Source of the DNA: an uncultured Burkholderiales bacterium
Lineage (GTDB): Bacteria > Pseudomonadota > Gammaproteobacteria > Burkholderiales > Burkholderiaceae_C
DNA: 64,000 bases
Direction: 5' to 3'
NCBI GenBank assembly: GCA_937873395.1
Contig: CALMYH010000036.1
Span: 1-64,000 of the forward strand
A program made the translations under genes and the position numbers. Shown in pieces: positions 1 to 64,000 of the stretch (its first letter is position 1; every line of letters begins with the position of its first letter). The notes beneath the pieces were generated by a model, which was not told where the DNA came from, did no database searches, and worked only from the letters and a program-made list of their open reading frames with translations.

Positions 1-434
<434 letters not shown>

Positions 435-513
435 GGGCCAACGTCGGAGGAAGAAAACAGGGGGCGGCACGATCTGGCGCCACCCTGCTTGTTCCGGGTG
501 ATCGATCCCGGAA

Positions 514-545
514 GAAAAAAAGCCACCCGACCGGGTGGCTTTTTT
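514..545. terminator. Bidirectional intrinsic terminator
   Basis: A 9-bp perfect stem (AGCCACCCG at 521-529 and CGGGTGGCT at 532-540) is flanked by an A-run at 514-520 and a T-run at 540-545. It can therefore stop transcripts in both directions. It lies between pckG (plus) and the convergent membrane protein gene at 565-1092 (minus). Confidence 0.9.
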
Positions 546-564
546 GCGGGCGGCTCAAGCGCGC

Positions 565-1092
565 TCAAATGTAGTACAGGCCCCTCTGGCGGGCTCGGGA
601 TTCGGCCAAGCGTTCGGCAAAGCCGATCCAGCCCTTTGTGCGGGGGATGGTGGCGGCGGGTTCGATCCCCAAGGGCGCCAGCGCCGACTCGAAGTCCTCG
701 TGCTGGCGCTGACGGGCCAACTGCAACTCGCGCATCAGCCGCGGATTGCTCTGGGCCATTTCCCACAGGCGGGCCTCGGCACGGGCTTCGGCCAAGGTGC
801 GCGACCAGCCGTCCAGGGCGCGCAAGACACGCTGGGCCAAGCCGCGGGCCACATCCGCAAACAGGGCCATGGCGGCAAAAACGACCGCCCACAGCACGAC
901 CCAGGCCAGGAACAGGTGCTGGTCGGCCCACGTGTTGATGACGCGATCGGCCACCACCACCAAGGCCGCGACAACCGCGGCCAGCAACATGCCTGCCAGT
1001 CCGCGCACACTGCGCAGACGCGGCACCGATGGGGAAGGCGCGGGCCTGGAATCCAGCGAGGGAGAAAGGGGGGCGGTGGTCAGGGTGCTCAT
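565..1092 (-). CDS. Hypothetical two-helix membrane protein
   Basis: A 175-residue protein that I cannot assign to a named family. After a Pro/Ser-rich N-terminus of about 30 residues there are two hydrophobic segments, around residues 32-49 (GLAGMLLAAVVAALVVVA) and 61-79, followed by a charged, Ala/Arg/Glu-rich and probably helical cytoplasmic tail rich in Arg and Gln. The ATG at 1092 is the only sensible start; on its own strand AGGGAATTGCGCC precedes it, a modest ribosome site. It is divergent from the LysR gene at 1195 and could be its target, but nothing in the sequence proves this. Codon use looks like that of its neighbours. Function unknown. Confidence 0.6.
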   Translation of the reverse strand: MSTLTTAPLSPSLDSRPAPSPSVPRLRSVRGLAGMLLAAVVAALVVVADRVINTWADQHLFLAWVVLWAVVFAAMALFADVARGLAQRVLRALDGWSRTLAEARAEARLWEMAQSNPRLMRELQLARQRQHEDFESALAPLGIEPAATIPRTKGWIGFAERLAESRARQRGLYYI

Positions 1093-1172
1093 GGCGCAAT
1101 TCCTTCAACAGGGAATGTCTTGTGGACCCGCGAATACTAGGGTAAACCCGCATGTCACGCCAATTTATATTT

Positions 1173-1189
1173 TGAATGGATTAAATTCA
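1173..1189. promoter_or_regulatory. Candidate LysR-type operator upstream of the LysR gene
   Basis: In an unusually AT-rich patch (1160-1194) an inverted repeat TGAAT-N7-ATTCA ends 5 bases before the LysR start codon. LysR regulators usually bind interrupted dyads near their own divergent promoter. The location fits autoregulation; the assignment is inference only. Confidence 0.4.
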
Positions 1190-1194
1190 TAGAG

Positions 1195-2163
1195 ATGATG
1201 AATCAAGGCAATTTCCGCACCCTGGACCTGAACCTGCTGCGGGTGTTCGACGAGGTGATGAGCGAACGCAACATCACCCGGGCGGCGGCCAACCTCGCGA
1301 TGACCCAGCCGGCGGTCAGCAACGCCCTCAAGCGCCTGAGGCAGGCCCTGGGCGACGAGCTGGTGCGCCGCAGCGGTCATGGGGTGGAGCCGACGCCGGT
1401 GGCACTGGCGATGTGGCCGACCGTGCGCGACGCCTTGCAGCGCCTGCACACCACGCTGGCCCCCGGGCACTTCGATCCCGGCAGCGCGGGCAATGCCTTC
1501 GTGATCGCCATGGCCGATGCGACCGCCGCCAAGATCGTGCCGGGCCTGATCCACATCCTGGAGGCCGAGGCACCCCTGGTCAGCCTGCGCATCCTGCCAC
1601 TGACCACGCGCGATCCGCGCGACCTGCTCGAGTCCGGCCATGCCGACATGGCGATCGGGCATTTCCCGGGGGTGCTGGCCGAGCTGGGCGCCACCCACCT
1701 GAACGAGAGCCTGCCCCGTTTCAGCCACGAGCGTCTGTACGACGGCGAATATGTGGTGGTGATGCGCAAGGGCCATCCGCTGGCCCGCGGCACACTGGAC
1801 CTGGAGGCCTATTGCGCCGCCCGGCACCTGCTGGTGAGTTTTTCCGGGCGACCGTTCGGGTTTGTGGACGAGGCCCTGGCTGCCGCTTCCCGGCAGCGGC
1901 GGGTGGTGCTGACCGTCAATCAGTTCTTCACCGCCGGCCAGGTGGTGGCCACCACCGACCTGCTGACGGTCTTGCCTCGACACTTCCTGGAAGCCACCGG
2001 CATGGCCAGGTCCCTGGTGGTGCGGGAGTTGCCTCTGCCGGTGCCGGCGGTGCATGTGGACGCCCTGTGGCACCGCCAGGTCGACCCGACGCCTGCCCAC
2101 CAGTGGCTCCGGCAGGCGGTCCGACACGCCTCGGACACCGGGTTCGGACGCCAGGCGGGCTGA
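1195..2163 (+). CDS. LysR-family transcriptional regulator
   Basis: A 322-residue DNA-binding regulator. The N-terminal winged helix (about residues 10-68) contains the hallmark helix pair NITRAAANLAMTQPAVSNALKRLR, with TQPAVSNALKRLR as recognition helix; the rest is the two-lobed effector-binding domain. The phrase LDLNLLRVFDEVMSERNITRAA is typical of the NodD/NahR-like subgroup, which often controls catabolic genes. Two ATG codons stand in tandem at 1195 and 1198; either could be used. It is divergent from the membrane protein at 565-1092 and followed 12 bases later by a phosphoesterase gene. The effector cannot be read from sequence. Confidence 0.85.
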   Translation: MMNQGNFRTLDLNLLRVFDEVMSERNITRAAANLAMTQPAVSNALKRLRQALGDELVRRSGHGVEPTPVALAMWPTVRDALQRLHTTLAPGHFDPGSAGNAFVIAMADATAAKIVPGLIHILEAEAPLVSLRILPLTTRDPRDLLESGHADMAIGHFPGVLAELGATHLNESLPRFSHERLYDGEYVVVMRKGHPLARGTLDLEAYCAARHLLVSFSGRPFGFVDEALAAASRQRRVVLTVNQFFTAGQVVATTDLLTVLPRHFLEATGMARSLVVRELPLPVPAVHVDALWHRQVDPTPAHQWLRQAVRHASDTGFGRQAG

Positions 2164-2175
2164 GCCGCGGCGACA

Positions 2176-3054
2176 ATGCCCGGCATGCACATCCAGCTCC
2201 TGAGCGACCTCCACCTCGAGGCCAACCCGCATTTCGTCGCCGAGCCGGCGCCCGGGGCAGACCTGCTGGTGCTGGCCGGCGACATCGGCTCCTACCAGCG
2301 CCGGCCCGATGGCCGCGTCATGCCCGAGCCCGACTGGGGCCTGCGCCGATTTTCACCCTTGCCCCAGCATGCGGGCTGGCCGGTGCCGGTGGTGTTTGTC
2401 CCCGGCAACCACGAGTACGACGCCATCGATGTGGAGGCCGCGCACCAGGCCTTGCGCAGCGCCTGTGACCGGCTGGGCATCGCCTGGCTGGAGCGGGAAC
2501 AGCTGGTGGTGCAGGGGGTGCGCCTGCTGGGCACCACGTTGTGGGCCGACTACGATGCCCTGGTGAGGCCGGAAGACCCACCGGCTGCCGTGCTGCGGCA
2601 ACGTGAGAAGGCCTTTCGCGCCGCCAACTTCTACCTGCGCAAGATGGACTCGCGCTGGCGCGGCAGGCTGTTCGACGCACAGGCCATGCGCGACTGGGGC
2701 CTGGCCTGCCAGGACTGGCTGCGCACGGCCCTGTCCTCGGGCTTCGCCGGTCCCACCGTGGTGATCACCCATTTTGCACCGACCCTGCACAGCGCCGACC
2801 CCCGCTATGGTCTGGTGCCGGGCACGGCCGGCTTCTGCAACACCCTGGATGATCTGCTGACCCAAGCCGATCTGTGGCTGCACGGCCACCTGCATTGCCC
2901 GGTCGACGTCCAGGTGGGGCGCTGCCGCATCGTCGCCAACCCGCTGGGTTATGCCGAGAAGGATGAACAACACGGCTTTGTGGCGCAGCGGGTCGTGCAG
3001 GTCGCTGGCCTTTCCACGCCGCCAGACGCCCCCGAGGACCTGAACAGAGCGTAA
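2176..3054 (+). CDS. Calcineurin-like metallophosphoesterase
   Basis: A 292-residue cytosolic protein with all blocks of the calcineurin-like phosphoesterase fold: SDLHLE (Asp11, His13), LAGDIG (Asp36), GNHEYD (Asn78, His79), a THFAP block near residue 200 and GHLH near residue 240. These residues bind the two metal ions. The domain fills the whole protein, as in the single-domain members of this group. The substrate is unknown; relatives hydrolyse nucleotides or small phosphoesters. A second ATG at 2185 (MHIQLLSDLHLE) is an equally good start. It lies 12 bases downstream of the LysR gene and may be cotranscribed with it. Confidence 0.85.
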   Translation: MPGMHIQLLSDLHLEANPHFVAEPAPGADLLVLAGDIGSYQRRPDGRVMPEPDWGLRRFSPLPQHAGWPVPVVFVPGNHEYDAIDVEAAHQALRSACDRLGIAWLEREQLVVQGVRLLGTTLWADYDALVRPEDPPAAVLRQREKAFRAANFYLRKMDSRWRGRLFDAQAMRDWGLACQDWLRTALSSGFAGPTVVITHFAPTLHSADPRYGLVPGTAGFCNTLDDLLTQADLWLHGHLHCPVDVQVGRCRIVANPLGYAEKDEQHGFVAQRVVQVAGLSTPPDAPEDLNRA

Positions 3055-3083
3055 ACTGGTGTCATCGGACACTGGAGACACGC

Positions 3084-3506
3084 ATGAAGATCCTGCTTCC
3101 CGTCGACGGCAGTGCTTTCACCAAGAAGATGCTGGCCTACCTCACGACACATCCCGAGCTCTTCGGCACCGGCAACACCTACACCCTGCTGTCCGTGCAG
3201 CAGCCGCTGCCGCCGCGCGCCCGCGCCGCCGTGGGATCCGAGATCGCGCAGGGTTTCTACGCCGAGGAAGGCGAAAAGGTCACCGCGCCGGTGCTCAAGT
3301 TTCTCGGTCAGCACGGCATGGCGGTCAAAGTCATCCACAAGGTCGGCAGTGCCGCCGACATCATTGCCAAGACCGCCACCGCCGGCAAGTTCGACCTGGT
3401 GGTGATGGGATCCCACGGGCACAGCGCCCTGGGCAACCTCGTGATGGGCTCGGTGGCCACACGCGTCCTGGCCAATTGCAAGACGCCGGTGCTGCTGGTG
3501 CGCTGA
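3084..3506 (+). CDS. Universal stress protein, UspA family
   Basis: A 140-residue single-domain Usp protein. The N-terminus MKILLPVDGS carries the conserved Asp of the ATP pocket, and the C-terminal GSHGHSALGNLVMGS matches the G-2X-G-9X-G(S/T) ATP-binding signature, so it belongs to the nucleotide-binding branch. Such proteins help survive starvation and oxidative stress; the specific role is not deducible. The start at 3084 is preceded by a CTGGAGAC ribosome site. It is 29 bases from the phosphoesterase gene and converges on the TetR gene. A 10-bp imperfect palindrome at 3506-3525 overlaps its stop and may help termination. Confidence 0.9.
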   Translation: MKILLPVDGSAFTKKMLAYLTTHPELFGTGNTYTLLSVQQPLPPRARAAVGSEIAQGFYAEEGEKVTAPVLKFLGQHGMAVKVIHKVGSAADIIAKTATAGKFDLVVMGSHGHSALGNLVMGSVATRVLANCKTPVLLVR

Positions 3507-3530
3507 GCGGCCCGATCGGGCTGCTGACGT

Positions 3531-4184
3531 TCAGCGGGCGCGCAAACCGTCGAAGCAGGTCACCAGCACCATGTCGATGATCTGCTCGTCGGTGTAGAGA
3601 CCGGCACCCTTGAGGAAACCCAGCACCGGGTCGCAGGCCCGGGCGTACAGGGTATAGAGCACGGCGATCGGGGGCAGCGACGCGCTGATCTGCCCCGCGG
3701 CCTGAGCTGCGGTGATCCAGCCGCCAAGGCGATCACTCACATCCATCAGACCGTCGACATAAGCCTTGTTGGTGGTCAGGGCCGCGCGCAACGTCGAGTT
3801 TTCGCTCGGCAGCGACGGCATTTCGCCCGCCAGCTGCACTTCCATGGTCCAGCGCGCCACCGCCTTCAGGCGCCCCAGCGGATCGTCCGGTGAGGTGCCA
3901 GCTTCCAGTTGGTCAAGAAAGGCACGGGCCCGGTTCATCACGCGCACCATGGCCGCCGCTGCCAGGTCTTCCTTGCTGGGGAAGTGCTTGTACAGGCTGG
4001 CCTTGGCAATGCCCACCTCGGCCGCCACTTCGTCCACCGTCATGGCTTCAAAGCCCTTTTCGGCCAACAGGCGGTTGACCGCTGAAACGATGGCGTCTTC
4101 GCGGGCCAGGTGCATCTGTTCTCGGAAGCTGCGCCGTACCGGTGCGGCGGCCTGGGGTTTGAGCGTGGCGGTGGCGGTGTTCAT
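3531..4184 (-). CDS. TetR/AcrR-family repressor
   Basis: A 217-residue regulator. The N-terminal helix-turn-helix is clear around residues 26-70: AIVSAVNRLLAEKGFEAMTVDEVAAEVGIAKASLYKHF, with the typical ASLYKHFPSKEDL end. The C-terminal ligand domain (about 80-217) is divergent and gives no ligand. I chose the ATG at 4184; an in-frame GTG at 4202 would add six residues. It is divergent from the fasciclin gene at 4408, and a perfect 7-bp dyad sits 37 bases upstream of its start, consistent with autoregulation. The protein starts with a low-complexity Ala/Pro stretch typical of disordered leaders. Confidence 0.87.
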   Translation of the reverse strand: MNTATATLKPQAAAPVRRSFREQMHLAREDAIVSAVNRLLAEKGFEAMTVDEVAAEVGIAKASLYKHFPSKEDLAAAAMVRVMNRARAFLDQLEAGTSPDDPLGRLKAVARWTMEVQLAGEMPSLPSENSTLRAALTTNKAYVDGLMDVSDRLGGWITAAQAAGQISASLPPIAVLYTLYARACDPVLGFLKGAGLYTDEQIIDMVLVTCFDGLRAR

Positions 4185-4220
4185 GGCAAGTTCTTTTGGC
4201 ACTCATCGGATTGTGCCCGA

Positions 4221-4240
4221 TATCGACGAATTGGTCGATA
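4221..4240. promoter_or_regulatory. Candidate TetR operator (TATCGAC-N6-GTCGATA)
   Basis: A perfect 7-bp inverted repeat with a 6-bp spacer, 20 bp in all, lies between the divergent TetR and fasciclin genes, 37 bases from the TetR start. Length and symmetry match TetR-family operators. A second weaker dyad, ACT-AACC-AGT, is at 4266-4275 in the same AT-rich promoter region. Confidence 0.55.
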
Positions 4241-4407
4241 ACCCTACTGAAATGTTTGTTTACATACTAACCAGTCTCATTTTGAACGTTTCAATGTAAA
4301 TTGCGGTCTCGGCAGTCTTGTCGGCTGGGCAAGGCAGCGGTAGACAGCCGAATTCTCCTTCTGACTCTCCGACGTTCCCCCGTCCCTCAACCCCCTGGAG
4401 TACTTCC

Positions 4408-4863
4408 ATGAAAAAGACCCTCATCGCTTCCCTGATCGCTTTCGGCGCCATGGCCTCGGCCCATGCCAAGGACATCGTCGACACCGCCGTGGCCGCCGGC
4501 AGTTTCAAGACCCTGGCCACGGCCCTGCAGGTCGCCGGCCTGGTGGACACGCTCAAGGGCCCGGGCCCGTTCACCGTGTTCGCCCCGACCGATGAAGCCT
4601 TCGCCAAGGTGCCCAAGGCCGATCTCGATGCGCTGCTGGCCGACAAGGCCAAACTGACCGCGGTGCTGACCTACCACGTGGTGCCGGGCAAGGTGATGGC
4701 CGCCGACGTGAAGGCTGGCAAGGTCAAGACCGTGCAAGGGAGCGAGCTGACCGTGAGCACGGCCGGGGGTGTGAAGGTCGACGCGGCCAACGTGATCAAG
4801 ACCGACATCACCGCCAGCAACGGCGTCATTCACGTGATCGACAGTGTGGTGATGCCTCGCTGA
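4408..4863 (+). CDS. Secreted fasciclin (FAS1) domain protein
   Basis: A 151-residue exported protein. Residues 1-20 ([20 protein letters not shown]) are a Sec signal peptide with an AHA cleavage site. The rest is one FAS1 domain: [17 protein letters not shown], the H1-type block [16 protein letters not shown], then [10 protein letters not shown] and the end block [13 protein letters not shown]. Bacterial single-domain members of this size are common periplasmic or surface proteins implicated in adhesion. The ATG at 4408 follows a CTGGAG ribosome site; upstream in-frame starts would spoil the signal peptide. It is divergent from the TetR gene, which probably controls it, and ends at a good terminator at 4898. 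Confidence 0.9.
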
Positions 4864-4895
4864 GCTTGCGCGGTCCGACCAACGCACCTGACCTG

Positions 4896-5846
4896 TCAGC
4901 CCCGGCTTGCCGGGGCTTTTTCGTGTTCCGGCTCTTCCTGCCTCAGCACCGACGCCGCCGCCGTTCGCAGGGCTTCGCTCAGGCTCTCCAGCACGTCCGA
5001 GCTCAGGTTCCAGCAATGCCAGTACAGCTTGACCGGCAGTCGGTGGCGGGGCGACAGGTTGACCAGTTCGCCACGCGCCAGGCGATCACGCACCTGGAGT
5101 TCGGGCAACACACTGACACCCCAGCCCGCCAGGACGGCACGCACCTGCCCCTCGCTGGACGGAACAAAGAGCTGCTTGAGCATGACCCGGGGCAAGGCGA
5201 AACAGCGGGTCACAAACTCGTGCTGCAGGTGGTCCTTGCGGTTGAACGCCACAAAGGGAACCTGGTAGAAGTTGTGCGCATTCAGACCCTTGGGCAGATG
5301 ACGGGCCGCGTAGTCCGGCTGGGCCACCGCCACGTAGTCCATGCAGCCGAGCACCTCCATGCGGCAGCCGCGAAGCGCGCGCCCGAGCGAGGTGACACAG
5401 CCCAGCACCTGTCCCTCGCGCAACCACTCGTGGGTGAACTCCTGGTCATCGACGATGATTTCGATCGGCAACCCGGCCTGGGCCAGCGGGCTGAGCGCCG
5501 GCAAGGCCCAGGTGGCGATGCTGTCGGCATTGATGGCCACCGAAATGCGCTCTTCCTCCCGGCCACTGCCGGTGCTGCTGGGCGCCAGTTCGCGCAGGTC
5601 GCGCTCCAGGTCGGCGCGCAGCAGCCGCATCATCTTGGCGTGCTTGAGCATGAGCTGGCCGGCCGGTGTGGGCTTCAGCGGCCGGCTGCGCACAATGAGC
5701 ACGGTCCCCACCTGGGCCTCCAGCGCACGCAGCCGCTGCGAAACGGCCGACTGGGTGATGGACAGACGTTGGGCCGCCCGCTCGAAGCCACCCTCCTCGA
5801 TGATCGCCGCCAGGCATTCGAGGGCATCGGGGTCAAACGTGCTCAT
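4896..5846 (-). CDS. argP: LysR-family regulator of the ArgP type
   Basis: A 316-residue LysR regulator whose N-terminus FDPDALECLAAIIEEGGFERAAQRLSITQSAVSQRLRALE is the ArgP (IciA) signature, with ITQSAVSQRLRALE as recognition helix. ArgP proteins sense lysine or arginine and commonly control amino-acid exporters such as argO/lysE. The length is slightly above the usual 295-300 because of an insertion, SSTGSGREEER, around residues 93-105. Here it is divergent from an alanine/glycine-type sodium symporter, with a near-palindromic site in the 240-base gap, so it may regulate amino-acid import instead. Family assignment is firm; the target is inferred from context. Confidence 0.85.
   Translation of the reverse strand: MSTFDPDALECLAAIIEEGGFERAAQRLSITQSAVSQRLRALEAQVGTVLIVRSRPLKPTPAGQLMLKHAKMMRLLRADLERDLRELAPSSTGSGREEERISVAINADSIATWALPALSPLAQAGLPIEIIVDDQEFTHEWLREGQVLGCVTSLGRALRGCRMEVLGCMDYVAVAQPDYAARHLPKGLNAHNFYQVPFVAFNRKDHLQHEFVTRCFALPRVMLKQLFVPSSEGQVRAVLAGWGVSVLPELQVRDRLARGELVNLSPRHRLPVKLYWHCWNLSSDVLESLSEALRTAAASVLRQEEPEHEKAPASRG
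4898..4921 (+). terminator. Intrinsic terminator after the fasciclin gene
   Basis: An 8-bp perfect stem AGCCCCGG (4898-4905) / CCGGGGCT (4910-4917) with loop CTTG is followed by a T-run. Its first base overlaps the stop codon of the convergent argP gene. Confidence 0.88.
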
Positions 5847-5906
5847 GGGTGTCTCCTGCGTTGCACTACACCGGGTTGGCGCCGCACGCTTTATCAGTCG
5901 GCTTTA

Positions 5907-5938
5907 TGAGAAGCGTCATAGTTTAATTTCACTTCTCA
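5907..5938. promoter_or_regulatory. Inverted repeat in the argP/symporter divergent promoter
   Basis: TGAGAAG (5907-5913) and CTTCTCA (5932-5938) form a perfect 7-bp inverted repeat with an 18-bp AT-rich spacer; extending to 10 bases per arm keeps 8 matches. It is the only AT-rich part of the gap. It is the natural candidate site for ArgP or another regulator of the symporter. Confidence 0.5.
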
Positions 5939-5968
5939 CGCTGGAACTTATTGCCCATACTGCGCGGC

Positions 5969-6072
5969 TCCCGGCCAGACCTTGGTCCAGCCAGACCAAG
6001 GGGCAAAGCCGGGACGGGTCCGCCACCCGCGGACCGTTGTCGCAGGCAGCGCCGCTGCCCTCTCTTACAACG
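5969..6072 (+). promoter_or_regulatory. Structured 5' leader of the AGCS symporter gene
   Basis: Between the putative promoter and the ribosome site there are four perfect helices in about 100 bases. TCCCGGC (5969-5975) pairs with GCCGGGA (6008-6014) and encloses hairpin CCTTGGTC/GACCAAGG (5980-5987/5994-6001). Next comes hairpin GGTCCGC/GCGGACC (6017-6023/6029-6035). Last, CGTTGT/ACAACG (6035-6040/6067-6072) encloses GGCAGC/GCTGCC (6045-6050/6054-6059). The bases CAGA and GGCAAA remain unpaired inside the first element. I do not recognise a known riboswitch class. High GC raises the chance background, so the call is tentative. Confidence 0.5.
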
Positions 6073-6086
6073 ACCCAGGAGACAAC

Positions 6087-7655
6087 ATGCATACCCCCCA
6101 GATTTCTGCCAGCCGGGTTCGAGCGGCCGCCTTGGCGACGGCGGCCGCACTGGCAGCCCCGTTGCCGGCACTGGCCCAAGGCGCAGCAGCATCGCTGGAC
6201 GAACGCATCAGTTCGGCCATCCAGCCGTACTCGGACGCGATCGCCGGTCTGATTTTCTACTCGGTGCCGGTGGCTGGCGCCAACTTTCCGCTGATCGTCG
6301 GCTGGCTGATCATCGCCGCCATCGTCTTCACCTTCTATTTCCGCTTTATCCAGTTCCGCGGCTTCGGCCATGCCATTGCCGTGGTGCGCGGTCGCTACTC
6401 GGACCCTAAGCACCCCGGTGAAGTCTCGCCCTTCCAGGCCCTGACCGCGGCCGTATCGGGCACCGTGGGCCTGGGCAACATCGCCGGCGTGGCGGTGGCC
6501 GTCGCCATCGGCGGTGCCGGCGCCACCTTCTGGATGATTCTGGCCGGCCTGCTGGGCATGGCATCCAAGTTCACCGAAGTCACGCTGGGTGTGAAGTACC
6601 GCGACATCAAACAGCCCGACGGCATCGTGGCCGGTGGTCCGATGCGCTACCTGTCCAAGGGCCTGGCCGAACAGGGCCGTGCCAGGCTGGGCAAGTTTCT
6701 GGCCGTGTTCTTTGCCATCTGCTGCGTGGGCGGCTCGATCGGCGGCGGCAACATGTTCCAGGCCAACCAGAGTTACCAGCAGGTGCTCAACGTGACCGGC
6801 GGCGAAAACAGCTTCCTGGCCGGTCAGGGCTGGCTGTTCGGCCTGGTGATGGCGGTGATTGTGGGTCTGGTGATCATCGGTGGCATCCGCTCCATTGCCG
6901 CGGTCACCTCGAAACTGATCCCGGGCATGGCATTGCTGTATCTGGGCGCCGGCCTGGTGGTGCTGATGGTCAACGCCGACCAGATCCTCTGGGCACTGGG
7001 CCAGATCGTCGGTGGCGCCTTCAGCGCCGAAGGCGTGACCGGCGGCGTGATCGGCGCACTGATCCAAGGCTTCCGTCGCGCCACCTTCTCCAACGAGGCC
7101 GGCATCGGCTCGGCCGCCATCGCCCACTCGGCGGTGCGCACCGACCAGCCGGTCTCGCAGGGCTTTGCCGCCCTGCTGGAGCCTTTCATCGACACCGTGG
7201 TGATCTGCACCATGACCGCCCTGGTGATCATCATCACCGGCCACGTGACCGCCGGTGGTGTGACCGAACTGGCGGGCGAAGCGCGTGGCGTGGCCCTGAC
7301 CTCGGCCGCCTTCGGCAGCGCCATCTCCTGGTTCCCGTATGTGCTGGCGGTCTGTGTGGTGCTGTTCGCTTTCTCGACCATGATCACCTGGTCCTACTAC
7401 GGCCTGCAGGCCTGGACCTACCTGTTCGGCGACAGCAAGGCCTCGGACCTGGCCTTCAAGCTGATGTTCCTGGCCTTTGTGGTGATCGGCTCGACCATGA
7501 GCCTGGGGCCGGTGATCGACTTCTCCGACTCGATGATCTTCGCCATGGCGATTGCCAACATCATCGGTCTGTACTTCCTGATGCCGGTGGTCAAGCGCGA
7601 GCTGGACACCTACTGGGAAGGCGTGCAAAGCGGCCGCATCAAGACCTTCCGCTGA
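6087..7655 (+). CDS. Alanine/glycine:cation symporter (AGCS family)
   Basis: A 522-residue inner-membrane transporter that couples small amino acid uptake to sodium or protons. AGCS marks include the block [31 protein letters not shown], the GASK-like [17 protein letters not shown] segment, [11 protein letters not shown] and [11 protein letters not shown] near the C-terminus; about ten or eleven membrane helices are visible. The N-terminus is an Ala-rich, signal-like stretch ending in ALAQG, found in many proteobacterial members. The ATG at 6087 follows CAGGAGA; an upstream in-frame start at 5982 would lie inside the structured leader. It is divergent from argP. Substrate (alanine or glycine) is inferred from the family. 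Confidence 0.9.
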
Positions 7656-7669
7656 GCCGGTGGTGGCGC

Positions 7670-7694
7670 TCGGCTGATCGGGCGCCTCAGCCGA
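7670..7694. terminator. Hairpin between convergent symporter and peptidase genes
   Basis: TCGGCTGA (7670-7677) and TCAGCCGA (7687-7694) form a perfect 8-bp stem that overlaps the peptidase stop codon. There is no T-run, so it may be a Rho-assisted terminator or RNA-end stabiliser. Confidence 0.45.
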
Positions 7695-8598
7695 CCTTCT
7701 TCGCCCGCACCGGCAGCACGTCGGGGGGCGGAGCAGGGCGTACGCGCTCACTCATCCAGCGCAGCATGTCGATCCACATCTGCCGCATCTCGGCCTCCAG
7801 CGGTGTGCGAAAGGCGCTGGGCAATTCGATGGTGACCACCGGCATGCCCTTGTGCACGCCCCCGTAGTTGCCCAGGCTGCCCGGGAAGATGCCCACCTGG
7901 TCCAGGTACAGACGGCCCAGCTTGGGCGGCGGGGTGCCGGGTCCATCGAAGTCGAGCACACCGTAGGGCGCGTGGATGCTCACGATCAGGTCGGGCTGAA
8001 AGCGCTGCATCTCGTCGTGAAGATAACGCGTCTCGGGCTCAGACAAGGGGCTGGGGCCGGGCCAGCGTCGCGGGTCCTTGCGCGTGCGGCGTTCCCAGTA
8101 CACCCTGGCATCGCGCTCCCAGTTGGGTGTCGGAAAGTTGCGGTTCAGGTCAACGCCACGCGCGTTCATCCGCCGCGCCGGGCGCGCCAGCAGCCCGTCC
8201 GGATTGAGCGCCGGCACGAATCGCCAGTGCGCGTTGGACGGGGTCTCGACGGCCCGCTGGATCCAGTGCAGGGCCACCGAAGCCGAGGACAGTTCGTCAC
8301 CATGGATACCCCCGATCACCAGCACCCGGATCCGGGCATCGGACGCGACCACATCCCGGTAGTACAGGGTGCGGCCCTGAACGGAGCGGCCCACCGTGGG
8401 CCTGAGATCGGCCTCACGGCAAAGACGGGCGTTGACGTTGGGCAGCCGGCCCACCCATTCGCCGCAAGGATCGCTGCCCGCCACATCGGCCAGCGGGTGT
8501 CCCGGGCCGCGGGGCATGGGTGCATGGGCCCAGACGGCGGCTGCCACCAGGCTCGAAAACACGGCCAGCAAGGGCCTTGGCCAGAACGGGCGCAACAT
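7687..8598 (-). CDS. Secreted M14-family zinc peptidase, MpaA-like
   Basis: A 303-residue exported peptidase. Residues 1-26 are a signal peptide (LLAVFSSLVAAAVWAHA). The M14 metal site is intact: His99 and Glu102 in GGIHGDE and His209 in SIHAPYG; Glu258 in IELP is at the catalytic position. NPDG and GVDLNRNFP are the substrate-pocket blocks. The closest known relatives are murein peptide amidase A proteins, which cut gamma-D-glutamyl-diaminopimelate bonds in cell-wall peptides, but E. coli MpaA is cytoplasmic while this one is predicted periplasmic. It stands alone, divergent from the DMT transporter and convergent with the symporter. Exact substrate is uncertain. Confidence 0.8.
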   Translation of the reverse strand: MLRPFWPRPLLAVFSSLVAAAVWAHAPMPRGPGHPLADVAGSDPCGEWVGRLPNVNARLCREADLRPTVGRSVQGRTLYYRDVVASDARIRVLVIGGIHGDELSSASVALHWIQRAVETPSNAHWRFVPALNPDGLLARPARRMNARGVDLNRNFPTPNWERDARVYWERRTRKDPRRWPGPSPLSEPETRYLHDEMQRFQPDLIVSIHAPYGVLDFDGPGTPPPKLGRLYLDQVGIFPGSLGNYGGVHKGMPVVTIELPSAFRTPLEAEMRQMWIDMLRWMSERVRPAPPPDVLPVRAKKVG

Positions 8599-8683
8599 GA
8601 CAGCATTCTAGGTACCACGGGCCATCTGCCCGCTGCCCGCCAGGTGACAGACGGACTGTCCGGGAAAACCGCACAATCGGCGC

Positions 8684-9589
8684 ATGTCCGCCCCTGACCA
8701 ACGCAAGCCCCACCTCGATACCCTGGCCGTCACCTTGCTGCTGGTCTGCTGTGCGTTCTGGGGCTTCCAGCAAATCCTGATCAAGGCCACGGTCGGGGAA
8801 GTGCCGCCGCTTTGGCAGGCGTCGCTGCGCTTCTGGGGTGCCACCGTGCTGCTCTGGCTCTGGTGCCAGTGGCGCGCCGTGCCGCTGTTCAGGCGCGACG
8901 GCACGCTGAGGGGCGGGCTGCTGGCCGGCCTGCTGTTCGCAGGCGAGTTCGCCTTCATCTACCTCGGCCTGATGCACACCACCGCCTCGCGACTGACGGT
9001 GTTCCTCTACACCAGCCCGTTCGTGGTCGCCTTGCTGCTGCCGCGCGTGGTGCCGGGTGAGGCCTTGCGGCGGGTGCAGTGGATCGGACTGACGATCGCG
9101 TTCGCGGCCGTGACCCTGGCATTCAGCGAGGGCTTCATGCAGAGTTCGCCGGTGGCGGGCCAGTGGCGCGGCGACGCCATGGCACTGGCAGCCGGCGTGT
9201 TGTGGGGCCTGACGACCCTCACCATCCGCGCCACCCGCCTGTCGACCGCCAGTGCCGAAAAGACGCTGTTCTACCAGGTCGCGGTGACGGCAGCGGTTCT
9301 CCCATGGGTGTCGCTGGCGCTGGGCGAGACCTGGTCGTTCGACTATTCGGGTCAGGCCTGGGGCTCGCTGGCGCTGCAGACCGCCGTGGGCGCGTTTGCC
9401 AGCTACCTGACCTGGATGTGGCTGCTGCGGCACTATCCGGCGACCCAGATGTCCAGCTTCACTTTTCTGACGCCGGTGTTCGCCCTGCTGTTCGGGGTCA
9501 TGTTGCTGGGCGAGCCGCTGACCGTGCAGCTGGTGATCGCCCTCGCTGGCGTGGCCACCGGCATCGTGCTGGTGAGCCGGCGCGGCTGA
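8684..9589 (+). CDS. DMT-superfamily (EamA) permease
   Basis: A 301-residue inner-membrane protein with ten predicted helices arranged as two EamA repeats (about residues 10-140 and 160-298). Each repeat shows family features: an early WGFQQILIK block, and SSFTFLTPVFALLFGVMLLGEPL in the second repeat, the typical conserved end. Members export amino acids, metabolites or drugs; the substrate cannot be read here. It is divergent from the M14 peptidase (85 bases between starts) and followed by a strong hairpin. The start at 8684 leaves a short hydrophilic N-terminus (MSAPDQRKPHLD) before the first helix, as expected. Confidence 0.85.
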   Translation: MSAPDQRKPHLDTLAVTLLLVCCAFWGFQQILIKATVGEVPPLWQASLRFWGATVLLWLWCQWRAVPLFRRDGTLRGGLLAGLLFAGEFAFIYLGLMHTTASRLTVFLYTSPFVVALLLPRVVPGEALRRVQWIGLTIAFAAVTLAFSEGFMQSSPVAGQWRGDAMALAAGVLWGLTTLTIRATRLSTASAEKTLFYQVAVTAAVLPWVSLALGETWSFDYSGQAWGSLALQTAVGAFASYLTWMWLLRHYPATQMSSFTFLTPVFALLFGVMLLGEPLTVQLVIALAGVATGIVLVSRRG

Positions 9590-9596
9590 ACGGTGT

Positions 9597-9624
9597 GGCC
9601 AACGCGCCCCTGAGCGCGTTGGCC
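9597..9624. terminator. Long GC-rich hairpin after the DMT permease gene
   Basis: An 11-bp perfect stem GGCCAACGCGC (9597-9607) / GCGCGTTGGCC (9614-9624) with loop CCCTGA lies between two convergent genes. No T-run follows, so it is a candidate non-canonical terminator. Confidence 0.5.
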
Positions 9625-9682
9625 TCGAAGACCGGACGAAGCGGCTCGACCTTGGCTTCGCCGGCCCCAGGCGGGTGATCGT

Positions 9683-10681
9683 TCACGACCTCCTGGCCAG
9701 ACCCAGGCGCTCGATGGTCGCCTTTTCCGCCGCGAAGGTGCGCTCGGCATAGGCGGTGTAGTCGGCCGTGTTCATGTAGATGACCGGCATGTAGAACTTG
9801 TCCAGCGCCTCCAGCACCTTCGGGTCTTCCAGGGTCTTGCGGAATGCGTCGTGCAGCACCCGGACCACCGCCGGGTCCATGCCCCGCGGGCCACCGAAAC
9901 CGAAGGGAGACTCGGTGATGGTGTCCCAGCCGCTCTCCTTGACCGTCGGCACATCGGGGAAAGCCTTGTTGCGCTGGCTGCCCAGGGTGGCGAGCAGGCG
10001 CAGCCGGCCGCTTTGCACATGGGGCGCAAACTCGGTGGTGCCGCTCATCATGCGGATGTGGCCCCCCAGGATGGCCTGCATGATCTCGGCCGAGCCCTTG
10101 TAGGGAATCGGGTTGAGCTGGATGCCGGCCTTGGCACTGAACTCTTCAATCGCCAGATGCGGCGTGGTGCCGGTGCCGGTGTGGCCGTATTCGAGCTTGC
10201 CGGGGTTGGCCTTGGCATAGGCGACCATTTCCTGGATGGTCTTGAAAGGCGCGTCGGCCGTGCAGGCGATGCCGAAGGTGTAGCCGGTCACGCAGATGAT
10301 GTGCGTCAGATCCCGCACCGGATCGAAGGGCATGTTCTGCATGTGGGGCAAGCGGTAGATGCCCAGCGGCAACTGGGTCAGCGTGTAACCGTCGGGTCGG
10401 GCGTTGACCATGGCCGAGGCGCCCAGCGTGCCGCCGACGCCGGGGCGGTTCTCGACCACCACCGGCACCCCGAGATGTCGGGCCGCGCTCTCGGCAAAGG
10501 CCCGGATCACGCCGTCGCTGCTGCCGCCGGCCGGCCATGGCGCAATGAGGGTGATGGGGCGGGAGGGAAAACGGTCCTGGGCCAGCGCGCCGGCCGGCAG
10601 AATGGCAGGCACGGCCGCGGCCGCAGCGGCCATGGTCAGCAACTGCCGGCGGTTGGGCGTGAATCGGTTGGAAGCAGTCAT
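9683..10681 (-). CDS. Bug-family tripartite tricarboxylate receptor (TctC-like)
   Basis: A 332-residue periplasmic solute-binding protein. A Tat-like/Sec signal is visible: NRRQLLTMAAAAAAVPAILPAGALAQ, after an RR pair. The mature part begins DRFPSRPITLIAPWPAGGSSDGVIRAFAE, the standard Bug opening, followed by NRPGVGGTLGA and the KxNPGKLEYGHTGTGT block. Bug receptors are hugely expanded in Burkholderiales and bind carboxylates or related compounds, mostly without a genetically linked membrane unit, as here. The ATG at 10681 has a strong AGGAGA site; a longer TTG start at 10729 is less likely. The ligand is unknown. Confidence 0.9.
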   Translation of the reverse strand: MTASNRFTPNRRQLLTMAAAAAAVPAILPAGALAQDRFPSRPITLIAPWPAGGSSDGVIRAFAESAARHLGVPVVVENRPGVGGTLGASAMVNARPDGYTLTQLPLGIYRLPHMQNMPFDPVRDLTHIICVTGYTFGIACTADAPFKTIQEMVAYAKANPGKLEYGHTGTGTTPHLAIEEFSAKAGIQLNPIPYKGSAEIMQAILGGHIRMMSGTTEFAPHVQSGRLRLLATLGSQRNKAFPDVPTVKESGWDTITESPFGFGGPRGMDPAVVRVLHDAFRKTLEDPKVLEALDKFYMPVIYMNTADYTAYAERTFAAEKATIERLGLARRS

Positions 10682-10779
10682 GCGTGTCTCCTGTCGGTCT
10701 TGTGGAACGGGAAACCGCAAGTTAGCCAAGCTGGGCGGACTTGCCTACCGGGTCAGCCCGCGGCGGTTGCCGGTTTTCG

Positions 10780-12951
10780 TCACCCTGGCGACTGGGTGCG
10801 GGACAGGTGGGCACTCGCCAGGCGGACATACCAGTCCAGACAGCCTGGGTTGGCCATGGCCTCGCGGTTGATGACCTTTTCCAGCGGCTGGCCCAGCATC
10901 AGCTTCTTGATCGGGAGCTCCTGCTTCTTGCCCGAGAGCGTGCGCGGGATCTCTTCGACCTGGTGAATTTCGTCGGGCACGAAACGCGGCGAGAGCGCGG
11001 TGCGGATGGCAGCGCTGATCTTCGCGCGCAGGGTGTCGTCCAGCACCAGCCCCGGGCGCAACACCACGAACAGGGGCATGTGGCTCTCGCGCCCCAGGTA
11101 CTCCAGGTCGACCACCATGGAGTCGAGCACCTCGGGCAGGGCCTCGACCGCGCTGTAGAGCTCGCTGGTGCCCATGCGCAGGCCGTGGCGGTTGATGGTG
11201 GCGTCGGACCGGCCGTAGATGACGCAGGAGCCGTCCGGGAAGATGCGCAACCAGTCGCCGTGTCGCCAGACGGCCCCGGCTTCGGGCCCGAGGTCCCGGT
11301 CACCGGGCCGCCCCAAGACCGGGCCAGCCCCCTCGGGGGACAGCGGTAGGCCGCCGCCCGGCTTGCGTCCGTGACCTGCGGGGTACATGTCGAAGTAACT
11401 GCCGATCAGGCGGCGGTTGTCCGTGTCCCCGACAAAGTACAGCGGCATGGAGGGAATGGGCTGGGCGCACACGAGTTCTCCCACCTCGTCCAGCACCGGC
11501 TGACCCTGCTCGTTCCAGGCCTCGACCGCACAGCCCATCAGGCGGCACTGCATGCGGCCGGGCGCCTGGGGCAACTCGCGGTTGCCGCCGATGAAGGCCC
11601 CTGCAAAGTCGGTGCCGCCGGAAATGTTGCAGAACCAGATGTCTTTCTGGGCCTCGGTGTTCGCGATGGCGGCGAATTGTGCGGTCGCCCAGCGTTGCGC
11701 GTCTTCCGACAGCGGCGAGCCGGTGCTGCCCAGCGCGCGCACGGCCGACAGGTCGCCGCAGGTCGACAGGTCCACCCCGGCCTTGAGGCAGTTGGCGTAG
11801 AAGGCCGCGCCGGCGCCGAAGAAGGTCACGCCGGTCTCGGCCGCAAAACGCCACAGGGTGGTCCAGTCGGGCCGGTCCTTGCTGCCGCCGGGGTTGCCGT
11901 CGTAGATGACGCAGGTGGTGCCGTTGAGCAGGCCACTGGCCTGGGCGTTCCACATCACCCAGCCGGTGGAGCTGTACCAGTGGTAGCGCTCGCCCCAGTT
12001 GTTGGGGTGGTAGCTGCAGCCGACGTCGTTGTGGATGATCTTGAGCGCCAGCGCCACGATGAGGGTGCCACCATGGCCGTGCACGATGGGCTTCGGCAGG
12101 CCGGTGGTGCCGCTGCTGTAGACGATCCACAGCGGGTGGTCGAATGGCACCCACAGGGGTTCGAAGGCCGTCACCTCGGCGTCGTCTCGGGCCGTGGCCT
12201 GCGCAAACGACTCGCAAGGCGAGGCGCGCATCAGCGCCGCACTGCGCCCGTCCTCGCCCTCGGCCAGGTGGGTGTGCAGCACCACATGCCGCACCGAGGG
12301 CAGTGCGGCACGCAGTTCGGCCACCACGCCCAGGCGGTCGTGGTCCTTGTGCCCGTAGGTGACGCCATCACAGGCGATCAGCACCACCGGTTCGATCTGC
12401 CGGAAGCGATCGAGCACGGCGCTGGTGCCCATGTCGGGCGCGCAGACACTCCAGACCGCGCCGATGGACACCACGGCCAGGAAAGCGACCATGGTCTCGG
12501 GGATGTTGGGCAGGTAGGCCGCGACCCGGTCACCCGGCTGCACGCCCTGGGCCTTCAGGTGCAGCGCCAGCGAGGCCACCTGGCGCCGCAGCTCGGGCCA
12601 GGACAGCTCGGTGTGGCGGCCCTTCTCGTTCCCGGCCACGATGGCCGGGAAACCGGCAGCGTGTGCCGCCTGCACGTGACGGAACACCTGCTGGGCGTAG
12701 TTGACCTGGGACCCGGGGAACCAGTTCGCACCGGGCATGACGTTCGTTTCGAGCACCGCGGTGTGCGGGGTGGGCGACTGCAGGTCGAAGTAGTCCCAGA
12801 TGCTTTGCCAGAACGCGTCCAGCTCGGTGGTGGACCAGCGCCAGAGTGCGTCGTAGCTGTCGAACTTCAGGCCGCGTTCGCGGGCCAGCCAGTCCTGGTA
12901 GAGGCGGATCTGGGGAAGGAATGGTGGGCTTGCCTGACGGTCGGGGTTCAT
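10780..12951 (-). CDS. aacS: Acetoacetyl-CoA synthetase with an in-frame repeat insertion
   Basis: A 723-residue acyl-CoA ligase that activates acetoacetate to acetoacetyl-CoA using ATP, linking ketone bodies or PHB breakdown to central metabolism. The AacS N-terminus (YQDWLARERGLKFDSYDALWRWS), the adenylate motif YSSGTTGLPKPIVHGHGG, the block YHWYSSTGWVMWN and the C-terminal SGKKQELPIKKL with its catalytic lysine are present. Family members are about 650 residues. Part of the excess is a stretch of some 34 residues (from HGRKPGGG to DLGPEAGA) between YFDMYPAG and VWRHGDWLRI, encoded by repeat-like DNA at about 11280-11380. The flanking motifs are intact, so the insertion may be tolerated. 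Confidence 0.9.
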   Translation of the reverse strand: MNPDRQASPPFLPQIRLYQDWLARERGLKFDSYDALWRWSTTELDAFWQSIWDYFDLQSPTPHTAVLETNVMPGANWFPGSQVNYAQQVFRHVQAAHAAGFPAIVAGNEKGRHTELSWPELRRQVASLALHLKAQGVQPGDRVAAYLPNIPETMVAFLAVVSIGAVWSVCAPDMGTSAVLDRFRQIEPVVLIACDGVTYGHKDHDRLGVVAELRAALPSVRHVVLHTHLAEGEDGRSAALMRASPCESFAQATARDDAEVTAFEPLWVPFDHPLWIVYSSGTTGLPKPIVHGHGGTLIVALALKIIHNDVGCSYHPNNWGERYHWYSSTGWVMWNAQASGLLNGTTCVIYDGNPGGSKDRPDWTTLWRFAAETGVTFFGAGAAFYANCLKAGVDLSTCGDLSAVRALGSTGSPLSEDAQRWATAQFAAIANTEAQKDIWFCNISGGTDFAGAFIGGNRELPQAPGRMQCRLMGCAVEAWNEQGQPVLDEVGELVCAQPIPSMPLYFVGDTDNRRLIGSYFDMYPAGHGRKPGGGLPLSPEGAGPVLGRPGDRDLGPEAGAVWRHGDWLRIFPDGSCVIYGRSDATINRHGLRMGTSELYSAVEALPEVLDSMVVDLEYLGRESHMPLFVVLRPGLVLDDTLRAKISAAIRTALSPRFVPDEIHQVEEIPRTLSGKKQELPIKKLMLGQPLEKVINREAMANPGCLDWYVRLASAHLSRTQSPG
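11280..11380. repeat. GC-rich palindromic repeat inserted within aacS
   Basis: This stretch encodes the extra residues of AacS. It includes GCCCCAAGACCGGG (11319-11333 region), also found in the rsmG insertion at 35813-35826, and a CCCCCTCGGGGG palindrome at about 11329-11340. Shared words and matching in-frame behaviour suggest the same repeat family. Boundaries are approximate. Confidence 0.6.
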
Positions 12952-13144
12952 GGTGGTGTGCGGGCCGCACTGGGGCGACGGACTTGTCTCCTGAAGGGCC
13001 CAAGCGTAGCAGCGCCGAGTTGGCCAGCACTATCCCGCAGGTGTCAGATCCGCGGCTGCGCGGCTTGGCCGGCACGCTTCCTGCCTGCACAATCGCGCCC
13101 GCTTATCCTCGGGAACTTTTCCATCAACCAACGGAGTGAGAAAC

Positions 13145-14434
13145 ATGGGTATGTTCAACTGGTCCGAGAAACCAGCTTCGACACTGGCCGAAGGCGGCGT
13201 CATTGCCCCTGACGAGCGCCTGCCCTGGGTGCAGACCGGCGTCATGGGCGTGCAGCACCTGATCGCCATGTTCGGCGCCACCGTGCTGGCACCGATCCTG
13301 ATGGGCTTCGACCCCAACGTCGCCATCCTGATGAGCGGCATCGGCACGCTGATCTTCTTCGTCATGACCGGCGGCAAGGTACCCAGCTACCTGGGTTCGA
13401 GTTTTGCCTTCATCGGCGTGGTGATCGCGGCCAGCGGCTACGGTGGACAGGGGCCCAACGCCAACATCGGCGTGGCGCTGGGCGGCATCATCGCCTGCGG
13501 CCTGCTGTATTTCATCATTGGCGCCATCGTGCAGGCCGTCGGCACCGGCTGGATCGAGCGCTTCATGCCGCCGGTGGTCACCGGCTCGGTGGTGGCGGTG
13601 ATCGGCCTGCACCTGGCCTACATTCCGGTCAAGAACATGGCACCGACGGCCTTTGATGCCTGGATGCAGGCCATCACCTTCGTCAGCGTGGCCCTGGTGG
13701 CCGTGTTCACCAAAGGCATGGTCCAGCGCCTGCTGATCCTGATGGGCCTGATCGTCGCCAGCATCATCTACGCGGTATTGACCAACGGCTTCGGGCTGGG
13801 CAAGCCGCTGGACCTGTCGGGCATTGCCAACGCGGCCTGGATCGGCATGCCCAGCTTCAGGGCCCCGGTGTTCCAGTTCAATGCCATGCTGCTGATCGCG
13901 CCGGTGGCCATCATCCTGGTGGCCGAGAACCTGGGCCACATCAAGGCGGTGACGGCCATGACCGGCAAGAACCTGGACGTCTACATGGGCCGTGCCTTCA
14001 TGGGCGACGGCGTGGCCACCATGGTGGCCGGCAGTGCGGGCGGCACCGGTGTGACCACCTACGCCGAGAACATCGGCGTCATGGCCGCCACCAAGATCTA
14101 CTCGACCGCCATCTTCGTGATCGCCGGTGCCATGGCCATCGTGCTCGGCTTTTCGCCCAAGTTCGGTGCCCTGATCCAGGCCATTCCGCTGGCCGTCATG
14201 GGGGGGGTGTCCATTGTGGTGTTCGGCCTGATCGCGGTCGCCGGCGCCAAGATCTGGGTCGACAACAAGGTCGATTTTTCGGACAACCGCAACCTGCTGG
14301 TGGCGGCCATCACCCTGGTGCTGGGCACCGGCGACTTCACCCTGAAGTTCGGCGAATTCGCGCTGGGTGGCATCGGCACCGCGACCTTCGGCGCCATCCT
14401 GCTCAACGCCCTGCTCTCGCGCGGCAGCCGCTGA
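13145..14434 (+). CDS. NCS2 nucleobase permease (uracil/xanthine type)
   Basis: A 429-residue inner-membrane transporter of the nucleobase-cation symporter-2 family, with about 14 helices. Diagnostic blocks are QHLIAMFGATVLAPILMGFDPNVA near the N-terminus, SYLGSSFAFIG, and the QH/NxG-type signature regions VAENLGHIKAV and AGGTGVTTYAENIG near residues 260 and 300. The TTYAEN block places it in the UraA/RutG uracil branch rather than xanthine or ascorbate groups. The ATG at 13145 has ribosome site GGAG at 13133-13136; a GTG nine bases earlier is the alternative. It is divergent from aacS and shows no linked pyrimidine genes. Confidence 0.9.
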   Translation: MGMFNWSEKPASTLAEGGVIAPDERLPWVQTGVMGVQHLIAMFGATVLAPILMGFDPNVAILMSGIGTLIFFVMTGGKVPSYLGSSFAFIGVVIAASGYGGQGPNANIGVALGGIIACGLLYFIIGAIVQAVGTGWIERFMPPVVTGSVVAVIGLHLAYIPVKNMAPTAFDAWMQAITFVSVALVAVFTKGMVQRLLILMGLIVASIIYAVLTNGFGLGKPLDLSGIANAAWIGMPSFRAPVFQFNAMLLIAPVAIILVAENLGHIKAVTAMTGKNLDVYMGRAFMGDGVATMVAGSAGGTGVTTYAENIGVMAATKIYSTAIFVIAGAMAIVLGFSPKFGALIQAIPLAVMGGVSIVVFGLIAVAGAKIWVDNKVDFSDNRNLLVAAITLVLGTGDFTLKFGEFALGGIGTATFGAILLNALLSRGSR

Positions 14435-14483
14435 GGCCCGGCCTTGTCCGCGCCGGCACCGTGGCGCCGGCGTGCGCCCGCTT

Positions 14484-15020
14484 CTATTGGCGTGCCGGCA
14501 GGCGGTACTCGCCGGTGAGGTCGCCGTAGACATCGGCCAGCACACCGGGTGTCAGCGGCGAAAGGCCGCCTTCGCCCTTCAGGGTGAAACGGCCCTCGAT
14601 GCCCTGGAAGCGCCCGGTGCCGCCGGTCAACTCCCCGGTGGCTTCCTGCGCACCCGCGATGTCGCCCATCTCGTTGCGGCGAAAACGTCCCTCCATGCGG
14701 CCTTCTATGGTGGATCCGTCGGCAAAGCGGTAGGTCAACTGCGCGCGCATGCCGTACCAGCGGTCCCCCTGCGGTCCGGTGAGCACGCCACGCAGGTCCA
14801 GTGTGGCGGGCTCCCGGCGGCCGTCGGGCATGGTCATCAGGGCCACCCCGAGCCGTCGGTAATTGCCGCTGGCGTCGAGGCTTTCACGCACATGGGCGTG
14901 GCGCAGGTTGAGCGTGTCGGCCGCTGCCGTCGCAGGCAGGACCAGCCCCAACAGCAGGGTGCCAGCACCAGCCAAGCCAATCAATCCGCGCCGTGTCAAT
15001 GTCTTGATTCGATGATCCAA
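14484..15020 (-). CDS. Hypothetical exported protein, possibly beta-barrel fold
   Basis: A 178-residue protein of unknown function. Residues 1-34 form an export signal with an RR pair (KTLTRRGLIGLAGAGTLLLGLVLPATAAA), which could be Tat-dependent. The mature part is rich in alternating polar and hydrophobic residues and has the phrase EATGELTGGTGRFQGIEGRFTLKGEG. The GTGRFxGIEG turn resembles that of small lipocalin-like or allene-oxide-cyclase-like barrels, in which a strand pair frames a ligand cavity; this is only a resemblance. It is convergent with the NCS2 permease and divergent from the aryl-CoA monooxygenase, with no clear functional link to either. Confidence 0.6.
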   Translation of the reverse strand: MDHRIKTLTRRGLIGLAGAGTLLLGLVLPATAAADTLNLRHAHVRESLDASGNYRRLGVALMTMPDGRREPATLDLRGVLTGPQGDRWYGMRAQLTYRFADGSTIEGRMEGRFRRNEMGDIAGAQEATGELTGGTGRFQGIEGRFTLKGEGGLSPLTPGVLADVYGDLTGEYRLPARQ

Positions 15021-15158
15021 GGAAGATCTCCTGTCAACCCACCGTTCGGGGCCACTCCAATTTGCGCCTTACATGGACGTCGGATTTGACAGGCGTCAAC
15101 AAGTCTCGATGACCTGGCGGGCGACACGGATCCGTTTGACTAGGGCTTTCCCTATATT

Positions 15159-15172
15159 GTTTAGGTCTAAAC
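15159..15172. promoter_or_regulatory. Candidate MarR-type operator (GTTTAG-GT-CTAAAC)
   Basis: A perfect 6-bp inverted repeat with a 2-bp centre lies in a short AT-rich patch 86 bases upstream of the aryl-CoA monooxygenase gene. Dyads of this form are typical of MarR-family repressors of aromatic catabolism. No MarR gene lies nearby, so the regulator would be encoded elsewhere. Confidence 0.5.
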
Positions 15173-15257
15173 TATTTAAGAATCCGGTGGTGGGCTGGCA
15201 TTGCCGGAAGCCCGCGCGCACGCCGCATCCCCGGACGGCGCCCGTCAGGAGACCCCC

Positions 15258-17627
15258 ATGAAAATCGTCTGCATCGGTGGCGGCCCGGCCGGCCTGTATT
15301 TCGGCCTGCTGATGAAAAAGCTCGATCCGGCCCACGAGGTCATCGTGGTCGAGCGCAACAAGCCCTACGACACCTTCGGCTGGGGTGTGGTGTTCTCCGA
15401 CGCGACCATGGACAACATGCGGGCCTGGGACATCGAGACCGCCAACGAGATCCAGCTGGCCTTCAACCACTGGGACGACATCGAGCTGCTGTTCAAGGGC
15501 CGCACCATCCGCTCGGGTGGCCACGGCTTTGTCGGCATCGGCCGCAAGAAGCTGCTCAACATCCTGCAGGCGCGCTGCGAGCAGCTGGGTGTGCAGCTGC
15601 AGTTCGAGACCGACGTCGAGTCCGACCTGGACTTCCCGGACGCCGACCTCGTCATCGCCAGCGACGGCATCAACTCGCGCATCCGCACGAAGTACGCCGA
15701 CACCTTCCGCCCCGACATCGTGGTGCGCCCCAACCGCTACATCTGGCTGGGCACGCACCGCCTGTACGACGCCTTCACTTTCGACTTCCAGAAGACCGAG
15801 CACGGCTGGTTCCAGGCCCACATCTACAAGTTCGACGACAGCACCACCACCTTCATCGTCGAGTGCCCGGAGCACGTCTGGCAGGCCCACCGCCTGGACC
15901 AGGCCGACCAGGAGCAGAGCATTGCCTTCTGCGAGCACCTGTTCAAGGACACGCTGCAGGGCCACAGGCTGATGACCAACGCGCGCCACCTGCGCGGCTC
16001 GGCCTGGCTGAACTTCCAGCGCGTGCGCTGCGACCGGTGGTGGCTGCGCAACGAACACGGCAGCCACGTGGTGCTGATGGGCGACGCGGTGCACACCGCC
16101 CACTTCGCCATTGGCTCGGGCACCAAGCTGGCCATCGAGGACGCGATGGAGCTGGCCCGCCAGTTCCAGATCGCCGGCGACACGCCCGAGCACATTCCCG
16201 AGGTGCTGGAGCGCTACCAGGCGGTGCGCGCGGTCGACGTGCTGCGCCTGCAGAACGCCGCCTGGAACGCGATGGAATGGTTCGAGGTCTGCGGCCAGCG
16301 CTACTGCGACCAGCTCGAACCCGAGCAGTTCATGTACTCCATGCTCACCCGCAGCCAGCGCATCAGCCACGAGAACCTGCGCCTGCGCGACAAGGGCTGG
16401 CTGGAGGGCTACGAGCGCTGGTTTGCCGCTCGGGCGGCTGCGCAGACGGGCACAGCAGAAGCCCAAGGCGTCGTGCCACCGATGTTCACCCCCTGGAAGC
16501 TCAGGTCGGTGAAATTGAAAAACCGGGTTGTCGTCTCGCCCATGGCCCAGTACAGCTGCAACGACGGACTGCCCGGCGACTACCACCTGGCCCACCTGGG
16601 CGCCCGGGCCCTGGGCGGCGCCGCGCTGGTCATGGCCGAAATGACCTGCCCCAGCCCCGACGCCCGCATCACCCCGGGTTGCCCGGGCCTGTGGAACGAC
16701 GAACAGACGGCCGCCTGGAAGCGCATCACGGATTTCGTGCACCAGCAGAGCGACGCGCGCATCGGCATCCAGATCGGCCACGCCGGGCCCAAGGGTTCGA
16801 CCTGCGCGCCCTGGCAGGGCGACGGCATGGACCAGGCCCTGCCCGAAGGCAACTGGCCGCTGCTGGCCGCCTCGGCCCAGCCCTACCTGCCCGATGGCCA
16901 GCTGCCTCGCGCCATGACCCGCGCCGACATGGACCGCGTGCGCGAGGACTTCGTGGCCGCCACGCGGCGCGCCGCCGCCGCCGGTTTCGACTGGCTGGAG
17001 CTGCACTGCGCCCACGGCTACCTGCTTTCGTCGTTCATTTCGCCGCTGACGAACCGGCGCAACGACGACTTCGGCGGCCCGCTGGCCAACCGCCTGCGCT
17101 ACCCGCTGGAGGTGTTCGCCGCCGTGCGCGCGGCCTGGCCCGAGCACCTGCCCATGAGCGTGCGCATCTCGGCCCACGACTGGGTCGAAGGGGGCATCAC
17201 ACCGGACGAGGCGGTCGAGGTCGCACGCGCCTTCAAGGCCGCCGGCGCCGACCTGATCGACGTCTCTTCGGGCCAGGTCAGTGCCGACCAGAAACCGACC
17301 TACGGCCGCATGTACCAGACCCCGTTCGCCGACCGCATCCGCCAGGAGGCCGGCATCGCCACCATCGCGGTGGGTGCCATCAGCGAGGCCGACCACGTCA
17401 ACAGCATCATCGCCTCCGGGCGCGCCGACCTGTGCGCCGTCGCCCGCCCGCACCTGGCCAACCCGGCCTGGACACTGACCGAGGCAGCGAAGATCGGCTT
17501 CACGAACCTGGCCTGGCCGCGCACCTACGTCTCGGGCAAGTCCCAGATGGAAAGCCTGTTCGCGCGCGAGCGCAGCATGGCCGACGCCCCGTCGGGTGGC
17601 ACGGTGCTGCCGGTGCGCCCCCTCTGA
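15258..17627 (+). CDS. Aryl-CoA monooxygenase/reductase fusion (salicylyl-CoA 5-hydroxylase or 2-aminobenzoyl-CoA monooxygenase type)
   Basis: A 789-residue two-domain flavoprotein. Residues 1-400 form an FAD monooxygenase: [16 protein letters not shown] (Rossmann), then [14 protein letters not shown] and [25 protein letters not shown]. Residues from about 410 are an old-yellow-enzyme-type NADH:flavin reductase ([23 protein letters not shown] and [25 protein letters not shown]). This exact fusion is known from 2-aminobenzoyl-CoA monooxygenase/reductase and salicylyl-CoA 5-hydroxylases, which hydroxylate (and in the former case partly reduce) the CoA-bound ring. ATG at 15258 follows CAGGAGA. 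It leads an operon with a thioesterase. No ligase gene is in the window, so the substrate is open. Confidence 0.88.
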
Positions 17628-17649
17628 CCGCCAATCACGGAGCCTGCCC

Positions 17650-18072
17650 ATGCCGATCTGGACCCAGCCGATCTCCTGCGAGATCCTCGCCCGCCTGCAC
17701 GAGGGCACCGCGGTGCAGCACCTGGGCATCGAATTCCTCGACGTGGGGGAAGACAGCATCACTGCCCGCGTGCCGGTGGACTCACGAACGAAGCAACCGT
17801 ACGGCCTGCTGCACGGCGGCGTGAGCGTGGTGCTGGCCGAGACCCTGGGCAGCTGTGGCGCCGCCTTCAGCTGCCCGCCGGGCCACCGCGCGGTCGGGCT
17901 GGACATCAACGCCAACCACCTGCGCGGCGCCACCGCCGGCTGGGTCACCGGCGTCACCCGGCCGGTTCACATCGGCCGCAGCACCCAGGTCTGGCAGATC
18001 GACCTGCGCAACGACGCCGGCGAGCCCACCTGCGTCTCGCGCCTGACGATGGCGGTGCTGGCGCCGCGCTGA
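17650..18072 (+). CDS. Hotdog-fold acyl-CoA thioesterase
   Basis: A 140-residue thioesterase of the PaaI/YdiI group. The key block HGGVSVVLAETLGS contains the catalytic-region His and the Glu/Asp helix position, and INANHLRGATAGWVTGVTRPVHIGRSTQVWQIDL is the typical second half of the single hotdog domain. It begins 22 bases after the aryl-CoA monooxygenase and is surely cotranscribed. The natural reading is that it releases CoA from the hydroxylated product, for example gentisyl-CoA to gentisate if the partner is a salicylyl-CoA hydroxylase. That pairing is inference from context. The ATG at 17650 was chosen because the domain starts right after it. Confidence 0.87.
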   Translation: MPIWTQPISCEILARLHEGTAVQHLGIEFLDVGEDSITARVPVDSRTKQPYGLLHGGVSVVLAETLGSCGAAFSCPPGHRAVGLDINANHLRGATAGWVTGVTRPVHIGRSTQVWQIDLRNDAGEPTCVSRLTMAVLAPR

Positions 18073-18191
18073 ATCCCCTCGCACAGCAGCCAACCAGCGA
18101 GGGCCGGTCATCCTGCCTGCTGCTGCCGGCAGATCAGGGCCCAGCCGCACAGGCTTTGGACGGACAAAAGCCCTCCGCTCGATCGAAGGCC

Positions 18192-18209
18192 TCGTCACAG
18201 AAATGTCAC
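18192..18209 (+). promoter_or_regulatory. Candidate Pho box upstream of phnD
   Basis: TCGTCAC-AGAA-ATGTCAC has two GTCAC units exactly 11 bases apart, as in the PhoB consensus CTGTCAT-AWAW-CTGTCAY; about 14 of 18 positions agree. It ends 44 bases before the phnD start codon. PhoB control of phosphonate transport is well known in proteobacteria; binding here is inferred. Confidence 0.55.
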
Positions 18210-18253
18210 GACAAACACGCATGCTCACGGGCTTGTCATTACTGGAGTGTCAC

Positions 18254-19198
18254 ATGCCCGTCGGAAAACTTGCTTTCGCCGTCCTGGCTTTCGCCGCCAT
18301 CGGCGCCCAGGCCATGGATCCCCGCTTCAAGGACGCCGATGGCGACCTCGTGGCCGATGCACCCACCGATCCCAAGCAGTGGATCGACCCTGCGACCCTG
18401 GTGTTTGCTTACACGCCCGTTGAAGACCCTGCGGTGTACGCCAAGGTCTGGGAGGGGTTCATCGACCACCTGGCCAAGACCACCGGCAAACGGGTGCAGT
18501 TCTTCCCTGTGCAGAGCAACGCAGCGCAGCTCGAGGCCATGCGCGCGGGCCGCCTGCACGTGGCCGGCTTCAACACCGGCTCGAACCCGCTGGCGGTCAA
18601 TTGCGCCGGTTTCGTGCCGTTCGCCATGATGGCCTCCAAGGACAACCGCTTCGGGTACGAGATGGAAATCATCACCTTCCCCGGCAGCGGCATCGAGAAG
18701 ATCGAGGACATCAAGGGCAAGCGCATGGCCTTCACGGCGGAGACTTCCAACTCCGGCTTCAAGGCGCCCTCGGCCCTGCTGCGCGAGCAATTCAAGATGG
18801 AAGCGGGCAAGGACTTCACGCCCGTCTTCAGCGGCAAGCACGACAACTCCATCCTGGGCGTGGCCAACAAGGACTATCCCGCAGCGGCCATTGCCAACTC
18901 GGTGAAGGCTCGCATGGAAGCGCGCGGCGTGGTCAAGCCCGAGCAGACCAAGGTGGTCTATAAGTCGCAGACTTTCCCCACCACGGGCTACGGCTACGTC
19001 TACAACCTCAAGCCCGAGCTGGCCGAGAAGGTCAAGCAGGCCTTCTTCAGCTTCAACTGGGAGGGCACCGCCCTGGCGGCCGAGTTCAACAAGTCGGAGC
19101 CGCCGCAGGAGAAGTTCATTCCCATCACCTACAAGCAGCATTGGCAGGTGGTGCGCGAGATCGATCGCGCCATGAACGTCAGCTACGCCTGCCGATAA
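18254..19198 (+). CDS. phnD: Phosphonate ABC transporter substrate-binding protein
   Basis: A 314-residue periplasmic binding protein with a signal peptide (VGKLAFAVLAFAAIGAQA). Family features are FAYTPVEDPAVYAKVWEGFIDHLAKTTGKRVQFF, the AAQLEAMRAGRLHVAGFNTGS block lining the phosphonate site, and the SNSGFKAPSALLREQF segment. It delivers phosphonates to the PhnCEE importer encoded directly downstream. The ATG at 18254 follows CTGGAG; a longer in-frame start at 18203 would bury the signal peptide. First gene of the operon phnD-phnC-phnE-phnE, preceded by a Pho-box-like site. Confidence 0.92.
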   Translation: MPVGKLAFAVLAFAAIGAQAMDPRFKDADGDLVADAPTDPKQWIDPATLVFAYTPVEDPAVYAKVWEGFIDHLAKTTGKRVQFFPVQSNAAQLEAMRAGRLHVAGFNTGSNPLAVNCAGFVPFAMMASKDNRFGYEMEIITFPGSGIEKIEDIKGKRMAFTAETSNSGFKAPSALLREQFKMEAGKDFTPVFSGKHDNSILGVANKDYPAAAIANSVKARMEARGVVKPEQTKVVYKSQTFPTTGYGYVYNLKPELAEKVKQAFFSFNWEGTALAAEFNKSEPPQEKFIPITYKQHWQVVREIDRAMNVSYACR

Positions 19199-19210
19199 GG
19201 GAGCCTTGAC

Positions 19211-20047
19211 ATGCTGGAGCTGCGTCAGCTGGAGAAGCGCTATGCCACCGGCGACCTCGCGCTCAAGGGCGTGAGCCTGAGCGTGGGGGCGGGGGAGGTG
19301 CTGGGTTTGATCGGCCCGTCAGGGGCCGGCAAGTCCACCCTTATCCGCTGCGTGAACAGGCTGGTGCAGCCCAGCAGCGGGCAGATTCATCTGGACGGGC
19401 AGGACCTGGGCGCGCTCGGCGCGTCCGGCCTGCGCCAGGCGCGGCGTCAGATCGGCATGATCTTCCAGGAATACGCCCTGGTCGAGCGCCTGACCGTGAT
19501 GGAGAACCTGCTGTCCGGCCGGCTGGGGTACACCGGCTTCTGGGCCAGCTGGTTTCGCCGTTTCCAGACCGATGACATTGCCCAGGCGTTTTCGCTGCTG
19601 GAGCGGGTTGGCCTTGCAGGCATGGAAAACAAGCGGGCCGATGCGCTCTCGGGCGGGCAGCGACAGCGGGTGGGCATTGCGCGCGCGCTGATGCAGAGCC
19701 CCAAGTTGTTGCTGGTGGACGAACCCACCGCCAGCCTGGACCCCAAGACCTCGCGCCAGATCATGCGGCTCATTCTGGAGCTGTGCCAGGAGCGCGGCCT
19801 GGCCGCCATCGTGAACATCCACGACGTGGTGCTGGCCACCGAATTCCTGCCGCGCATCGTCGGCCTGCGCGCGGGCAGCGTGGTGTACGACGGCGCCGCT
19901 GCCGGCGTCGACAACGAGGTGCTCACGCGCATCTACGGCGACGAGGACTGGACCGCCATCACCCAGCGCATGCAGGCCACGGCCGAGGGCGCTGACCCGC
20001 ATGGCGAGCGGGACGATCGCAACCTGGCGCTGGTGGCCGCGGCATGA
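19211..20047 (+). CDS. phnC: Phosphonate ABC transporter ATP-binding protein
   Basis: A 278-residue ABC ATPase. Walker A is GPSGAGKST (residues 35-43), the Q-loop is [25 protein letters not shown], a PhnC-specific stretch, the signature is [15 protein letters not shown] and Walker B is [12 protein letters not shown]. The residues LSGRLG and [11 protein letters not shown] between Q-loop and signature distinguish PhnC from amino-acid ATPases. It energises the two PhnE permeases and starts 12 bases after phnD. Its stop overlaps the first phnE start in an ATGA, indicating translational coupling. Confidence 0.93.
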
Positions 20048-20862
20048 GCGCCGCTGCAAGCGCTGCCGCGGCGCTGCCGCGCCAGTGGCGACGCCCGCCT
20101 TTCATTGCCAGCCCGCTCACGCGTTGGGCCCTGTACGCGGGTGGCGCGCTGTACCTGGTTCTGGCCATCGCCTCAGTGGAAGTGAATTGGGTGCGAGCCC
20201 TACAGGGCCTTGAGCGTGGCTGGGCGTTCGTGCTCGGCTTTCTGCAACCCGACTTCAACAGCCGCTGGGACGACATCGCGCTGGGGTTTCAGGAAAGCCT
20301 GACCATGACCGTCACCTCGACCGCGCTCGGTGTGGCGCTGTCGATACCGGTGGCGGTGGGCGCGGCGCGCAACCTGGCGCCCACCTGGATCTACCTCATC
20401 TGCCGCGGCTTTGTGGCCTTGTCGCGCACGCTCAATGAAATCATCGTGGCGATCTTTCTGGTGGCCATGTTCGGCTTCGGCCCGTTCGCCGGTTTCCTCA
20501 CACTGACTTTTGCCACCATCGGTTTCATGGCCAAGCTCATGGCCGAAGACATCGAGGAAATCGAGGCTTCGCAGCTTGAAGCGCTGCGCGCCACCGGCGC
20601 GGGCTACCTTCAGGTGCTGGACTTTGCGGTGCTCTCCCAGGTGATGCCACGCCTGGTGGGCTTGTCGCTCTACCGGCTGGACATCAACTTCCGTGAGTCG
20701 GCGGTGATCGGTATCGTGGGCGCCGGCGGCATCGGTGCCACGCTCAACACCGCCATGGACCGCTACGAATTCGACTCCGCAGCGGCCATCCTCATGGTCA
20801 TCATCGCCATCGTCATGGTGGCCGAGTACAGCTCGGGCTGGCTCAGAAAGCGCATCCAGTGA
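20044..20862 (+). CDS. phnE: Phosphonate ABC transporter permease, first PhnE
   Basis: A 272-residue inner-membrane permease with about six helices. The PhnE domain shows [24 protein letters not shown], the [15 protein letters not shown]-like region ([25 protein letters not shown]) and the cytoplasmic coupling loop [16 protein letters not shown]-type sequence [43 protein letters not shown] is the family end block. It overlaps phnC by four bases and the second permease by four bases. Two distinct PhnE proteins in one operon probably form a heterodimeric channel. Confidence 0.92.
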
Positions 20863-21671
20863 GCACCAACGAGAAGGCCTTTCCCGTGTGGCGCAAGCGC
20901 TCCACCCGCGCCGACTGGATTGCTTTCGGCAGCTGGGTGCTGGCGCTGGCGTTCGTGTCCTGGACCTTCCAGGTGATGACGCAGGACACCATCTGGGCCT
21001 TCGTGGCCGATGCGCCGGCGCAGATGGAAGACATCGGCACCCGCATGATGCCGCCGGCCTGGAGCTTCATTCACGAACTCTGGTGGCCGTTGTGGGAGAC
21101 GATCAACATCGCCACGCTGGGCACGCTCATCGGCCTGGTGATGGCGGTGCCGGTGGCCTTTCTGGCCGCGCGCAACACCACGCCCAGCGCGCGCTTCGTG
21201 CGCCCGGTGGCGCTGCTGGTGATCGTGGCCTCGCGCTCCATCAATTCGCTCATCTGGGCGCTGCTGCTGGTGGCCATCCTGGGCCCGGGTGTGCTGGCCG
21301 GTATTCTGGCCATCGCGCTGCGCTCCATCGGCTTCATCGGCAAGCTGCTGTACGAATCGATCGAAGAAATCGACGGCGCACAGGTGGAGGCCATCGAGGC
21401 CACCGGGGCCAGCTCGGCGCAGACCATGGCCTGGGGCGTGGTGCCGCAGGTGGCGCCCACGCTGGCTGGCGTCACCGTCTTCCGCTGGGACATCAACATC
21501 CGCGAGTCGACGGTGCTGGGACTTGTCGGCGCGGGCGGCATCGGCGTCAAGCTGGAAGCCGCGCTGGGCACGCTGGCCTGGCCCAAGGTGACCATGCTCC
21601 TGATCGTCATCCTGGCCACGGTGGTGGTCAGTGAGTGGGTGACGGCACAGGTGCGCCGCAAGCTGATCTGA
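20859..21671 (+). CDS. phnE: Phosphonate ABC transporter permease, second PhnE
   Basis: A 270-residue PhnE paralogue beginning with GTG at 20859, inside the stop region of the first permease. It has the same architecture: LWETINIATLGTLIGLVMAVPVAFLAARN, ASRSINSLIWALLLVAILGPGVLAGI, coupling loop IEEIDGAQVEAIEATGASSAQTM and end block ESTVLGLVGAGGIGVKLEAAL. Identity with the first copy is moderate, so this is an old duplication rather than a recent one. The four-base overlap indicates coupled translation and equal amounts of the two halves. Confidence 0.92.
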   Translation: MSTNEKAFPVWRKRSTRADWIAFGSWVLALAFVSWTFQVMTQDTIWAFVADAPAQMEDIGTRMMPPAWSFIHELWWPLWETINIATLGTLIGLVMAVPVAFLAARNTTPSARFVRPVALLVIVASRSINSLIWALLLVAILGPGVLAGILAIALRSIGFIGKLLYESIEEIDGAQVEAIEATGASSAQTMAWGVVPQVAPTLAGVTVFRWDINIRESTVLGLVGAGGIGVKLEAALGTLAWPKVTMLLIVILATVVVSEWVTAQVRRKLI

Positions 21672-21684
21672 GCGTAAAGCTGGC

Positions 21685-22473
21685 ATGGCCGAGCGCACCT
21701 TGTCCAAGAACAGTCTGCTGGCCGAGTGGCTGAACCGCTGCCTTGTGCGCAACCGGCAACCGCATGGTCATGCCAGACGCATCCTGTCCTTCAATGGACA
21801 GGTCATCGGCTCTGTCGACCCCCTTCTTTGGCCCTTGGTGGCACCGCACTGGCCGCCCGCGAAGTCGCTCGACAAGTGCCTGGACAGCCTGGCACAAGCC
21901 CTGCAGGCAAGCGGGCGCTGCGGTGTCTGGCGCAACGAGTTCGTGGCGGTCAGGAACGCCGAAGGCAACGGGGTCGGCCGCATCGAACGCGGGGCAGCGC
22001 GTGTGCTGGGTGTGGCCACCGAGGCGGTGCATCTGGTCGGTTTTGCACCCGATGGGCGCGTCTGGATCCAGCAGCGCGCGCTGGACAAGGCGAACGACCC
22101 GGGCCTGTGGGACACGCTGGTGGGCGGCATGGTCGCCAACGGCGAAACTCTCCACGACACCATGGTTCGGGAAACCCGCGAAGAAGCCGGTCTACCGGTG
22201 CATGAACTGCAGAACCTGAAATGGGGCACGCCCTTCCTCATGACCCGTCCCACGGACGACGGCGGCGGCCTGGGACAACTGGTCGAAACCGTCCACTGGT
22301 GCGTGGCGACGGTTCCTGCGCACCTCCGCCCGGAGAACCTCGATGGCGAGGTGGCCGGATTCGAATGCCTGGATGCGAACGCGGTGGCCCGACGGGTGCT
22401 TGACGGGGCATGCACCGACGAGGCGGCGCTGGTGCTGGCCCGAGCGCTGGGCTGGCCGCTCAGTCCCGCCTGA
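21685..22473 (+). CDS. Nudix hydrolase with DUF4743-type N-terminus
   Basis: A 262-residue protein with an N-terminal domain of about 110 residues (DUF4743-like, SVDPLLWPLVAP) and a C-terminal Nudix domain. The Nudix box GGMVANGETLHDTMVRETREEAGL is complete (G-5X-E-7X-REVXEEXG pattern), so hydrolase activity is expected. The fungal relative YJR142W acts on oxidised thiamine diphosphates, and bacterial members of this group may do the same. It starts 13 bases after the second phnE and overlaps the convergent phnX by 14 bases at its 3' end. Its cotranscription with phosphonate genes is notable but the functional link is unknown. Confidence 0.82.
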   Translation: MAERTLSKNSLLAEWLNRCLVRNRQPHGHARRILSFNGQVIGSVDPLLWPLVAPHWPPAKSLDKCLDSLAQALQASGRCGVWRNEFVAVRNAEGNGVGRIERGAARVLGVATEAVHLVGFAPDGRVWIQQRALDKANDPGLWDTLVGGMVANGETLHDTMVRETREEAGLPVHELQNLKWGTPFLMTRPTDDGGGLGQLVETVHWCVATVPAHLRPENLDGEVAGFECLDANAVARRVLDGACTDEAALVLARALGWPLSPA

Positions 22474-23284
22474 CGGCGGCCGCCATGCGCTGCTCGATGG
22501 TCTCGATCACGGCCGGAAGGTCGGCCACCGTGTCGATGAAGAAGTTGGCGTCGCCTTCAGCAAGGGTTTCACGGGCCTGGTTTCGCAGCACCGTCCTGCG
22601 CGACGCGTCCAGACCCTGCCACTGTGCCTCGGTCAGTCCCAGGGCGTTGCCACTGGCCAGCACGGCCACGGTCCAGCAGCCGGCGTGCCGGCCCTCCAGC
22701 AGGCCCGGCACCGTGTCGTCCACCTTGACGACACGCTGCGGATCGTGGATGCCCAAGCGCTCGAACAGGTGGCGCATGCCCATGGGCGACGGCCGGGACT
22801 CCGGCAGATCGCCGGCGCAGACGACCGCCTCCGGATCGAAGCCCTGCCGGGCCGCCAGTGGAATCAACACTTCCATGATGTCCCGGTTGTAGCCGGTCGT
22901 CGAGGCGATGCGCAGGCCACGTTTTCGCAGCCAGTCGAGCGTCTCCACCGTGCCCGGAATCAGGTCGGCGTGCTGACGCACCGACGCGGCGTTCATCGGC
23001 GTGAACTCGGCGTACAGGGCATCGGTATCGGCGTTGCCGAAGGGCCGCCCATGGACATCAAGCCAGGCCTGGGCGATGCGGGGCATCCGGCCCAGGGCCT
23101 GGATGTGGTGCCACTTCGGCAGCCCCATCGGCACCCGCGCTTCGTCAATGCCGATCTCGACGCCATGACGGCGGAAGAGTTCGACGAACGCCCCCATCGG
23201 AGCCTGGCTGCCGAAGTCGATGACGGTACCGGCCCAGTCGAAGACAACGGCCTGCAAGAAGGAGGAAGCTGGGTTGGGGTTCAT
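22460..23284 (-). CDS. phnX: Phosphonoacetaldehyde hydrolase (phosphonatase)
   Basis: A 274-residue HAD-superfamily enzyme that splits phosphonoacetaldehyde into acetaldehyde and phosphate. Asp16 in FDWAGT is the nucleophile, with the PhnX-specific Ala in place of the usual second Asp; Lys57 in PMGLPKWHHIQAL is the Schiff-base lysine that defines phosphonatases. SQAPMGAFVELFRRHGVEI and GYNRDIMEVLIPLA support the true PhnX subgroup. The ATG at 23284 lies four bases after the stop of the flavin oxidase gene, so the two are cotranscribed. No phnW transaminase is present to supply its substrate by the classical route. Confidence 0.95.
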   Translation of the reverse strand: MNPNPASSFLQAVVFDWAGTVIDFGSQAPMGAFVELFRRHGVEIGIDEARVPMGLPKWHHIQALGRMPRIAQAWLDVHGRPFGNADTDALYAEFTPMNAASVRQHADLIPGTVETLDWLRKRGLRIASTTGYNRDIMEVLIPLAARQGFDPEAVVCAGDLPESRPSPMGMRHLFERLGIHDPQRVVKVDDTVPGLLEGRHAGCWTVAVLASGNALGLTEAQWQGLDASRRTVLRNQARETLAEGDANFFIDTVADLPAVIETIEQRMAAAVRRD

Positions 23285-23288
23285 GGCA

Positions 23289-24413
23289 TCACCAGGTTTG
23301 GACAACTTCTTCGGCAATGGCAAAAGCCGTGCTGGCACCGGTTCCGCTGGTGACCAGCACCAGGCGCTGGCCGGGCGCAGGCGCCTCGATCAGGCAGTCG
23401 GCGGCATGGCCCACCGGATAGACCCCGGTCCATCGCTCGACCACGTCATACCCGGGCAGGTCGAGCAGCTCACGCAGGTGACCCAGGATGCGCTCATCGA
23501 CGTCTTCGCTGGCGAAGGGCTCCGGCGAATCGTGTGCATGGTGGGAATCCCCCACCACGAGGGTGCCGTCGCGGCTTTGCACGGCGATCAGGTGGATGCC
23601 GTCGGCCAGGCTTTGCGGGCATTCCAGACGCAGTTGCTGCAACAGCGCAGCCGACGACTCCAGGTCCGCATAGCCGTGGTAGCGAACCAGGCTGAGGTCG
23701 CCCATCACCGCTGAAGGGAGGCGATAGCGGGCGGGCGGGCGCACGCGCAGCATCTGCAAGCGGGTCAATTGCAGGGCGTGCGCGGGCATCATCTGGCGGG
23801 CCACACCGTTGAGCTCGGTCCCCGGGCAGACGACCACCCGCTCACCGGTCCAGGTCTGCTGCGGCCCGTGGACACGGGACCCCTCCAGTCCCAGCGCCTC
23901 CTGGCCCCAGACAAAGCACACACCCTGTGACTGCAACCAGGCCGCCAGCCGCGGGATGGCCTCCCGGGACTCGACCCGCAGCTCATGCGGACTGTACAAC
24001 GCACCCGCCGCCTCCGACGACCGCAGGCCCGGTGCACGCTCACCCCAGCGGCTGCCCACATGCAGCTCGCAGGACCGCCCCATGTCGGTATCGGCAAATT
24101 CGGCCAGGACATCGAGCGCCAGCGGCCGGCGCGCCACCACCCAGAGCCCGGTGTGCAGCACCTCGATGCCCGCCTGCGGCGCCAGTTCCGCCCACAGGTC
24201 GCGGCTGCGCCGGGCGCGGCGCCAGGTTTCACCGCTGCGTTGGCCGGTCACGGTGACAAAACCGAAATTTCGGACCGAGGCGCCGACACATCGGTGATCC
24301 CGCTCGATCACCGCGACGCGCCAGCCCCGGCGCCAGCCCATCCAGGCATGGGCCAGGCCGACAATGCCCGCCCCCACCACGATCAGGTCAAAGTTCTTCT
24401 GGTCGGCCAGCAT
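23289..24413 (-). CDS. Phosphonate-associated FAD-dependent amine oxidase (TIGR03364-type)
   Basis: A 374-residue DAO-family flavoprotein. The N-terminal FAD motif is FDLIVVGAGIVGLAHAWMGWRRGWRVAVIER (from residue 8), followed by GASVRNFGFVTVTGQ, the typical GASxRNFG block of this group; the C-terminal flavin block is VLVTSGTGASTAFAIAEEVV. The TIGR03364 family is known from phosphonate operons and is thought to oxidatively deaminate aminophosphonates. Lying between the AEP importer and phnX, it probably converts 2-aminoethylphosphonate or an N-alkyl form to phosphonoacetaldehyde with release of peroxide, replacing PhnW. That substrate is inference. The ATG at 24413 follows GAGGA. Confidence 0.82.
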   Translation of the reverse strand: MLADQKNFDLIVVGAGIVGLAHAWMGWRRGWRVAVIERDHRCVGASVRNFGFVTVTGQRSGETWRRARRSRDLWAELAPQAGIEVLHTGLWVVARRPLALDVLAEFADTDMGRSCELHVGSRWGERAPGLRSSEAAGALYSPHELRVESREAIPRLAAWLQSQGVCFVWGQEALGLEGSRVHGPQQTWTGERVVVCPGTELNGVARQMMPAHALQLTRLQMLRVRPPARYRLPSAVMGDLSLVRYHGYADLESSAALLQQLRLECPQSLADGIHLIAVQSRDGTLVVGDSHHAHDSPEPFASEDVDERILGHLRELLDLPGYDVVERWTGVYPVGHAADCLIEAPAPGQRLVLVTSGTGASTAFAIAEEVVQTW

Positions 24414-24426
24414 CGATGCACGGTCC

Positions 24427-26139
24427 TCAGCGTTGGCGCCAGCGCTGCGTGCGCACCAGCAGGCCATGGGAAAACAGCGCCATCAGGCCACGCACGACCG
24501 CCGACGTCAGAAAAATCAGGACCGCCATGGCCGCCGCCGAGGCCACGGTGCCGGCGTCGTCCATGTTGAGGACGGCCACCGAGGCGAGGGCGGTGTGGGG
24601 CGCATACAGGAAGACCACGGCCGAAACCGTGGTCATGGCGTTGACGAAGAAGAAGCCTGCCACCTGCACCAGGGTCGGCAGGCACACGGGCAGGTGCACC
24701 CTCAACAGGGTCTTGATCATGGGCACACCGAGCGACTCGGACACCACCTCGAACTCGGCGTCGGTCTGCCGCATGGCCGCCAGCAGCGTCAGGTGGGCCA
24801 CCGAATAGAAATGGACCACCGTGCAGATGATCAGGATGGCCATGGTGGCGTAGAGGCCGCCCAGGGGATTGCCCGGTGCATTGAAGAAGAAGATGTAGCC
24901 GATGCCCAGCACCAGTCCGGGTATCGCCAGAGGCAGGTTCAGCAGCAGATTCAGCGCGTCCCGCATGGGCCCGTGGTGGCGGGGTTTGTCGACCAGCCAG
25001 GCACTGAAGAAGGCGCAGACGGTTCCGACGACAGCGACACCGAGGGCCATGCGGATGGAGTTGAAGTAGCTGGCCCAGCCGCCGCCGTCCATGTTGTCGA
25101 AGTCGTAGTGGCGCAGGCTGGGACTGAGGTTGTAGGGCCAGAATGTGGCCATGGAAGCAAAGACGGCCACACCGATGACGGCCAGCAGGCACAGGGCCAC
25201 GACCGCGCAATAGAGCCAGAGCAGGCGGTCGCGCCAGGCATGCGGTTGCGGCTGCAGCAGGCTGGCTCGCGCACCGAGGGCGGCGGCCTGCCGGCGCCGG
25301 AAATGCCGCTCCAGCGCAAAGGCACCGACTGCCGGTAGCAGCAGCCACACGCCCACCACGGCCCCCATGGAAAAATTCTGTTGCCCCACTACCTGCTTGT
25401 ACAGGTCGGTGGCCAGCACGTTGGCAGCCCCTCCGATCACCTTGGGCACACCGAAGTCGGTGATGACCAGCACGAACACCACCACAAAAGCCATCATCAG
25501 CCCATAGCGGCTGGCCGGCAGGGTCACCGTCCAGAACACGCGCACCGGACTGGCGCCCAGGGTCCGGGCCGCCTCCTGCAGGCGGCCGTCCTGGGTGGCC
25601 AGACTGGTCATCAGCAACAGAAGCGCGTGCGGAAAGGTCCACAGCACGGAGCCGATGACGATGCCGGGCTCGCCGTAGATGCCGCCGAACGGAGCCATCC
25701 ACCCCTTGAGCAGGCCCTGGTTGCCGAACAGGTAGATCAGGCTGATGCCCATCAGCAGCGAGGGGGCCAGCAGGGGAACCAGCGCGGCGGCCCGGAACAA
25801 TCCTTTGTGCCGCATGCAGCTCTGGGTCAATGCATAGGCATAGCCATAAGCCAGCAGCACACAGATCAGCGAGGCCAGGGCCGACAACCGGATGCTGCGC
25901 CCGATCGAGTCCGACAGGGCCGGTGTCTGCCAATAGGCCGCGTAGTGGGCCAGACCCACCCACTCGCCCTCGGCGTTGACCAGGCTGCGCAGCAACAGGC
26001 TGCCGACCGGCAAGACGATGAACAGCAGGCCCAGCAGCAGCAGGCCACCAGTGCCCAGAGCCACGCCCCAGCCACCGCGGCGACCGGACCGGACCATCTG
26101 GGCAACGCCCTCCTCGTGGGCCAGGACCGCCTCAGACAT
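24427..26139 (-). CDS. 2-Aminoethylphosphonate ABC transporter permease, double-domain
   Basis: A 570-residue inner-membrane protein with two fused permease halves (about residues 80-270 and 350-560), each with an EAA-type coupling loop: LQEAARTLGASPVRVFWTVTLP and FEVVSESLGVPMIKTLLRVHLP. Around twelve helices are visible. Such FbpB-like fused permeases are found in the putative AEP importer family next to PhnS and PhnT. The start MSEAVLAHEE at 26139 overlaps the stop of phnT by eight bases. One polypeptide therefore forms the whole channel, in contrast to the two-gene PhnE system upstream. Confidence 0.88.
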   Translation of the reverse strand: MSEAVLAHEEGVAQMVRSGRRGGWGVALGTGGLLLLGLLFIVLPVGSLLLRSLVNAEGEWVGLAHYAAYWQTPALSDSIGRSIRLSALASLICVLLAYGYAYALTQSCMRHKGLFRAAALVPLLAPSLLMGISLIYLFGNQGLLKGWMAPFGGIYGEPGIVIGSVLWTFPHALLLLMTSLATQDGRLQEAARTLGASPVRVFWTVTLPASRYGLMMAFVVVFVLVITDFGVPKVIGGAANVLATDLYKQVVGQQNFSMGAVVGVWLLLPAVGAFALERHFRRRQAAALGARASLLQPQPHAWRDRLLWLYCAVVALCLLAVIGVAVFASMATFWPYNLSPSLRHYDFDNMDGGGWASYFNSIRMALGVAVVGTVCAFFSAWLVDKPRHHGPMRDALNLLLNLPLAIPGLVLGIGYIFFFNAPGNPLGGLYATMAILIICTVVHFYSVAHLTLLAAMRQTDAEFEVVSESLGVPMIKTLLRVHLPVCLPTLVQVAGFFFVNAMTTVSAVVFLYAPHTALASVAVLNMDDAGTVASAAAMAVLIFLTSAVVRGLMALFSHGLLVRTQRWRQR

Positions 26140-27244
26140 GCGCGCCCAGCAGGACCAGGGCCCGGGACGGCAACTCTGCCTCGATCCGATCCCCCCGCGA
26201 CCAGGGAAGCTCACCCCCGGTCGGGGTCGTCAGTTCGGCCTCCACCGTGGCGCCCATGGTGGGTGCTTCCAGCCGCACCTGGATGTAGGCGCCGCAGAAC
26301 ACCACGTCGCTGACTTCGACCGGCACCCGGTTCGGAGGTGCCGGCACCGGAAGCGGCGCGCGTTCGTTGGCCCAGTCGCGGTCCCGCAGAATCACCTGCT
26401 CGGGCCGGATGCCGATCTGCGGACTGGTGGTGGCGCCCAGGCGTTCTGCAGCGTCCATTTCCAGCGTCTGCTGGCCGACCCTCACCCGCCCCTGTCCATC
26501 TGGCCGGGCGTCCCAGACGTTCATCCGGCCGACAAAACGCGCGGCGAAGGTGCTGGCCGGCCGCGCGTACAGCTGCCGCGGGGCACTCTGCTGCACGATG
26601 CGTCCCTGGTCCATGAGCACGATCCGATCCGCCATGGCCATGGCCTCGTCCTGATCGTGGGTGACCATGACTGTGGGTATGCGCAGGTGTCTTTGCAGGC
26701 GACGGATTTCCTGGCGCAGGAAACCGCGCACCTGGGCATCCAGTGCGGACAGGGGCTCATCGAGCAGCAGCAGGCGTGGCGACGGCGCCAGCGCCCGGGC
26801 CAGGGCCACCCGCTGCTGCTGGCCGCCGGACAACTGCGCCGGGTACTTGGCCCGGTGGGCCACCAGACCCACCAGTTCAAGCATGTCCTCCGCCAGCTTT
26901 CGGGCCCGTTCCCGGCCCATGCCCTTGAGCCCGTACATCACGTTGTCGAGCGCGCTCAGGTTGGGGAACAGGGCGTAGGACTGGAACACCACACCGAAGC
27001 GCCGCTGGGCTGGCGCCCAGTCGCTGATGTCCTGACCCTTGAGCCACACCCGTCCCTGATGCTCGGGTTCAATGCCGCACAGGATGCGAAGCAGCGTGGT
27101 CTTGCCACAGCCCGACGGGCCGAGCAGGCAGACGAACTCTTCTTCACCAATCGACAAATCGATGTCTTCGAGCACCGGCTGCCGGCCGTAGCGTTTGCCG
27201 ATCCCGCGCAGCTCCAGCCAGTCGCCCGGTGCGTCGGTGCCCAT
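26132..27244 (-). CDS. phnT: 2-Aminoethylphosphonate ABC transporter ATP-binding protein
   Basis: A 370-residue ABC ATPase of the iron/AEP importer branch. Walker A is LGPSGCGKTT, the Q-loop VVFQSYALFPNLSALDNVMYGL, the signature LSGGQQQRVALARAL and Walker B LLLLDEPLSALD. A C-terminal TOBE regulatory domain follows (about residues 270-370, including IGIRPEQVILRDRDW). The start ATG at 27244 lies seven bases after the phnS stop. The neighbours on both sides are matching importer subunits, so the substrate assignment comes from PhnS. Confidence 0.88.
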   Translation of the reverse strand: MGTDAPGDWLELRGIGKRYGRQPVLEDIDLSIGEEEFVCLLGPSGCGKTTLLRILCGIEPEHQGRVWLKGQDISDWAPAQRRFGVVFQSYALFPNLSALDNVMYGLKGMGRERARKLAEDMLELVGLVAHRAKYPAQLSGGQQQRVALARALAPSPRLLLLDEPLSALDAQVRGFLRQEIRRLQRHLRIPTVMVTHDQDEAMAMADRIVLMDQGRIVQQSAPRQLYARPASTFAARFVGRMNVWDARPDGQGRVRVGQQTLEMDAAERLGATTSPQIGIRPEQVILRDRDWANERAPLPVPAPPNRVPVEVSDVVFCGAYIQVRLEAPTMGATVEAELTTPTGGELPWSRGDRIEAELPSRALVLLGAHV

Positions 27245-27251
27245 GGACGTA

Positions 27252-28289
27252 TCAGCGCTTTTCCGCCTTGGACTCGTAGCGGCGGCTCCACTCGGCCAGA
27301 ATGCGGTCGCGGTTGGCGGCCGACCAGGCAAAGTCGTTCTTGGCCAGCATGCCGTCGATGCTTGTCGGGATGTGCTCCAGCTTGGGCTGCACGCCCTGGA
27401 ACGCGACGATCGCGAAGTTCTTCGCGTACAGCTCGCTGGCCTCCCGCGTCACCGCCCAGTCGGCCAGGGCCTTGGCGGCCTCCGGGTGACGGGTATTCTT
27501 CATGATGCCAGTGGCTTCCAGCTCCCAGCCCAGACCTTCGGACGGCAACACCACGTTGATGGGGGCGCCGTCGGTCTTGAGCTTGTTGGCCCGGTACTCG
27601 AAACTCAGCCCGATGGGGTACTCGCCCGCGCCGGCGAGATTGCAGGGCTTGCTGCCCGAGTGCGTATAGACGCCGATGTTCTGGTGCAAGGCGTCCATAA
27701 AAGCCCAGCCCTTGTCCTCGCCCATCATCTGCAACCAAGCGGCCACCATCAGGTAGCCGGTGCCGGAGCTGGCCGGGTGCGGCATCGTGATGGCACCACG
27801 GTAGACCGGCTTGGTCAGGTCGGCCCAGGAAGCGGGCTGCGGCAGGTTCTTCTTGCCGGCCTCGACGGTGTTGAAACACGCCGCAGAGGCATAGACGTTC
27901 ATGCCCACCCAGCTGGGCTGCTCGCCAGGGGCCCGCATGTTGGGCTTGATGCTGTTCATGCCCTTGGGCGCGTACGGCATCAGCATGCCCTCCTTGTCCA
28001 GCACCGCCAGCGAGGACGCGGCCAGCCCCCACACCACGTCGGCTCGCGGGTTGGCCTTCTCGGCGAGCAGCTTGGCGGTCATGATGCCGGTCGAATCCCG
28101 CACGAACACCAGATCGATGCCTGGGTGGGCCTTCTCGAAGGCGGTCTCGTACGCCCTGATCTGATCGGCCTCGAGTGCGGTGTAGACGGTCAGCTGCGTC
28201 TTGGCCTGCGCAAAGGCCGCGCCTGACAGCGCCAGGGCGAACACAGGCGCGAGGGTCTTCAGACCACAACGGATGGGTGGGAACAGCAT
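27252..28289 (-). CDS. phnS: 2-Aminoethylphosphonate-binding protein
   Basis: A 345-residue periplasmic binding protein. A signal peptide ends in ALALSGAAFAQA; the mature part starts KTQLTVYTALEADQIRAYETAFEKAHPGIDL, the hallmark opening of PhnS-type AEP receptors, followed by RDSTGIMTAKLLAEK and the HPASSGTGYLMVAAW block. It captures 2-aminoethylphosphonate and leads the minus-strand operon phnS-phnT-permease-oxidase-phnX. The ATG at 28289 has a clear AGGAG site. A Pho-box-like sequence lies 50-67 bases upstream on the same strand. Confidence 0.9.
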   Translation of the reverse strand: MLFPPIRCGLKTLAPVFALALSGAAFAQAKTQLTVYTALEADQIRAYETAFEKAHPGIDLVFVRDSTGIMTAKLLAEKANPRADVVWGLAASSLAVLDKEGMLMPYAPKGMNSIKPNMRAPGEQPSWVGMNVYASAACFNTVEAGKKNLPQPASWADLTKPVYRGAITMPHPASSGTGYLMVAAWLQMMGEDKGWAFMDALHQNIGVYTHSGSKPCNLAGAGEYPIGLSFEYRANKLKTDGAPINVVLPSEGLGWELEATGIMKNTRHPEAAKALADWAVTREASELYAKNFAIVAFQGVQPKLEHIPTSIDGMLAKNDFAWSAANRDRILAEWSRRYESKAEKR

Positions 28290-28329
28290 GGCGATTTCTC
28301 CTCGGGTTGACTCCAAAGCGTCATGTTGA

Positions 28330-28353
28330 GGAGGCAATATGAAAGCCTGTTGA
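28330..28353 (+). other. Four-codon minicistron with strong ribosome site before phnZ
   Basis: GGAGG at 28330-28334 is followed by ATG at 28339 and codons AAA GCC TGT, then TGA at 28351-28353. The phnZ-like ATG at 28366 is in the same frame, 12 bases further. The phnZ start itself lacks a good ribosome site, so this ATG-TGA may be a leader for reinitiation, or the original start cut off by a nonsense change. Confidence 0.5.
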
Positions 28354-28356
28354 CAG
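28339..28356 (-). promoter_or_regulatory. Candidate Pho box upstream of phnS
   Basis: On the minus strand the sequence CTGTCAA-CAGG-CTTTCAT has two 7-base units with an 11-base period and agrees at about 13 of 18 positions with the PhoB consensus, mostly in the two half-sites. It lies 50-67 bases upstream of the phnS ATG, nearly the same distance as the phnD site. It also falls within the leader of the divergent phnZ-like gene. Confidence 0.5.
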
Positions 28357-28365
28357 TCCGGCGAC

Positions 28366-28932
28366 ATGAAGCTCGACCTGAACCACCTTCTTGAACTGCT
28401 GCTTCTGCGTGGGCATGAGCGGTACGCGGGAGAACCGGTCTCCCACCTGCAGCACGCTCTGCAAACCGCCCACCTGGCCCAGTGCGCGGGAGCCGGTGCT
28501 TCGCTGGTGGCTGCCGCCCTGCTGCACGACATCGGCCACCTGCTGCATGGCCGGACCGGCACACCCAGCGCACAGGGCATCGACGATCGCCACGAAGTCA
28601 TCGGCGCCACCGTGCTGTTCAGCCTGTTCGGATCCGAGGTTTCCGAGCCGGTGCGCCTGCATGTGCAGGCCAAACGCCGCCTGTGCCTCGACCCCGGCTA
28701 TCTGGCCACCCTGTCCGATGACTCCCAGCGAAGTCTCGCCCTGCAAGGCGGCCCGATGAACGCGCACGAGGCCCAGTTGTTCGACGCGCACCCGTTTGGG
28801 CCCGATGCCGTGACGCTCAGGCGATGGGATGATGCGGCAAAGTCCGCTTCTGCTGAAACACCGGAACTGGCGCACTTCGCTGCTCTGGCCATGGGGCAAC
28901 TGCCAGCGCCCGGAAATCCGGCCGGTCCGTGA
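28366..28932 (+). CDS. phnZ: HD-domain mixed-valence diiron oxygenase, PhnZ-like
   Basis: A 188-residue protein of the phosphonate-degradation HD family (TIGR03276-type). PhnZ cleaves 1-hydroxy-2-aminoethylphosphonate oxidatively to glycine and phosphate. The six metal ligands of PhnZ are all matched: His30, His54, Asp55, His76, His99 and an Asp at 155/156. Tyr20 and Glu23 in RYAGE sit where PhnZ has Tyr24 and Glu27, the latter recognising the substrate amino group, so a primary-amine substrate is favoured over the trimethylated one of TmpB. The obligate partner dioxygenase PhnY is not in the window. It is divergent from phnS; the start codon lacks a good ribosome site of its own. Confidence 0.88.
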   Translation: MKLDLNHLLELLLLRGHERYAGEPVSHLQHALQTAHLAQCAGAGASLVAAALLHDIGHLLHGRTGTPSAQGIDDRHEVIGATVLFSLFGSEVSEPVRLHVQAKRRLCLDPGYLATLSDDSQRSLALQGGPMNAHEAQLFDAHPFGPDAVTLRRWDDAAKSASAETPELAHFAALAMGQLPAPGNPAGP

Positions 28933-28997
28933 CGATTTGCCGCCTTCGGCGTGGGCGCATGCGCTCCCTGGGCGCTGTGGCGTGTTGAAATGTCCGC

Positions 28998-30122
28998 ATG
29001 AGCTCCCCGAACGTCCCCATCGACAACGAACTGGGGCATCACCTGGCCCAGATGGTCGCGCACGGCGCCTCCGACCTGTTTCTTTCCGCCGGCTGCGCGC
29101 CCTCCCTGAAGGTGCAGGGGCAGACATTTCGCCTGCCCCTGCCTGTCCTGAGTGGAGAGGAAACCCGGCGGCTGGCCTATTCGGTGATGAGCGAAGCGCA
29201 GATCCGCGATTTCGAGTCCAGCCTGGAATGCGACCTGGCCATCGCGCTGCCGGAGCTGGGGCGATTTCGCGTCAATGTCTATCGCCAGCGCGGCGACGTG
29301 GCGGCGGTGGTGCGCCACATCAGCGCCACGATTCCGTCGATCGAGTCGCTCAAGCTGCCAGCGGTCCTGCGGGAGCTGTCCCTGCTGGAGCGCGGGCTGG
29401 TGCTGGTGGTCGGCGCAGCCGGCTCGGGCAAGTCGACCACGCTGGCGGCAATGCTGGACCACCGGAACCACCACAGAAGCGGCCACATCCTGACCGTCGA
29501 GGATCCGATGGAGTTCGAGCACAGGCACGGCAGCTGCATCGTCGACCAGCGCGAAGTCGGGCTGGACACCAGGAGCTTCGACGAGGCGTTGCGACACGCC
29601 ATGCGCGAAGCTCCCGACGTGATCATGATCGGGGAAATCCGGGATCGCGAGACCATGAAGCATGCATTGACCTACGCCGAGACCGGCCATCTGTGCGTCT
29701 CGACCCTGCACGCCAACAACGCCAATCAGGCGATCCAGCGCATCCTCAATTTCTTTCCGGACAACGCACACCGGCAGGTGCTGCTGGACCTCTCGCTCAA
29801 CCTCAAGGCGGTGGTCGGTCAGCGACTGATCCGTGGCCCACACGCGCGGCTGGTGCCGGCAGTCGAAGTGCTGCTGCAGTCACCCTATGTGGCCGAGCTG
29901 ATCCAGAAAGGACAGACCGACGATCTCAAGGAGATCATGGCTAGGAGCAACGAGCTGGGCATGTGCACCTTCGACCAGTCCCTTTATGAGCTGGTCATGC
30001 GGGGGGAACTGACGGCCGAGCAGGCCATCGAGCACGCGGACTCGCGCACCGACCTGTCGCTGCGCATCCGCCTGCGCCAGGGTCGCGGACCAAAAGCCGC
30101 CGGTCTTCACCTGGCCGTCTGA
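28998..30122 (+). CDS. pilU: Type IV pilus retraction ATPase, PilU/PilT family
   Basis: A 374-residue cytoplasmic ATPase that powers pilus retraction (twitching). Walker A is GAAGSGKSTT, the Asp box LTVEDPMEFEHRHGSCIVDQREVGLDT, Walker B-type MIGEIRDRETM and the His box ETGHLCVSTLHANNANQAIQRI are all present. The sequence EFEHRHGSCIVDQREVGLDT and the long C-terminus point to PilU rather than PilT. PilU usually follows pilT; here no pilT lies upstream within the window, since the phnZ-like gene precedes it. The ATG at 28998 lies 65 bases after that gene, probably with its own promoter. Confidence 0.88.
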   Translation: MSSPNVPIDNELGHHLAQMVAHGASDLFLSAGCAPSLKVQGQTFRLPLPVLSGEETRRLAYSVMSEAQIRDFESSLECDLAIALPELGRFRVNVYRQRGDVAAVVRHISATIPSIESLKLPAVLRELSLLERGLVLVVGAAGSGKSTTLAAMLDHRNHHRSGHILTVEDPMEFEHRHGSCIVDQREVGLDTRSFDEALRHAMREAPDVIMIGEIRDRETMKHALTYAETGHLCVSTLHANNANQAIQRILNFFPDNAHRQVLLDLSLNLKAVVGQRLIRGPHARLVPAVEVLLQSPYVAELIQKGQTDDLKEIMARSNELGMCTFDQSLYELVMRGELTAEQAIEHADSRTDLSLRIRLRQGRGPKAAGLHLAV

Positions 30123-30145
30123 ACCGGGCGCGGCGCGCCAGCGCC

Positions 30146-30712
30146 TCAGGCGTCTCCCTGACGGCTCAGGCGCTCGCTCTTCCAGTAGACGTCGTCCCCG
30201 CCGTTCATGCGGTTGAGCACCCGCGCGAGCACGAACATCAGATCGGACAACCGGTTCAGGTACTGGCGCGGCGCGTCCTTGATCGCTTCTTCGTTGCCCA
30301 GGGCCACCACGGCACGCTCGGCCCGGCGTGCGACCGTGCGGCACACATGGGCCAGGCTGGCCGCCCGCGTGCCGGCCGGCAGAATGAACTCCTGCAGGCG
30401 GGGCAGTTGCTCGTTGTAGGTGGCCAGCGCCTCGTCCAGCGCCAGCACCGCCTCGGGCTTGAGCAGTTCGAAACCCGGGATCGACAACTCGCCGCCGAGG
30501 TTGAACAGCTGGTGCTGGATCTCGACCAGCAGGGTGCGCACGTCCTCCGGCATGGGCTCGCACAGCAGCACGCCGATGTGCGAGTTGAGTTCGTCGACAT
30601 CGCCCATGGCGTGCACACGCAGGCTGTTCTTGGAGACGCGGGAGTTGTCACCGAGCCCCGTGGTGCCGGCATCACCGGTGCGGGTGGCGATCTGGGTGAG
30701 GCGGTTGCCCAT
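30146..30712 (-). CDS. Cob(I)alamin adenosyltransferase, PduO type
   Basis: A 188-residue enzyme that transfers adenosyl from ATP to cob(I)alamin to form coenzyme B12. The N-terminal ATP site TRTGDAGTTGLGDNSRVSKNS and the block MGDVDELNSHIG are the PduO signature, and the C-terminal RTVARRAERAVVAL and YLNRLSDLMFVLAR complete the five-helix bundle. No other cobalamin genes or B12-dependent enzymes are visible around it. It is convergent with pilU (24-base gap) and divergent from the FAD-linked oxidase gene. Annotation tools often call this family cob(I)yrinic acid a,c-diamide adenosyltransferase. Confidence 0.92.
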   Translation of the reverse strand: MGNRLTQIATRTGDAGTTGLGDNSRVSKNSLRVHAMGDVDELNSHIGVLLCEPMPEDVRTLLVEIQHQLFNLGGELSIPGFELLKPEAVLALDEALATYNEQLPRLQEFILPAGTRAASLAHVCRTVARRAERAVVALGNEEAIKDAPRQYLNRLSDLMFVLARVLNRMNGGDDVYWKSERLSRQGDA

Positions 30713-30820
30713 CGAGTCGAATCCTTGGCTGTGCGAATCCGGCGGATTGCCGATAATGCAGCATTATCCTGCGGCTGAACAAGGACCGCATGCCCGCAGC
30801 CCCTGCGTAGGAGACACCCG

Positions 30821-32245
30821 ATGAACGCCCCCGCCGACCACACGCACCTCGCGCCCGAGCTGAAGCTGCGCGAGGTGCCTGCCGCGCTGATCGAAACGCT
30901 GCAACAGCGCTTCGGCGCCCGCTGCTCGACCGCCCAGGCGGTGCGCGAACAGCACGGTCGCGACGAATCCATTTTCGACGTGCCGCCGCCTTCGGCGGTG
31001 GTGTTTGCCGAGTCCACCCGGGACGTGGCCGACGCGGTCAAGCTGGCCGCGCAGCACAAGGTGCCGGTCATTCCCTTCGGTGTCGGTTCCTCGCTGGAGG
31101 GCCACCTGCTGGCCATCCAGGGCGGCATCAGCATCGACGTCAGCCGCATGGACAAGGTGCTCTCGGTCAATGCCGAGGACCTCACCGTCACCGTGCAGCC
31201 GGGCATCACCCGCAAGGCGGTCAACGAGGCCGTCAAGCACGAAGGCCTGTTCTTCCCCATCGACCCCGGCGCTGACGCGTCCATCGGCGGCATGGCGGCC
31301 ACGCGCGCCAGCGGCACCAATGCCGTGCGCTACGGCACCATGCGCGAGAACGTGCTGGCACTGGAAGTGGTCACCGCCCGCGGCGAGGTCATTCGCACCG
31401 GCACCCGCGCCAAGAAGAGCAGCGCCGGCTACGACCTGACCCGCCTGATGGTGGGCAGCGAAGGCACGCTGGGCGTCATCACGGAAGTCACGCTCAGGCT
31501 GTACCCGCTGCCCGAGGCGATCTCGGCGGCCACCTGCTCGTTCCCGACCATCGAGGCCGCGGTGCGCACCGTCATCCAGATCATCCAGATGGGCGTGCCA
31601 ATCGCGCGCTGCGAACTGATCGACGCCGGCACCGTGCGCATGGTCAACGCCCACAGCAAGCTGGGCCTGCGCGAGGAACACATGCTGCTGATGGAGTTCC
31701 ACGGCTCGCCCGCCAGCGTGCAGGAGCAGGCCGAGACGGTGCAGGAGATCGCCAAAGAGTTCGGTGGCAACGACTTCGAGTGGGCCACCACCCCCGAGGA
31801 GCGCACCCGGCTGTGGACCGCGCGGCACAACGCCTACTTCGCGGCCATTCAGAGCCGGCCCGGCTGCCGCGCCATCAGCACCGACACCTGCGTGCCCATC
31901 AGCCGCCTGGCCGACTGCCTGCTCGACTCGGTGGCCGAGGCCGACGCCAGCGGCATCCCCTACTTCCTGGTCGGCCACGTGGGCGACGGCAACTTCCACT
32001 TCGGCTACCTGATCGACCCCGACCAGCCCGAAGAACACCAGAAGGCCGAGGCCCTGAACCACACCCTGGTGGCGCGCGCCCTGCAACTGGGCGGCACCTG
32101 CACCGGCGAACACGGCGTGGGCCTGCACAAGATGGACTTTCTGCGCACCGAAGCGGGTGACGGCGCCATCGACATGATGCGCACCATCAAGCAGGCGCTG
32201 GACCCCGACAATATCCTCAACCCGGGCAAGATTTTCCGGATCTGA
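30821..32245 (+). CDS. FAD-linked oxidase, D-lactate/glycolate dehydrogenase type
   Basis: A 474-residue VAO-type flavoenzyme that oxidises a 2-hydroxyacid. The FAD domain shows PVIPFGVGSSLEGHLLAIQGG and GGMAATRASGTNAVRYGTMRENVLALEVV; the cap domain ends with TCTGEHGVGLHKMDFL, the conserved GEHGxG block. Sequence style resembles bacterial cytochrome-type D-lactate dehydrogenases (Dld/LldE-free form) more than GlcD, because no GlcE or GlcF genes accompany it. The start at 30821 is preceded by TAGGAGACACCCG, a strong site. Substrate assignment between D-lactate and glycolate is open. Confidence 0.85.
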   Translation: MNAPADHTHLAPELKLREVPAALIETLQQRFGARCSTAQAVREQHGRDESIFDVPPPSAVVFAESTRDVADAVKLAAQHKVPVIPFGVGSSLEGHLLAIQGGISIDVSRMDKVLSVNAEDLTVTVQPGITRKAVNEAVKHEGLFFPIDPGADASIGGMAATRASGTNAVRYGTMRENVLALEVVTARGEVIRTGTRAKKSSAGYDLTRLMVGSEGTLGVITEVTLRLYPLPEAISAATCSFPTIEAAVRTVIQIIQMGVPIARCELIDAGTVRMVNAHSKLGLREEHMLLMEFHGSPASVQEQAETVQEIAKEFGGNDFEWATTPEERTRLWTARHNAYFAAIQSRPGCRAISTDTCVPISRLADCLLDSVAEADASGIPYFLVGHVGDGNFHFGYLIDPDQPEEHQKAEALNHTLVARALQLGGTCTGEHGVGLHKMDFLRTEAGDGAIDMMRTIKQALDPDNILNPGKIFRI

Positions 32246-32248
32246 ATG

Positions 32249-32283
32249 GTTCGACCCGACACCTGGCTGGTGACAGGTCGAAC
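32249..32283. terminator. Hairpin between convergent oxidase and parB genes
   Basis: GTTCGACC (32249-32256) and GGTCGAAC (32276-32283) form a perfect 8-bp stem enclosing a small CACC/GGTG hairpin. It fills the 54-base gap between two convergent genes. No T-run is present. Confidence 0.5.
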
Positions 32284-32299
32284 AGTTCAGGACCCTGAC

Positions 32300-33223
32300 T
32301 CAGCGTTCGCCTCGCAAGCGATCAATCAGGCCATTGAGCTCGTCCAGCGAGCCGAACTGGATGGCGAGTTCGCCCATGTCTTCGACACGGCCGTGGCGCT
32401 TGACGCGCTTTTTCACGCGCACCTCGACCTCGGCGGTCAGCAGGTCGGACAACTCGTCCTCGACCCGGCGGATGTCACGCGATTTTTCCTTTTTGGGCTT
32501 CTGCGGCACCAGGTTGAACTCGGCCCCAAGCTTCTTGACCAGGCGCTCGGCTTCGCGCACCGACAGCTTCCTGGCCGCGATCTGGTTGGCCGCCGTGATC
32601 TGGCCCACCCTCTCCAGCGCCAGCAGCGCGCGGGCGTGACCCATGTCGATGTCACCGGCCATGAGCATGGTCTGCACCGGCTCGGCCAGGTGCAGCAGGC
32701 GCAGCAGATTGGACGCGGCCGAACGCGAACGGCCCACGGCCTGGGCCGCCTGTTCGTGGGTCAGGCCAAACTCCTTGACCAGGCGCTGCAGGCCCTGGGC
32801 CTCTTCCAGCGGGTTCAGGTCTTCGCGCTGCATGTTCTCGATCAGCGCCATGGCGGCCGCCGATTCGTCGGGCACGTCGCGCACCAGCACCGGCACCTCG
32901 GTCAACCCGGCCAGCTGGGAGGCGCGATAGCGGCGCTCACCCGCGATGATTTCGTACTTGCCGGCATTCACGCCGCTCGCCAGGCGGCGCACGAGAATTG
33001 GCTGCATGACGCCCTGGGCCTTGATCGACTCGGCCAGTTCGTAGAGAGCGCCCTCGTCCATGCGGGTACGGGGCTGGTACATGCCGGGCACCATCTCGGT
33101 CACGGGGAGGGAGCTTGGGGCTCCTGCCGGCGCGGACGCGTCAGCCGCGGCAGGCTCTGCCACCTTGGGGCCCAGCAGGGCTTCGAGTCCGCGGCCCAGG
33201 CCTTTGGGTTTTTTGGTGACCAT
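32300..33223 (-). CDS. parB: Chromosome partitioning protein ParB
   Basis: A 307-residue DNA-binding CTPase. The opening KKPKGLGRGLEALLG is typical of chromosomal ParB; the CTP-binding block GERRYRASQLAGL and ENMQREDLNPLEEAQGLQRL follow, then the parS-reading helix-turn-helix TGLTHEQAAQAVGRSRSAASNLLRLL-type region (LTHEQAAQAVGRSRSAASNLLRLL) and a C-terminal dimerisation part. ParB loads on parS and slides as a clamp to segregate origins and recruit SMC. Four parS sites lie within 3-6 kb. A small hydrolase gene separates it from parA by two short gaps, an arrangement common in Comamonadaceae. Confidence 0.95.
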   Translation of the reverse strand: MVTKKPKGLGRGLEALLGPKVAEPAAADASAPAGAPSSLPVTEMVPGMYQPRTRMDEGALYELAESIKAQGVMQPILVRRLASGVNAGKYEIIAGERRYRASQLAGLTEVPVLVRDVPDESAAAMALIENMQREDLNPLEEAQGLQRLVKEFGLTHEQAAQAVGRSRSAASNLLRLLHLAEPVQTMLMAGDIDMGHARALLALERVGQITAANQIAARKLSVREAERLVKKLGAEFNLVPQKPKKEKSRDIRRVEDELSDLLTAEVEVRVKKRVKRHGRVEDMGELAIQFGSLDELNGLIDRLRGER

Positions 33224-33224
33224 C

Positions 33225-33785
33225 TCAATCGCCTTTCTTGTCGTTCCGTTCGTTCAGCCAGACCAGGCCCTCGGGCCAGTCGCCCAGGCCGGATTCGGCG
33301 TTGATGTGGCCGCGCTCGCCCAGGTCGACGAACGTCGAGCCCCAGCTGGCCGCCAGGGCCTGCGCCTTGTCGAAGCTGCAATAAGGATCGTTGCGGCTGC
33401 CCACCAGGGTGCTGCCAAAAGGCAGACGCTCGCGCACGATGGGCGCCCAGCTGGGCAACACGGCACGCAGTTCGCCGCGCTCCGGATCACCCGGCGCCAC
33501 CAGCAACGCGCCCTGCACGCGGCCGGTGCTCCGGGAGACCTGGGCCCAGGCCGCCGTGAGGATGCAGCCCAGGCTGTGGGCCACCAGCAGCACCGGGCCG
33601 TCGCAACCCAGGACCACATCTTCCAGCCGGGCGATCCAGTCGCCACGTTTGGGCGTCATCCAGTCGGACTGATCCACCCGGCGAAAGCCTTGTTGCGCTT
33701 CCCAGCGGCTCTGCCAGTGCGCGGGGCCGCTGTTCTGCCAGCCAGGCAGAATCAGGATGTTCTCAGGTTTGACCGGCATTTTCAC
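33225..33785 (-). CDS. RBBP9/YdeN-family serine hydrolase
   Basis: A 186-residue alpha/beta hydrolase. The family start ILILPGWQNSGPAHWQSRWEAQQ, the nucleophile elbow VAHSLGCILTAAWA with its Ser in GHSLG-type context, the Asp region LVGSRNDPYCSFDKAQALAASWGS and the C-terminal catalytic His in GERGHINAESGLGDWPEG are complete. The RBBP9/YdeN family has small, poorly characterised esterase-like enzymes. Its place between parA and parB, nearly touching both, suggests cotranscription; it likely has no direct role in segregation, but the same arrangement occurs widely in Burkholderiales. Confidence 0.88.
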   Translation of the reverse strand: MKMPVKPENILILPGWQNSGPAHWQSRWEAQQGFRRVDQSDWMTPKRGDWIARLEDVVLGCDGPVLLVAHSLGCILTAAWAQVSRSTGRVQGALLVAPGDPERGELRAVLPSWAPIVRERLPFGSTLVGSRNDPYCSFDKAQALAASWGSTFVDLGERGHINAESGLGDWPEGLVWLNERNDKKGD

Positions 33786-33797
33786 AGCAGCAAGCGC

Positions 33798-34568
33798 TCA
33801 CATCTTTTGGATTCTCTGCACCATTTCACTGGCGAAGGCCAGAAAGGCCTGGCTGCCGCGCGCCGAAGGGTCGAACACCACGCCGGGCAGGCCGTAGCTG
33901 GGCGCCTCGGCCAACCGCACATTGCGCGGAATCACGGTGTCGAACACCTTGTCGGCAAAGTGGGCCTTGAGCTGGTCACTGACCTGCTGCTGCAGGGTGA
34001 TGCGCGGGTCGAACATGACACGCAGCAGGCCGATGATCTGCAGGTCCTTGTTGAGGTTGGCGTGCACCTGCTTGATGGTGTTGACCAGATCGGTCAGGCC
34101 TTCGAGCGCGAAGTACTCGCACTGCATGGGCACGATGACACCGTGGGCCGAGCACAGGCCGTTGAGCGTCAGCATGGAAAGGGATGGCGGGCAGTCGATC
34201 AAAACAAAGTCGAAATCGGCATCGACCTCGGCCAGTGCCTGTTTCAGGCGCTTCTCGCGCCGCTCGACCTCGACCAGCTCCACCTCGGCACCCGCCAGGT
34301 CGCGGTTGGCGCCGAGCACGTGGTAGCCACACTTCTCCGACAGCAAGGCCGCCTCCTTGACCGCGGCCGACTCCAGCAGCACATCGTAGACCGAAAGCGG
34401 CAAGGTACGCTTGTCCACCCCGGAGCCCATGGTGGCGTTGCCCTGTGGGTCGAGGTCGACCATCAGCACCCGCTGGCCGATCTTGGCCAGACCGGCGGCG
34501 AGGTTGACCGTGGTCGTCGTCTTGCCGACGCCGCCTTTCTGGTTGGCAATACAGAATATCTTGGCCAT
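33798..34568 (-). CDS. parA: Chromosome partitioning ATPase ParA
   Basis: A 256-residue deviant Walker ATPase: MAKIFCIANQKGGVGKTTTTVNL has the KGGVGKTTT motif at about residues 11-19, VLMVDLDPQGNATMGSG the second motif and DFVLIDCPPSLSMLT Walker B. ParA forms nucleoid-bound gradients that move ParB-parS complexes. The start at 34568 is preferred to the upstream one at 34583 (MGVPLMAK) because chromosomal ParA proteins begin MAKIF. A fragment of the palindromic repeat seen in rsmG lies immediately upstream at 34573-34590. Confidence 0.95.
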   Translation of the reverse strand: MAKIFCIANQKGGVGKTTTTVNLAAGLAKIGQRVLMVDLDPQGNATMGSGVDKRTLPLSVYDVLLESAAVKEAALLSEKCGYHVLGANRDLAGAEVELVEVERREKRLKQALAEVDADFDFVLIDCPPSLSMLTLNGLCSAHGVIVPMQCEYFALEGLTDLVNTIKQVHANLNKDLQIIGLLRVMFDPRITLQQQVSDQLKAHFADKVFDTVIPRNVRLAEAPSYGLPGVVFDPSARGSQAFLAFASEMVQRIQKM

Positions 34569-34572
34569 CAGT

Positions 34573-34590
34573 GGTACCCCCACGCTCCGC
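34573..34590. repeat. Repeat fragment upstream of parA
   Basis: The 17-base word CCCCACGCTCCGCCGCT occurs here and again in the rsmG insertion at about 35785-35801. It looks like a truncated copy of the same palindromic element placed just before the parA start. Confidence 0.55.
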
Positions 34591-34623
34591 CGCTGCCACG
34601 GACTTGTTGTACAGGCTGAACTT

Positions 34624-35238
34624 TCATCTGGAAACGGCCAGCTTGACGCCGAATCCGATCAGGAACACACCGGCCAGCTTTTCCATGGCTTGGCCGATTC
34701 GCGGGTTGGCGCGCATGCGTTCGGCCAGGAAGTGGGTGAGCAACACGACCGCCAGACCGTAAAGCAAGGTCAGGAAGGCGATGGTGGCGGCCATGGCACC
34801 GAAGGTGACCAGCCCCTGGTGCTTCTGGGGGTCAACGAAGAGCGGGAAGAAGGCCATGTAGAAAACAATGGCCTTGGGGTTGAGCAGGGTGATCGTCAGG
34901 GCCTGCTGGAAGTAATGGCGAGGCCGGATGTGGAGCACCGGTGCATCGCCGGGCTTGGCGGTGAGCATCTTCCAGCCCAGCCAGGCCAGGTAGGCAGCAC
35001 CGGCCCACTGGACAAAGCTGAACGCGGCCGGATAGGCGGTGAGCAAGGCAGCGACACCGGCCACGGCCATCCACATCAGCACCTGGTCACCGGCGATGAC
35101 ACCGAAAGTGGCGGCCAGTCCACCCCGGATGCCGCCCTTGCCGGTGGAGGTGATCAAAGCGAGGTTGCCGGGGCCGGGAATGGCCAGAAAGACGATGATG
35201 GCGACGACAAAGGCGCCGTAGTCTGCGATGCCGAACAT
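34624..35238 (-). CDS. LysE-family amino acid exporter
   Basis: A 204-residue inner-membrane protein with about six helices: GAFVVAIIVFLAIPGPGNLALITSTGKGG, the LysE/RhtB hallmark with its IPGPGN motif, then GLAATFGVIAGDQVLMWMAVAGVAALL and the LLNPKAIVFYMAFFPLFVDP block. It exports amino acids or related metabolites; specificity is not readable. It sits between rsmG and parA, an order conserved in this family of bacteria. It is separated from parA by 55 bases and from rsmG by 115, so it probably belongs to the same transcription unit. Confidence 0.9.
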   Translation of the reverse strand: MFGIADYGAFVVAIIVFLAIPGPGNLALITSTGKGGIRGGLAATFGVIAGDQVLMWMAVAGVAALLTAYPAAFSFVQWAGAAYLAWLGWKMLTAKPGDAPVLHIRPRHYFQQALTITLLNPKAIVFYMAFFPLFVDPQKHQGLVTFGAMAATIAFLTLLYGLAVVLLTHFLAERMRANPRIGQAMEKLAGVFLIGFGVKLAVSR

Positions 35239-35353
35239 GGTGGGTTTCCCTCGCGGTGAAGGGGTCGAGTTTACGTGAGTCTGTTCGGGGAACGCCTCTT
35301 GGGATGCGATTGAGGCCTTGGCGTGTTGTGCCTGCGTGTCTGGGTGGCGGATG

Positions 35354-36121
35354 TCAGTCCCTCAAACGCATCCACACAATGCACCGCTCCGCCCCCAACC
35401 CGGGCACCTGCAGTTGTTCCACGTGAAACACCGACACCATCGGTGGCAAAGCGGCCAACTCGTCTGTCGGGTGTTTGCCCTTCATCGCCATCCAGACACC
35501 GTCCGGCTTCAATGCCGGGCGAGACCAGGCGGTGAAGTCCACCAGCGACGCGAATGCTCGGGAGCAGATCACGTCGTAGCCACTCCCCTCTTCCGCCTTG
35601 AGCGATTCGACCCGCGCATGGATGCCACGCAGGTTCGGCAGCTTGAGTGAGGCCGCCACCTGCTGGACGAAGGTCGCCTTCTTGAGCACGGTGTCGACAC
35701 AGTGGACCTCGATCTGTGGACAGGTGATGGCGATCACCACACCCGGCAGCCCGCCACCTGAACCAACGTCCAATAGCCGAAGCCCCCACGCTCCGCCGCT
35801 TCGCGGGTCGCTGCCCCAAGACCGGGAAGGGCCCCGGTCTTCGCCGGATCCAGGGCTTGTTTCGCCTTGGGGCGGCCCACCGGCGAAACCCGGCTGCCTG
35901 CCCGTCTGGCGCAGCAGCGGCGGGATGGCGGCCAGGCTGTCCAGCAGGTGGTGGGTCAGCATTTCCTGCGGGTCGCGCACGGCCGTCAGGTTGTAGACTC
36001 TGTTCCATTGGGCGATCAGGTCCTGGTAGGCCAGCAGCTGATCGACCTGGGCGTCCGACAGGTTCAGGCCGAGTTCACGCAGCCCGGCTTCAAGCGCCGG
36101 CTTCAAGGCAGCCGCGCTCAT
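35354..36121 (-). CDS. rsmG: 16S rRNA (guanine527-N7)-methyltransferase RsmG with repeat-derived insert
   Basis: A 255-residue SAM-dependent enzyme that methylates G527 of 16S r[39 protein letters not shown] and the SAM motif [17 protein letters not shown] identify it, with [19 protein letters not shown] in the C-terminal half. RsmG proteins are usually 205-220 residues. The extra roughly 39 residues ([22 protein letters not shown] through SGGAWG, written as two parts) lie just before the SAM motif and are encoded by palindromic repeat DNA at 35781-35889. The start overlaps the mnmG stop in an ATGA. A parS site lies within the 3' part. Confidence 0.93.
35415..35430. other. parS site 1 (one mismatch) within rsmG
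   Basis: TGTTCCACGTGAAACA differs from the palindromic parS TGTTTCACGTGAAACA by one base. It lies in the 3' part of rsmG, 1.2 kb upstream of the parB-parA operon side of the locus, and forms a cluster with three better sites. Confidence 0.85.
35781..35889. repeat. Palindromic repeat element inserted within rsmG
   Basis: The insert contains hairpin AAGACCGGG/CCCGGTCTT (35818-35826/35833-35841) and inverted repeat GTTTCGCC/GGCGAAAC (35859-35866/35882-35889). Its word CCCCACGCTCCGCCGCT recurs before parA and GCCCCAAGACCGGG recurs in aacS. It is in frame and open, adding about 39 residues to RsmG. Confidence 0.75.
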
Positions 36122-38112
36122 GCCGCCTCGGACTCGCGGCGGGCAAAGCCCTTGAAACCACCCTTCTTGAGGTGAATCATCAGCAGCGAGATGCTGGCCG
36201 GGGTGATGCCCGAGATGCGCGAAGCCTGACCCAGCGTCTCGGGCCGGTGCTTCGCCAGCTTCTGCCTGGCCTCGAAGGACAGGGCCGTGACCTGCGCATA
36301 GTCCAGATCGGGTGGCAGCTTCAGGTGCTCGTAGTGCGCAGCGCGCTCGACTTCGTCCTTCTGGCGATCGATGTAGCCCGAGTACTTGGCGGCGATCTCC
36401 ACCTGCTCCACCACTGCGTCGTGCAGTTCGCCCAGTGTTTCACGTGAAACGACGGGGCGGGCATCTTCGTCGCCCGCATTGGCCGTCGGCGCCCAACGTC
36501 CGCCGCCCATGCCCATCAGGTCGGCGTACCCCACACCCGGACGGCGCAACAGGTCGAACAGCTTGTATTCGCGCTCGATGGCCTTGCCCAGCACGCGCTC
36601 GGACTCGGCAGCCTCCAGGATGCGCGGGTTCACCCAGGTGGATTTCAGGCGCTCGGTTTCACGTGAAACCGCGTCGCGCTTGCGGCTGAAGGCACCCCAA
36701 CGCGCGTCATCCACCAAGCCCATGGCACGGCCCTGCTCGGTCAGGCGCATGTCGGCATTGTCTTCGCGCAGCTGCAGACGGAACTCGGCCCGGCTGGTGA
36801 ACATGCGGTAGGGCTCGGTCACGCCCTGGGTCACCAGGTCGTCGACCAGCACGCCCAGGTAAGCCTCGTCGCGACGCGGCAGCCAGGCGTCCTTTCCCTG
36901 GCACTGCAGCGCGGCGTTCAGGCCGGCAAACAACCCCTGGGCCGCCGCCTCCTCGTAGCCGGTGGTGCCGTTGATCTGGCCGGCGAAGAACAGGCCCTGG
37001 ATCTGCTTCGTCTCGAAGCTGGCCTTGAGCGAGCGCGGATCGAAGTAGTCGTATTCGATGGCGTAGCCGGGCCTCAGGATGTGGGCGTTTTCCAGCCCGG
37101 CCATGCTGCGCACCAACGCGTACTGGATGTCGAACGGCAAGCTGGTGCTGATGCCGTTGGGGTAGACCTCGTGCGTGGTCAGGCCCTCGGGCTCCAGAAA
37201 AATCTGGTGGCTGTCCTTGTCGGCGAAGCGGTTGATCTTGTCTTCCACGCTGGGGCAGTAGCGCGGGCCCACGCCCTCGATCTTGCCGGTGAACATGGGG
37301 CTGCGGTCGAAGCCGGAACGGATGATGTCGTGGGTGCGTTCGTTGGTGTGCGTGATCCAGCAGGGGATCTGCTTCGGGTGCATGGCCGTGCTACCCATGA
37401 AGCTGAACACTGGCACCGGCAGGTCTGGATTCAGGCCGCCGGGCATGCCGTCGCCGGGCTGCTCGGTGCACCGGGACCAGTCGATGCTGCGGCCGTCGAT
37501 GCGCGGCGGCGTGCCGGTTTTCAGGCGACCCTGCGGCAGCTTCAGCTCTTTCAGTCGTGCCGAGAGCGACACCGCCGGCGGGTCACCCGCCCGACCGGCC
37601 GCGTAGTTGTTCAGGCCGACGTGGATCTTGCCGTCGAGGAAGGTCCCCGCCGTCAGCACCACCGTGCGGCTGCGAAAACGGATGCCGACCTGCGTCACCG
37701 CGCCGACCACCCGGTCGCCTTCCACCATCAGGTCGTCCACCGCCTGCTGGAACAGCCAGAGGTTCGGCTGGTTCTCCAGCATGCGGCGAATGGCCGCCTT
37801 GTACAGGATGCGGTCGGCCTGGGCTCGGGTGGCGCGCACGGCCGGGCCCTTGGAACTGTTGAGGATGCGGAACTGGATGCCACCCTCGTCGGTGGCCAGG
37901 GCCATCGCCCCACCCAGCGCGTCCACCTCTTTCACCAGATGGCCCTTGCCGATGCCGCCGATGCTGGGGTTGCAGCTCATCTGGCCCAGCGTCTCGATGT
38001 TGTGGGTGAGCAGCAGCGTGGCGCAGCCCATGCGCGCGGCCGCGAGCGCGGCCTCGGTGCCTGCATGGCCACCGCCGACAACGATGACGTCGAATTCCTG
38101 TGGGTACAACAT
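36118..38112 (-). CDS. mnmG: tRNA uridine-5-carboxymethylaminomethyl modification enzyme MnmG (GidA)
   Basis: A 664-residue FAD enzyme that with MnmE modifies the wobble uridine of tRNAs. The FAD motif [22 protein letters not shown], the block [42 protein letters not shown] and the C-terminal helical domain with the end [20 protein letters not shown] are all present and full length. Two parS sites are embedded in the coding sequence, each encoding a VSRET peptide. It heads the mnmG-rsmG pair near the replication origin in proteobacteria; the short overlap with rsmG shows coupling. The start at 38112 gives the standard N-terminus. Confidence 0.97.
36436..36451. other. parS site 2 within mnmG
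   Basis: TGTTTCACGTGAAACG matches parS at 15 of 16 bases. It lies in the C-terminal coding region of mnmG, where it encodes part of a VSRET peptide. Confidence 0.9.
36655..36670. other. parS site 3 within mnmG
   Basis: GGTTTCACGTGAAACC is a perfect 16-base palindrome that keeps the 12-base parS core and differs from the consensus only at the two symmetric outermost bases. It lies 219 bases from site 2, also inside mnmG. Confidence 0.88.
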
Positions 38113-38168
38113 GGTGAGAGCTCCGGGGCGGGCCGGTCCGTGGCGGCGCCCGATGTTCCAAAGCGGCG

Positions 38169-38184
38169 TGTTTCACGTGAAACA
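38169..38184. other. parS site 4, perfect consensus, upstream of mnmG
   Basis: TGTTTCACGTGAAACA is the exact parS consensus; the palindrome extends to 18 bases (38168-38185). It lies 57 bases upstream of the mnmG start in the only noncoding copy. Confidence 0.95.
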
Positions 38185-38298
38185 CACCGCGCCGGCGACC
38201 TGCTCGGGCCACACGGCGAGGCGCAATTGTCCCATCTTTGGCCGGGGCACGCCCTGCAAAGCAGGTTTCCTGCACAGGGACGGTGCCAAAATGGCCAC

Positions 38299-38886
38299 AT
38301 GAACACCCCCATCCCCCTTCTTGTCTTTGCGGGCAGCACCCGCGAACAGTCCTGGAACCGCAAGCTCGCCGCCACCGTCGGTGTCATGGCCTCCGCCGAG
38401 GGCGCCCAGGTCACCCGCCTGGAGTTGGCCGACTTTGACGTGCCGCTGTACAACGCCGACCTGGAAGCCAAGGGCACGCCGCGCGACGTGATCCGTCTCA
38501 AGGAGATCTTCCATGCCCACCCGGCCTGGATTGTCTGCTCGCCCGAGTACAACGGCAGCTACACCGGCCTGCTCAAGAACACCATCGACTGGGTGTCCAG
38601 CCCGGTCAAGGGTGACCCCACCTGGAGCAGCGGCACCAAACCCTTCGCAGGCAAGGTCGTCGGCCTGCTGTCCACCTCGCCCGGTGCCCTGGGGGGTGTG
38701 CGCAGCCTGAGCCACCTGACCCCGCTGCTGATGAACCTGCAGACCTGGGTGGCGCCGCGCCAGTTGGCGATTCCCCGAGCCGCCGAAGCCTTCGACCCGG
38801 ATGGACGCCTCAGCAGCGAAGCCCACCGCACCGCCGTGCACGGCGTCATCGAGCAGGTGCTCTGGGCAGCCCGACGCTTCGGATGA
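38299..38886 (+). CDS. NAD(P)H-dependent FMN reductase
   Basis: A 195-residue flavodoxin-fold reductase of the ChrR/YieF/AzoR-like group. [21 protein letters not shown] is the FMN phosphate loop (GSTRxxSxNRKLA), [22 protein letters not shown] is the conserved flavin-contact block and [22 protein letters not shown] follows. Members reduce quinones, chromate or azo dyes. The ATG at 38299 was chosen at the start of homology; upstream frame belongs to an antisense reading of mnmG. The gene is divergent from mnmG across the parS-bearing gap and overlaps the next gene by four bases (ATGA), implying coupling. Confidence 0.88.
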
Positions 38887-39149
38887 ACTGCCGCCCCGGT
38901 TGCGCGGCCTGCTGCATCGCGCCGTCCATCAGCAGCCCGATGCCAGGCCTGCCGGGTGGCAAGCCGGCCGGAGCGCCCTGCCCGCACCTGGACGCCGCCC
39001 TGCGTTGCCAGCTGTTCGGCTTACCCGAGCGCCCGGCGGTCTGCGCCTCGCTGATGCCCGGCGCGGAGATGTGCGGCAACAGCCGGGAACAGGCGCTCCT
39101 GTTTTTGAAGCGCCTGGAAGAAGCGACCGAGCCGGTCAGGACCGGATGA
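38883..39149 (+). CDS. YkgJ-family cysteine cluster protein
   Basis: An 88-residue protein with a CxxCC motif ([15 protein letters not shown]) and further cysteines at ACPH-like [20 protein letters not shown] and EMCGN, in the pattern of YkgJ-type metal (Zn or Fe-S) binding domains. Function of the family is unknown, though it is widespread. The gene overlaps the FMN reductase by four bases, so the two are translated together. It converges with the alpha/beta hydrolase, overlapping by 14 bases at the 3' ends. Confidence 0.87.
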
Positions 39150-40029
39150 AACCTGCGATGTCGTGGCCGACCGGCCCGGCCAGCGCGTCGGGCAGCAGGT
39201 GGCCCATGTCGAGCACCTGAAGCCGCGCCCCGGGGATCGCCTCGGCCAGCGCCCGGCCGTGCGCCAGGGGCAGCGCCGGGTCGTGCGCGCCGTGCAGCAC
39301 CCAGGTGGGCGCCTGCAGTTCGTGCAGCCAGGGTGTGCGGGCCTCGGGCATGGCGTCCACCGCCAGCGCGTGCCTCAAGGCCGCCAGCTCCGGCCGGTGG
39401 CCTTGCGCCAGTGCCTGCGCCATCTGCTGACGGACACGATCGGCCGGGAATGGCCAGCCGCCACCATGAAACACCGCCCAGCCTTGCACCGCGCGATCAA
39501 GCGGCGACAACTGTGTGCCCTGGGCCGAAAGCTGCCAGAGGCCGGCCAGCAATTCGGGCGCCGGCCCCGGCAGCGCCCCACGCAAGGGCCGGCCCATCAT
39601 GCCGTCCAGATAGGGCCGGTGGTCGCCCGAACTGGACAGCAGCACCAGGTGACTCACCCGCTGCGGCAGGTCCCGAGCCAGGGTCTGGGCGATGTAGCCG
39701 CCCATGGACCAGCCGACCAGCGACATCCGGTCCCACCCCCAGGCGTCCAGGACACGGCGTGCGTCGTCGGTCAGGTCGTCCAGCGTGTAGGGCGCGTCGG
39801 CCATACCGGTCTGAAAAGAGCGCCCGGTGTCGCGGTGGTCGTAGCGCAACACGTGGCAACCGCCATCGACCAGGGCCTGCACCAGCGCCGGCGGCCAGAC
39901 CACACCCGGGTTCATCGCGCCCATGATGAGCAGGACGGGGCTACCGTCCTGCGGCCCGCAGGCTTCACTCCAGAGGCGACCCTGGCCAGGCACCTCCACC
40001 CATCGACCTTCCCAAGCACCGTTTGTCAT
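39136..40029 (-). CDS. Alpha/beta hydrolase
   Basis: A 297-residue hydrolase with oxyanion block [39 protein letters not shown], nucleophile elbow [15 protein letters not shown] (Ser in GWSMGG), an Asp in [13 protein letters not shown] and catalytic His in [11 protein letters not shown]. The group includes esterases and ester/epoxide hydrolases similar to pimeloyl-ester or homoserine lactone hydrolases, without a clear substrate. I took the ATG at 40029; the longer start at 40098 would lie inside the terminator hairpin. It has no clear partner; the preceding YceI operon ends at the terminator. Confidence 0.82.
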
Positions 40030-40068
40030 GCGCCGTTTGTACACCGGAACGGCGCCCCGTTCGGCCAC

Positions 40069-40095
40069 AAAAAAAGGCCCGCGCGCGGCGGGCCT
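40069..40095 (-). terminator. Intrinsic terminator after the b561-YceI operon
   Basis: On the minus strand an 8-bp stem (AGGCCCGC/GCGGGCCT, 40075-40082 and 40088-40095) is followed by a T-run of seven. It closes the minus-strand operon that runs 41903 to 40123. Confidence 0.9.
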
Positions 40096-40122
40096 CATCG
40101 ATCAGGCAGACAGGTCAGCACA

Positions 40123-40698
40123 TCACTGCTTGATGGCTTCGACCTGGATGATGATGCGGGTGTCGTCCGGCACACCCATGTTCAGGCCCCAGTTCACGCC
40201 CCACTGGCTGCGCTTGATGGTGGTCTCGAAGTCGCCACCACAGACCTCGCGGTTGTTCAGCATGGGGTGGTTGAAACAGTTGAAGCGCACGGCCTTGAGG
40301 TTGACCGGGTGGGTCTGGCCGCGCAGGGTCAGCTTGCCCTGTACCTCGGTCACCTTGTCACCGTCGAAGACGAACTTCTCGCCCACGTAGGTGGCGGTGG
40401 GGTACTTGTCGGCAGCGAAGAAGTCGTCGCCCTTGAGGTGGTTGTTGAAAGGGCCGACGCCGGTGTCCACAGAGTTCATGTCCAGCGTCAGTTCCACCCG
40501 GCCGGTCTTGGCGGTGCGGTCGAACTGCACGGTGCCGCTCTTGTTGGCCCAGCGACCGCGGTTGGTCGAGGTGTTGAAGTGCAGCTGTTCCCAGATCACG
40601 TTGGTGTGGGTGGGGTCGATCTGGTACTCGGCGGCCTGGGCCAGGCCGGCGGAGGCCACTGTGGCTGCAGCGGCCAGCAGGGTCAGGGATTTGCGCAT
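40123..40698 (-). CDS. YceI-family periplasmic lipid-binding protein
   Basis: A 191-residue exported protein: signal MRKSLTLLAAAATVASAGLAQA, then the YceI barrel opening AEYQIDPTHTNVIWEQLHFNTS and the block NHLKGDDFFAADKYPTATYVG and VQGKLTLRGQTHPVNL. YceI proteins are lipocalin-like beta-barrels that bind isoprenoid lipids such as polyprenyl chains or quinone precursors. It is the last gene of a b561-YceI-YceI operon. Two YceI paralogues in tandem may bind different lipids. A short 60-base gap separates it from the preceding YceI gene. Confidence 0.9.
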   Translation of the reverse strand: MRKSLTLLAAAATVASAGLAQAAEYQIDPTHTNVIWEQLHFNTSTNRGRWANKSGTVQFDRTAKTGRVELTLDMNSVDTGVGPFNNHLKGDDFFAADKYPTATYVGEKFVFDGDKVTEVQGKLTLRGQTHPVNLKAVRFNCFNHPMLNNREVCGGDFETTIKRSQWGVNWGLNMGVPDDTRIIIQVEAIKQ

Positions 40699-40757
40699 GG
40701 GTAGAACTCCTCGTCAGGTAGGGTTGGGTTGAAGCGGAAAACGCGAAGGACTTGTGC

Positions 40758-41321
40758 TCAGAGTGCGGGCACGCCCGTCAAGGCGATCTTGAAGCGCACC
40801 TGCACCTCATCGGCCACCATCGAGGTGTCGGCCCACTCCCGTTCGCCGATGCGAAAGCTCAGGCGCTTGATCGGGAAGCTGCCGGTGGCGGTGGTGGTGC
40901 CGCCGCTCTGCGCCAGCGTCACCGGCACCACCACGTCGCCGCTCAGGCCCTTGATGCTGAGCTTGCCGGCCACCTCGAAGCGGTTGCCCTCCACCCGGCG
41001 TATGCGACTGGATTCGAAGCTGGCCTGCGGGAACTGGGCGACATTGAACCAGATGGGCTTGGGCAGCTCGGCGTCGGCGTCGCGGTTGATGCGCGCACTG
41101 CCGGTGTCCACGGTGAAGGCGATGCGGCTGTCGTCCAGTTTGGCCGGGTCGAACCGGACCTGGGCCGAGAAGCGCTCGAAGCGGCCTTCCACCGGCACCC
41201 CCATCTGTCGGCTCACAAATCGCAGCTCGCTCTGCTCGGCCAGCATCTGCTGCTGGGCCGAGGCGGCCAGGGGAAAGGCGGCGCTGGCCGCCAGGGTCAG
41301 GGCCATCAGGACGGATTTCAT
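40758..41321 (-). CDS. Second YceI-family protein
   Basis: A 187-residue YceI paralogue: signal MKSVLMALTLAASAAFPLAASAQ, then QQMLAEQSELRFVSRQMGVPVEGRFERFSAQVRFDP, VDTGSARINRDADAELPKPIWFNVAQFPQASFES and GKLSIKGLSGDVVVPV. The mature start with QSELRFVSRQMG is typical of the subgroup found after cytochrome b561. The ATG at 41321 has a GGAGTG site on its strand; a GTG nine bases upstream is the alternative. Divergence from the neighbouring YceI protein shows the duplication is old. Confidence 0.9.
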   Translation of the reverse strand: MKSVLMALTLAASAAFPLAASAQQQMLAEQSELRFVSRQMGVPVEGRFERFSAQVRFDPAKLDDSRIAFTVDTGSARINRDADAELPKPIWFNVAQFPQASFESSRIRRVEGNRFEVAGKLSIKGLSGDVVVPVTLAQSGGTTTATGSFPIKRLSFRIGEREWADTSMVADEVQVRFKIALTGVPAL

Positions 41322-41345
41322 GGGGATCACTCCGGAACGGGAGGG

Positions 41346-41903
41346 TCAGGACCGACCCAGACCCATGCGGGCCAGCAGTCGGTCGCGGTCAACGAACTGG
41401 TGCTTGAGAGCGCCAGCCACATGCAGGACCACCAGGGCCGCCATGGCGTAGGCGCCGTACTGGTGCATGGGCTTGAGCAGGTCGGCCAGGCTTTCGCTCA
41501 CCGGCACGAAGTCCGGCAGCGGCAACACGCCGAACAGCACGATGGGAAAGCCCGAAGCCGAGCTGTAAGCCCAACCCAGCAGCGGCACGGCGAAGAACAG
41601 GATGTAAAGGCCCAGGTGGGTGCCCTGGTGGGCCAACCGCTGCCAGCCCGGCATGGCGGCCTCGACCGCCGCCGGCAACGCGGGCGGGCGGTGCGTCAGG
41701 CGCCACAAGAGACGAACAAAAGACAGGGTCAGCACCAGCACACCGGCCCATTTGTGCCAGTTGAACAGTTGCAGGCGCTGCGGCGAAAACGGCAGGTCGA
41801 CCATGTACAGCCCGACCGCGAACATGCCGACCAGGGCCACGGCCAGCAGCCAGTGCAGGGCCATGGACACAGGGTGGTAGCGGGCAGCAGGTCTTGATGA
41901 CAT
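41346..41903 (-). CDS. Cytochrome b561
   Basis: A 185-residue inner-membrane protein with four helices and the conserved His positions for two b-type haems: YHPVSMALHWLLAVALVG near the N-terminus, NWHKWAGVLVLTLSFVRLLWRL, and HQGTHLGLYILFFAVPLLGWAYSSASG and MHQYGAYAMAALVVLHVAGALKHQFVDRD. It transfers electrons from quinol, possibly to peroxides or superoxide. Together with the two YceI proteins it forms a membrane redox and lipid-binding unit common in betaproteobacteria. First gene of the operon. Confidence 0.92.
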   Translation of the reverse strand: MSSRPAARYHPVSMALHWLLAVALVGMFAVGLYMVDLPFSPQRLQLFNWHKWAGVLVLTLSFVRLLWRLTHRPPALPAAVEAAMPGWQRLAHQGTHLGLYILFFAVPLLGWAYSSASGFPIVLFGVLPLPDFVPVSESLADLLKPMHQYGAYAMAALVVLHVAGALKHQFVDRDRLLARMGLGRS

Positions 41904-41947
41904 GAAGGAAGTCTAGGTCGCCAGCCTTGGGCAACGGATGCAGACAC

Positions 41948-41964
41948 TTGAATCGAACGTTCAA
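41948..41964. promoter_or_regulatory. Dyad in the b561 / Crp divergent region
   Basis: TTGAATCGAACGTTCAA contains the perfect palindrome GAACGTTC and outer arms TTGAA/TTCAA. The only AT-rich stretch between the divergent cytochrome b561 and Crp/Fnr genes surrounds it. The regulator is not known. Confidence 0.4.
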
Positions 41965-42057
41965 AATAATGGAATGAACCATTTCTGATCGTTCTGATCT
42001 CCCAGGCACCTGGGTGCCCGTATCCTTGCACCCCTGCCTCTGCCTACAATCTTCCGC

Positions 42058-42702
42058 ATGGATGCGCCACACCCGGACAGCTTGCTGCAGCTCTACCCCG
42101 CGCTGACCGGCGTCGCCGGGCTGGTGGCCGGGCTGCCTGCACTGCGGGTGCCCGCAGGCACTGCCCTGTTCGCGGAACAGGCGCCGTGCCAGGGATTCCC
42201 CATGGTGCTCGAAGGTGAAGTGCGGGTCTCGCGCAGCGCGCCCAATGGCCGCGAGCTTGAGCTCTACCGGGTGCAGCCAGGACAGCTTTGCCTGGTGTCC
42301 TCGGCCGCCCTGTTCGACCACCGACCTCTGAGCGCACACGGCACGACCTCCACGGAAACGGCCCTGGTGCTGCTGCCACCGCCGGCGTTCCGACAGGCCC
42401 TGGCCGACGAGGCCTTCCGCGACTTCGTGCTCGGCCTGTTCGCCGCCCGGATGGCGGAGCTCACCAGCCTGATCGAGGCGGTGGCCTTCCATCGCCTGGA
42501 TGCGCGGCTGGCAGGGGCACTGCTGGGTCACGGACCCCAGCTGCAAACCACCCACCAGGCGCTGGCCGACGAACTGGGCACGGTGCGCGAGATCGTTACC
42601 CGCCTGCTGCGTCGCTTCGAGCGACAAGGCCTGGTCGGACTGTCGCGCGAGTGCATCACCATCCGGGATGCCAACGGCTTGCGACGCCTGGCTGCGTCCT
42701 AG
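42058..42702 (+). CDS. Crp/Fnr-family regulator
   Basis: A 214-residue regulator with an N-terminal cupin (about 25-110, including GFPMVLEGEVRVSRSAPNGRELELYRV) and C-terminal winged helix (TTHQALADELGTVREIVTRLLRRFERQGLVGL, recognition helix at about 170-190). It lacks the FNR cysteine cluster; single cysteines near residues 44 and 81 (GQLCLVSSAALFD) resemble redox or sulfide-sensing members. The linked DUF2892 gene and the GTGAC-N4-GTCAC site between them suggest local control. It is divergent from cytochrome b561. The signal sensed is unproven. Confidence 0.85.
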   Translation: MDAPHPDSLLQLYPALTGVAGLVAGLPALRVPAGTALFAEQAPCQGFPMVLEGEVRVSRSAPNGRELELYRVQPGQLCLVSSAALFDHRPLSAHGTTSTETALVLLPPPAFRQALADEAFRDFVLGLFAARMAELTSLIEAVAFHRLDARLAGALLGHGPQLQTTHQALADELGTVREIVTRLLRRFERQGLVGLSRECITIRDANGLRRLAAS

Positions 42703-42724
42703 TCCAGCCCCGCCCGGCCACCGG

Positions 42725-42738
42725 GTGACCCCAGTCAC
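42725..42738. promoter_or_regulatory. Candidate Crp/Fnr-type site (GTGAC-CCCA-GTCAC)
   Basis: A perfect 5-bp dyad with the 4-bp spacer typical of FNR/DNR boxes lies 23 bases after the regulator gene and 74 before the DUF2892 start. Just beyond it, AAGACGTCTT (42746-42755) is another perfect palindrome. Confidence 0.5.
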
Positions 42739-42812
42739 AGACGGGAAGACGTCTTGGGCGTCCAATCGATGCAGGCTCCATCTGGAACCGTTACCCTTCA
42801 TTGGAGAACCAC

Positions 42813-43001
42813 ATGACCAAGAATGTCGGCGGCATTGACCGCACCCTGCGCATCATCGTTGGCCTGGCCCTCATCGCGGCGGCCGCCACCGGCACCGTCG
42901 GTGTCTGGGGCTATATCGGCGTCGTGCCGCTGCTGACCGGCCTGATGGGCTGGTGCCCGCCCTACGCCCTGCTGGGCTTCAACACCTGTAAAACGAAATA
43001 A
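42813..43001 (+). CDS. DUF2892 small membrane protein, YgaP-like
   Basis: A 62-residue inner-membrane protein with two hydrophobic helices and the family signature MTKNVGGIDRTLRIIVGLALIAAA and WGYIGVVPLLTGLMGWCPPYALLGFNTCK. The two cysteines (GWCPPY and NTC) are conserved in this group and may be redox active. In larger proteins the domain is fused to rhodanese, and the family is linked to sulfur or sulfide handling. The ATG at 42813 follows TTGGAG; the TTG at 42801 is part of that ribosome site. Paired with the upstream Crp/Fnr gene. Confidence 0.88.
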   Translation: MTKNVGGIDRTLRIIVGLALIAAAATGTVGVWGYIGVVPLLTGLMGWCPPYALLGFNTCKTK

Positions 43002-43080
43002 CCCCCCTGCGCCGCTGAGCGGCTTCCCCCCTGCTGCGCGGGGGGACATCACGTGCGGCCCGGCGAAGCCGGTTCCGCCG
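43002..43080. repeat. Dispersed palindromic repeat, copy 1
   Basis: Begins ACCCCCCTGCGCCGCT, then CTTCCCCCC and GGGGGGAC, and ends GGCCCGGCGAAGCCGGTTCCGC. The same series recurs at 47533-47637 (inverted) and 60541-60630. It fills most of the 206-base gap between the DUF2892 and aldolase genes; the remainder shows nothing recognisable. Confidence 0.8.
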
Positions 43081-43207
43081 TGATCGCTGGACCAAGGCAT
43101 TTCGCGCCGGACACCGGACTTGTCCGCCTTGGGACAGCATCCCGCCACGCGCCGCGCGACCATGTCATCTTCAGCCGCGCGCCCCGACGCGGCGCAGGAG
43201 ACACGGC

Positions 43208-43978
43208 ATGCTTTCAATCCCTTCCCTCCAGAACCAGGTCAGCCCCGAAGAATGGCAGCTGCGCTGCGACCTGGCGGCCTGCTACCGGCTGGTGGCCGCC
43301 TACGGCTGGTCGGATCTGGTCTTCACCCACATCAGCGCCAAGCTGCCCGACAGCGTGACCGGCGGTGAACACCAGTTCCTGATCAACCCCTACGGCCTGA
43401 TGTTCGACGAGATCACGGCCTCCAGCCTGGTCAAAGTCGACATGCAGTGCAACAAGCTGCTCGACTCGCCCTTCCCGGTCAACCCGGCCGGCTTCGTGAT
43501 CCACAGCGCGGTGCACGAGGCGCGGCCCGAGGCCCAGTGCGTGCTGCACACCCACACCCGCGCCGGTGTGGCGGTCAGCGCGCAGAAGGGCGGCATCCTG
43601 CCGATCAGCCAGCAGAGCACCTTTGTGCTGGCCTCGCTGGCCTACCACGACTATGAAGGCGTGGCCTTCCGCCCGGATGAGAAACCCCGCCTGCAGGCCG
43701 ACCTGGGCGAGGCCAACTTCCTGGTGCTGCGCAACCACGGCTTGCTGACCGTGGGCAAAAGCATCGCCGATGCCTTCCTGTCGATGTACACGCTGGAGAA
43801 CACCTGCCGCATCCAGATCGACGCTCAGGCCGGTGGTGAACTGGTGCCGGTCAACCCGGCCATCCTGGCCGGCATGGCCGATGTGATGCGGGTGGCCACC
43901 GCCGGCCAGGGAGCGCAGCTGGCCTGGCCGGCCCTGCTGCGCAAGGTCGAGCGGATGGACCCGGGCTACCGGACCTGA
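43208..43978 (+). CDS. Class II aldolase/adducin-family protein
   Basis: A 256-residue protein with the metal-binding HTHTRAG block (HxH), LINPYGLMFDEITASSLVKVD, and LVLRNHGLLTVGKSIADAF with the third His. These sugar-phosphate aldolase or epimerase-like folds in proteobacteria act on small hydroxy-acid or aldehyde substrates; no specific assignment is possible. The ATG at 43208 follows CAGGAGACACGGC. It is preceded by a dispersed repeat and converges with the kinase-like gene with only a seven-base gap. Confidence 0.87.
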   Translation: MLSIPSLQNQVSPEEWQLRCDLAACYRLVAAYGWSDLVFTHISAKLPDSVTGGEHQFLINPYGLMFDEITASSLVKVDMQCNKLLDSPFPVNPAGFVIHSAVHEARPEAQCVLHTHTRAGVAVSAQKGGILPISQQSTFVLASLAYHDYEGVAFRPDEKPRLQADLGEANFLVLRNHGLLTVGKSIADAFLSMYTLENTCRIQIDAQAGGELVPVNPAILAGMADVMRVATAGQGAQLAWPALLRKVERMDPGYRT

Positions 43979-43985
43979 AGGGGCC

Positions 43986-44744
43986 TCACCGGGAGGCGTC
44001 GACAAAGGCCTGCAAGCCGTCCAACACCGTGCGCAGGCGCTGCAGTTCGCGCGAGGTGTGCAGCCGGTCCGACCACGCCGCCAGGCGCTGCACCCTCCGG
44101 ATGCGGGGCAGCAGGTGGCTCAGAAAACCGGCGAGATCCGGCCTGGCGTCCGTCCCGGTCCAGTGCGCCTGTTCTGCCACCTGACAGTAAGCCTGCAAGA
44201 CCGCCTGCACCGCCGGTGGGCCCAAGCGCTCGAAATGCCTGGACAGCGACAGCACGAGCTGGATCAGGTCGTAGATCTGCACCATGGGCAGCGACAGACC
44301 CGGACGCAGCTGCTCTTCGAAGTCGAGGCGGGCGAACCGCTGTCCATCCCATGTGATGTTGCGGCTCTGGGCCCCCCCGTGCCATTGCCCCCGGGCATGG
44401 AAACGGGCCAGATCGGCGCTGGCCGCGCACATCAGCGGCAAGCGTTCGGCCTCCGGGAGCTGGCCAAGACGGTGCTCCAGGGTGGGTCCGACATCGCCAG
44501 TCACCAGCGTGTGGCCATCAAAGGCCAGCACCGGTGGCACGGCTTCCCCGGCATGCGCCAGCGCCAACAGACGACGATGCTCATAGGCCAGCAAGGCCGC
44601 GCCGTCCTTCTGCCGGGCAGCCTCCCAGGGCACAGGCACCCCGACAAAGCGCGACAACAACCAGATGCCCAGCGTCTTGCGCCAGCTGCGCAAGGGACGG
44701 TCGGCGGTTTTGCACCAGGTCTTGGGGGAAGTCGGCAAGTTCAA
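43986..44744 (-). CDS. Kinase-like protein with altered catalytic loop
   Basis: A 252-residue protein with the fold of small bacterial Ser/Thr or LPS kinases (InaA/Bud32-like): SRFVGVPVPWEAARQKDGAALLAYEHRRLLAL in the N-lobe and LARFHARGQWHGGAQSRNITWDGQRFARLDFEEQL in the C-lobe. The catalytic loop HGGAQSRNIT lacks the usual Asp of HGD-type loops, while the DFG position is DFEE. Such sequences recur in Burkholderiales under the name of a serine/threonine kinase. Whether it phosphorylates anything is doubtful. It is convergent with the aldolase and upstream of the glutamine synthetase in opposite order. Confidence 0.7.
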   Translation of the reverse strand: MNLPTSPKTWCKTADRPLRSWRKTLGIWLLSRFVGVPVPWEAARQKDGAALLAYEHRRLLALAHAGEAVPPVLAFDGHTLVTGDVGPTLEHRLGQLPEAERLPLMCAASADLARFHARGQWHGGAQSRNITWDGQRFARLDFEEQLRPGLSLPMVQIYDLIQLVLSLSRHFERLGPPAVQAVLQAYCQVAEQAHWTGTDARPDLAGFLSHLLPRIRRVQRLAAWSDRLHTSRELQRLRTVLDGLQAFVDASR

Positions 44745-44792
44745 GCGGCCGATTATCGCGAATCGGCACGCCCCTCCGGTCGCGCCGGCCGT

Positions 44793-46133
44793 TCAACCCG
44801 CCGCCGCGTAGCGCTGCAGCTCCCAGTCGCTCACATGGCCATGCCACAGCGCCCATTCCGCACGCTTGAGGGCCAGGAACTGCGCGCACACGCCTTGACC
44901 CAAGGCATCGACGAGCGGCCGGTCCCCGGCCAGCGCGTCGAGCGCCGCCCCCAGGTCGCGCGGCAGGCGCGGCGGCAGGGTGCCGCCCTGCGCATGGCAG
45001 GCGTACAGGTCGTCATCGCGGACGTTGGCCTCGGGCACGGACGGGTCGTCGATGCCATGCAGACCGGCCGCCAGCGTGGCCGCCAGCGCCAGGTAGATGT
45101 TGCACGACGGATCGGGCAGGCGCCATTCCAGTCGCCCCGCCACCGCGCGCAGCAGGCAGGTGCGGTTGTTGTCGCCCACCGCTTTCCACACTGGCGACCA
45201 GGTGGTGCCCGAGGCACTCTCGCTGACCGACAGCCGCTTGTAGCTGTTGACCGTGGGTGCACAAACGGCCGCCAGCGCGTCGGCGTGGTGCAGCAGGCCG
45301 GCCGCGAAACGGTGGCCGACGCCGCTCAGACCCAGCACGCCGGTCGGGTTGGCCATGAGGGGCTGGGTGTCGGCACCGGTCAGGCTGAGGTGGAAGTGCA
45401 GGCCGCTGCCCGGCGCGCGCGCCAGCGGTTTGGGCATGCCCGACCAGACCAGGCCATGCTGCGCCGCCACCGCCTGTGCCGTCAGCTTGAACAGCTGGAA
45501 GCGGTCGGCAGCCGCCAGCGCGTCGTCGTGCCGGTAGTTGATTTCGTACTGGCCGCAGGCGTCCTCGTGGTCCGTCTGCTGCAGGTCGAAGCCCAGCGCT
45601 GTGAGGTGGCGGCGCATGTCGTCCAGGAAGCTGTGGTTGCGCACGATGGCCTGCAGGTCGTACGAGGGCTTGTCCAGCCGGTCCTCGGCATCGGCCACCC
45701 GGTAGCACCCCTGCTCATCGCGACGCAGCAGGAAGAACTCGGGCTCGATGCCGACCCACAGCGTCCAGCCCCGCTCGCGCAGCCGGGCCAGCTGGCGCTG
45801 AAGCACCTGGCGCGAGCAGGTGTCCAGCGGCTGCCCGCCCGCAAAACCGTCGCACACCGCGTGCGCCACACCCGGCAGCCAGGGGAGTGGCCGCAGGCTC
45901 TCGGGCAGCACGCGCCCGAAGTATTCGCTGCGCGGCCCCATGCGCGGCAGGCCGGTGCCCCAGATGCTCGGTCCGGCAAAACCGGCCCCGGTGGCCACCA
46001 CCTCGGGCAAGGCCTCCAGCGGCACCAGCTTGCCCTTGGGCACGCCCAGCAGGTCGGTGAAGGTGGTCATCAGCGAATGGATGCCCTGCTCGCGCAGGGC
46101 GTGCATCCGGTCGTCCAGGCTGGCTTGCGTCAT
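44793..46133 (-). CDS. Glutamine synthetase family protein, GlnT-like
   Basis: A 446-residue member of the glutamine synthetase superfamily, likely a gamma-glutamyl-amine ligase. Catalytic features include TFTDLLGVPKGKLVPLEA, WVGIEPEFFLLRRD (metal Glu), HEDACGQYEINYRH, GSGLHFHLSLTG and TVNSYKRLSVSES with NNRTCLLRA. The family placement is close to type III GlnT/gamma-glutamylpolyamine or methylamide synthetases rather than GlnA. It is a paralogue of PuuA at 58272-59633 and may accept a different amine. A terminator precedes it, so it has its own promoter or reads through from gabT. Confidence 0.85.
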   Translation of the reverse strand: MTQASLDDRMHALREQGIHSLMTTFTDLLGVPKGKLVPLEALPEVVATGAGFAGPSIWGTGLPRMGPRSEYFGRVLPESLRPLPWLPGVAHAVCDGFAGGQPLDTCSRQVLQRQLARLRERGWTLWVGIEPEFFLLRRDEQGCYRVADAEDRLDKPSYDLQAIVRNHSFLDDMRRHLTALGFDLQQTDHEDACGQYEINYRHDDALAAADRFQLFKLTAQAVAAQHGLVWSGMPKPLARAPGSGLHFHLSLTGADTQPLMANPTGVLGLSGVGHRFAAGLLHHADALAAVCAPTVNSYKRLSVSESASGTTWSPVWKAVGDNNRTCLLRAVAGRLEWRLPDPSCNIYLALAATLAAGLHGIDDPSVPEANVRDDDLYACHAQGGTLPPRLPRDLGAALDALAGDRPLVDALGQGVCAQFLALKRAEWALWHGHVSDWELQRYAAAG

Positions 46134-46147
46134 GGGTTGGCGGGCAC

Positions 46148-46170
46148 AAAAAAGCCGGGCGAACCCGGCT
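46148..46170 (-). terminator. Intrinsic terminator after gabT
   Basis: On the minus strand AGCCGGG/CCCGGCT (46153-46159/46164-46170) is followed by a T-run of six. It separates gabT from the glutamine synthetase gene downstream. Confidence 0.88.
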
Positions 46171-46184
46171 GAGGAGAAAGTGAA

Positions 46185-47480
46185 TCAGGCCAGGCCCTCG
46201 GCCAGGGCCTCGTCCAGGATGCCCAGCGCCTCGTCGAAGATCGCGTCCTCGATGGTCAGCGGGAACAGGAAGCGGATCACGTTGCCGTAGACACCGCAGG
46301 TCAGCAGCAGCAAGCCACGTTTGAGGGCCGCCATCTGCACCCGCTTGGTGGCCTCGGCATCAGGGGCCCCGCCGGCATCCACCAGCTCGCAGGCCACCAT
46401 GGCGCCCAGGCCACGCACATCGTGGATGCGCGGGTGCTTCTCGCGCGCCGCGCTCAGGTGGGCGATCAGCCGGTCACCCAGATGTTGCGCGCGCTCGGGC
46501 AGGCGCTCTTCGGCCATCACGTCCAGCACCGCCAGCGACGCGGCGATGGCCAGCGGGTTGCCGGCGTAGGTGCCGCCCAGGCCGCCCGGGGCCGGGCCGT
46601 CCATCACCGCCTGCCGGCCCGAGACGGCCGACAGCGTGGTGCCGCCGGCCAGGCTCTTGGCCATGGTGATCAGGTCGGGTTTGACGCCATAGTGCTCCAT
46701 GGCAAACATCTTGCCGGTGCGGGCAAAACCGGTCTGCACCTCGTCGGCAATCAGCAGGATGCCGTGCCGGTCGCACAGCTCGCGCAGCCAGCGCGCCGCG
46801 GCCGGCTGGATCGGGTTGAATCCGCCCTCGCCCTGCACCGGCTCGAAGATGATGGCCGCCACGCGATTGGGCTCGATGTCGCACTTGAACAGCTGCTCCA
46901 TCGCCTTCTGCGTCTCTTCCAGCGAGCTGCAGTGGCAGGGGAAGGGCACGTGGTAGATCTCGGGCGGGAAGGGCCCGAAACCGGCCTTGTAAGGCTGGAC
47001 CTTGCCCGTCATGGCCACCGCAAACAGGCTGCGCCCGTGGAAGGCGGCTCCGAAGGCGATGACGCCGCTGCGGCCGGTGGCCGAACGAGCGATCTTGATC
47101 GCGTTCTCCACCGCCTCGGCACCGGTCGAGAAAAAGGCCGTCTTGGCCGGCCCCTCGATGGGCACGATGGCGTTGATGCGCTCGGCCAGCTGCACGTACT
47201 CGGTGTAGGGCACGACCTGGTAGCAGCTGTGCGTGAAACGCTGCAGCTGCGCCGCGATGGCGGCCTGCACCTTGGGGTGCACATGGCCGGTGTTGAGCAC
47301 CGCAATGCCACCGGCGAAGTCGATGAAGCGGCGGCCCTCGATGTCCCAGAACTCGGCGTTTTTCGCGCGCTCGATGAAGAAGTCGCCGAACACGCCGACA
47401 CCGCGCGGCGTGGCGGCCTGGCGCCGGGCGTGCCAGGCGGCGTTGGTGTGATCGGTCCTGAGGTCATTCATGGCGTTCAT
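46185..47480 (-). CDS. gabT: 4-Aminobutyrate aminotransferase
   Basis: A 431-residue class III PLP transaminase that converts GABA and 2-oxoglutarate to succinate semialdehyde and glutamate. NTGHVHPKVQAAIAAQLQRFTHSCYQ, the PLP phosphate block STGAEAVENAIKIARSATGRSG, the FHGRSL segment, IADEVQTGFARTGK with its Asp, and KSLAGGT containing the PLP lysine identify GabT. It is the last step of the putrescine route encoded in this region. The ATG at 47480 follows GGAGACTTCG; another ATG lies nine bases later. Confidence 0.93.
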   Translation of the reverse strand: MNAMNDLRTDHTNAAWHARRQAATPRGVGVFGDFFIERAKNAEFWDIEGRRFIDFAGGIAVLNTGHVHPKVQAAIAAQLQRFTHSCYQVVPYTEYVQLAERINAIVPIEGPAKTAFFSTGAEAVENAIKIARSATGRSGVIAFGAAFHGRSLFAVAMTGKVQPYKAGFGPFPPEIYHVPFPCHCSSLEETQKAMEQLFKCDIEPNRVAAIIFEPVQGEGGFNPIQPAAARWLRELCDRHGILLIADEVQTGFARTGKMFAMEHYGVKPDLITMAKSLAGGTTLSAVSGRQAVMDGPAPGGLGGTYAGNPLAIAASLAVLDVMAEERLPERAQHLGDRLIAHLSAAREKHPRIHDVRGLGAMVACELVDAGGAPDAEATKRVQMAALKRGLLLLTCGVYGNVIRFLFPLTIEDAIFDEALGILDEALAEGLA

Positions 47481-47532
47481 CGAAGTCTCCAGAAGTGCCA
47501 CACACGGTGGCGCGAAGTGTCTGATCCAGGGG

Positions 47533-47637
47533 CACCGCGGAACCGGCTTTGCCGGGCCGCCAGTGCCGTCCCCTCTCCCAGCGGCGCAGCCGCGCCAGAG
47601 AGGGGGGAAGCCGCGTCAGCGGCGCAAGGGGGGAGTT
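47533..47637. repeat. Dispersed palindromic repeat, copy 2 (inverted)
   Basis: In reverse orientation it shows the same elements as the copies at 43002 and 60541: GCGGAACCGGCTTTGCCGGGCC, a central part with CCCTCTCCC/GAGAGGGG, and GCGGCGCAAGGGGGGAGTT. It occupies the gap between puuC and gabT. The centre is longer than in the other copies. Confidence 0.8.
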
Positions 47638-49114
47638 ACACAGGGCTGTCAATCCGTATCCAGGTGGTTTTCATCTCGGTGTACTTGTCGAACGCGTGCA
47701 GCGACTTGTCGCGGCCCACGCCGCTCTGCTTGAAGCCGCCGAAGGGCACGGTGATGTCGTCCTCGTCGTAGGAGTTCACGTGCACCGTGCCGGCGCGCAG
47801 CGCACGCGCCACGCCGTGGGCCTTGTTGATGTCGCGCGTCCAGACGGCCGCCTGCAGGCCATAGACGTTGGCGTTGGCCTGCCGGACCACGTCGGCCGCA
47901 TCGGTGAAGCTCAGCACCGACAGCACCGGGCCGAAGATCTCCTCGCGCGCGATCGTCATGTCGTTGCGCACGCCGTCGAAGATGGTGGGCTGCACATAAC
48001 AGCCACCGGCCACGGGCGCGACGCGCTCGCCGCCGGCCAACAGCTTGGCCCCCTCGCTCTTGCCCGACTCGATGTAGCGCAGCACGGTCGACAGCTGCGT
48101 CTCGTCGACGATGGCGCCCATGACGGTGTTCTTGTCCAGCGGGTTGCCCGGCTGGTACTGCGGCACCTTGGCCAGGGCCTTTTCCAGGAAGGCGTCCTTG
48201 ATGCTGGCCTCGACGAACAGGCGCGAGGGCGCGTTGCAGCTCTCGCCCTGGTTGAAGAAGATGCTGCCCACGGCCGCGTCCACCGCCTTGTCCAGGTCGG
48301 GGCAGTCGGCGAACACGATGTTGGGCGACTTGCCGCCCAGCTCGGTCCAGGCGCGCTTGAGGTTGCTCTGCCCGGCCATCACGTGGATCTGCTTGCCCAC
48401 GCGGGTGCTGCCGGTGAAGGCGATGCAGTCCACGTCCATGTGCAGGGCCAGCGGGCTGCCGGCTTCGGGGCCGTAGCCGGGCACCACGTTGAACACACCC
48501 GGCGGGATGCCGGCTTCCAGCGCCAGCTCGGCCAGCTTGAGCGCGGTCAGCGGGCTCTTCTCGGACGGCTTGAGCACCACCGAGTTGCCCGCGGCCAAGG
48601 CCGGCGCGATCTTCCACGCCGCCATGATCATGGGGTAGTTCCAGGGCACGATGACGCCGACCACACCCACCGGCTCACGGGTGATCAGGGCCAGCGCGCT
48701 GTCGGGTGTGGGGGCGATCTCGTCGTAGACCTTGTCGACCGCCTCACCATACCAGCGGATGCAGTTGGCCGTGCTGCTGACGTCCACACCCTTGGCGTAC
48801 TTGACCGGCTTGCCCATGTCCAGGGTTTCGGTCAGCGCCAGCAGGTCGCCTTGGGCCTGGATCAGTTCGGCGAACTTGATGAGGATGCGCTTGCGCGCCG
48901 CAGGCGCCTTGCCGGCCCAGCGCCGGTCTTCGAACGCGGCACGGGCCGCGGTGACGGCGGCGTCGATGTCGGCCTGGCCGCAGCGCGCGACCTGGGTCAG
49001 CAGGCGGCCGTCCACGGGCGAAATGCAGTCGAAGGTCTGGCCGTCGCGGGCGGCGACACGGGCGCCATTGATCAGGGCGCGGCCGTCGAAGCTGGGGGTC
49101 TGTGTCTCGGTCAT
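47636..49114 (-). CDS. puuC: Gamma-glutamyl-gamma-aminobutyraldehyde dehydrogenase
   Basis: A 492-residue NAD(P)-dependent aldehyde dehydrogenase. PWNYPMIMAAWKIAPALAAGNSVVLKPSE is the cofactor block, ELGGKSPNIVFAD holds the general-base Glu and FFNQGESCNAPSRLFVE the catalytic Cys; these match the PuuC/KauB branch. It oxidises the aldehyde made by PuuB to gamma-glutamyl-GABA, or free 4-aminobutyraldehyde in the transaminase bypass. It precedes gabT on the same strand, with a repeat element in the gap, and completes the pathway. Confidence 0.9.
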   Translation of the reverse strand: MTETQTPSFDGRALINGARVAARDGQTFDCISPVDGRLLTQVARCGQADIDAAVTAARAAFEDRRWAGKAPAARKRILIKFAELIQAQGDLLALTETLDMGKPVKYAKGVDVSSTANCIRWYGEAVDKVYDEIAPTPDSALALITREPVGVVGVIVPWNYPMIMAAWKIAPALAAGNSVVLKPSEKSPLTALKLAELALEAGIPPGVFNVVPGYGPEAGSPLALHMDVDCIAFTGSTRVGKQIHVMAGQSNLKRAWTELGGKSPNIVFADCPDLDKAVDAAVGSIFFNQGESCNAPSRLFVEASIKDAFLEKALAKVPQYQPGNPLDKNTVMGAIVDETQLSTVLRYIESGKSEGAKLLAGGERVAPVAGGCYVQPTIFDGVRNDMTIAREEIFGPVLSVLSFTDAADVVRQANANVYGLQAAVWTRDINKAHGVARALRAGTVHVNSYDEDDITVPFGGFKQSGVGRDKSLHAFDKYTEMKTTWIRIDSPV

Positions 49115-49234
49115 GGTGTATTCAGAGTGCTCAATGGCACCATGCTACGCCCAATTCGGAGCCGGAGGGGCGTCCACTTTGCCGACCGGGCAGGCATCCA
49201 CTCGGGAGCCGACGCAGCAATCCCGCTCGGCGTC

Positions 49235-50776
49235 TCAGGTGCCGCAGAAGGTGCGGTAGCCCGCCATCTGTGCCGGGGCCGGTGGCGCGGCATAGGCCTC
49301 AGCCCCCGGCTGGTCATCGAACGGGCGCTGCAGCACCGCCAGCAGGCGCTCGAAGGGACCCAGGTCACCGTTTTCGGTCGCGGCGGCCAGTGCCTCCTCC
49401 ACCCGCAGGTTGCGCGGGATGAAAGCCGGGTTGGCGGTGCGCAGGGCCTGGGCCACGCTCGGGCCGGCGCCCCGGTCCAGGCCGGTGCGTGCCGTCCAGC
49501 GCGCCCACCAGTCGTTCCAGGCGGGCGAGGCTTCCAGGCCGACACGCTGCGCCGCCGCTGGGGGCTCCCCTGGATCAACGGCCACCTCGGCCAGTCGACG
49601 GAACGACAGCGTGAAGTCCGCCTGCTGGCTCGCCAGCAGGTCCAGCCAGTCCTGCGCGAGCGCTTCGTCGCCAGGGTCATCGCCCAGCAGCCCGAGCTTG
49701 CCACGCATCACGCGCAGCCAGGCCGTCTGGTACCAGGCGGGAAAAGTGTCGATCACCGCCGTGGCCTGTTCGATCGCCGTCTGCACCTGGGCTTCGTCGT
49801 CGGGTCTCTCGACCATCAGCGGCAGCAGGCTTTCGGCCAGCCGGGCCAGGTTCCAGCGCGCGATGGGCGGCTGGTTGCCGTAGGCATAACGGCCGCCCCG
49901 GTCGATCGAGCTGAACACGGTGGCCGGGTCGTAGCCGTCCATGAAGGCACAGGGCCCGTAGTCGATGGTTTCGCCCGAGATCGTCATGTTGTCGGTGTTC
50001 ATCACGCCGTGGATGAAGCCCACGCCCATCCAGCGCGCCACCAGATCGGCCTGGCGCCGGGCCACCGCCTCCAGCAGGCCCAGGTAGCGCCCGGGCTGGC
50101 CGCTGAGCCCCGGGTCGTGGCGGGCGATCACGTAGTCGGCGAAGCGGCGCAGTTGGTCCACGTCGCCGCGCGCGGCCACCCACTGGAAGGTGCCCACGCG
50201 GATGTGGCTGGCCGCCACGCGGGTCAGCACCGCCCCCGGCAGGGCGCCGGCCTCGCGCAGCACCGGTTCGCCGGTGCCCACCACCGCCAGCGCCCGGGTG
50301 GTCGGAATGCCCAGCGCGTGCATGGCCTCCCCGATCAGGTACTCGCGCAGCACAGGACCCAGCGCCGCCTTGCCATCACCCCCGCGCGAGAAGGGCGTGC
50401 GACCCGAGCCCTTGAGTGCAACGTCGCGCCGTCGGCCGTGCCGGTCGATCACCTCGCCCAGCAGCAGGGCGCGGCCGTCGCCCAGCTGCGGCGAGTACTG
50501 GCCGAACTGGTGGCCGGCGTAGACCTGGGCCAGCGGCTGGGCACCGGGCAGCGGGCGCTTGCCGCTGAACCAGGCCGCGCCATCCTCACCGGCCAGGGTC
50601 TCGGCCGGCCAGCCCAGTTCCCCGGCCAGGGCGTGGTTCAGACGCAGCAGCACTGGCGCCGGCACGGCGGCCGGGCTCCAGGCGGCGTAGAGGTCCGGCA
50701 GTTCGCGGGCGTAGCTGTTGTCGAAGGTCGGGATCCAGTCAGGGGGGCGGGCGTCGGTCACGCGGGCATCCTTCAC
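49235..50776 (-). CDS. selO: Protein adenylyltransferase SelO (YdiU family)
   Basis: A 513-residue SelO/YdiU-type pseudokinase that AMPylates proteins in redox homeostasis. Conserved blocks are WPAETLAGEDGAAWFSGKRPLPGAQPLAQVYAGHQFG, LGDGRALLLGEVID, KGSGRTPFSRGGDGKAALGPVLREYLIGEAMHALGIPTTRAL and GFIHGVMNTDNMTISGETIDYGPCAFMDGY. The C-terminus ends RTFCGT, with the penultimate-region Cys found where eukaryotes have selenocysteine. It is divergent from the phospholipase-D gene by 205 bases. No functional tie with the polyamine genes around it is apparent. Confidence 0.93.
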   Translation of the reverse strand: MKDARVTDARPPDWIPTFDNSYARELPDLYAAWSPAAVPAPVLLRLNHALAGELGWPAETLAGEDGAAWFSGKRPLPGAQPLAQVYAGHQFGQYSPQLGDGRALLLGEVIDRHGRRRDVALKGSGRTPFSRGGDGKAALGPVLREYLIGEAMHALGIPTTRALAVVGTGEPVLREAGALPGAVLTRVAASHIRVGTFQWVAARGDVDQLRRFADYVIARHDPGLSGQPGRYLGLLEAVARRQADLVARWMGVGFIHGVMNTDNMTISGETIDYGPCAFMDGYDPATVFSSIDRGGRYAYGNQPPIARWNLARLAESLLPLMVERPDDEAQVQTAIEQATAVIDTFPAWYQTAWLRVMRGKLGLLGDDPGDEALAQDWLDLLASQQADFTLSFRRLAEVAVDPGEPPAAAQRVGLEASPAWNDWWARWTARTGLDRGAGPSVAQALRTANPAFIPRNLRVEEALAAATENGDLGPFERLLAVLQRPFDDQPGAEAYAAPPAPAQMAGYRTFCGT

Positions 50777-50981
50777 GGTGGTACAAAGCGCAAAACAAGC
50801 AGTGTGCCGCAGCCCCCGCCACTGTGCACTTCGGACAACCAGCTGTCCCGGACTGCGTCAGGGTCGTCGTACCCCGGCGCCGAAGCGTCGCACCGGCAAA
50901 GACCACCCCCGCGGCGCCGCACTGGCCGGCTTGCGGCACACTGGGCGCACACGACGAACAGGCCCTGTTGGCCAACCACCC

Positions 50982-52538
50982 ATGCTCCGACGACTGCGCT
51001 GGCCCCTGAAACTGCTGCTCCTGCTGCTCATCGGCTCGATGCTGTCGGTCTGGTCCTGGGGGCGTTTTGCCACCCGGGCACAGGGCGAGCCCTCAAGTGC
51101 CCTGTTCGCCCAAGCCGACGCAACGGCCCTGGACCGGCTCCTGGCCGGGCCCCTGCTGGCCCGGCCGGGTGACAGCGGCGCCGCCCTGGTGACCGACAAC
51201 CTGCAGGCCTTTGCCCTGCGCGCCATCACGGCGCGCGAGGCGGGCCGCAGCCTGGACGCGATGTATTACATCTGGCGCGGCGACCTGACCGGCAACCTGC
51301 TCAAGTACGAGCTGCTGGCCGCGGCAGAACGCGGCGTGCGTGTGCGCCTGCTGATCGACGACATGAACGGCCCGGCGCGCGACCCGCTGCTGCTGGCCAT
51401 GGACACCCACCCCCTGTTCGAGGTGCGCCTGTTCAACCCCACCCGCAACCGCGCCACCGCTTGGCGCCGCGCACTGGAGAAGGTGATGCGCTTTGTCGGT
51501 TTCAACCGTCGCATGCACAACAAGGCCTGGATCGCCGACAACCGCCTGGCCCTGGTCGGTGGGCGCAACATCGGCGACGAGTACTTCGACGCCGCCCCCA
51601 ACATGAACTTCCACGACGCCGACCTCCTGCTGGCCGGGCCGGCCGTCGAGCAGGCCAGCGCCGTGTTCGACCGCTTCTGGAACAGCGCCGAGGTCATTCC
51701 GCTGCGCGCCCTGCGCTCGAGGCCCGCCGAGCCCGAGAAACTGCCCCAGTGGCGGGCCCAGCTGTACGCCGACGCCAGGGCCTCGTCCTGGGTGCAGGCC
51801 CTGGGTGACCCGCGTGTGCTGGCCGACCGGCTGCGCCAGGAAATGCGCATGCACTGGACACCCAGCCTGCGTGTGCTCTCCGACCCGCCCGAGAAAGCCG
51901 CCCCGCTGGCCAGCCGCCGGGAACGGGCCGACTGGTTGCTGTACGACCTGATGCAGCTGCTGTTCTCGGCCCACGAGCGCAGCTGGCTCATGTCGCCTTA
52001 CTTCGTGCCCGGCGACCCCGGGGTGTTGCTGCTGACCGGGCAGGCGGCCCGTGGTGTGGACGTCAAGGTCATCACCAACTCGCTGGCGGCCACCGATGTG
52101 CCGGTGGTGCACGCCGGCTACCAGCACCAGCGCGCGCCGCTGCTGTCGCGGGGCGTGCGTCTGTACGAACTGAAGCCGTCGGCGGCCAACATCAACCGGG
52201 AAATCCTGGGCAGCAGCGGCGCCAGCCTGCACACCAAGGCCTTCGTCATCGATGGCCGGCGCGGCTTCGTCGGTTCCTTCAATTTCGACCCGCGCTCGGC
52301 TCAGCTCAACACCGAGATGGGGGTGCTGTTCGACCACGCCCCCCTGGCCGCCGAACTGGAGGCCATGTTCGTTCGGGCCAGCGAGCCCGACAAGTCTTGG
52401 CAGCTGTCACTGGACGACACGGGCGCCCTGCGCTGGCACGAGGCCGGCCAAACCCACGGCAGCGAACCCCAGACGCCCCGTTGGCTGCGGGTGCTGGTCC
52501 ACCTGCTGGGCTGGCTGCCGATCGAATCGCAGCTCTGA
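50982..52538 (+). CDS. Phospholipase D-family protein, cardiolipin synthase C-like
   Basis: A 518-residue membrane-anchored enzyme. An N-terminal hydrophobic segment (PLKLLLLLLIGSMLSVWSWG) precedes two PLD catalytic motifs: HNKAWIADNRLALVGGRNIGD and HTKAFVIDGRRGFVGSFNFDPRS (HxK-x4-D type). Architecture and flanking blocks, such as LRLLIDDMNGPARDPLLLAMDTHP, match YmdC/ClsC-type cardiolipin synthases or related phosphatidyltransferases. The ATG at 50982 gives the membrane anchor directly; an upstream in-frame extension to 50718 overlaps the selO promoter. It is convergent with the potI end of the pot operon. Confidence 0.85.
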   Translation: MLRRLRWPLKLLLLLLIGSMLSVWSWGRFATRAQGEPSSALFAQADATALDRLLAGPLLARPGDSGAALVTDNLQAFALRAITAREAGRSLDAMYYIWRGDLTGNLLKYELLAAAERGVRVRLLIDDMNGPARDPLLLAMDTHPLFEVRLFNPTRNRATAWRRALEKVMRFVGFNRRMHNKAWIADNRLALVGGRNIGDEYFDAAPNMNFHDADLLLAGPAVEQASAVFDRFWNSAEVIPLRALRSRPAEPEKLPQWRAQLYADARASSWVQALGDPRVLADRLRQEMRMHWTPSLRVLSDPPEKAAPLASRRERADWLLYDLMQLLFSAHERSWLMSPYFVPGDPGVLLLTGQAARGVDVKVITNSLAATDVPVVHAGYQHQRAPLLSRGVRLYELKPSAANINREILGSSGASLHTKAFVIDGRRGFVGSFNFDPRSAQLNTEMGVLFDHAPLAAELEAMFVRASEPDKSWQLSLDDTGALRWHEAGQTHGSEPQTPRWLRVLVHLLGWLPIESQL

Positions 52539-52553
52539 AACCCCAGACCCGGC

Positions 52554-53393
52554 TCAGCTCTTGGCCGCAGCGGCGATCTCGCGCTGGCGCTTGCGGGCGC
52601 TGCGCGCCACCCAGAGGGCGTAGGTCACCACCACAATGGTGACGGTGCAGATCAGGATGGTGGCCGCCGCGTAGATGGTCGGGTTGATGCCCCGTCGGGC
52701 ATAACCGTAGATCACCTGCGGCAAGGTGTTCACCCCCGGTCCGGACAGGAATTCGGCAATCACCACGTCGTCGAAGCTCAGGGTGAAGGCCAGCAGGAAG
52801 CCGGCCAGGATGGCCTGCGACATGTTGGGCAGCGTGACCAGAAAGAACACCTGATGCGGCTTGGCCCCCAGGTCCATCGCCGCCTCTTCGAGGCTGCGGT
52901 CCATTTCCTGCAGCCGGCTCTGGATCACCACCACCGCAAACGCCATGCCGAACAGGGTGTGCCCGATGACGATGGTCATCATGCCGCGCTGCGGCCAGCC
53001 GAACAGGTTCTGGGAGCCCACGAACAGCAGCAACAGGGACAGGCCGATGATCACCTCGGGCATCACCAGCGGGGCGCTGACCATGCCCGAAAACATGGTG
53101 CGCCCGAAAAAGCGCCGGTAGCGCACCAGCACAAAGGCCGCGAACGTCGCCAGCGTGGCCGACAGGATGCCGGTGGTGGTGGCCACCTTGATCGAGGTCC
53201 AGAAGCCGTCGATGATGCGGGTGTCGTTGAGCAGCGCCTCGTACCAGCGCAGCGAGAAGCCGGTGAAGCGGGCATCCTGTCGCGTGCTGTTGAACGAGAA
53301 CACGATCATGAACACCAGCGGCAGGTACAGGAAGGCGAACACCAGCACCAGCCACAGGCGGCCGAAGTAGCGCGAGATCAGCTGGTTCATCAC
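52554..53393 (-). CDS. potI: Putrescine ABC transporter permease PotI
   Basis: A 279-residue inner-membrane permease with six helices. The coupling loop is MDRSLEEAAMDLGAKPHQVFFLVTLP, and FSFNSTRQDARFTGFSLRWYEALLNDTRIIDGF is the PotC/PotI-type opening. SFDDVVIAEFLSGPGVNTLPQVIYGYARRGINPTIYA is a family block. It pairs with PotH to form the channel of the PotFGHI importer. Its start at 53393 overlaps the potH stop by four bases. Last gene of the pot operon. Confidence 0.92.
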   Translation of the reverse strand: MMNQLISRYFGRLWLVLVFAFLYLPLVFMIVFSFNSTRQDARFTGFSLRWYEALLNDTRIIDGFWTSIKVATTTGILSATLATFAAFVLVRYRRFFGRTMFSGMVSAPLVMPEVIIGLSLLLLFVGSQNLFGWPQRGMMTIVIGHTLFGMAFAVVVIQSRLQEMDRSLEEAAMDLGAKPHQVFFLVTLPNMSQAILAGFLLAFTLSFDDVVIAEFLSGPGVNTLPQVIYGYARRGINPTIYAAATILICTVTIVVVTYALWVARSARKRQREIAAAAKS

Positions 53394-54304
53394 CGGCCCC
53401 CTTCCTGCTGGCGCGCCGTGTGGTGGTGGTAGAAGGCCAGCGGCACCACGATGAACAGGATCATGACGGTGGCCAGGGCGGTGGCCCGCGGCCAGTTGTT
53501 GCCCAGGAACATCTCGTCCCAGACCACGCGGCCGATCATCTGGTTCTCCGGACCCCCCAGCAGCGACGGAATCACGAACTCACCGACGCAGGGGATGAAC
53601 ACCAGCATGCAGCCGGCGATGATGCCCGACTTGGACAGCGGCACCGTGATCAGCCAGAAAGCCTTGAACGGCGTGGTGCCCAGGTCGTAGGCCGCCTCCA
53701 GCAGGCGCGTGTCCATCTTCACCAGGTTGGCATACAGCGGCAGGATCATGAACGGCAGGTAGACATAGGTCATGCCGACGATCATGGAGATGTCGGTGTA
53801 GACCATGCGGATCGGCTCGGAGGTCAGGCCGATGGCCATGAAAAACTGGTTGATCACGCCGCGGTCACCGAGCAGGCCGCGCCAGGCGTAGACACGCAAC
53901 AGGAACGCGGTCCAGAACGGGAGCATCACCATCAGCAGCAGCACCGGGCGGATGCCCTCGGGCGAACGCGCGATGAAGTAGGCGAACGGGTAACCGATCA
54001 CCAGGCACAGCACCGCGGTCACCGCCGCGTAGTACAGCGAGCGACCGTAGGCCTCGATGTAGAGCGTGCGAAACAGCGGCGCCCCTTCGTGGGTGCGGAA
54101 GATCGACAGGTAGTTCTCGTAGCGCAGGCGCAGCACCCCGGCCTCGGCGTCCCACAAGGCCTTGAACGGGTGGATGTCCGCCCCCTGGTCCACGAAGCTG
54201 ATGTACAGGACGATCAGGAAGGGCGCCAGAAAGAACAGCAGCAGCCAGGTGAACGGCACCCCGATGACGAAGCGCTTGCCTGGAATCGGTAGAGAAGAAG
54301 CCAT
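53390..54304 (-). CDS. potH: Putrescine ABC transporter permease PotH
   Basis: A 304-residue permease, six helices, with coupling loop LLEAAYDLGTTPFKAFWLITVPLS and the block LRVYAWRGLLGDRGVINQFFMAIGL. FVIPSLLGGPENQMIGRVVWDEMFLGNNWPRATALA is a PotB/PotH signature. The ATG at 54304 has a CAGGAG ribosome site (minus strand) and lies 20 bases after potG. The upstream in-frame region is out-of-family sequence. Confidence 0.92.
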   Translation of the reverse strand: MASSLPIPGKRFVIGVPFTWLLLFFLAPFLIVLYISFVDQGADIHPFKALWDAEAGVLRLRYENYLSIFRTHEGAPLFRTLYIEAYGRSLYYAAVTAVLCLVIGYPFAYFIARSPEGIRPVLLLMVMLPFWTAFLLRVYAWRGLLGDRGVINQFFMAIGLTSEPIRMVYTDISMIVGMTYVYLPFMILPLYANLVKMDTRLLEAAYDLGTTPFKAFWLITVPLSKSGIIAGCMLVFIPCVGEFVIPSLLGGPENQMIGRVVWDEMFLGNNWPRATALATVMILFIVVPLAFYHHHTARQQEGGR

Positions 54305-54324
54305 GGATCGCTCCTGTCTGTGAA

Positions 54325-55419
54325 TCAGTCGCGCAGGACGACAGCATCGAGATCGTCCCACCAGAAGAACACGTCGTCCTCCCAGGTCACGTCCAGCTGC
54401 TCATGCCGCGAGCCATTGGGCTCGGTGATCTTGACTTTGGTGCCCTGGGGCGTCACCACGATGAAGGTGTTGTACGAGCCGAAATAGGCGATCTCCTTGA
54501 CCCGTCCGCTGAACAGGTTGTGGTGCACCCCGTCCGGCCGCTCCTTGGCAATGTCGATTTTCTCGGGCCGAACGGCCACCGCCACCGGCATGCCGGCGGC
54601 ACCGCTGATGCCATGCCCGACATGGATCTCGCCGATCGACGTGCCCACGGCGCAACGGTCGGGTTCGTCCACCGTGAGCTTGCCGTCGAACAGGTTGACG
54701 TTGCCGATGAAGTCGGCCACGAAGCGGTTGGACGGATATTCGTAGACCTCCTGCGGCGAGCCCACCTGCAGCACGCGGCCCTTGCTCATGATGGCGATGC
54801 GGTTGGCCATGGTCATGGCCTCTTCCTGGTCGTGGGTGACCATGACCACGGTCACCCCGACCTTCTCGATGATGTTGACCAGCTCGAACTGGGTCTGCTC
54901 GCGCAGCTTCTTGTCCAGCGCCCCCAGGGGTTCATCGAGCAACAACAGCTTGGGCTTCTTGGCCAGGCTGCGCGCCAGCGCCACCCGCTGCTGCTGGCCT
55001 CCCGAGAGCTGGTGCGGCTTGCGCTTGGCGTAAGGGGTCAGCTGCACCAGGGCCAGCATTTCGTCGGTACGCTTGGCCACCTCGTCCTTGGGCAGCCCCT
55101 CGCGCTTGAGACCGAAGGCCACGTTTTCCCAGATCGACAGGTGGGGAAACAGCGCATACGACTGGAACATCATGTTGACCGGGCGGACATAGGGGGGCAT
55201 GCCCACCACGTCCTGTCCGCCCAGCAGGATGCGGCCCGAGGTCGGAGCCTCGAAACCGGCCAGCATGCGCAGCAAGGTCGACTTGCCACAACCCGAAGAG
55301 CCCAGCAGCGCAAAAATCTCGCCCTTGCCGATGGACAGGGACACATCGTCCACCGCCACGGTGTCGTCGAACCGCTTGACCAGCTTCTGGGTCACCAGAA
55401 AACCCGTGTTGTCCACCAT
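54325..55419 (-). CDS. potG: Putrescine ABC transporter ATP-binding protein PotG
   Basis: A 364-residue ABC ATPase of the spermidine/putrescine group: Walker A LGSSGCGKSTLL, signature LSGGQQQRVALARSL, Walker B LLLLDEPLGALD, and a C-terminal TOBE domain (about 270-364). PYVRPVNMMFQSYALFPHLSIWENVAFGL is the Q-loop block of PotA/PotG. It drives uptake through PotH and PotI. An attenuator-like terminator lies between potF and potG, so PotG may be made at lower levels than the binding protein. Confidence 0.92.
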   Translation of the reverse strand: MVDNTGFLVTQKLVKRFDDTVAVDDVSLSIGKGEIFALLGSSGCGKSTLLRMLAGFEAPTSGRILLGGQDVVGMPPYVRPVNMMFQSYALFPHLSIWENVAFGLKREGLPKDEVAKRTDEMLALVQLTPYAKRKPHQLSGGQQQRVALARSLAKKPKLLLLDEPLGALDKKLREQTQFELVNIIEKVGVTVVMVTHDQEEAMTMANRIAIMSKGRVLQVGSPQEVYEYPSNRFVADFIGNVNLFDGKLTVDEPDRCAVGTSIGEIHVGHGISGAAGMPVAVAVRPEKIDIAKERPDGVHHNLFSGRVKEIAYFGSYNTFIVVTPQGTKVKITEPNGSRHEQLDVTWEDDVFFWWDDLDAVVLRD

Positions 55420-55451
55420 GTCAGTACCTGTCGTTCATGCGGGATGCGGAT

Positions 55452-55489
55452 AAAAAAAGGGCTGTCCAACCCGTGGGATGAACAGCCCT
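55452..55489 (-). terminator. Intercistronic terminator/attenuator between potF and potG
   Basis: On the minus strand ACAGGGCT-type stem: AGGGCTGT (55458-55465 on plus) pairs with ACAGCCCT (55482-55489), with an inner CCC/GGG stem, and is followed by seven T residues in the transcript. It sits inside the pot operon, which points to partial termination giving more PotF than PotG, PotH and PotI. Confidence 0.8.
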
Positions 55490-55508
55490 GTGTGCTGGCG
55501 GGCGACGA

Positions 55509-56639
55509 TCAGCGGCCGCGCTTGAAAGCGTTGTAGACCTCGTTGAGCACGCCGCTCAGCTCGTTGGGGTAGCTGCCCGAAGGCACCAGACGGCCCATGT
55601 TCTCTTCGTTCAGGAAGATGGTCTCGTTGCTCTTGATCTCTTCGTTGATCAGCGGCAGCGCGGCCTTGTTGCCGGTCGGGTAGTTCATCTCGTTGGCCAT
55701 GGAGGCACCGCTTTCAGCCCGCAGGAAGAAGTCGATGAACCGGTGGGCGGCAGCCACGTTGCGCGCATCGGCCGGGATGGCCATCACGTCGACAAAGAAG
55801 ATTCCGCCGGTGCTGGGCAACAGCGGCACGATCTCGTCGGATCCACCCTGCTCCTTGACGCGGTCGGCGGCGATGTTGATGTCGCCCGACCAGCCGACAA
55901 AGGCACAGCCCAGACCGCCGGCGATGTCGTCGATCATGTTGCTGGAGAACTGGCGGATGTCAGGACGGACCTTCGCCAGCATTTCGCCGGCCGCACGCAG
56001 GTCATCCGGGTTGCTGCTGTAAGGGTCCTTGCCGATGTAATGCAGGGCCGCGGGCATGATTTCCGTCGGCGAGTCCAGGAACAGGATGCCGCAACCGCGC
56101 AGCTTGCGGCTGTATTCCGGGTTGAACACCAGCTCCCAGGAGTTGGCCGGCAGCGCGTCGGTGCCCAGGGCCGCGGTCACCTTCTGTTTGTTGATGCCCA
56201 CGGTGGTGAAACCCCAGCCCCAGGGCACGTAGTGGCGGTTGCCCTCGTCGATCGAGGCCAGCTTCTTCATGAAGGTGGGATCGAGGTTGGCCAGATTGGG
56301 GATCTGGCTCTTGTCCAGCGGCTGGTACAGGCCGGCTTCCAGCTGCTTCTTGGAGAAGCCGATGGTCGGCACCACGATGTCGTAACCCGAGTTGCCGGCG
56401 ATCAGCTTGGCGTGCAGGGTTTCGTTGTTGTCGAAGGTGTCGTAGTTGACCTTGATGCCGGTTTCCTGCTCGAAGGCGGCCAGCATGCCATCGGGAATGT
56501 AATCGTCCCAGTTGTAGATGTTCAGCACCTGGGCGGTGGGGCTGGCAGGCGCGGCCGCCGGTGCGGCCGCCTCTTCTTTTTTGCCGCAGGCGGCCAGGAA
56601 AACAACCGACATCGCCAGGGCCAGGGCTTGTTTCTTCAT
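55509..56639 (-). CDS. potF: Putrescine-binding lipoprotein PotF
   Basis: A 376-residue binding protein. The N-terminal signal MKKQALALAMSVVFLAAC ends in a lipobox (LAAC), so Cys18 is probably lipidated, unlike the soluble periplasmic PotF of E. coli. An Ala/Pro-rich linker follows. The fold starts QVLNIYNWDDYIPDGMLAAFEQETGIKVNYDTFDNNETLHAKL, the Pot/PotF/SpuD hallmark, with AFVGWSGDINIAADRV and the YPTGNKAALPLI end. It captures putrescine or agmatine for PotGHI. Confidence 0.9.
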   Translation of the reverse strand: MKKQALALAMSVVFLAACGKKEEAAAPAAAPASPTAQVLNIYNWDDYIPDGMLAAFEQETGIKVNYDTFDNNETLHAKLIAGNSGYDIVVPTIGFSKKQLEAGLYQPLDKSQIPNLANLDPTFMKKLASIDEGNRHYVPWGWGFTTVGINKQKVTAALGTDALPANSWELVFNPEYSRKLRGCGILFLDSPTEIMPAALHYIGKDPYSSNPDDLRAAGEMLAKVRPDIRQFSSNMIDDIAGGLGCAFVGWSGDINIAADRVKEQGGSDEIVPLLPSTGGIFFVDVMAIPADARNVAAAHRFIDFFLRAESGASMANEMNYPTGNKAALPLINEEIKSNETIFLNEENMGRLVPSGSYPNELSGVLNEVYNAFKRGR

Positions 56640-56767
56640 GGTGCAGATTCTCCGTACAGAACGTGGAGGGACAAAAAGGGAATGGCGGTGAACACCCGGT
56701 CCGTCAGCATGGAAGCAATAAACAGGCCACAGCAGCCCACCGCCGCGCACTCAAAGGCCACTGTAGC

Positions 56768-56792
56768 AAAAAAAACGCCCCATCATGGAGCG
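56768..56792 (-). terminator. Terminator after the puuA-spuC unit
   Basis: On the minus strand CGCTCC-ATGAT-GGGGCG (stem with one T-G pair) is followed by eight T residues. It lies beyond the stop of the transaminase gene at 56809 and before potF. Confidence 0.75.
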
Positions 56793-56808
56793 CAACCGAC
56801 ACGAATGC

Positions 56809-58248
56809 TCAAGCGAGTTGTCCGGACGACGCCAGCTCGGCCATGGTGGCATCGAGGCAGCGCACGATCAGGGCCATCATCTCGTCGATCTGGGCCCGGC
56901 TCATGGTCAGGGGCGGGGCGATGATCATGCGGTCGCCCACGGCACGCATGATCAGGCCGTTGCGGAAGCAGTGGCCGCGGCAGATCATGCCGACCGCCAG
57001 CTCCGGGTCGAACATTTCTCGGCGGGCCTTGTTCTTGACCAGCACCAGACCGGCCACGAATCCGCAGGTCTCGGCCTCGGTCACCAGCGGATGCCGGTTG
57101 AGCTCCGCAAAGCGCTCGGCCAGGTAAGGGCCCGTGTCCTCGCGAACCCGCTGCGGCAGGCCTTCCCGTTCCATCAGCTCCAGATTGGCCAGCGCCACCG
57201 CGCAGGCCACCGGATGGCCACTGTAGGTGTAGCCGTGGTTGAACTCGCCGCCCTTGTCGATCAGCACCTGGGCCACGCGGTCGCCCACCATGACCCCGCC
57301 CAGCGGGATGTAGCCGCTGGTGACGCCCTTGGCGAAGGTCACCATGTCCGGGCGGTAGCCGAACTTCTCGTAGGCGAACCAGTGGCCCAGGCGACCGAAG
57401 GCGCAGATGACCTCGTCGGAGATCAGCAGGATGCCGTACCGGTCGACAATGCGCTGGATTTCCGGCCAGTAGGTCTCGGGCGGGATGATGACGCCGCCGG
57501 CGCCCTGCACCGGTTCGGCGATGAAGGCCGCCACCTTGTGCGGCCCGATCTCCAGGATCTTTTCTTCCAGCCAGCGCGCGGCGCGGACGCCGAACTCGTC
57601 GCGGCTCTCGCCCGGGTCGGCGTTCTCGAAGAAGTAGGGCTGGCCGATGTGCACGATATTGGGGATCGGCAGGTCGCCTTGTGCGTGCATGCCGCTCATG
57701 CCGCCCAGTGAGGCGCCGGCCATGGTCGAGCCATGGTAGGCATTGTGGCGGCTGATGATGACCTTGCGCTGGGGCTGGCCCATCAGGTCCCAGTAGCGGC
57801 GTGCCAGTCGCACGTTGGTGTCGTTGCTCTCGGAACCGCTGCTGGAAAAGAACACGTGTTCGAAACGGCGCCCGCCGACCTGAGGCGCCAGCTGAGCCAG
57901 CTTGGTGGCCAGCTGCACCGCCGGCACGTTGGTGGTCTGGAAAAAGCTGTTGTAGAAGGGCAGCGTCATCATCTGCCGGTAGGCCACGTCCGCCAGCTCC
58001 TTGCGGCCGTAGCCGGCGTTGACGCACCACAGGCCGCTCATGCCGTCCAGGATCTTGTGCCCCTCGGAGTCCCACACATAGATGTCGTCCGCATGGGTGA
58101 TGACGCGCGCTCCGCGTGTGGCCAGGTCCCCGTGATCGGTGAACGGATGCAGGAAATGCGCGCTGTCCAGCGCCTGGATGGCCTGGGTATCGTGCTTCTC
58201 GGCGCGCTGAACCAGCACCGGCGGAGCAATGAGGGTGGAGGTGTTCAT
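56809..58248 (-). CDS. spuC: Putrescine:pyruvate aminotransferase, SpuC-like
   Basis: A 479-residue class III transaminase. AHFLHPFTDHGDLATRG, GMSGLWCVNAGYGRKELADVAYRQM, SGSESNDTNVRLARRYWDL and ISRHNAYHGSTMAGASLGG identify the omega-amino-acid/SpuC group, with PLP lysine in FAKGVTSGYIPLGGV. It converts putrescine (and perhaps cadaverine) to 4-aminobutyraldehyde using pyruvate, which PuuC can oxidise, giving a bypass of gamma-glutamylation. The start at 58248 follows GGGGGAATCC-type leader (upstream ORF extension to 58650 overlaps puuA and is not real). It follows puuA closely, 23 bases. Confidence 0.88.
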   Translation of the reverse strand: MNTSTLIAPPVLVQRAEKHDTQAIQALDSAHFLHPFTDHGDLATRGARVITHADDIYVWDSEGHKILDGMSGLWCVNAGYGRKELADVAYRQMMTLPFYNSFFQTTNVPAVQLATKLAQLAPQVGGRRFEHVFFSSSGSESNDTNVRLARRYWDLMGQPQRKVIISRHNAYHGSTMAGASLGGMSGMHAQGDLPIPNIVHIGQPYFFENADPGESRDEFGVRAARWLEEKILEIGPHKVAAFIAEPVQGAGGVIIPPETYWPEIQRIVDRYGILLISDEVICAFGRLGHWFAYEKFGYRPDMVTFAKGVTSGYIPLGGVMVGDRVAQVLIDKGGEFNHGYTYSGHPVACAVALANLELMEREGLPQRVREDTGPYLAERFAELNRHPLVTEAETCGFVAGLVLVKNKARREMFDPELAVGMICRGHCFRNGLIMRAVGDRMIIAPPLTMSRAQIDEMMALIVRCLDATMAELASSGQLA

Positions 58249-58271
58249 GGGGGAATCCTTGTGTGCGGTTC

Positions 58272-59633
58272 TCAGACGTGGAGCAAAAGATGCTCGCGCT
58301 CCCAGGGCGAGATCACCTTCATGAACTCCTCGAATTCGAGTTCCTTGATCTCGGTGTAGATGGTCACGAACTCCTTGCCCAGGATGTCGTGCAGATCCGT
58401 CTCGCGGCGCAACCAGTCCAGCGCTTCGCCCAGGCTGCGCGGCAGCGAGTACGGGGCAAGATACGCATCGCCTTTCATCTCGGCCTTGGGTTTGATCTGG
58501 TTCTTCATGCCCAGGTAGCCGCAGGCCAGCGTCATGGCCATGGCGATGTAGGGGTTGGCATCGGCGCCGATCACACGGTTCTCGACACGTCGCGCGGCCG
58601 GGCTGGAGATGGGCGAACGGATGCCCACGGTGCGGTTGTCGTAGCCCCACTCGATGTTGATCGGCGCGGCGGTGTGGCGCGACAGGCGCCGGTAGCTGTT
58701 GACGTAGGGTGCCACCAGGGCCATGGCCGCCGGGATGTAGCGCTGCAGCCCGCCGATGTAGTGGAAAAAGGCCTCGCTGGCGCTGCCGTCCGGGTGGCTG
58801 AAGATGTTCTTGCCGCTGGCCTTGTCGACGATGCTCTGGTGGATGTGCATGGCACTGCCCGGCTCGCCGGCAATCGGCTTGGCCATGAAGGTGGCGTACA
58901 TGTCGTGGCGCAGCGCCGCCTCGCGCACGGTGCGCTTGAAGAAGAACACCTCGTCGGCCAGGCCCAGCGGGTGGTCGTGGAAGAAGTTGATCTCCATCTG
59001 GCCGGCCCCGATCTCGTGGATCAGGGTGTCGACATTTAGCTCCATCAGGTTGCAGTACTCGTAGATTTCCTCGAACAGCGGGTCGAATTCGTTGACCGCG
59101 TCGATGCTGTAGGCCTGACGCGAGGTCTCGGCCCGGCCGCTGCGGCCCACCGGCGGGCGCAGCAGGGTGTTGGGGTCGGTGTTGCGGGCGGTCAGGTAGA
59201 ACTCGAGCTCGGGCGCGATCACCGGCGACCAGCCCTCGACTTCGTACAGGTTGCAGATGTGGCGCAGCACCGAGCGCGGGGCGTAGGGCACCAGCTTGCC
59301 GGTGTGGTCGAAACAGTCGTGGATGACCTGGGCGGTGGGGTCGCTGGCCCAGGGCACGATGCGCACGGTGGACGGGTCCGGGCGCAGCTGCATGTCGCGG
59401 TCGGTTGGTTCGATCACGTCGAAGTACGAGCCGCTGGTGGGCTGCTCACCGGTCACGCTCATGGCCACGATAGCGTGCGGCAGGCGCATGCCGCGGTCTT
59501 CGGTGAACTTCTCGCGCGGCAGGATCTTGCCGCGCGCCACGCCGGTGAGGTCGGGCACCAGGCACTCGATCTCGGTCACGCGGTTTCGGTTGAGCCACTG
59601 CTCCAGGTCGTTGAAATTCTGCGGGGCATTCAT
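58272..59633 (-). CDS. puuA: Gamma-glutamylputrescine synthetase
   Basis: A 453-residue glutamine-synthetase-like ligase. It joins glutamate to putrescine with ATP at the head of the Puu pathway. MNAPQNFNDLEQWLNRNRVTEIECLVPDLTGVARGKILPREKF, PVIAPELEFYLTARNTDPN (metal Glu), EIGAGQMEINFFHDHPL and TVNSYRRL-type YVNSYRRLSRHTAAPINIEWGYDNRTVGIR match PuuA. In contrast to the GlnT-like paralogue at 44.8 kb it is adjacent to puuD and a spuC-type gene, so the putrescine substrate is well supported. Confidence 0.9.
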   Translation of the reverse strand: MNAPQNFNDLEQWLNRNRVTEIECLVPDLTGVARGKILPREKFTEDRGMRLPHAIVAMSVTGEQPTSGSYFDVIEPTDRDMQLRPDPSTVRIVPWASDPTAQVIHDCFDHTGKLVPYAPRSVLRHICNLYEVEGWSPVIAPELEFYLTARNTDPNTLLRPPVGRSGRAETSRQAYSIDAVNEFDPLFEEIYEYCNLMELNVDTLIHEIGAGQMEINFFHDHPLGLADEVFFFKRTVREAALRHDMYATFMAKPIAGEPGSAMHIHQSIVDKASGKNIFSHPDGSASEAFFHYIGGLQRYIPAAMALVAPYVNSYRRLSRHTAAPINIEWGYDNRTVGIRSPISSPAARRVENRVIGADANPYIAMAMTLACGYLGMKNQIKPKAEMKGDAYLAPYSLPRSLGEALDWLRRETDLHDILGKEFVTIYTEIKELEFEEFMKVISPWEREHLLLHV

Positions 59634-59664
59634 GTGCCGGTTCCTTGGTGGTTGATCGTGTTCG

Positions 59665-60462
59665 TCAGTGCCGGGCCAGGGCCAGGTCGGCGGCCTGCAG
59701 GCGCTGGCTCATGCGCTGGCGACAGGCCCGACCGAAGGCCTCGAAAATGGCACTGTAGAAGGCATTCTCGTGGCTGCGCCACTCCGGATGCCATTGCACC
59801 GCGTAGGCAAAGGTGCGCGCGCCCTGAACGGCAAAGGCCTCGACCAGACCGTCGGGGGCATGGGCCATGGCCTGAAGCCCGGGCGCCAGGCGGGCGATGC
59901 CCTGGCCGTGCAGCGAGTTGACGCGGGCCTCCGGCGCGCCGGCCCAGGTCTCGAACACGCTGCCCGGCACGAAGCGCACCGGATGCGCCGGGGCGTACTG
60001 CTCGTCCGGCGGAGCGGTCTTGGATTCGCGGTGGTCCATGAGTCCGGACACCTCGTGCACCCGCTGGTGCAGGGCACCCCCCAGGGCTACGTTGATCTCC
60101 TGGAAGCCGCGGCAGATGCCCAGCAGCGGCACACCCTGGTGCACACAGGCCCTGACCAGCGCCAGGGTCAGCGAATCGCGCACCGGGTCCAGGGGCAGAC
60201 TCGGGTCGGCCACCGCCTCGTCGAAATGCGAGGGGTGGACGTTGGACACCGAGCCGGTCAGCATCACACCGTCGACCAGGGACAGCAACTCGTCGATCTG
60301 CTCGACGTCGGCCAGCGGGAACATGACCGGCTGGGCCTGGGCGGACACCTTCACCGCACGGGCGTACTTGTCGCCCAGCAGCAGAAAAGGCATCTGGTGC
60401 CCGTGGTCGCCCAGCAGGCGGTGGTCGGCGGGCAGCCAGACCATGCAGGGTGGCGTCTTCAT
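59665..60462 (-). CDS. puuD: Gamma-glutamyl-gamma-aminobutyrate hydrolase
   Basis: A 265-residue class I amidotransferase-type hydrolase that splits gamma-glutamyl-GABA into glutamate and GABA. The nucleophile Cys is in LLGICRGFQEINVALGGALHQRVHE, and the catalytic His-Glu pair is in VQWHPEWRS near residue 233. KYARAVKVSAQAQPVMFPL and DGVMLTGSVSNVHPSHF complete the PuuD signature. The ATG at 60462 follows CAGGAGACCCC on its strand. Its promoter region faces the MocR regulator, with an operator-like dyad between. Confidence 0.93.
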   Translation of the reverse strand: MKTPPCMVWLPADHRLLGDHGHQMPFLLLGDKYARAVKVSAQAQPVMFPLADVEQIDELLSLVDGVMLTGSVSNVHPSHFDEAVADPSLPLDPVRDSLTLALVRACVHQGVPLLGICRGFQEINVALGGALHQRVHEVSGLMDHRESKTAPPDEQYAPAHPVRFVPGSVFETWAGAPEARVNSLHGQGIARLAPGLQAMAHAPDGLVEAFAVQGARTFAYAVQWHPEWRSHENAFYSAIFEAFGRACRQRMSQRLQAADLALARH

Positions 60463-60492
60463 GGGGTCTCCTGAACTTGATTCTGCTTCGCA

Positions 60493-60540
60493 AATTGGAT
60501 CACAATGGGAGCCAGTTGGCATGTCCTGATGGTGCCAATT
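60493..60540. promoter_or_regulatory. Operator-like repeats between puuD and the MocR gene
   Basis: TTGGCA (60516-60521) and TGCCAA (60533-60538) form a perfect 6-bp inverted repeat with 11 bases between. ATTGG and GTTGG motifs at 60494 and 60515 are spaced 21 bases apart, two helical turns, as in MocR (GabR-like) sites. The regulator at 60670 is the obvious candidate; binding is inferred. Confidence 0.45.
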
Positions 60541-60630
60541 GAACTCCCCCTGCGCCGCTTCGCGTCTTCCCCCCTGGAAGGGGGGACCGCGCCTGCGGCC
60601 CGGCGAAGCCGGTTCCGCGGCGCGTGCTGG
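60541..60630. repeat. Dispersed palindromic repeat, copy 3
   Basis: Same layout as the copies at 43002 and 47533: CTCCCCCTGCGCCGCT, TCTTCCCCCCTGGAAGGGGGGACC and GGCCCGGCGAAGCCGGTTCCGCGG. It forms the leader of the MocR gene and separates it from its putative operator. Confidence 0.8.
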
Positions 60631-60669
60631 ACGTGGATCCCCTCCAGCCTGCATTTATTCCAACCCCCA

Positions 60670-62157
60670 ATGCTTTCTGAGTTTCTTTTGGCGGAGATGC
60701 ACCGGTTGGGCAGCCAGGATGCGCTGCCCCTGCACCGGCAGCTGTACGAGGCGCTGCGGCGGGCGGTGCTCGACGGCAAGCTGGCGCCGGGCGAGCGGCT
60801 GCCGTCCAGCCGCGATCTGGCGCAGGACCTTCAGCTCTCGCGCAACACGGTGGTGGCCGCCATCAACCAGCTCACGGTCGAGGGCTACCTCAGCAGCCAC
60901 GTGGGCAGCGGCACCTATGTGCACGACAACGTGCCCCGCGCCGGGCGCGGCAGCGGCGGTGCCCGCCAGCACCTGCCGGCCGGCACCCCGGCCGGCGGCC
61001 TGTCGGCGCGCGGCCAGACCCTGAGCCGGCAGTTCTGCGCCCGCGAACTGGAGGTGCAGCCCTTCACGCCCGGCATCGCCGACTTCAGCGCCTTTCCGCT
61101 GGCCCTGTGGCAGCGGCTGCAGAACAAGCACTGGCGCATGACCTACCCGGACATGCTGGACTACAACGCCTCGGGCGGCTACGCGCCGCTGCGCCGGGCC
61201 ATCACCGACTACCTGCGGGTGTTCCGCAGCGTGCACCTGGACGCCGACCAGGTGGTCATCACCACCGGCACCCAGCAGTCGCTGGAGCTGTGCGCGCGCC
61301 TGCTGGCCGACCATGGCGACACGGTCTGGGTGGAGGACCCGGCCTACTGGGGCGCGGCCAAGGCCCTGAGCGCCTGCGGCCAGCGCATCCACCCGGTCGC
61401 GGTGGACGACGAAGGCATCTGCCCCGGCCCGGCCGACGAGGCACAGCCGCCCCGGCTGATCTACGTCACACCCTCGCACCAGTACCCGACCGGTGCCGTG
61501 ATGTCGCTGGCCCGGCGAAACCAGTTGCTGGCCACCGCGCGCGCCCACGGCGCCTGGGTGCTGGAGGACGACTACGACAGCGAATACCGGTTCAGCGGTC
61601 CGCCACTGTCCTCGCTGCAGGGACTGGACCCGGACGGCCGCGTACTCTACATGGGCACCTTCTCCAAGGTGCTCTACCCCGGCTTGAAGCTCGGCTATCT
61701 GGTGGTGCCCAAGGCGCTGGCCGAGGCCTTCCGGCAGGCCCACTACGACCTGAACCGCCCCGGGCAGATGCCCACGCAGGCGGCGCTGGCCGAGTTCATC
61801 GAGATGGGCCACTTCGCCAGCGCGCTGCGCAAGGCGCGCCAGAGTTATGCCGAACGGCGCCGCTGCCTGCTCCAGGCCCTGCAGCCGGTGCTGGACATGC
61901 CCGGTGGTCAGGGTCCTTTCATCAGCGGCGCCGAGCAGGGCCTGCACCTGTGCCTGCGCCTGCCGGCTCCGGTGGACGACCGCGCCCTGGCCCGGCAGCT
62001 GGCCCAGCAGGGCCTGACGGTGCGGCCCCTCTCGGCCTACTGCCTTTCACGCCAGGACCTGCGCGGCCTGGTGATCGGCTACGGTTACGCACCGCTGGCC
62101 GGCATCGAGCGCTGGGGTCCGGCGATTGCCGCTGCCGTGCGACAGGCCCTGGACTGA
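60670..62157 (+). CDS. MocR-family regulator (GntR helix-turn-helix fused to aminotransferase fold)
   Basis: A 495-residue PLP-binding regulator. Residues 18-85 form a GntR-type winged helix: LYEALRRAVLDGKLAPGERLPSSRDLAQDLQLSRNTVVAAINQLTVEGYL. The rest is a class I aminotransferase fold with EDDYDSEYR and SKVLYPGLKLGYLVVP, holding the PLP lysine. MocR proteins such as GabR and PuuR-like regulators sense GABA or polyamines bound to PLP. Divergent from puuD, it is the probable local regulator of the polyamine genes. The ATG at 60670 lacks a good ribosome site; an alternative ATG at 60697 is equally weak. Confidence 0.88.
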   Translation: MLSEFLLAEMHRLGSQDALPLHRQLYEALRRAVLDGKLAPGERLPSSRDLAQDLQLSRNTVVAAINQLTVEGYLSSHVGSGTYVHDNVPRAGRGSGGARQHLPAGTPAGGLSARGQTLSRQFCARELEVQPFTPGIADFSAFPLALWQRLQNKHWRMTYPDMLDYNASGGYAPLRRAITDYLRVFRSVHLDADQVVITTGTQQSLELCARLLADHGDTVWVEDPAYWGAAKALSACGQRIHPVAVDDEGICPGPADEAQPPRLIYVTPSHQYPTGAVMSLARRNQLLATARAHGAWVLEDDYDSEYRFSGPPLSSLQGLDPDGRVLYMGTFSKVLYPGLKLGYLVVPKALAEAFRQAHYDLNRPGQMPTQAALAEFIEMGHFASALRKARQSYAERRRCLLQALQPVLDMPGGQGPFISGAEQGLHLCLRLPAPVDDRALARQLAQQGLTVRPLSAYCLSRQDLRGLVIGYGYAPLAGIERWGPAIAAAVRQALD

Positions 62158-62161
62158 CGCG

Positions 62162-63478
62162 TCAACCGGCCAGCGCGTCCCGCAGACGGTACCACCACAT
62201 GCCCAGCGCCAGACTGGGCGTGCGCATCAGCTTGCCGCCCGGAAAGCGGTGGTGGCGCAGGCGGGCGAACAGGTCGAAACGTTCGGCCTGCCCGGCCACC
62301 GCCTCGGCCACCAGCCGGCCGGCCAGTCCGGTCAGCGCCACGCCGTGGCCGCTGAAGCCCTGCAGGTAGTAGAGGTTGTCGCCCAGCCGGCCGAAGTCGG
62401 GCGAGCGGTTCATGCTGATGTCGACAAAACCGCCCCACAGATGCTCCACCGGCGCCGTCGCCAGCGCCGGAAAGACCTGGCCCATGCGCTGGCGCATGAC
62501 GGCTTCCAGGCGCGTCGGGGTGCGTGTGGTGTAGCTGACGCGCCCGCCGAACAGCATGCGGTGGTCGGCGCTGAAGCGGAAATAGTCGAGTACCACATTG
62601 TTGTCGCAGGCGGCTGCGTTGGACGGGATCAGCCGGCGGCACAGATCAGGATCCAGCGGCGCCGTGCCCAGGATGTAAGTGCCCACCGGCATGATGCGCG
62701 GCGCGATCTCGGGCGCCACCCGGGGCCCGTACTCGGGCAGCATGCAGTTGCCGGCCAGCACGCCGAAGCGCGCCGTCACCTGGCCCTGCTCGGTGCGCGC
62801 CACCAGCGACGCGCCGCGCGTCAGCCCGGTGACCGGCGAGCGCTCGAAGATGCGCACGCCGGCAGCGCGTGCCGCCTCGGCCAGACCCAACGCGTACTTG
62901 AGCGGGTGCAGGTGCCCCGAACGCGACTCGTAGGCCGCAGCGAGGTAGCGGGGACTGTCGATCAGGCGCGGCACCTCGGCACCCTCGGCCCAGTCGCAAG
63001 GAATGCCCAGCGCTTCCAGACCATCCGCTTCCTCGCGCAAGGCACGCACCTTGCGCGCGCTGTCGGCGACGTACAGGTAACCCGGCACCCAGTCACAGGC
63101 GATCCGGTGGCGCCCGATGCGCTGCTGGATCAGGTCCAGGGCTTCGAGCGACATGTCCCAGGCCCGGCGTGCGTCGGCCGCGCCCAGCTGCTGCTCGAAG
63201 GGTTCCTGGCCGCTGGCAAAACCAACGATGGCCTGGCCGCCGTTGCGTCCCGATGCGCCGGAGCCGACACGGTCGGCCTCCAGCAGCACCACCGCATAGC
63301 CCCGTTGGGCCAGCTCCAGCGCGGCACTCAGACCGGCAAAGCCACCACCGACCACCAGCACATCGGCCGTCTGCGCACCTTGCAGCGGCGGGTGGGCCGA
63401 CGGCCGCTGCACGCTGGCCTCGTAGTAACTGCGGCGGTTCAGTCGGGTGTCCGGACCAATGAGGGAACCGTTGGCCAT
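62162..63478 (-). CDS. puuB: Gamma-glutamylputrescine oxidase
   Basis: A 438-residue DAO-family flavoenzyme that oxidises gamma-glutamylputrescine to the aldehyde, releasing ammonia and peroxide. SYYEASVQRP near the N-terminus, the FAD motif VLVVGGGFAGLSAALELAQRGYAVVLLEAD and GSGASGRNGGQ are the PuuB signature. YYLQGFSGHGVALTGLAGRLVAEA is the C-terminal flavin block. The ATG at 63478 lies just past the speB stop, two bases away, so both genes share a transcript. It converges with the MocR gene, with only four bases between. Confidence 0.92.
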   Translation of the reverse strand: MANGSLIGPDTRLNRRSYYEASVQRPSAHPPLQGAQTADVLVVGGGFAGLSAALELAQRGYAVVLLEADRVGSGASGRNGGQAIVGFASGQEPFEQQLGAADARRAWDMSLEALDLIQQRIGRHRIACDWVPGYLYVADSARKVRALREEADGLEALGIPCDWAEGAEVPRLIDSPRYLAAAYESRSGHLHPLKYALGLAEAARAAGVRIFERSPVTGLTRGASLVARTEQGQVTARFGVLAGNCMLPEYGPRVAPEIAPRIMPVGTYILGTAPLDPDLCRRLIPSNAAACDNNVVLDYFRFSADHRMLFGGRVSYTTRTPTRLEAVMRQRMGQVFPALATAPVEHLWGGFVDISMNRSPDFGRLGDNLYYLQGFSGHGVALTGLAGRLVAEAVAGQAERFDLFARLRHHRFPGGKLMRTPSLALGMWWYRLRDALAG

Positions 63479-63480
63479 GA

Positions 63481-64000
63481 TCAGACCTCCGTCAGGCGGC
63501 CCAGCCGGCGGGCCACCTGGCCACACAGGTAGGTCCAGACAAAGCTGGCGGCGGCGTTGCTGGTCAGCTCGGCGTGGTCGTAGGCCGGGGCCACTTCCAC
63601 GCAGTCCATGCCGATCCAGTTCAGATCGGCCAGGGCCTCCAGCAGGGTCAGCACCTGCGAGCTGGTCATGCCGCCGGGCTCGGGTGTGCCGGTGCCGGGC
63701 GCGAACGCCGGGTCCAGGCAGTCGATGTCCAGGCTGAGGTAGCAGGGCCGCTGGCCGATGCGGTCGCGGATCGCCCCGATCACCGGCTGCAGGCCGGCGC
63801 CGTCGAGACCGCGCAGGGCACGGGCGGTGAAGATCTGCCCGCCCTGGTCGGCCACGTACTCGCGCGCCGCGCGCACGCCCGCAGAGCGGATGCCGATCTG
63901 CACCGTGTGGGCGGCGCTGACCAGGCCCTCCTGCAAGGCCTCGTAGGTCCAGGTGCCGTGGCCTGAAGGCTCGCCGAAATGGTCGGTCCAGGTGTCGCAG
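63481..64000 (-). CDS. speB: Agmatinase, C-terminal part
   Basis: The gene is cut by the right edge; about 173 C-terminal residues are visible. The metal-binding CDTWTDHFGEPSGHGTW near the edge, LSLDIDCLDPAFAPGTGTPEPGG (paired Asp residues) and SQVLTLLEALADLNWIGMDCVEVAPAYDHAELTSNAAA are characteristic of the ureohydrolase fold and of agmatinase. It hydrolyses agmatine to putrescine and urea, feeding the pathway below. First gene seen of the speB-puuB unit. Confidence 0.9.
   Translation of the reverse strand, partial: CDTWTDHFGEPSGHGTWTYEALQEGLVSAAHTVQIGIRSAGVRAAREYVADQGGQIFTARALRGLDGAGLQPVIGAIRDRIGQRPCYLSLDIDCLDPAFAPGTGTPEPGGMTSSQVLTLLEALADLNWIGMDCVEVAPAYDHAELTSNAAASFVWTYLCGQVARRLGRLTEV

Follow-up and report, generated by a model that had tools for sequence, protein, structure and literature searches.

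Several described systems resemble the locus analysed here. Enzymes of the PbfD family, one of which falls within TIGR03364, have been shown experimentally to convert N-methyl-2-aminoethylphosphonate (N-methyl-AEP), and in the case of PbfD2 also 2-aminoethylphosphonate (AEP), to phosphonoacetaldehyde (iScience 2023, PMC10590968); the two tested PbfD enzymes share only about 30 % identity (PMC10590968). Homologues of the HD-domain oxygenase PhnZ occur inside phnWX and phnWAY clusters, where they are linked to (R)-1-hydroxy-2-AEP ((R)-HAEP), and they belong to hydrolytic clusters, in no case accompanying PbfA (PMC8154272 Table 1). TIGR03276 proteins encoded beside PhnW and PhnX without PhnY* are also linked to (R)-HAEP (PMC11203657, IJMS 2024).

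The locus lies in a 64,000-nucleotide stretch of DNA (the window) from the 99.5 % complete genome of an uncultured Burkholderiales bacterium. Its aminophosphonate core occupies positions 22460–28289 of the minus strand in the order phnS2-phnT2-phnU2-TIGR03364 flavin oxidase-phnX, and a PhnZ-like HD oxygenase gene on the plus strand (28366–28932) diverges from this run. The AEP-type importer described in the initial annotation (phnS, phnT and a double-domain permease) was recovered: the phnS2-type substrate-binding protein (27252–28289, minus strand, ATG at 28289) scored 505.4 bits against TIGR03261 (cut-off 392.75), the phnU2-type double-domain permease (24427–26139, minus strand, start codon uncertain) scored 740.5 bits against TIGR03262 (cut-off 593.25), and the phnT2-type ATPase (26132–27244, minus strand) has TIGR03265 as its best family at 411.3 bits, below the cut-off of 457.7. 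Also as annotated, a TIGR03364-type flavin oxidase (23289–24413, minus strand; likely start ATG 24413 in a frame open from 24467) lies between the importer and phnX. This PbfD-type FAD amine oxidase scored 391.3 bits (cut-off 285.1), is the only TIGR03364 match over the cut-off in the genome and adjoins phnX in an aminophosphonate cluster, the gene context that marks a PbfD member. A search of PDB sequences with the oxidase as query returned no match at E values up to 0.001, and a related-locus search across the genome contigs yielded 39 stretches fitting a pattern, none of which was confirmed. The phnX gene (22460–23284, minus strand), whose likely ATG lies 4 bp past the oxidase stop, matches the phosphonoacetaldehyde hydrolase equivalog TIGR01422 at 327.1 bits (cut-off 220), in keeping with its earlier designation as a true phosphonatase. 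Convergent to it is a Nudix hydrolase gene (21685–22473, plus strand; PF00293) that the initial annotation does not mention, and a relative of this gene adjoins phnX in three of the regions fetched from related genomes (L117, L120 and L124). Searches of the window for tRNAs and Rfam families were negative, and the interval 15201–30712 yielded no regulator gene.

We consider it quite probable that the aminophosphonate cluster in the window belongs to the published 'PbfD + PhnX' type and serves to scavenge phosphate. From the gene identities and order, the genome-wide absences and the conserved HD-oxygenase residues obtained here, we infer a pathway in which all substrates, products and regulation are predictions. 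PhnS2-T2-U2 would bring in AEP and close relatives, and the PbfD-type oxidase would use O2 to deaminate N-methyl-AEP, and probably AEP, yielding phosphonoacetaldehyde together with H2O2 and either methylamine or ammonia. From phosphonoacetaldehyde, PhnX would then release phosphate, leaving acetaldehyde. The HD oxygenase would form a side branch, cleaving an externally supplied, already hydroxylated aminophosphonate, most likely imported (R)-HAEP, to glycine and phosphate, so that PhnY* would be dispensable. Expression of the cluster may be controlled by PhoB.

The initial annotation had noted that the region encodes neither PhnW nor PhnY and had called for a search of the rest of the genome, which bore this out. 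The best genome-wide match to PhnW scored 83.7 bits, with the cut-off at 360.8, and PF05721 (the PhyH family), of which we take PhnY* to be a member, gave no match in the genome at E values up to 0.001. PhnJ (PF06007), by which a C-P lyase was sought, likewise had no match genome-wide. Two TauD-family proteins are encoded in the genome; the best family for both is taurine dioxygenase, below that model's cut-off, and with no TmpA-like family listed for either, they were rejected as candidates for a TmpA-like hydroxylase.

In a sample of 250 genomes of the bacterial family, 45 possess the oxidase. PhnX is present in 39 of these, and PhnW is found in 12/45 and missing from 33/45, the latter an upper figure because some of the 45 assemblies are not complete, the lowest standing at 76 %. 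Within this family, oxidase-bearing genomes thus mostly lack the transaminase. The 45 oxidase regions fetched from relatives, several of which end at contig ends, contain phnX in 34 cases, phnU2 in 33, the HD gene in 19 and phnW in 6. In a tree of 44 of the 46 oxidase rows (two short ones of 22 and 56 aa were left out), PhnW-less and PhnW-bearing genomes are not cleanly separated, the no-PhnW label changing 7 times against a mean of 10.7 on shuffling. The proposal that the oxidase replaces PhnW, predicted as it is, is well supported by its family, the gene order of relatives, the lack of a genomic PhnW and the published PbfD biochemistry (PMC10590968); it is already in print and not new. On the other side of the balance for the predicted pathway are the 12/45 oxidase genomes that have PhnW and a docking study that favoured glycine derivatives for HpnW (PMC11203657).

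How far the predicted pathway extends beyond N-methyl-AEP depends on the oxidase. Use of AEP by the window's enzyme is a guess, because the tested PbfD pair is so divergent in sequence, and the oxidase might instead be an ancillary N-methyl-AEP oxidase that makes no use of AEP, the cluster serving N-methyl-AEP (and HAEP) in its place. This we hold to be possible, if on balance unlikely. It would fit the roughly 400-fold discrimination of PbfC against AEP (PMC10590968), the stated preference of PbfC and PbfD representatives for N-methyl-AEP for oxidation (PMC12366243) and the occurrence of phnW in the same cluster in 6/45 oxidase genomes, where AEP use by the oxidase would be redundant. Against it stand the lack of a PhnW over the cut-off in this genome, the AEP-type importer at the head of the operon, and PbfD2, which comes from a phnW-less cluster and for which AEP is only a 4-fold poorer substrate (PMC10590968); moreover, the window's oxidase falls in a tree group in which 12/13 rows come from PhnW-less genomes, with 93 % SH-aLRT support, below the 95 % mark. 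The supply side of the cluster had also been read more broadly, as two phosphonate importers within one supercluster, the second being a phnDCEE system. Its ATPase (19211–20047, plus strand; TIGR02315, 331 bits, cut-off 266.1) and two permeases (20044–20862 and 20859–21671, both plus strand; TIGR01097, 266.2 and 271.5 bits, cut-off 216.7) do exceed the PhnC and PhnE model cut-offs, but the binding protein (18254–19198, plus strand), earlier termed phnD, falls short of the PhnD equivalog TIGR03431 (132.8 against 261.1 bits). Instead, it is 68 % identical (203/300) to the glycerol-1-/3-phosphate binder GpxB (PMC12718374, PDB 9lf9), with all nine ligand residues (T111, G112, Y138, S168, N169, S170, H199, R223 and T247) identical in the alignment. 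Linkage in relatives also argues against a second phosphonate importer: among matches of at least 60 bits to the binding protein in the 116 fetched oxidase/HD regions, none exceeded 33 % identity. A relative of the binding protein (E value up to 1e-80) occurs in 14 genomes, eight of which also carry the oxidase. The two genes adjoin only in the present genome; in five they are widely separated or lie on different large contigs, and two (G009 and G171) are undecided on account of contig ends. We therefore rejected the second importer, which appears very unlikely. Most likely, the predicted GpxB-like system carries glycerol-1-/3-phosphate and is a neighbour of the cluster, not a part of it, separated from phnX by the Nudix gene; the window would thus probably hold one AEP-type importer with a glycerol-phosphate importer next door, a warning that phnD-like genes may encode glycerol-phosphate importers.

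The HD oxygenase raises a separate question of substrate. TIGR03276 is its best family at 207.4 bits, just under the cut-off of 214.6, and alignment to PhnZ revealed that the diiron residues H30, H54, D55, H76, H99 and D155 and the Y20xxE23 (YxxE) motif are all kept, as are K103 and R152, in keeping with a PhnZ/TmpB-like diiron oxygenase and with its earlier description as PhnZ-like. The accompanying proposal that it draws on a PhnY-type hydroxylase encoded elsewhere, forming a second AEP route, fared less well. PhnY/PhnZ and TmpA/TmpB pairs exist, the genome does encode the two TauD-family proteins, and across the 250 family genomes a PhyH match accompanies the HD gene more often than by chance (66/85 HD genomes against 79/165 others, Fisher p 7e-6), as would be the case if the HD enzyme received its substrate from PhyH enzymes, although so broad a family may merely track genome size. 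However, PF05721 is missing from this nearly complete genome, as it is from 19/85 HD genomes of the sample, both TauD proteins best fit taurine dioxygenase, and HD homologues without PhnY* are in print and tied to (R)-HAEP, leaving a hydroxylase elsewhere highly improbable. PhyH and HD genes lie within 10 kb of each other in one pair among the matches listed (G082:C33), as judged by eye. Imported (R)-HAEP is thus the likelier substrate. Another substrate is conceivable, if rather unlikely, for instance hydroxymethylphosphonate, which would yield formate, or N-methylated HAEP, which would yield sarcosine: GmPhnZ cleaves both HAEP and hydroxymethylphosphonate, and TmpB the trimethyl compound (PMC10574752), and a sarcosine/dimethylglycine-dehydrogenase-like fusion gene lies near the HD gene in 17/116 fetched regions, mostly with phnW. 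That fusion gene occurs in none of the fetched regions holding the oxidase, and (R)-HAEP is further favoured by the neighbouring AEP importer and PhnX and by retention of the YxxE glutamate, which in PhnZ/TmpB comes close enough to the amino group of the substrate for a hydrogen bond. In a tree of HD proteins, the window's row joins four other oxidase-cluster rows, a grouping that is not firm (SH-aLRT 88) and carries a long-branch warning.

For the suggested control by PhoB, the divergent gap between phnS and the HD gene contains a tentative Pho-box-like site, CTGTCAACAGGCTTTCAT (28339–28356, minus strand), with two mismatches. It is the only match in the window when up to three mismatches are allowed, a number that does not exceed the chance expectation (mean 3.48), and what favours it is its position and fit alone. 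Among relatives, a Pho-box-like match lies upstream of phnS in 25/56 cases, against 25/1160 random stretches from the same regions, controls that are mostly coding and not fully matched in base make-up. Where relatives have a GntR gene, some of these matches are palindromes and may be GntR operators.

A bolder reading, which we offer as doubtful, is of a compact, PhoB-run, transaminase-free cluster for three aminophosphonates, the oxidase acting on AEP and N-methyl-AEP and the partnerless HD oxygenase on imported hydroxylated forms including N-methyl-HAEP (to sarcosine); the TIGR03276 'Phn-HD' class would then serve to scavenge hydroxy-aminophosphonates from the environment and not to catalyse a second step. 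With its lack of PhnW over the cut-off and of PF05721 or PhnJ matches, this clean genome is well suited to settling the substrate of a partnerless TIGR03276 HD oxygenase.

Among known systems, the cluster resembles that of Mariniblastus fucicola PbfD2 (PbfD/PhnX pathway, PMC10590968) in pairing a PbfD-family oxidase with phnX and in having no phnW in cluster or genome, and may differ from that pathway in its additional, putative PhnZ-like HD oxygenase. It shares the same enzymes and importer, in an operon without phnW, with the Achromobacter phosphonatase cluster phnX, phnSTU, lysR, hpnW, phnHD (PMC11203657). Achromobacter, however, has phnW elsewhere and possesses genes for C-P lyase, with lysR inside its cluster, whereas the window's genome has neither phnW over the cut-off nor a PhnJ match, and its cluster has no regulator gene in the interval searched. 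The phnWX and phnWAY clusters with phnZ (15/1186 and 24/75, respectively; PMC8154272 Table 1) are alike in placing an (R)-HAEP-linked HD oxygenase homologue in a hydrolytic cluster; in the window, the flavin oxidase stands in PhnW's place.

The phosphonate genes of the window include a closely packed minus-strand run of phnS2 (28289–27252), phnT2 (27244–26132), phnU2 (to 24427), a flavin protein gene (24413–23289) and phnX (23284–22460), with an HD gene (28366–28932, plus strand) diverging from phnS. Model scores exceeded the cut-offs for PhnS2 (TIGR03261, 505.4 bits, cut-off 392.75), PhnU2 (740.5 bits, cut-off 593.25), the flavin protein (TIGR03364, 391.3 bits, cut-off 285.1) and PhnX (327.1 bits, cut-off 220), and fell under them for PhnT2 (411.3 bits, cut-off 457.7) and the PhnZ/TmpB-like HD protein (Phn-HD, 207.4 bits, cut-off 214.6). 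A Nudix hydrolase gene (21685–22473, plus strand) adjoins phnX and is transcribed towards it; related Nudix genes adjoin phnX in three fetched regions of relatives (L117, L120 and L124) and lie several kb or less from HD genes in some others. The flanks encode a flavin hydroxylase/old-yellow-enzyme fusion, a thioesterase, a T2SSE-family ATPase and a cobalamin adenosyltransferase, and no regulator gene was found among the proteins scanned at 15201–30712.

The initial annotation counted two phosphonate importers, the other being the phnDCEE-like genes at 18254–21671 (plus strand). However, their binding protein scored 132.8 bits against the 261.1 bits of the PhnD equivalog, and its top solved relative by far was PDB 9lf9/9lfb (469 bits), followed by phosphite-binding PtxB (93 bits). 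Aligned to 9lf9, the glycerol phosphate-binding protein GpxB (PMC12718374), 203 of 300 residues are identical, as are all nine ligand-surrounding residues listed in the GpxB paper, suggesting that these genes probably encode a GpxB-type glycerol-1-/3-phosphate importer. A general phosphonate importer would also be less useful here because PhnJ returned zero matches in the whole genome. In the 116 fetched oxidase/HD regions, matches of at least 60 bits to the binding protein were all ≤33 % identical. Relatives at E ≤1e-80 occur in 14 of the 250 family genomes, window genome included, eight of which also carry the oxidase; the two genes are adjacent in the window genome and non-adjacent in five (G018, G022, G147, G188 and G231), while contig ends obscure whether they adjoin in G009 and G171. 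phnDCEE was rejected as a second phosphonate importer and is treated as a neighbour of the phosphonate cluster. GpxB-type genes may carry a wrong phnD label elsewhere.

The Pho box follows the pattern CTGTCATN4CTGTCAT. Allowing three mismatches, we detected one match in the window (28339–28356, minus strand, two mismatches), which falls in the 76 bases separating the divergent phnS and HD genes. By number, such matches are not above chance (one versus a mean of 3.48 in shuffles at three mismatches; 0.27 per 64 kb at two mismatches in 15 simulated sequences); it is the place of the match that is striking. Among 450-base upstream stretches in relatives, matches with up to three mismatches precede phnS in 25/56 cases versus 25/1160 random stretches from the same regions (Fisher p 6e-23), HD genes in 4/20, the oxidase in 3/42, phnU2 in 1/56, phnT2 in 1/57, phnX in 0/35 and phnW in 0/29. 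Where relatives carry phnR, a GntR gene (TIGR03338), some matches are palindromes and may represent an operator of that regulator, which counts against the Pho reading. Pho-box regulation of the phnS/HD gap is tentatively put forward as a new candidate.

The initial annotation also proposed that the flavin oxidase replaces PhnW. Genome-wide (3.70 Mb on 183 contigs, 99.49 % complete), there was no PhnW over cut-off, the top match being a distant aminotransferase (83.7 versus 360.8 bits), and no match to PF05721 (PhyH), the family to which we take PhnY* to belong. Both TauD-family proteins had taurine dioxygenase as best family, and the window copies were the sole matches to TIGR03276 and, over cut-off, to TIGR03364. 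Oxidase, PhnX, PhnW, HD and PhyH genes occur in 45, 48, 47, 85 and 145 of the 250 genomes, respectively. PhnX accompanies the oxidase in 39/45 genomes and PhnW is missing from 33/45 (E 1e-70); the other 12 have PhnW, six in the same cluster. Conversely, 29 of the 33 PhnX genomes without PhnW carry the oxidase. In the oxidase tree (44 rows), 12 of the 13 rows in the window enzyme's group come from genomes without PhnW (SH-aLRT 93 %, under the 95 % mark). PMC10590968 describes PbfC and PbfD flavin enzymes oxidizing N-methyl-2-aminoethylphosphonate (N-methyl-AEP) to phosphonoacetaldehyde, AEP as an only fourfold poorer substrate for PbfD2 of M. fucicola (apparently without phnW), Acinetobacter baumannii PbfD1 annotated as TIGR03364, and PbfD2 with PhnX as a third pathway. 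The replacement of PhnW by the oxidase therefore gains support, but not novelty, as it is already in print there.

Other HD neighbourhoods were found within the family. In 17 of the 116 regions, the HD gene has close to it a gene for an ~810-aa fusion of an FAD oxidoreductase (PF01266, PF16350) and folate-binding GCV_T domains (L144:12782–15217 and 16 others), with phnW in 15/17 and the TIGR03364 oxidase in 0/17; one such region, L132, is from G209, whose oxidase lies on a separate contig. The fusion protein may demethylate N-methylated AEP, or sarcosine/dimethylglycine possibly released by an HD oxygenase; our literature search found no description of such an HD-neighbour gene. A second TIGR03276-like group (14 regions: L172, L174, L176, L178–L181, L183–L187, L189 and L190) has a histidine kinase gene (cluster c13) nearby in 14/14 and a LytTR response regulator gene (c16) within 7 kb in 11/14; neither PhnW nor the phosphonate genes of the window have a match there. 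In L163, L164, L168, L166 and others, a phnCDE importer, whose binding protein in L166 is a PhnD equivalog, immediately precedes the HD gene, and no PhnX, PhnW or oxidase match was found in the fetched region. L165 (G082:C5) holds a close TmpB relative within the same bacterial family, grouping with the 6npa stretch (SH-aLRT 99).

Aligned to PhnZ, the window HD protein retains the diiron set H...HD...H...H...D (H30, H54-D55, H76, H99 and D155), the YxxE loop (Y20–E23), K103 and R152; this motif and loop are given as marks of PhnZ and TmpB in PMC8177086. The initial annotation expected a PhnY encoded elsewhere. PhyH matches occur in 66/85 HD genomes versus 79/165 without HD (Fisher p 7e-6) and are missing from 19/85, window genome included; unless genome size explains it, this co-occurrence goes against a partnerless HD enzyme. 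Among the rows listed, a PhyH gene and an HD gene are 10 kb or less apart in only one case. According to a passage of PMC8154272, 15/1186 phnWX and 24/75 phnWAY clusters contain phnZ, which is never found alongside pbfA and is associated with (R)-1-hydroxy-2-AEP (HAEP); it is silent on PhnY* absence in these clusters. PMC11203657 reports an Achromobacter cluster that combines phnX, phnSTU, lysR, hpnW (TIGR03364) and phnHD (TIGR03276), the in silico substrate being HAEP, and notes some pseudomonads with TIGR03276 proteins, PhnW and PhnX without PhnY*; in marine genomes, phnZ is frequently paired with phnA or phnX (PMC9381506). The need for a PhnY thus finds no backing, given the lack of PF05721 in the genome and the published TIGR03276 cases, and from these examples the orphan HD gene is therefore likewise a known arrangement, its substrate putative in both the published cases and the window. 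With an HD oxygenase without visible partner, the window's phosphonate cluster is real and ordinary, and belongs to the published PbfD–PhnX kind.
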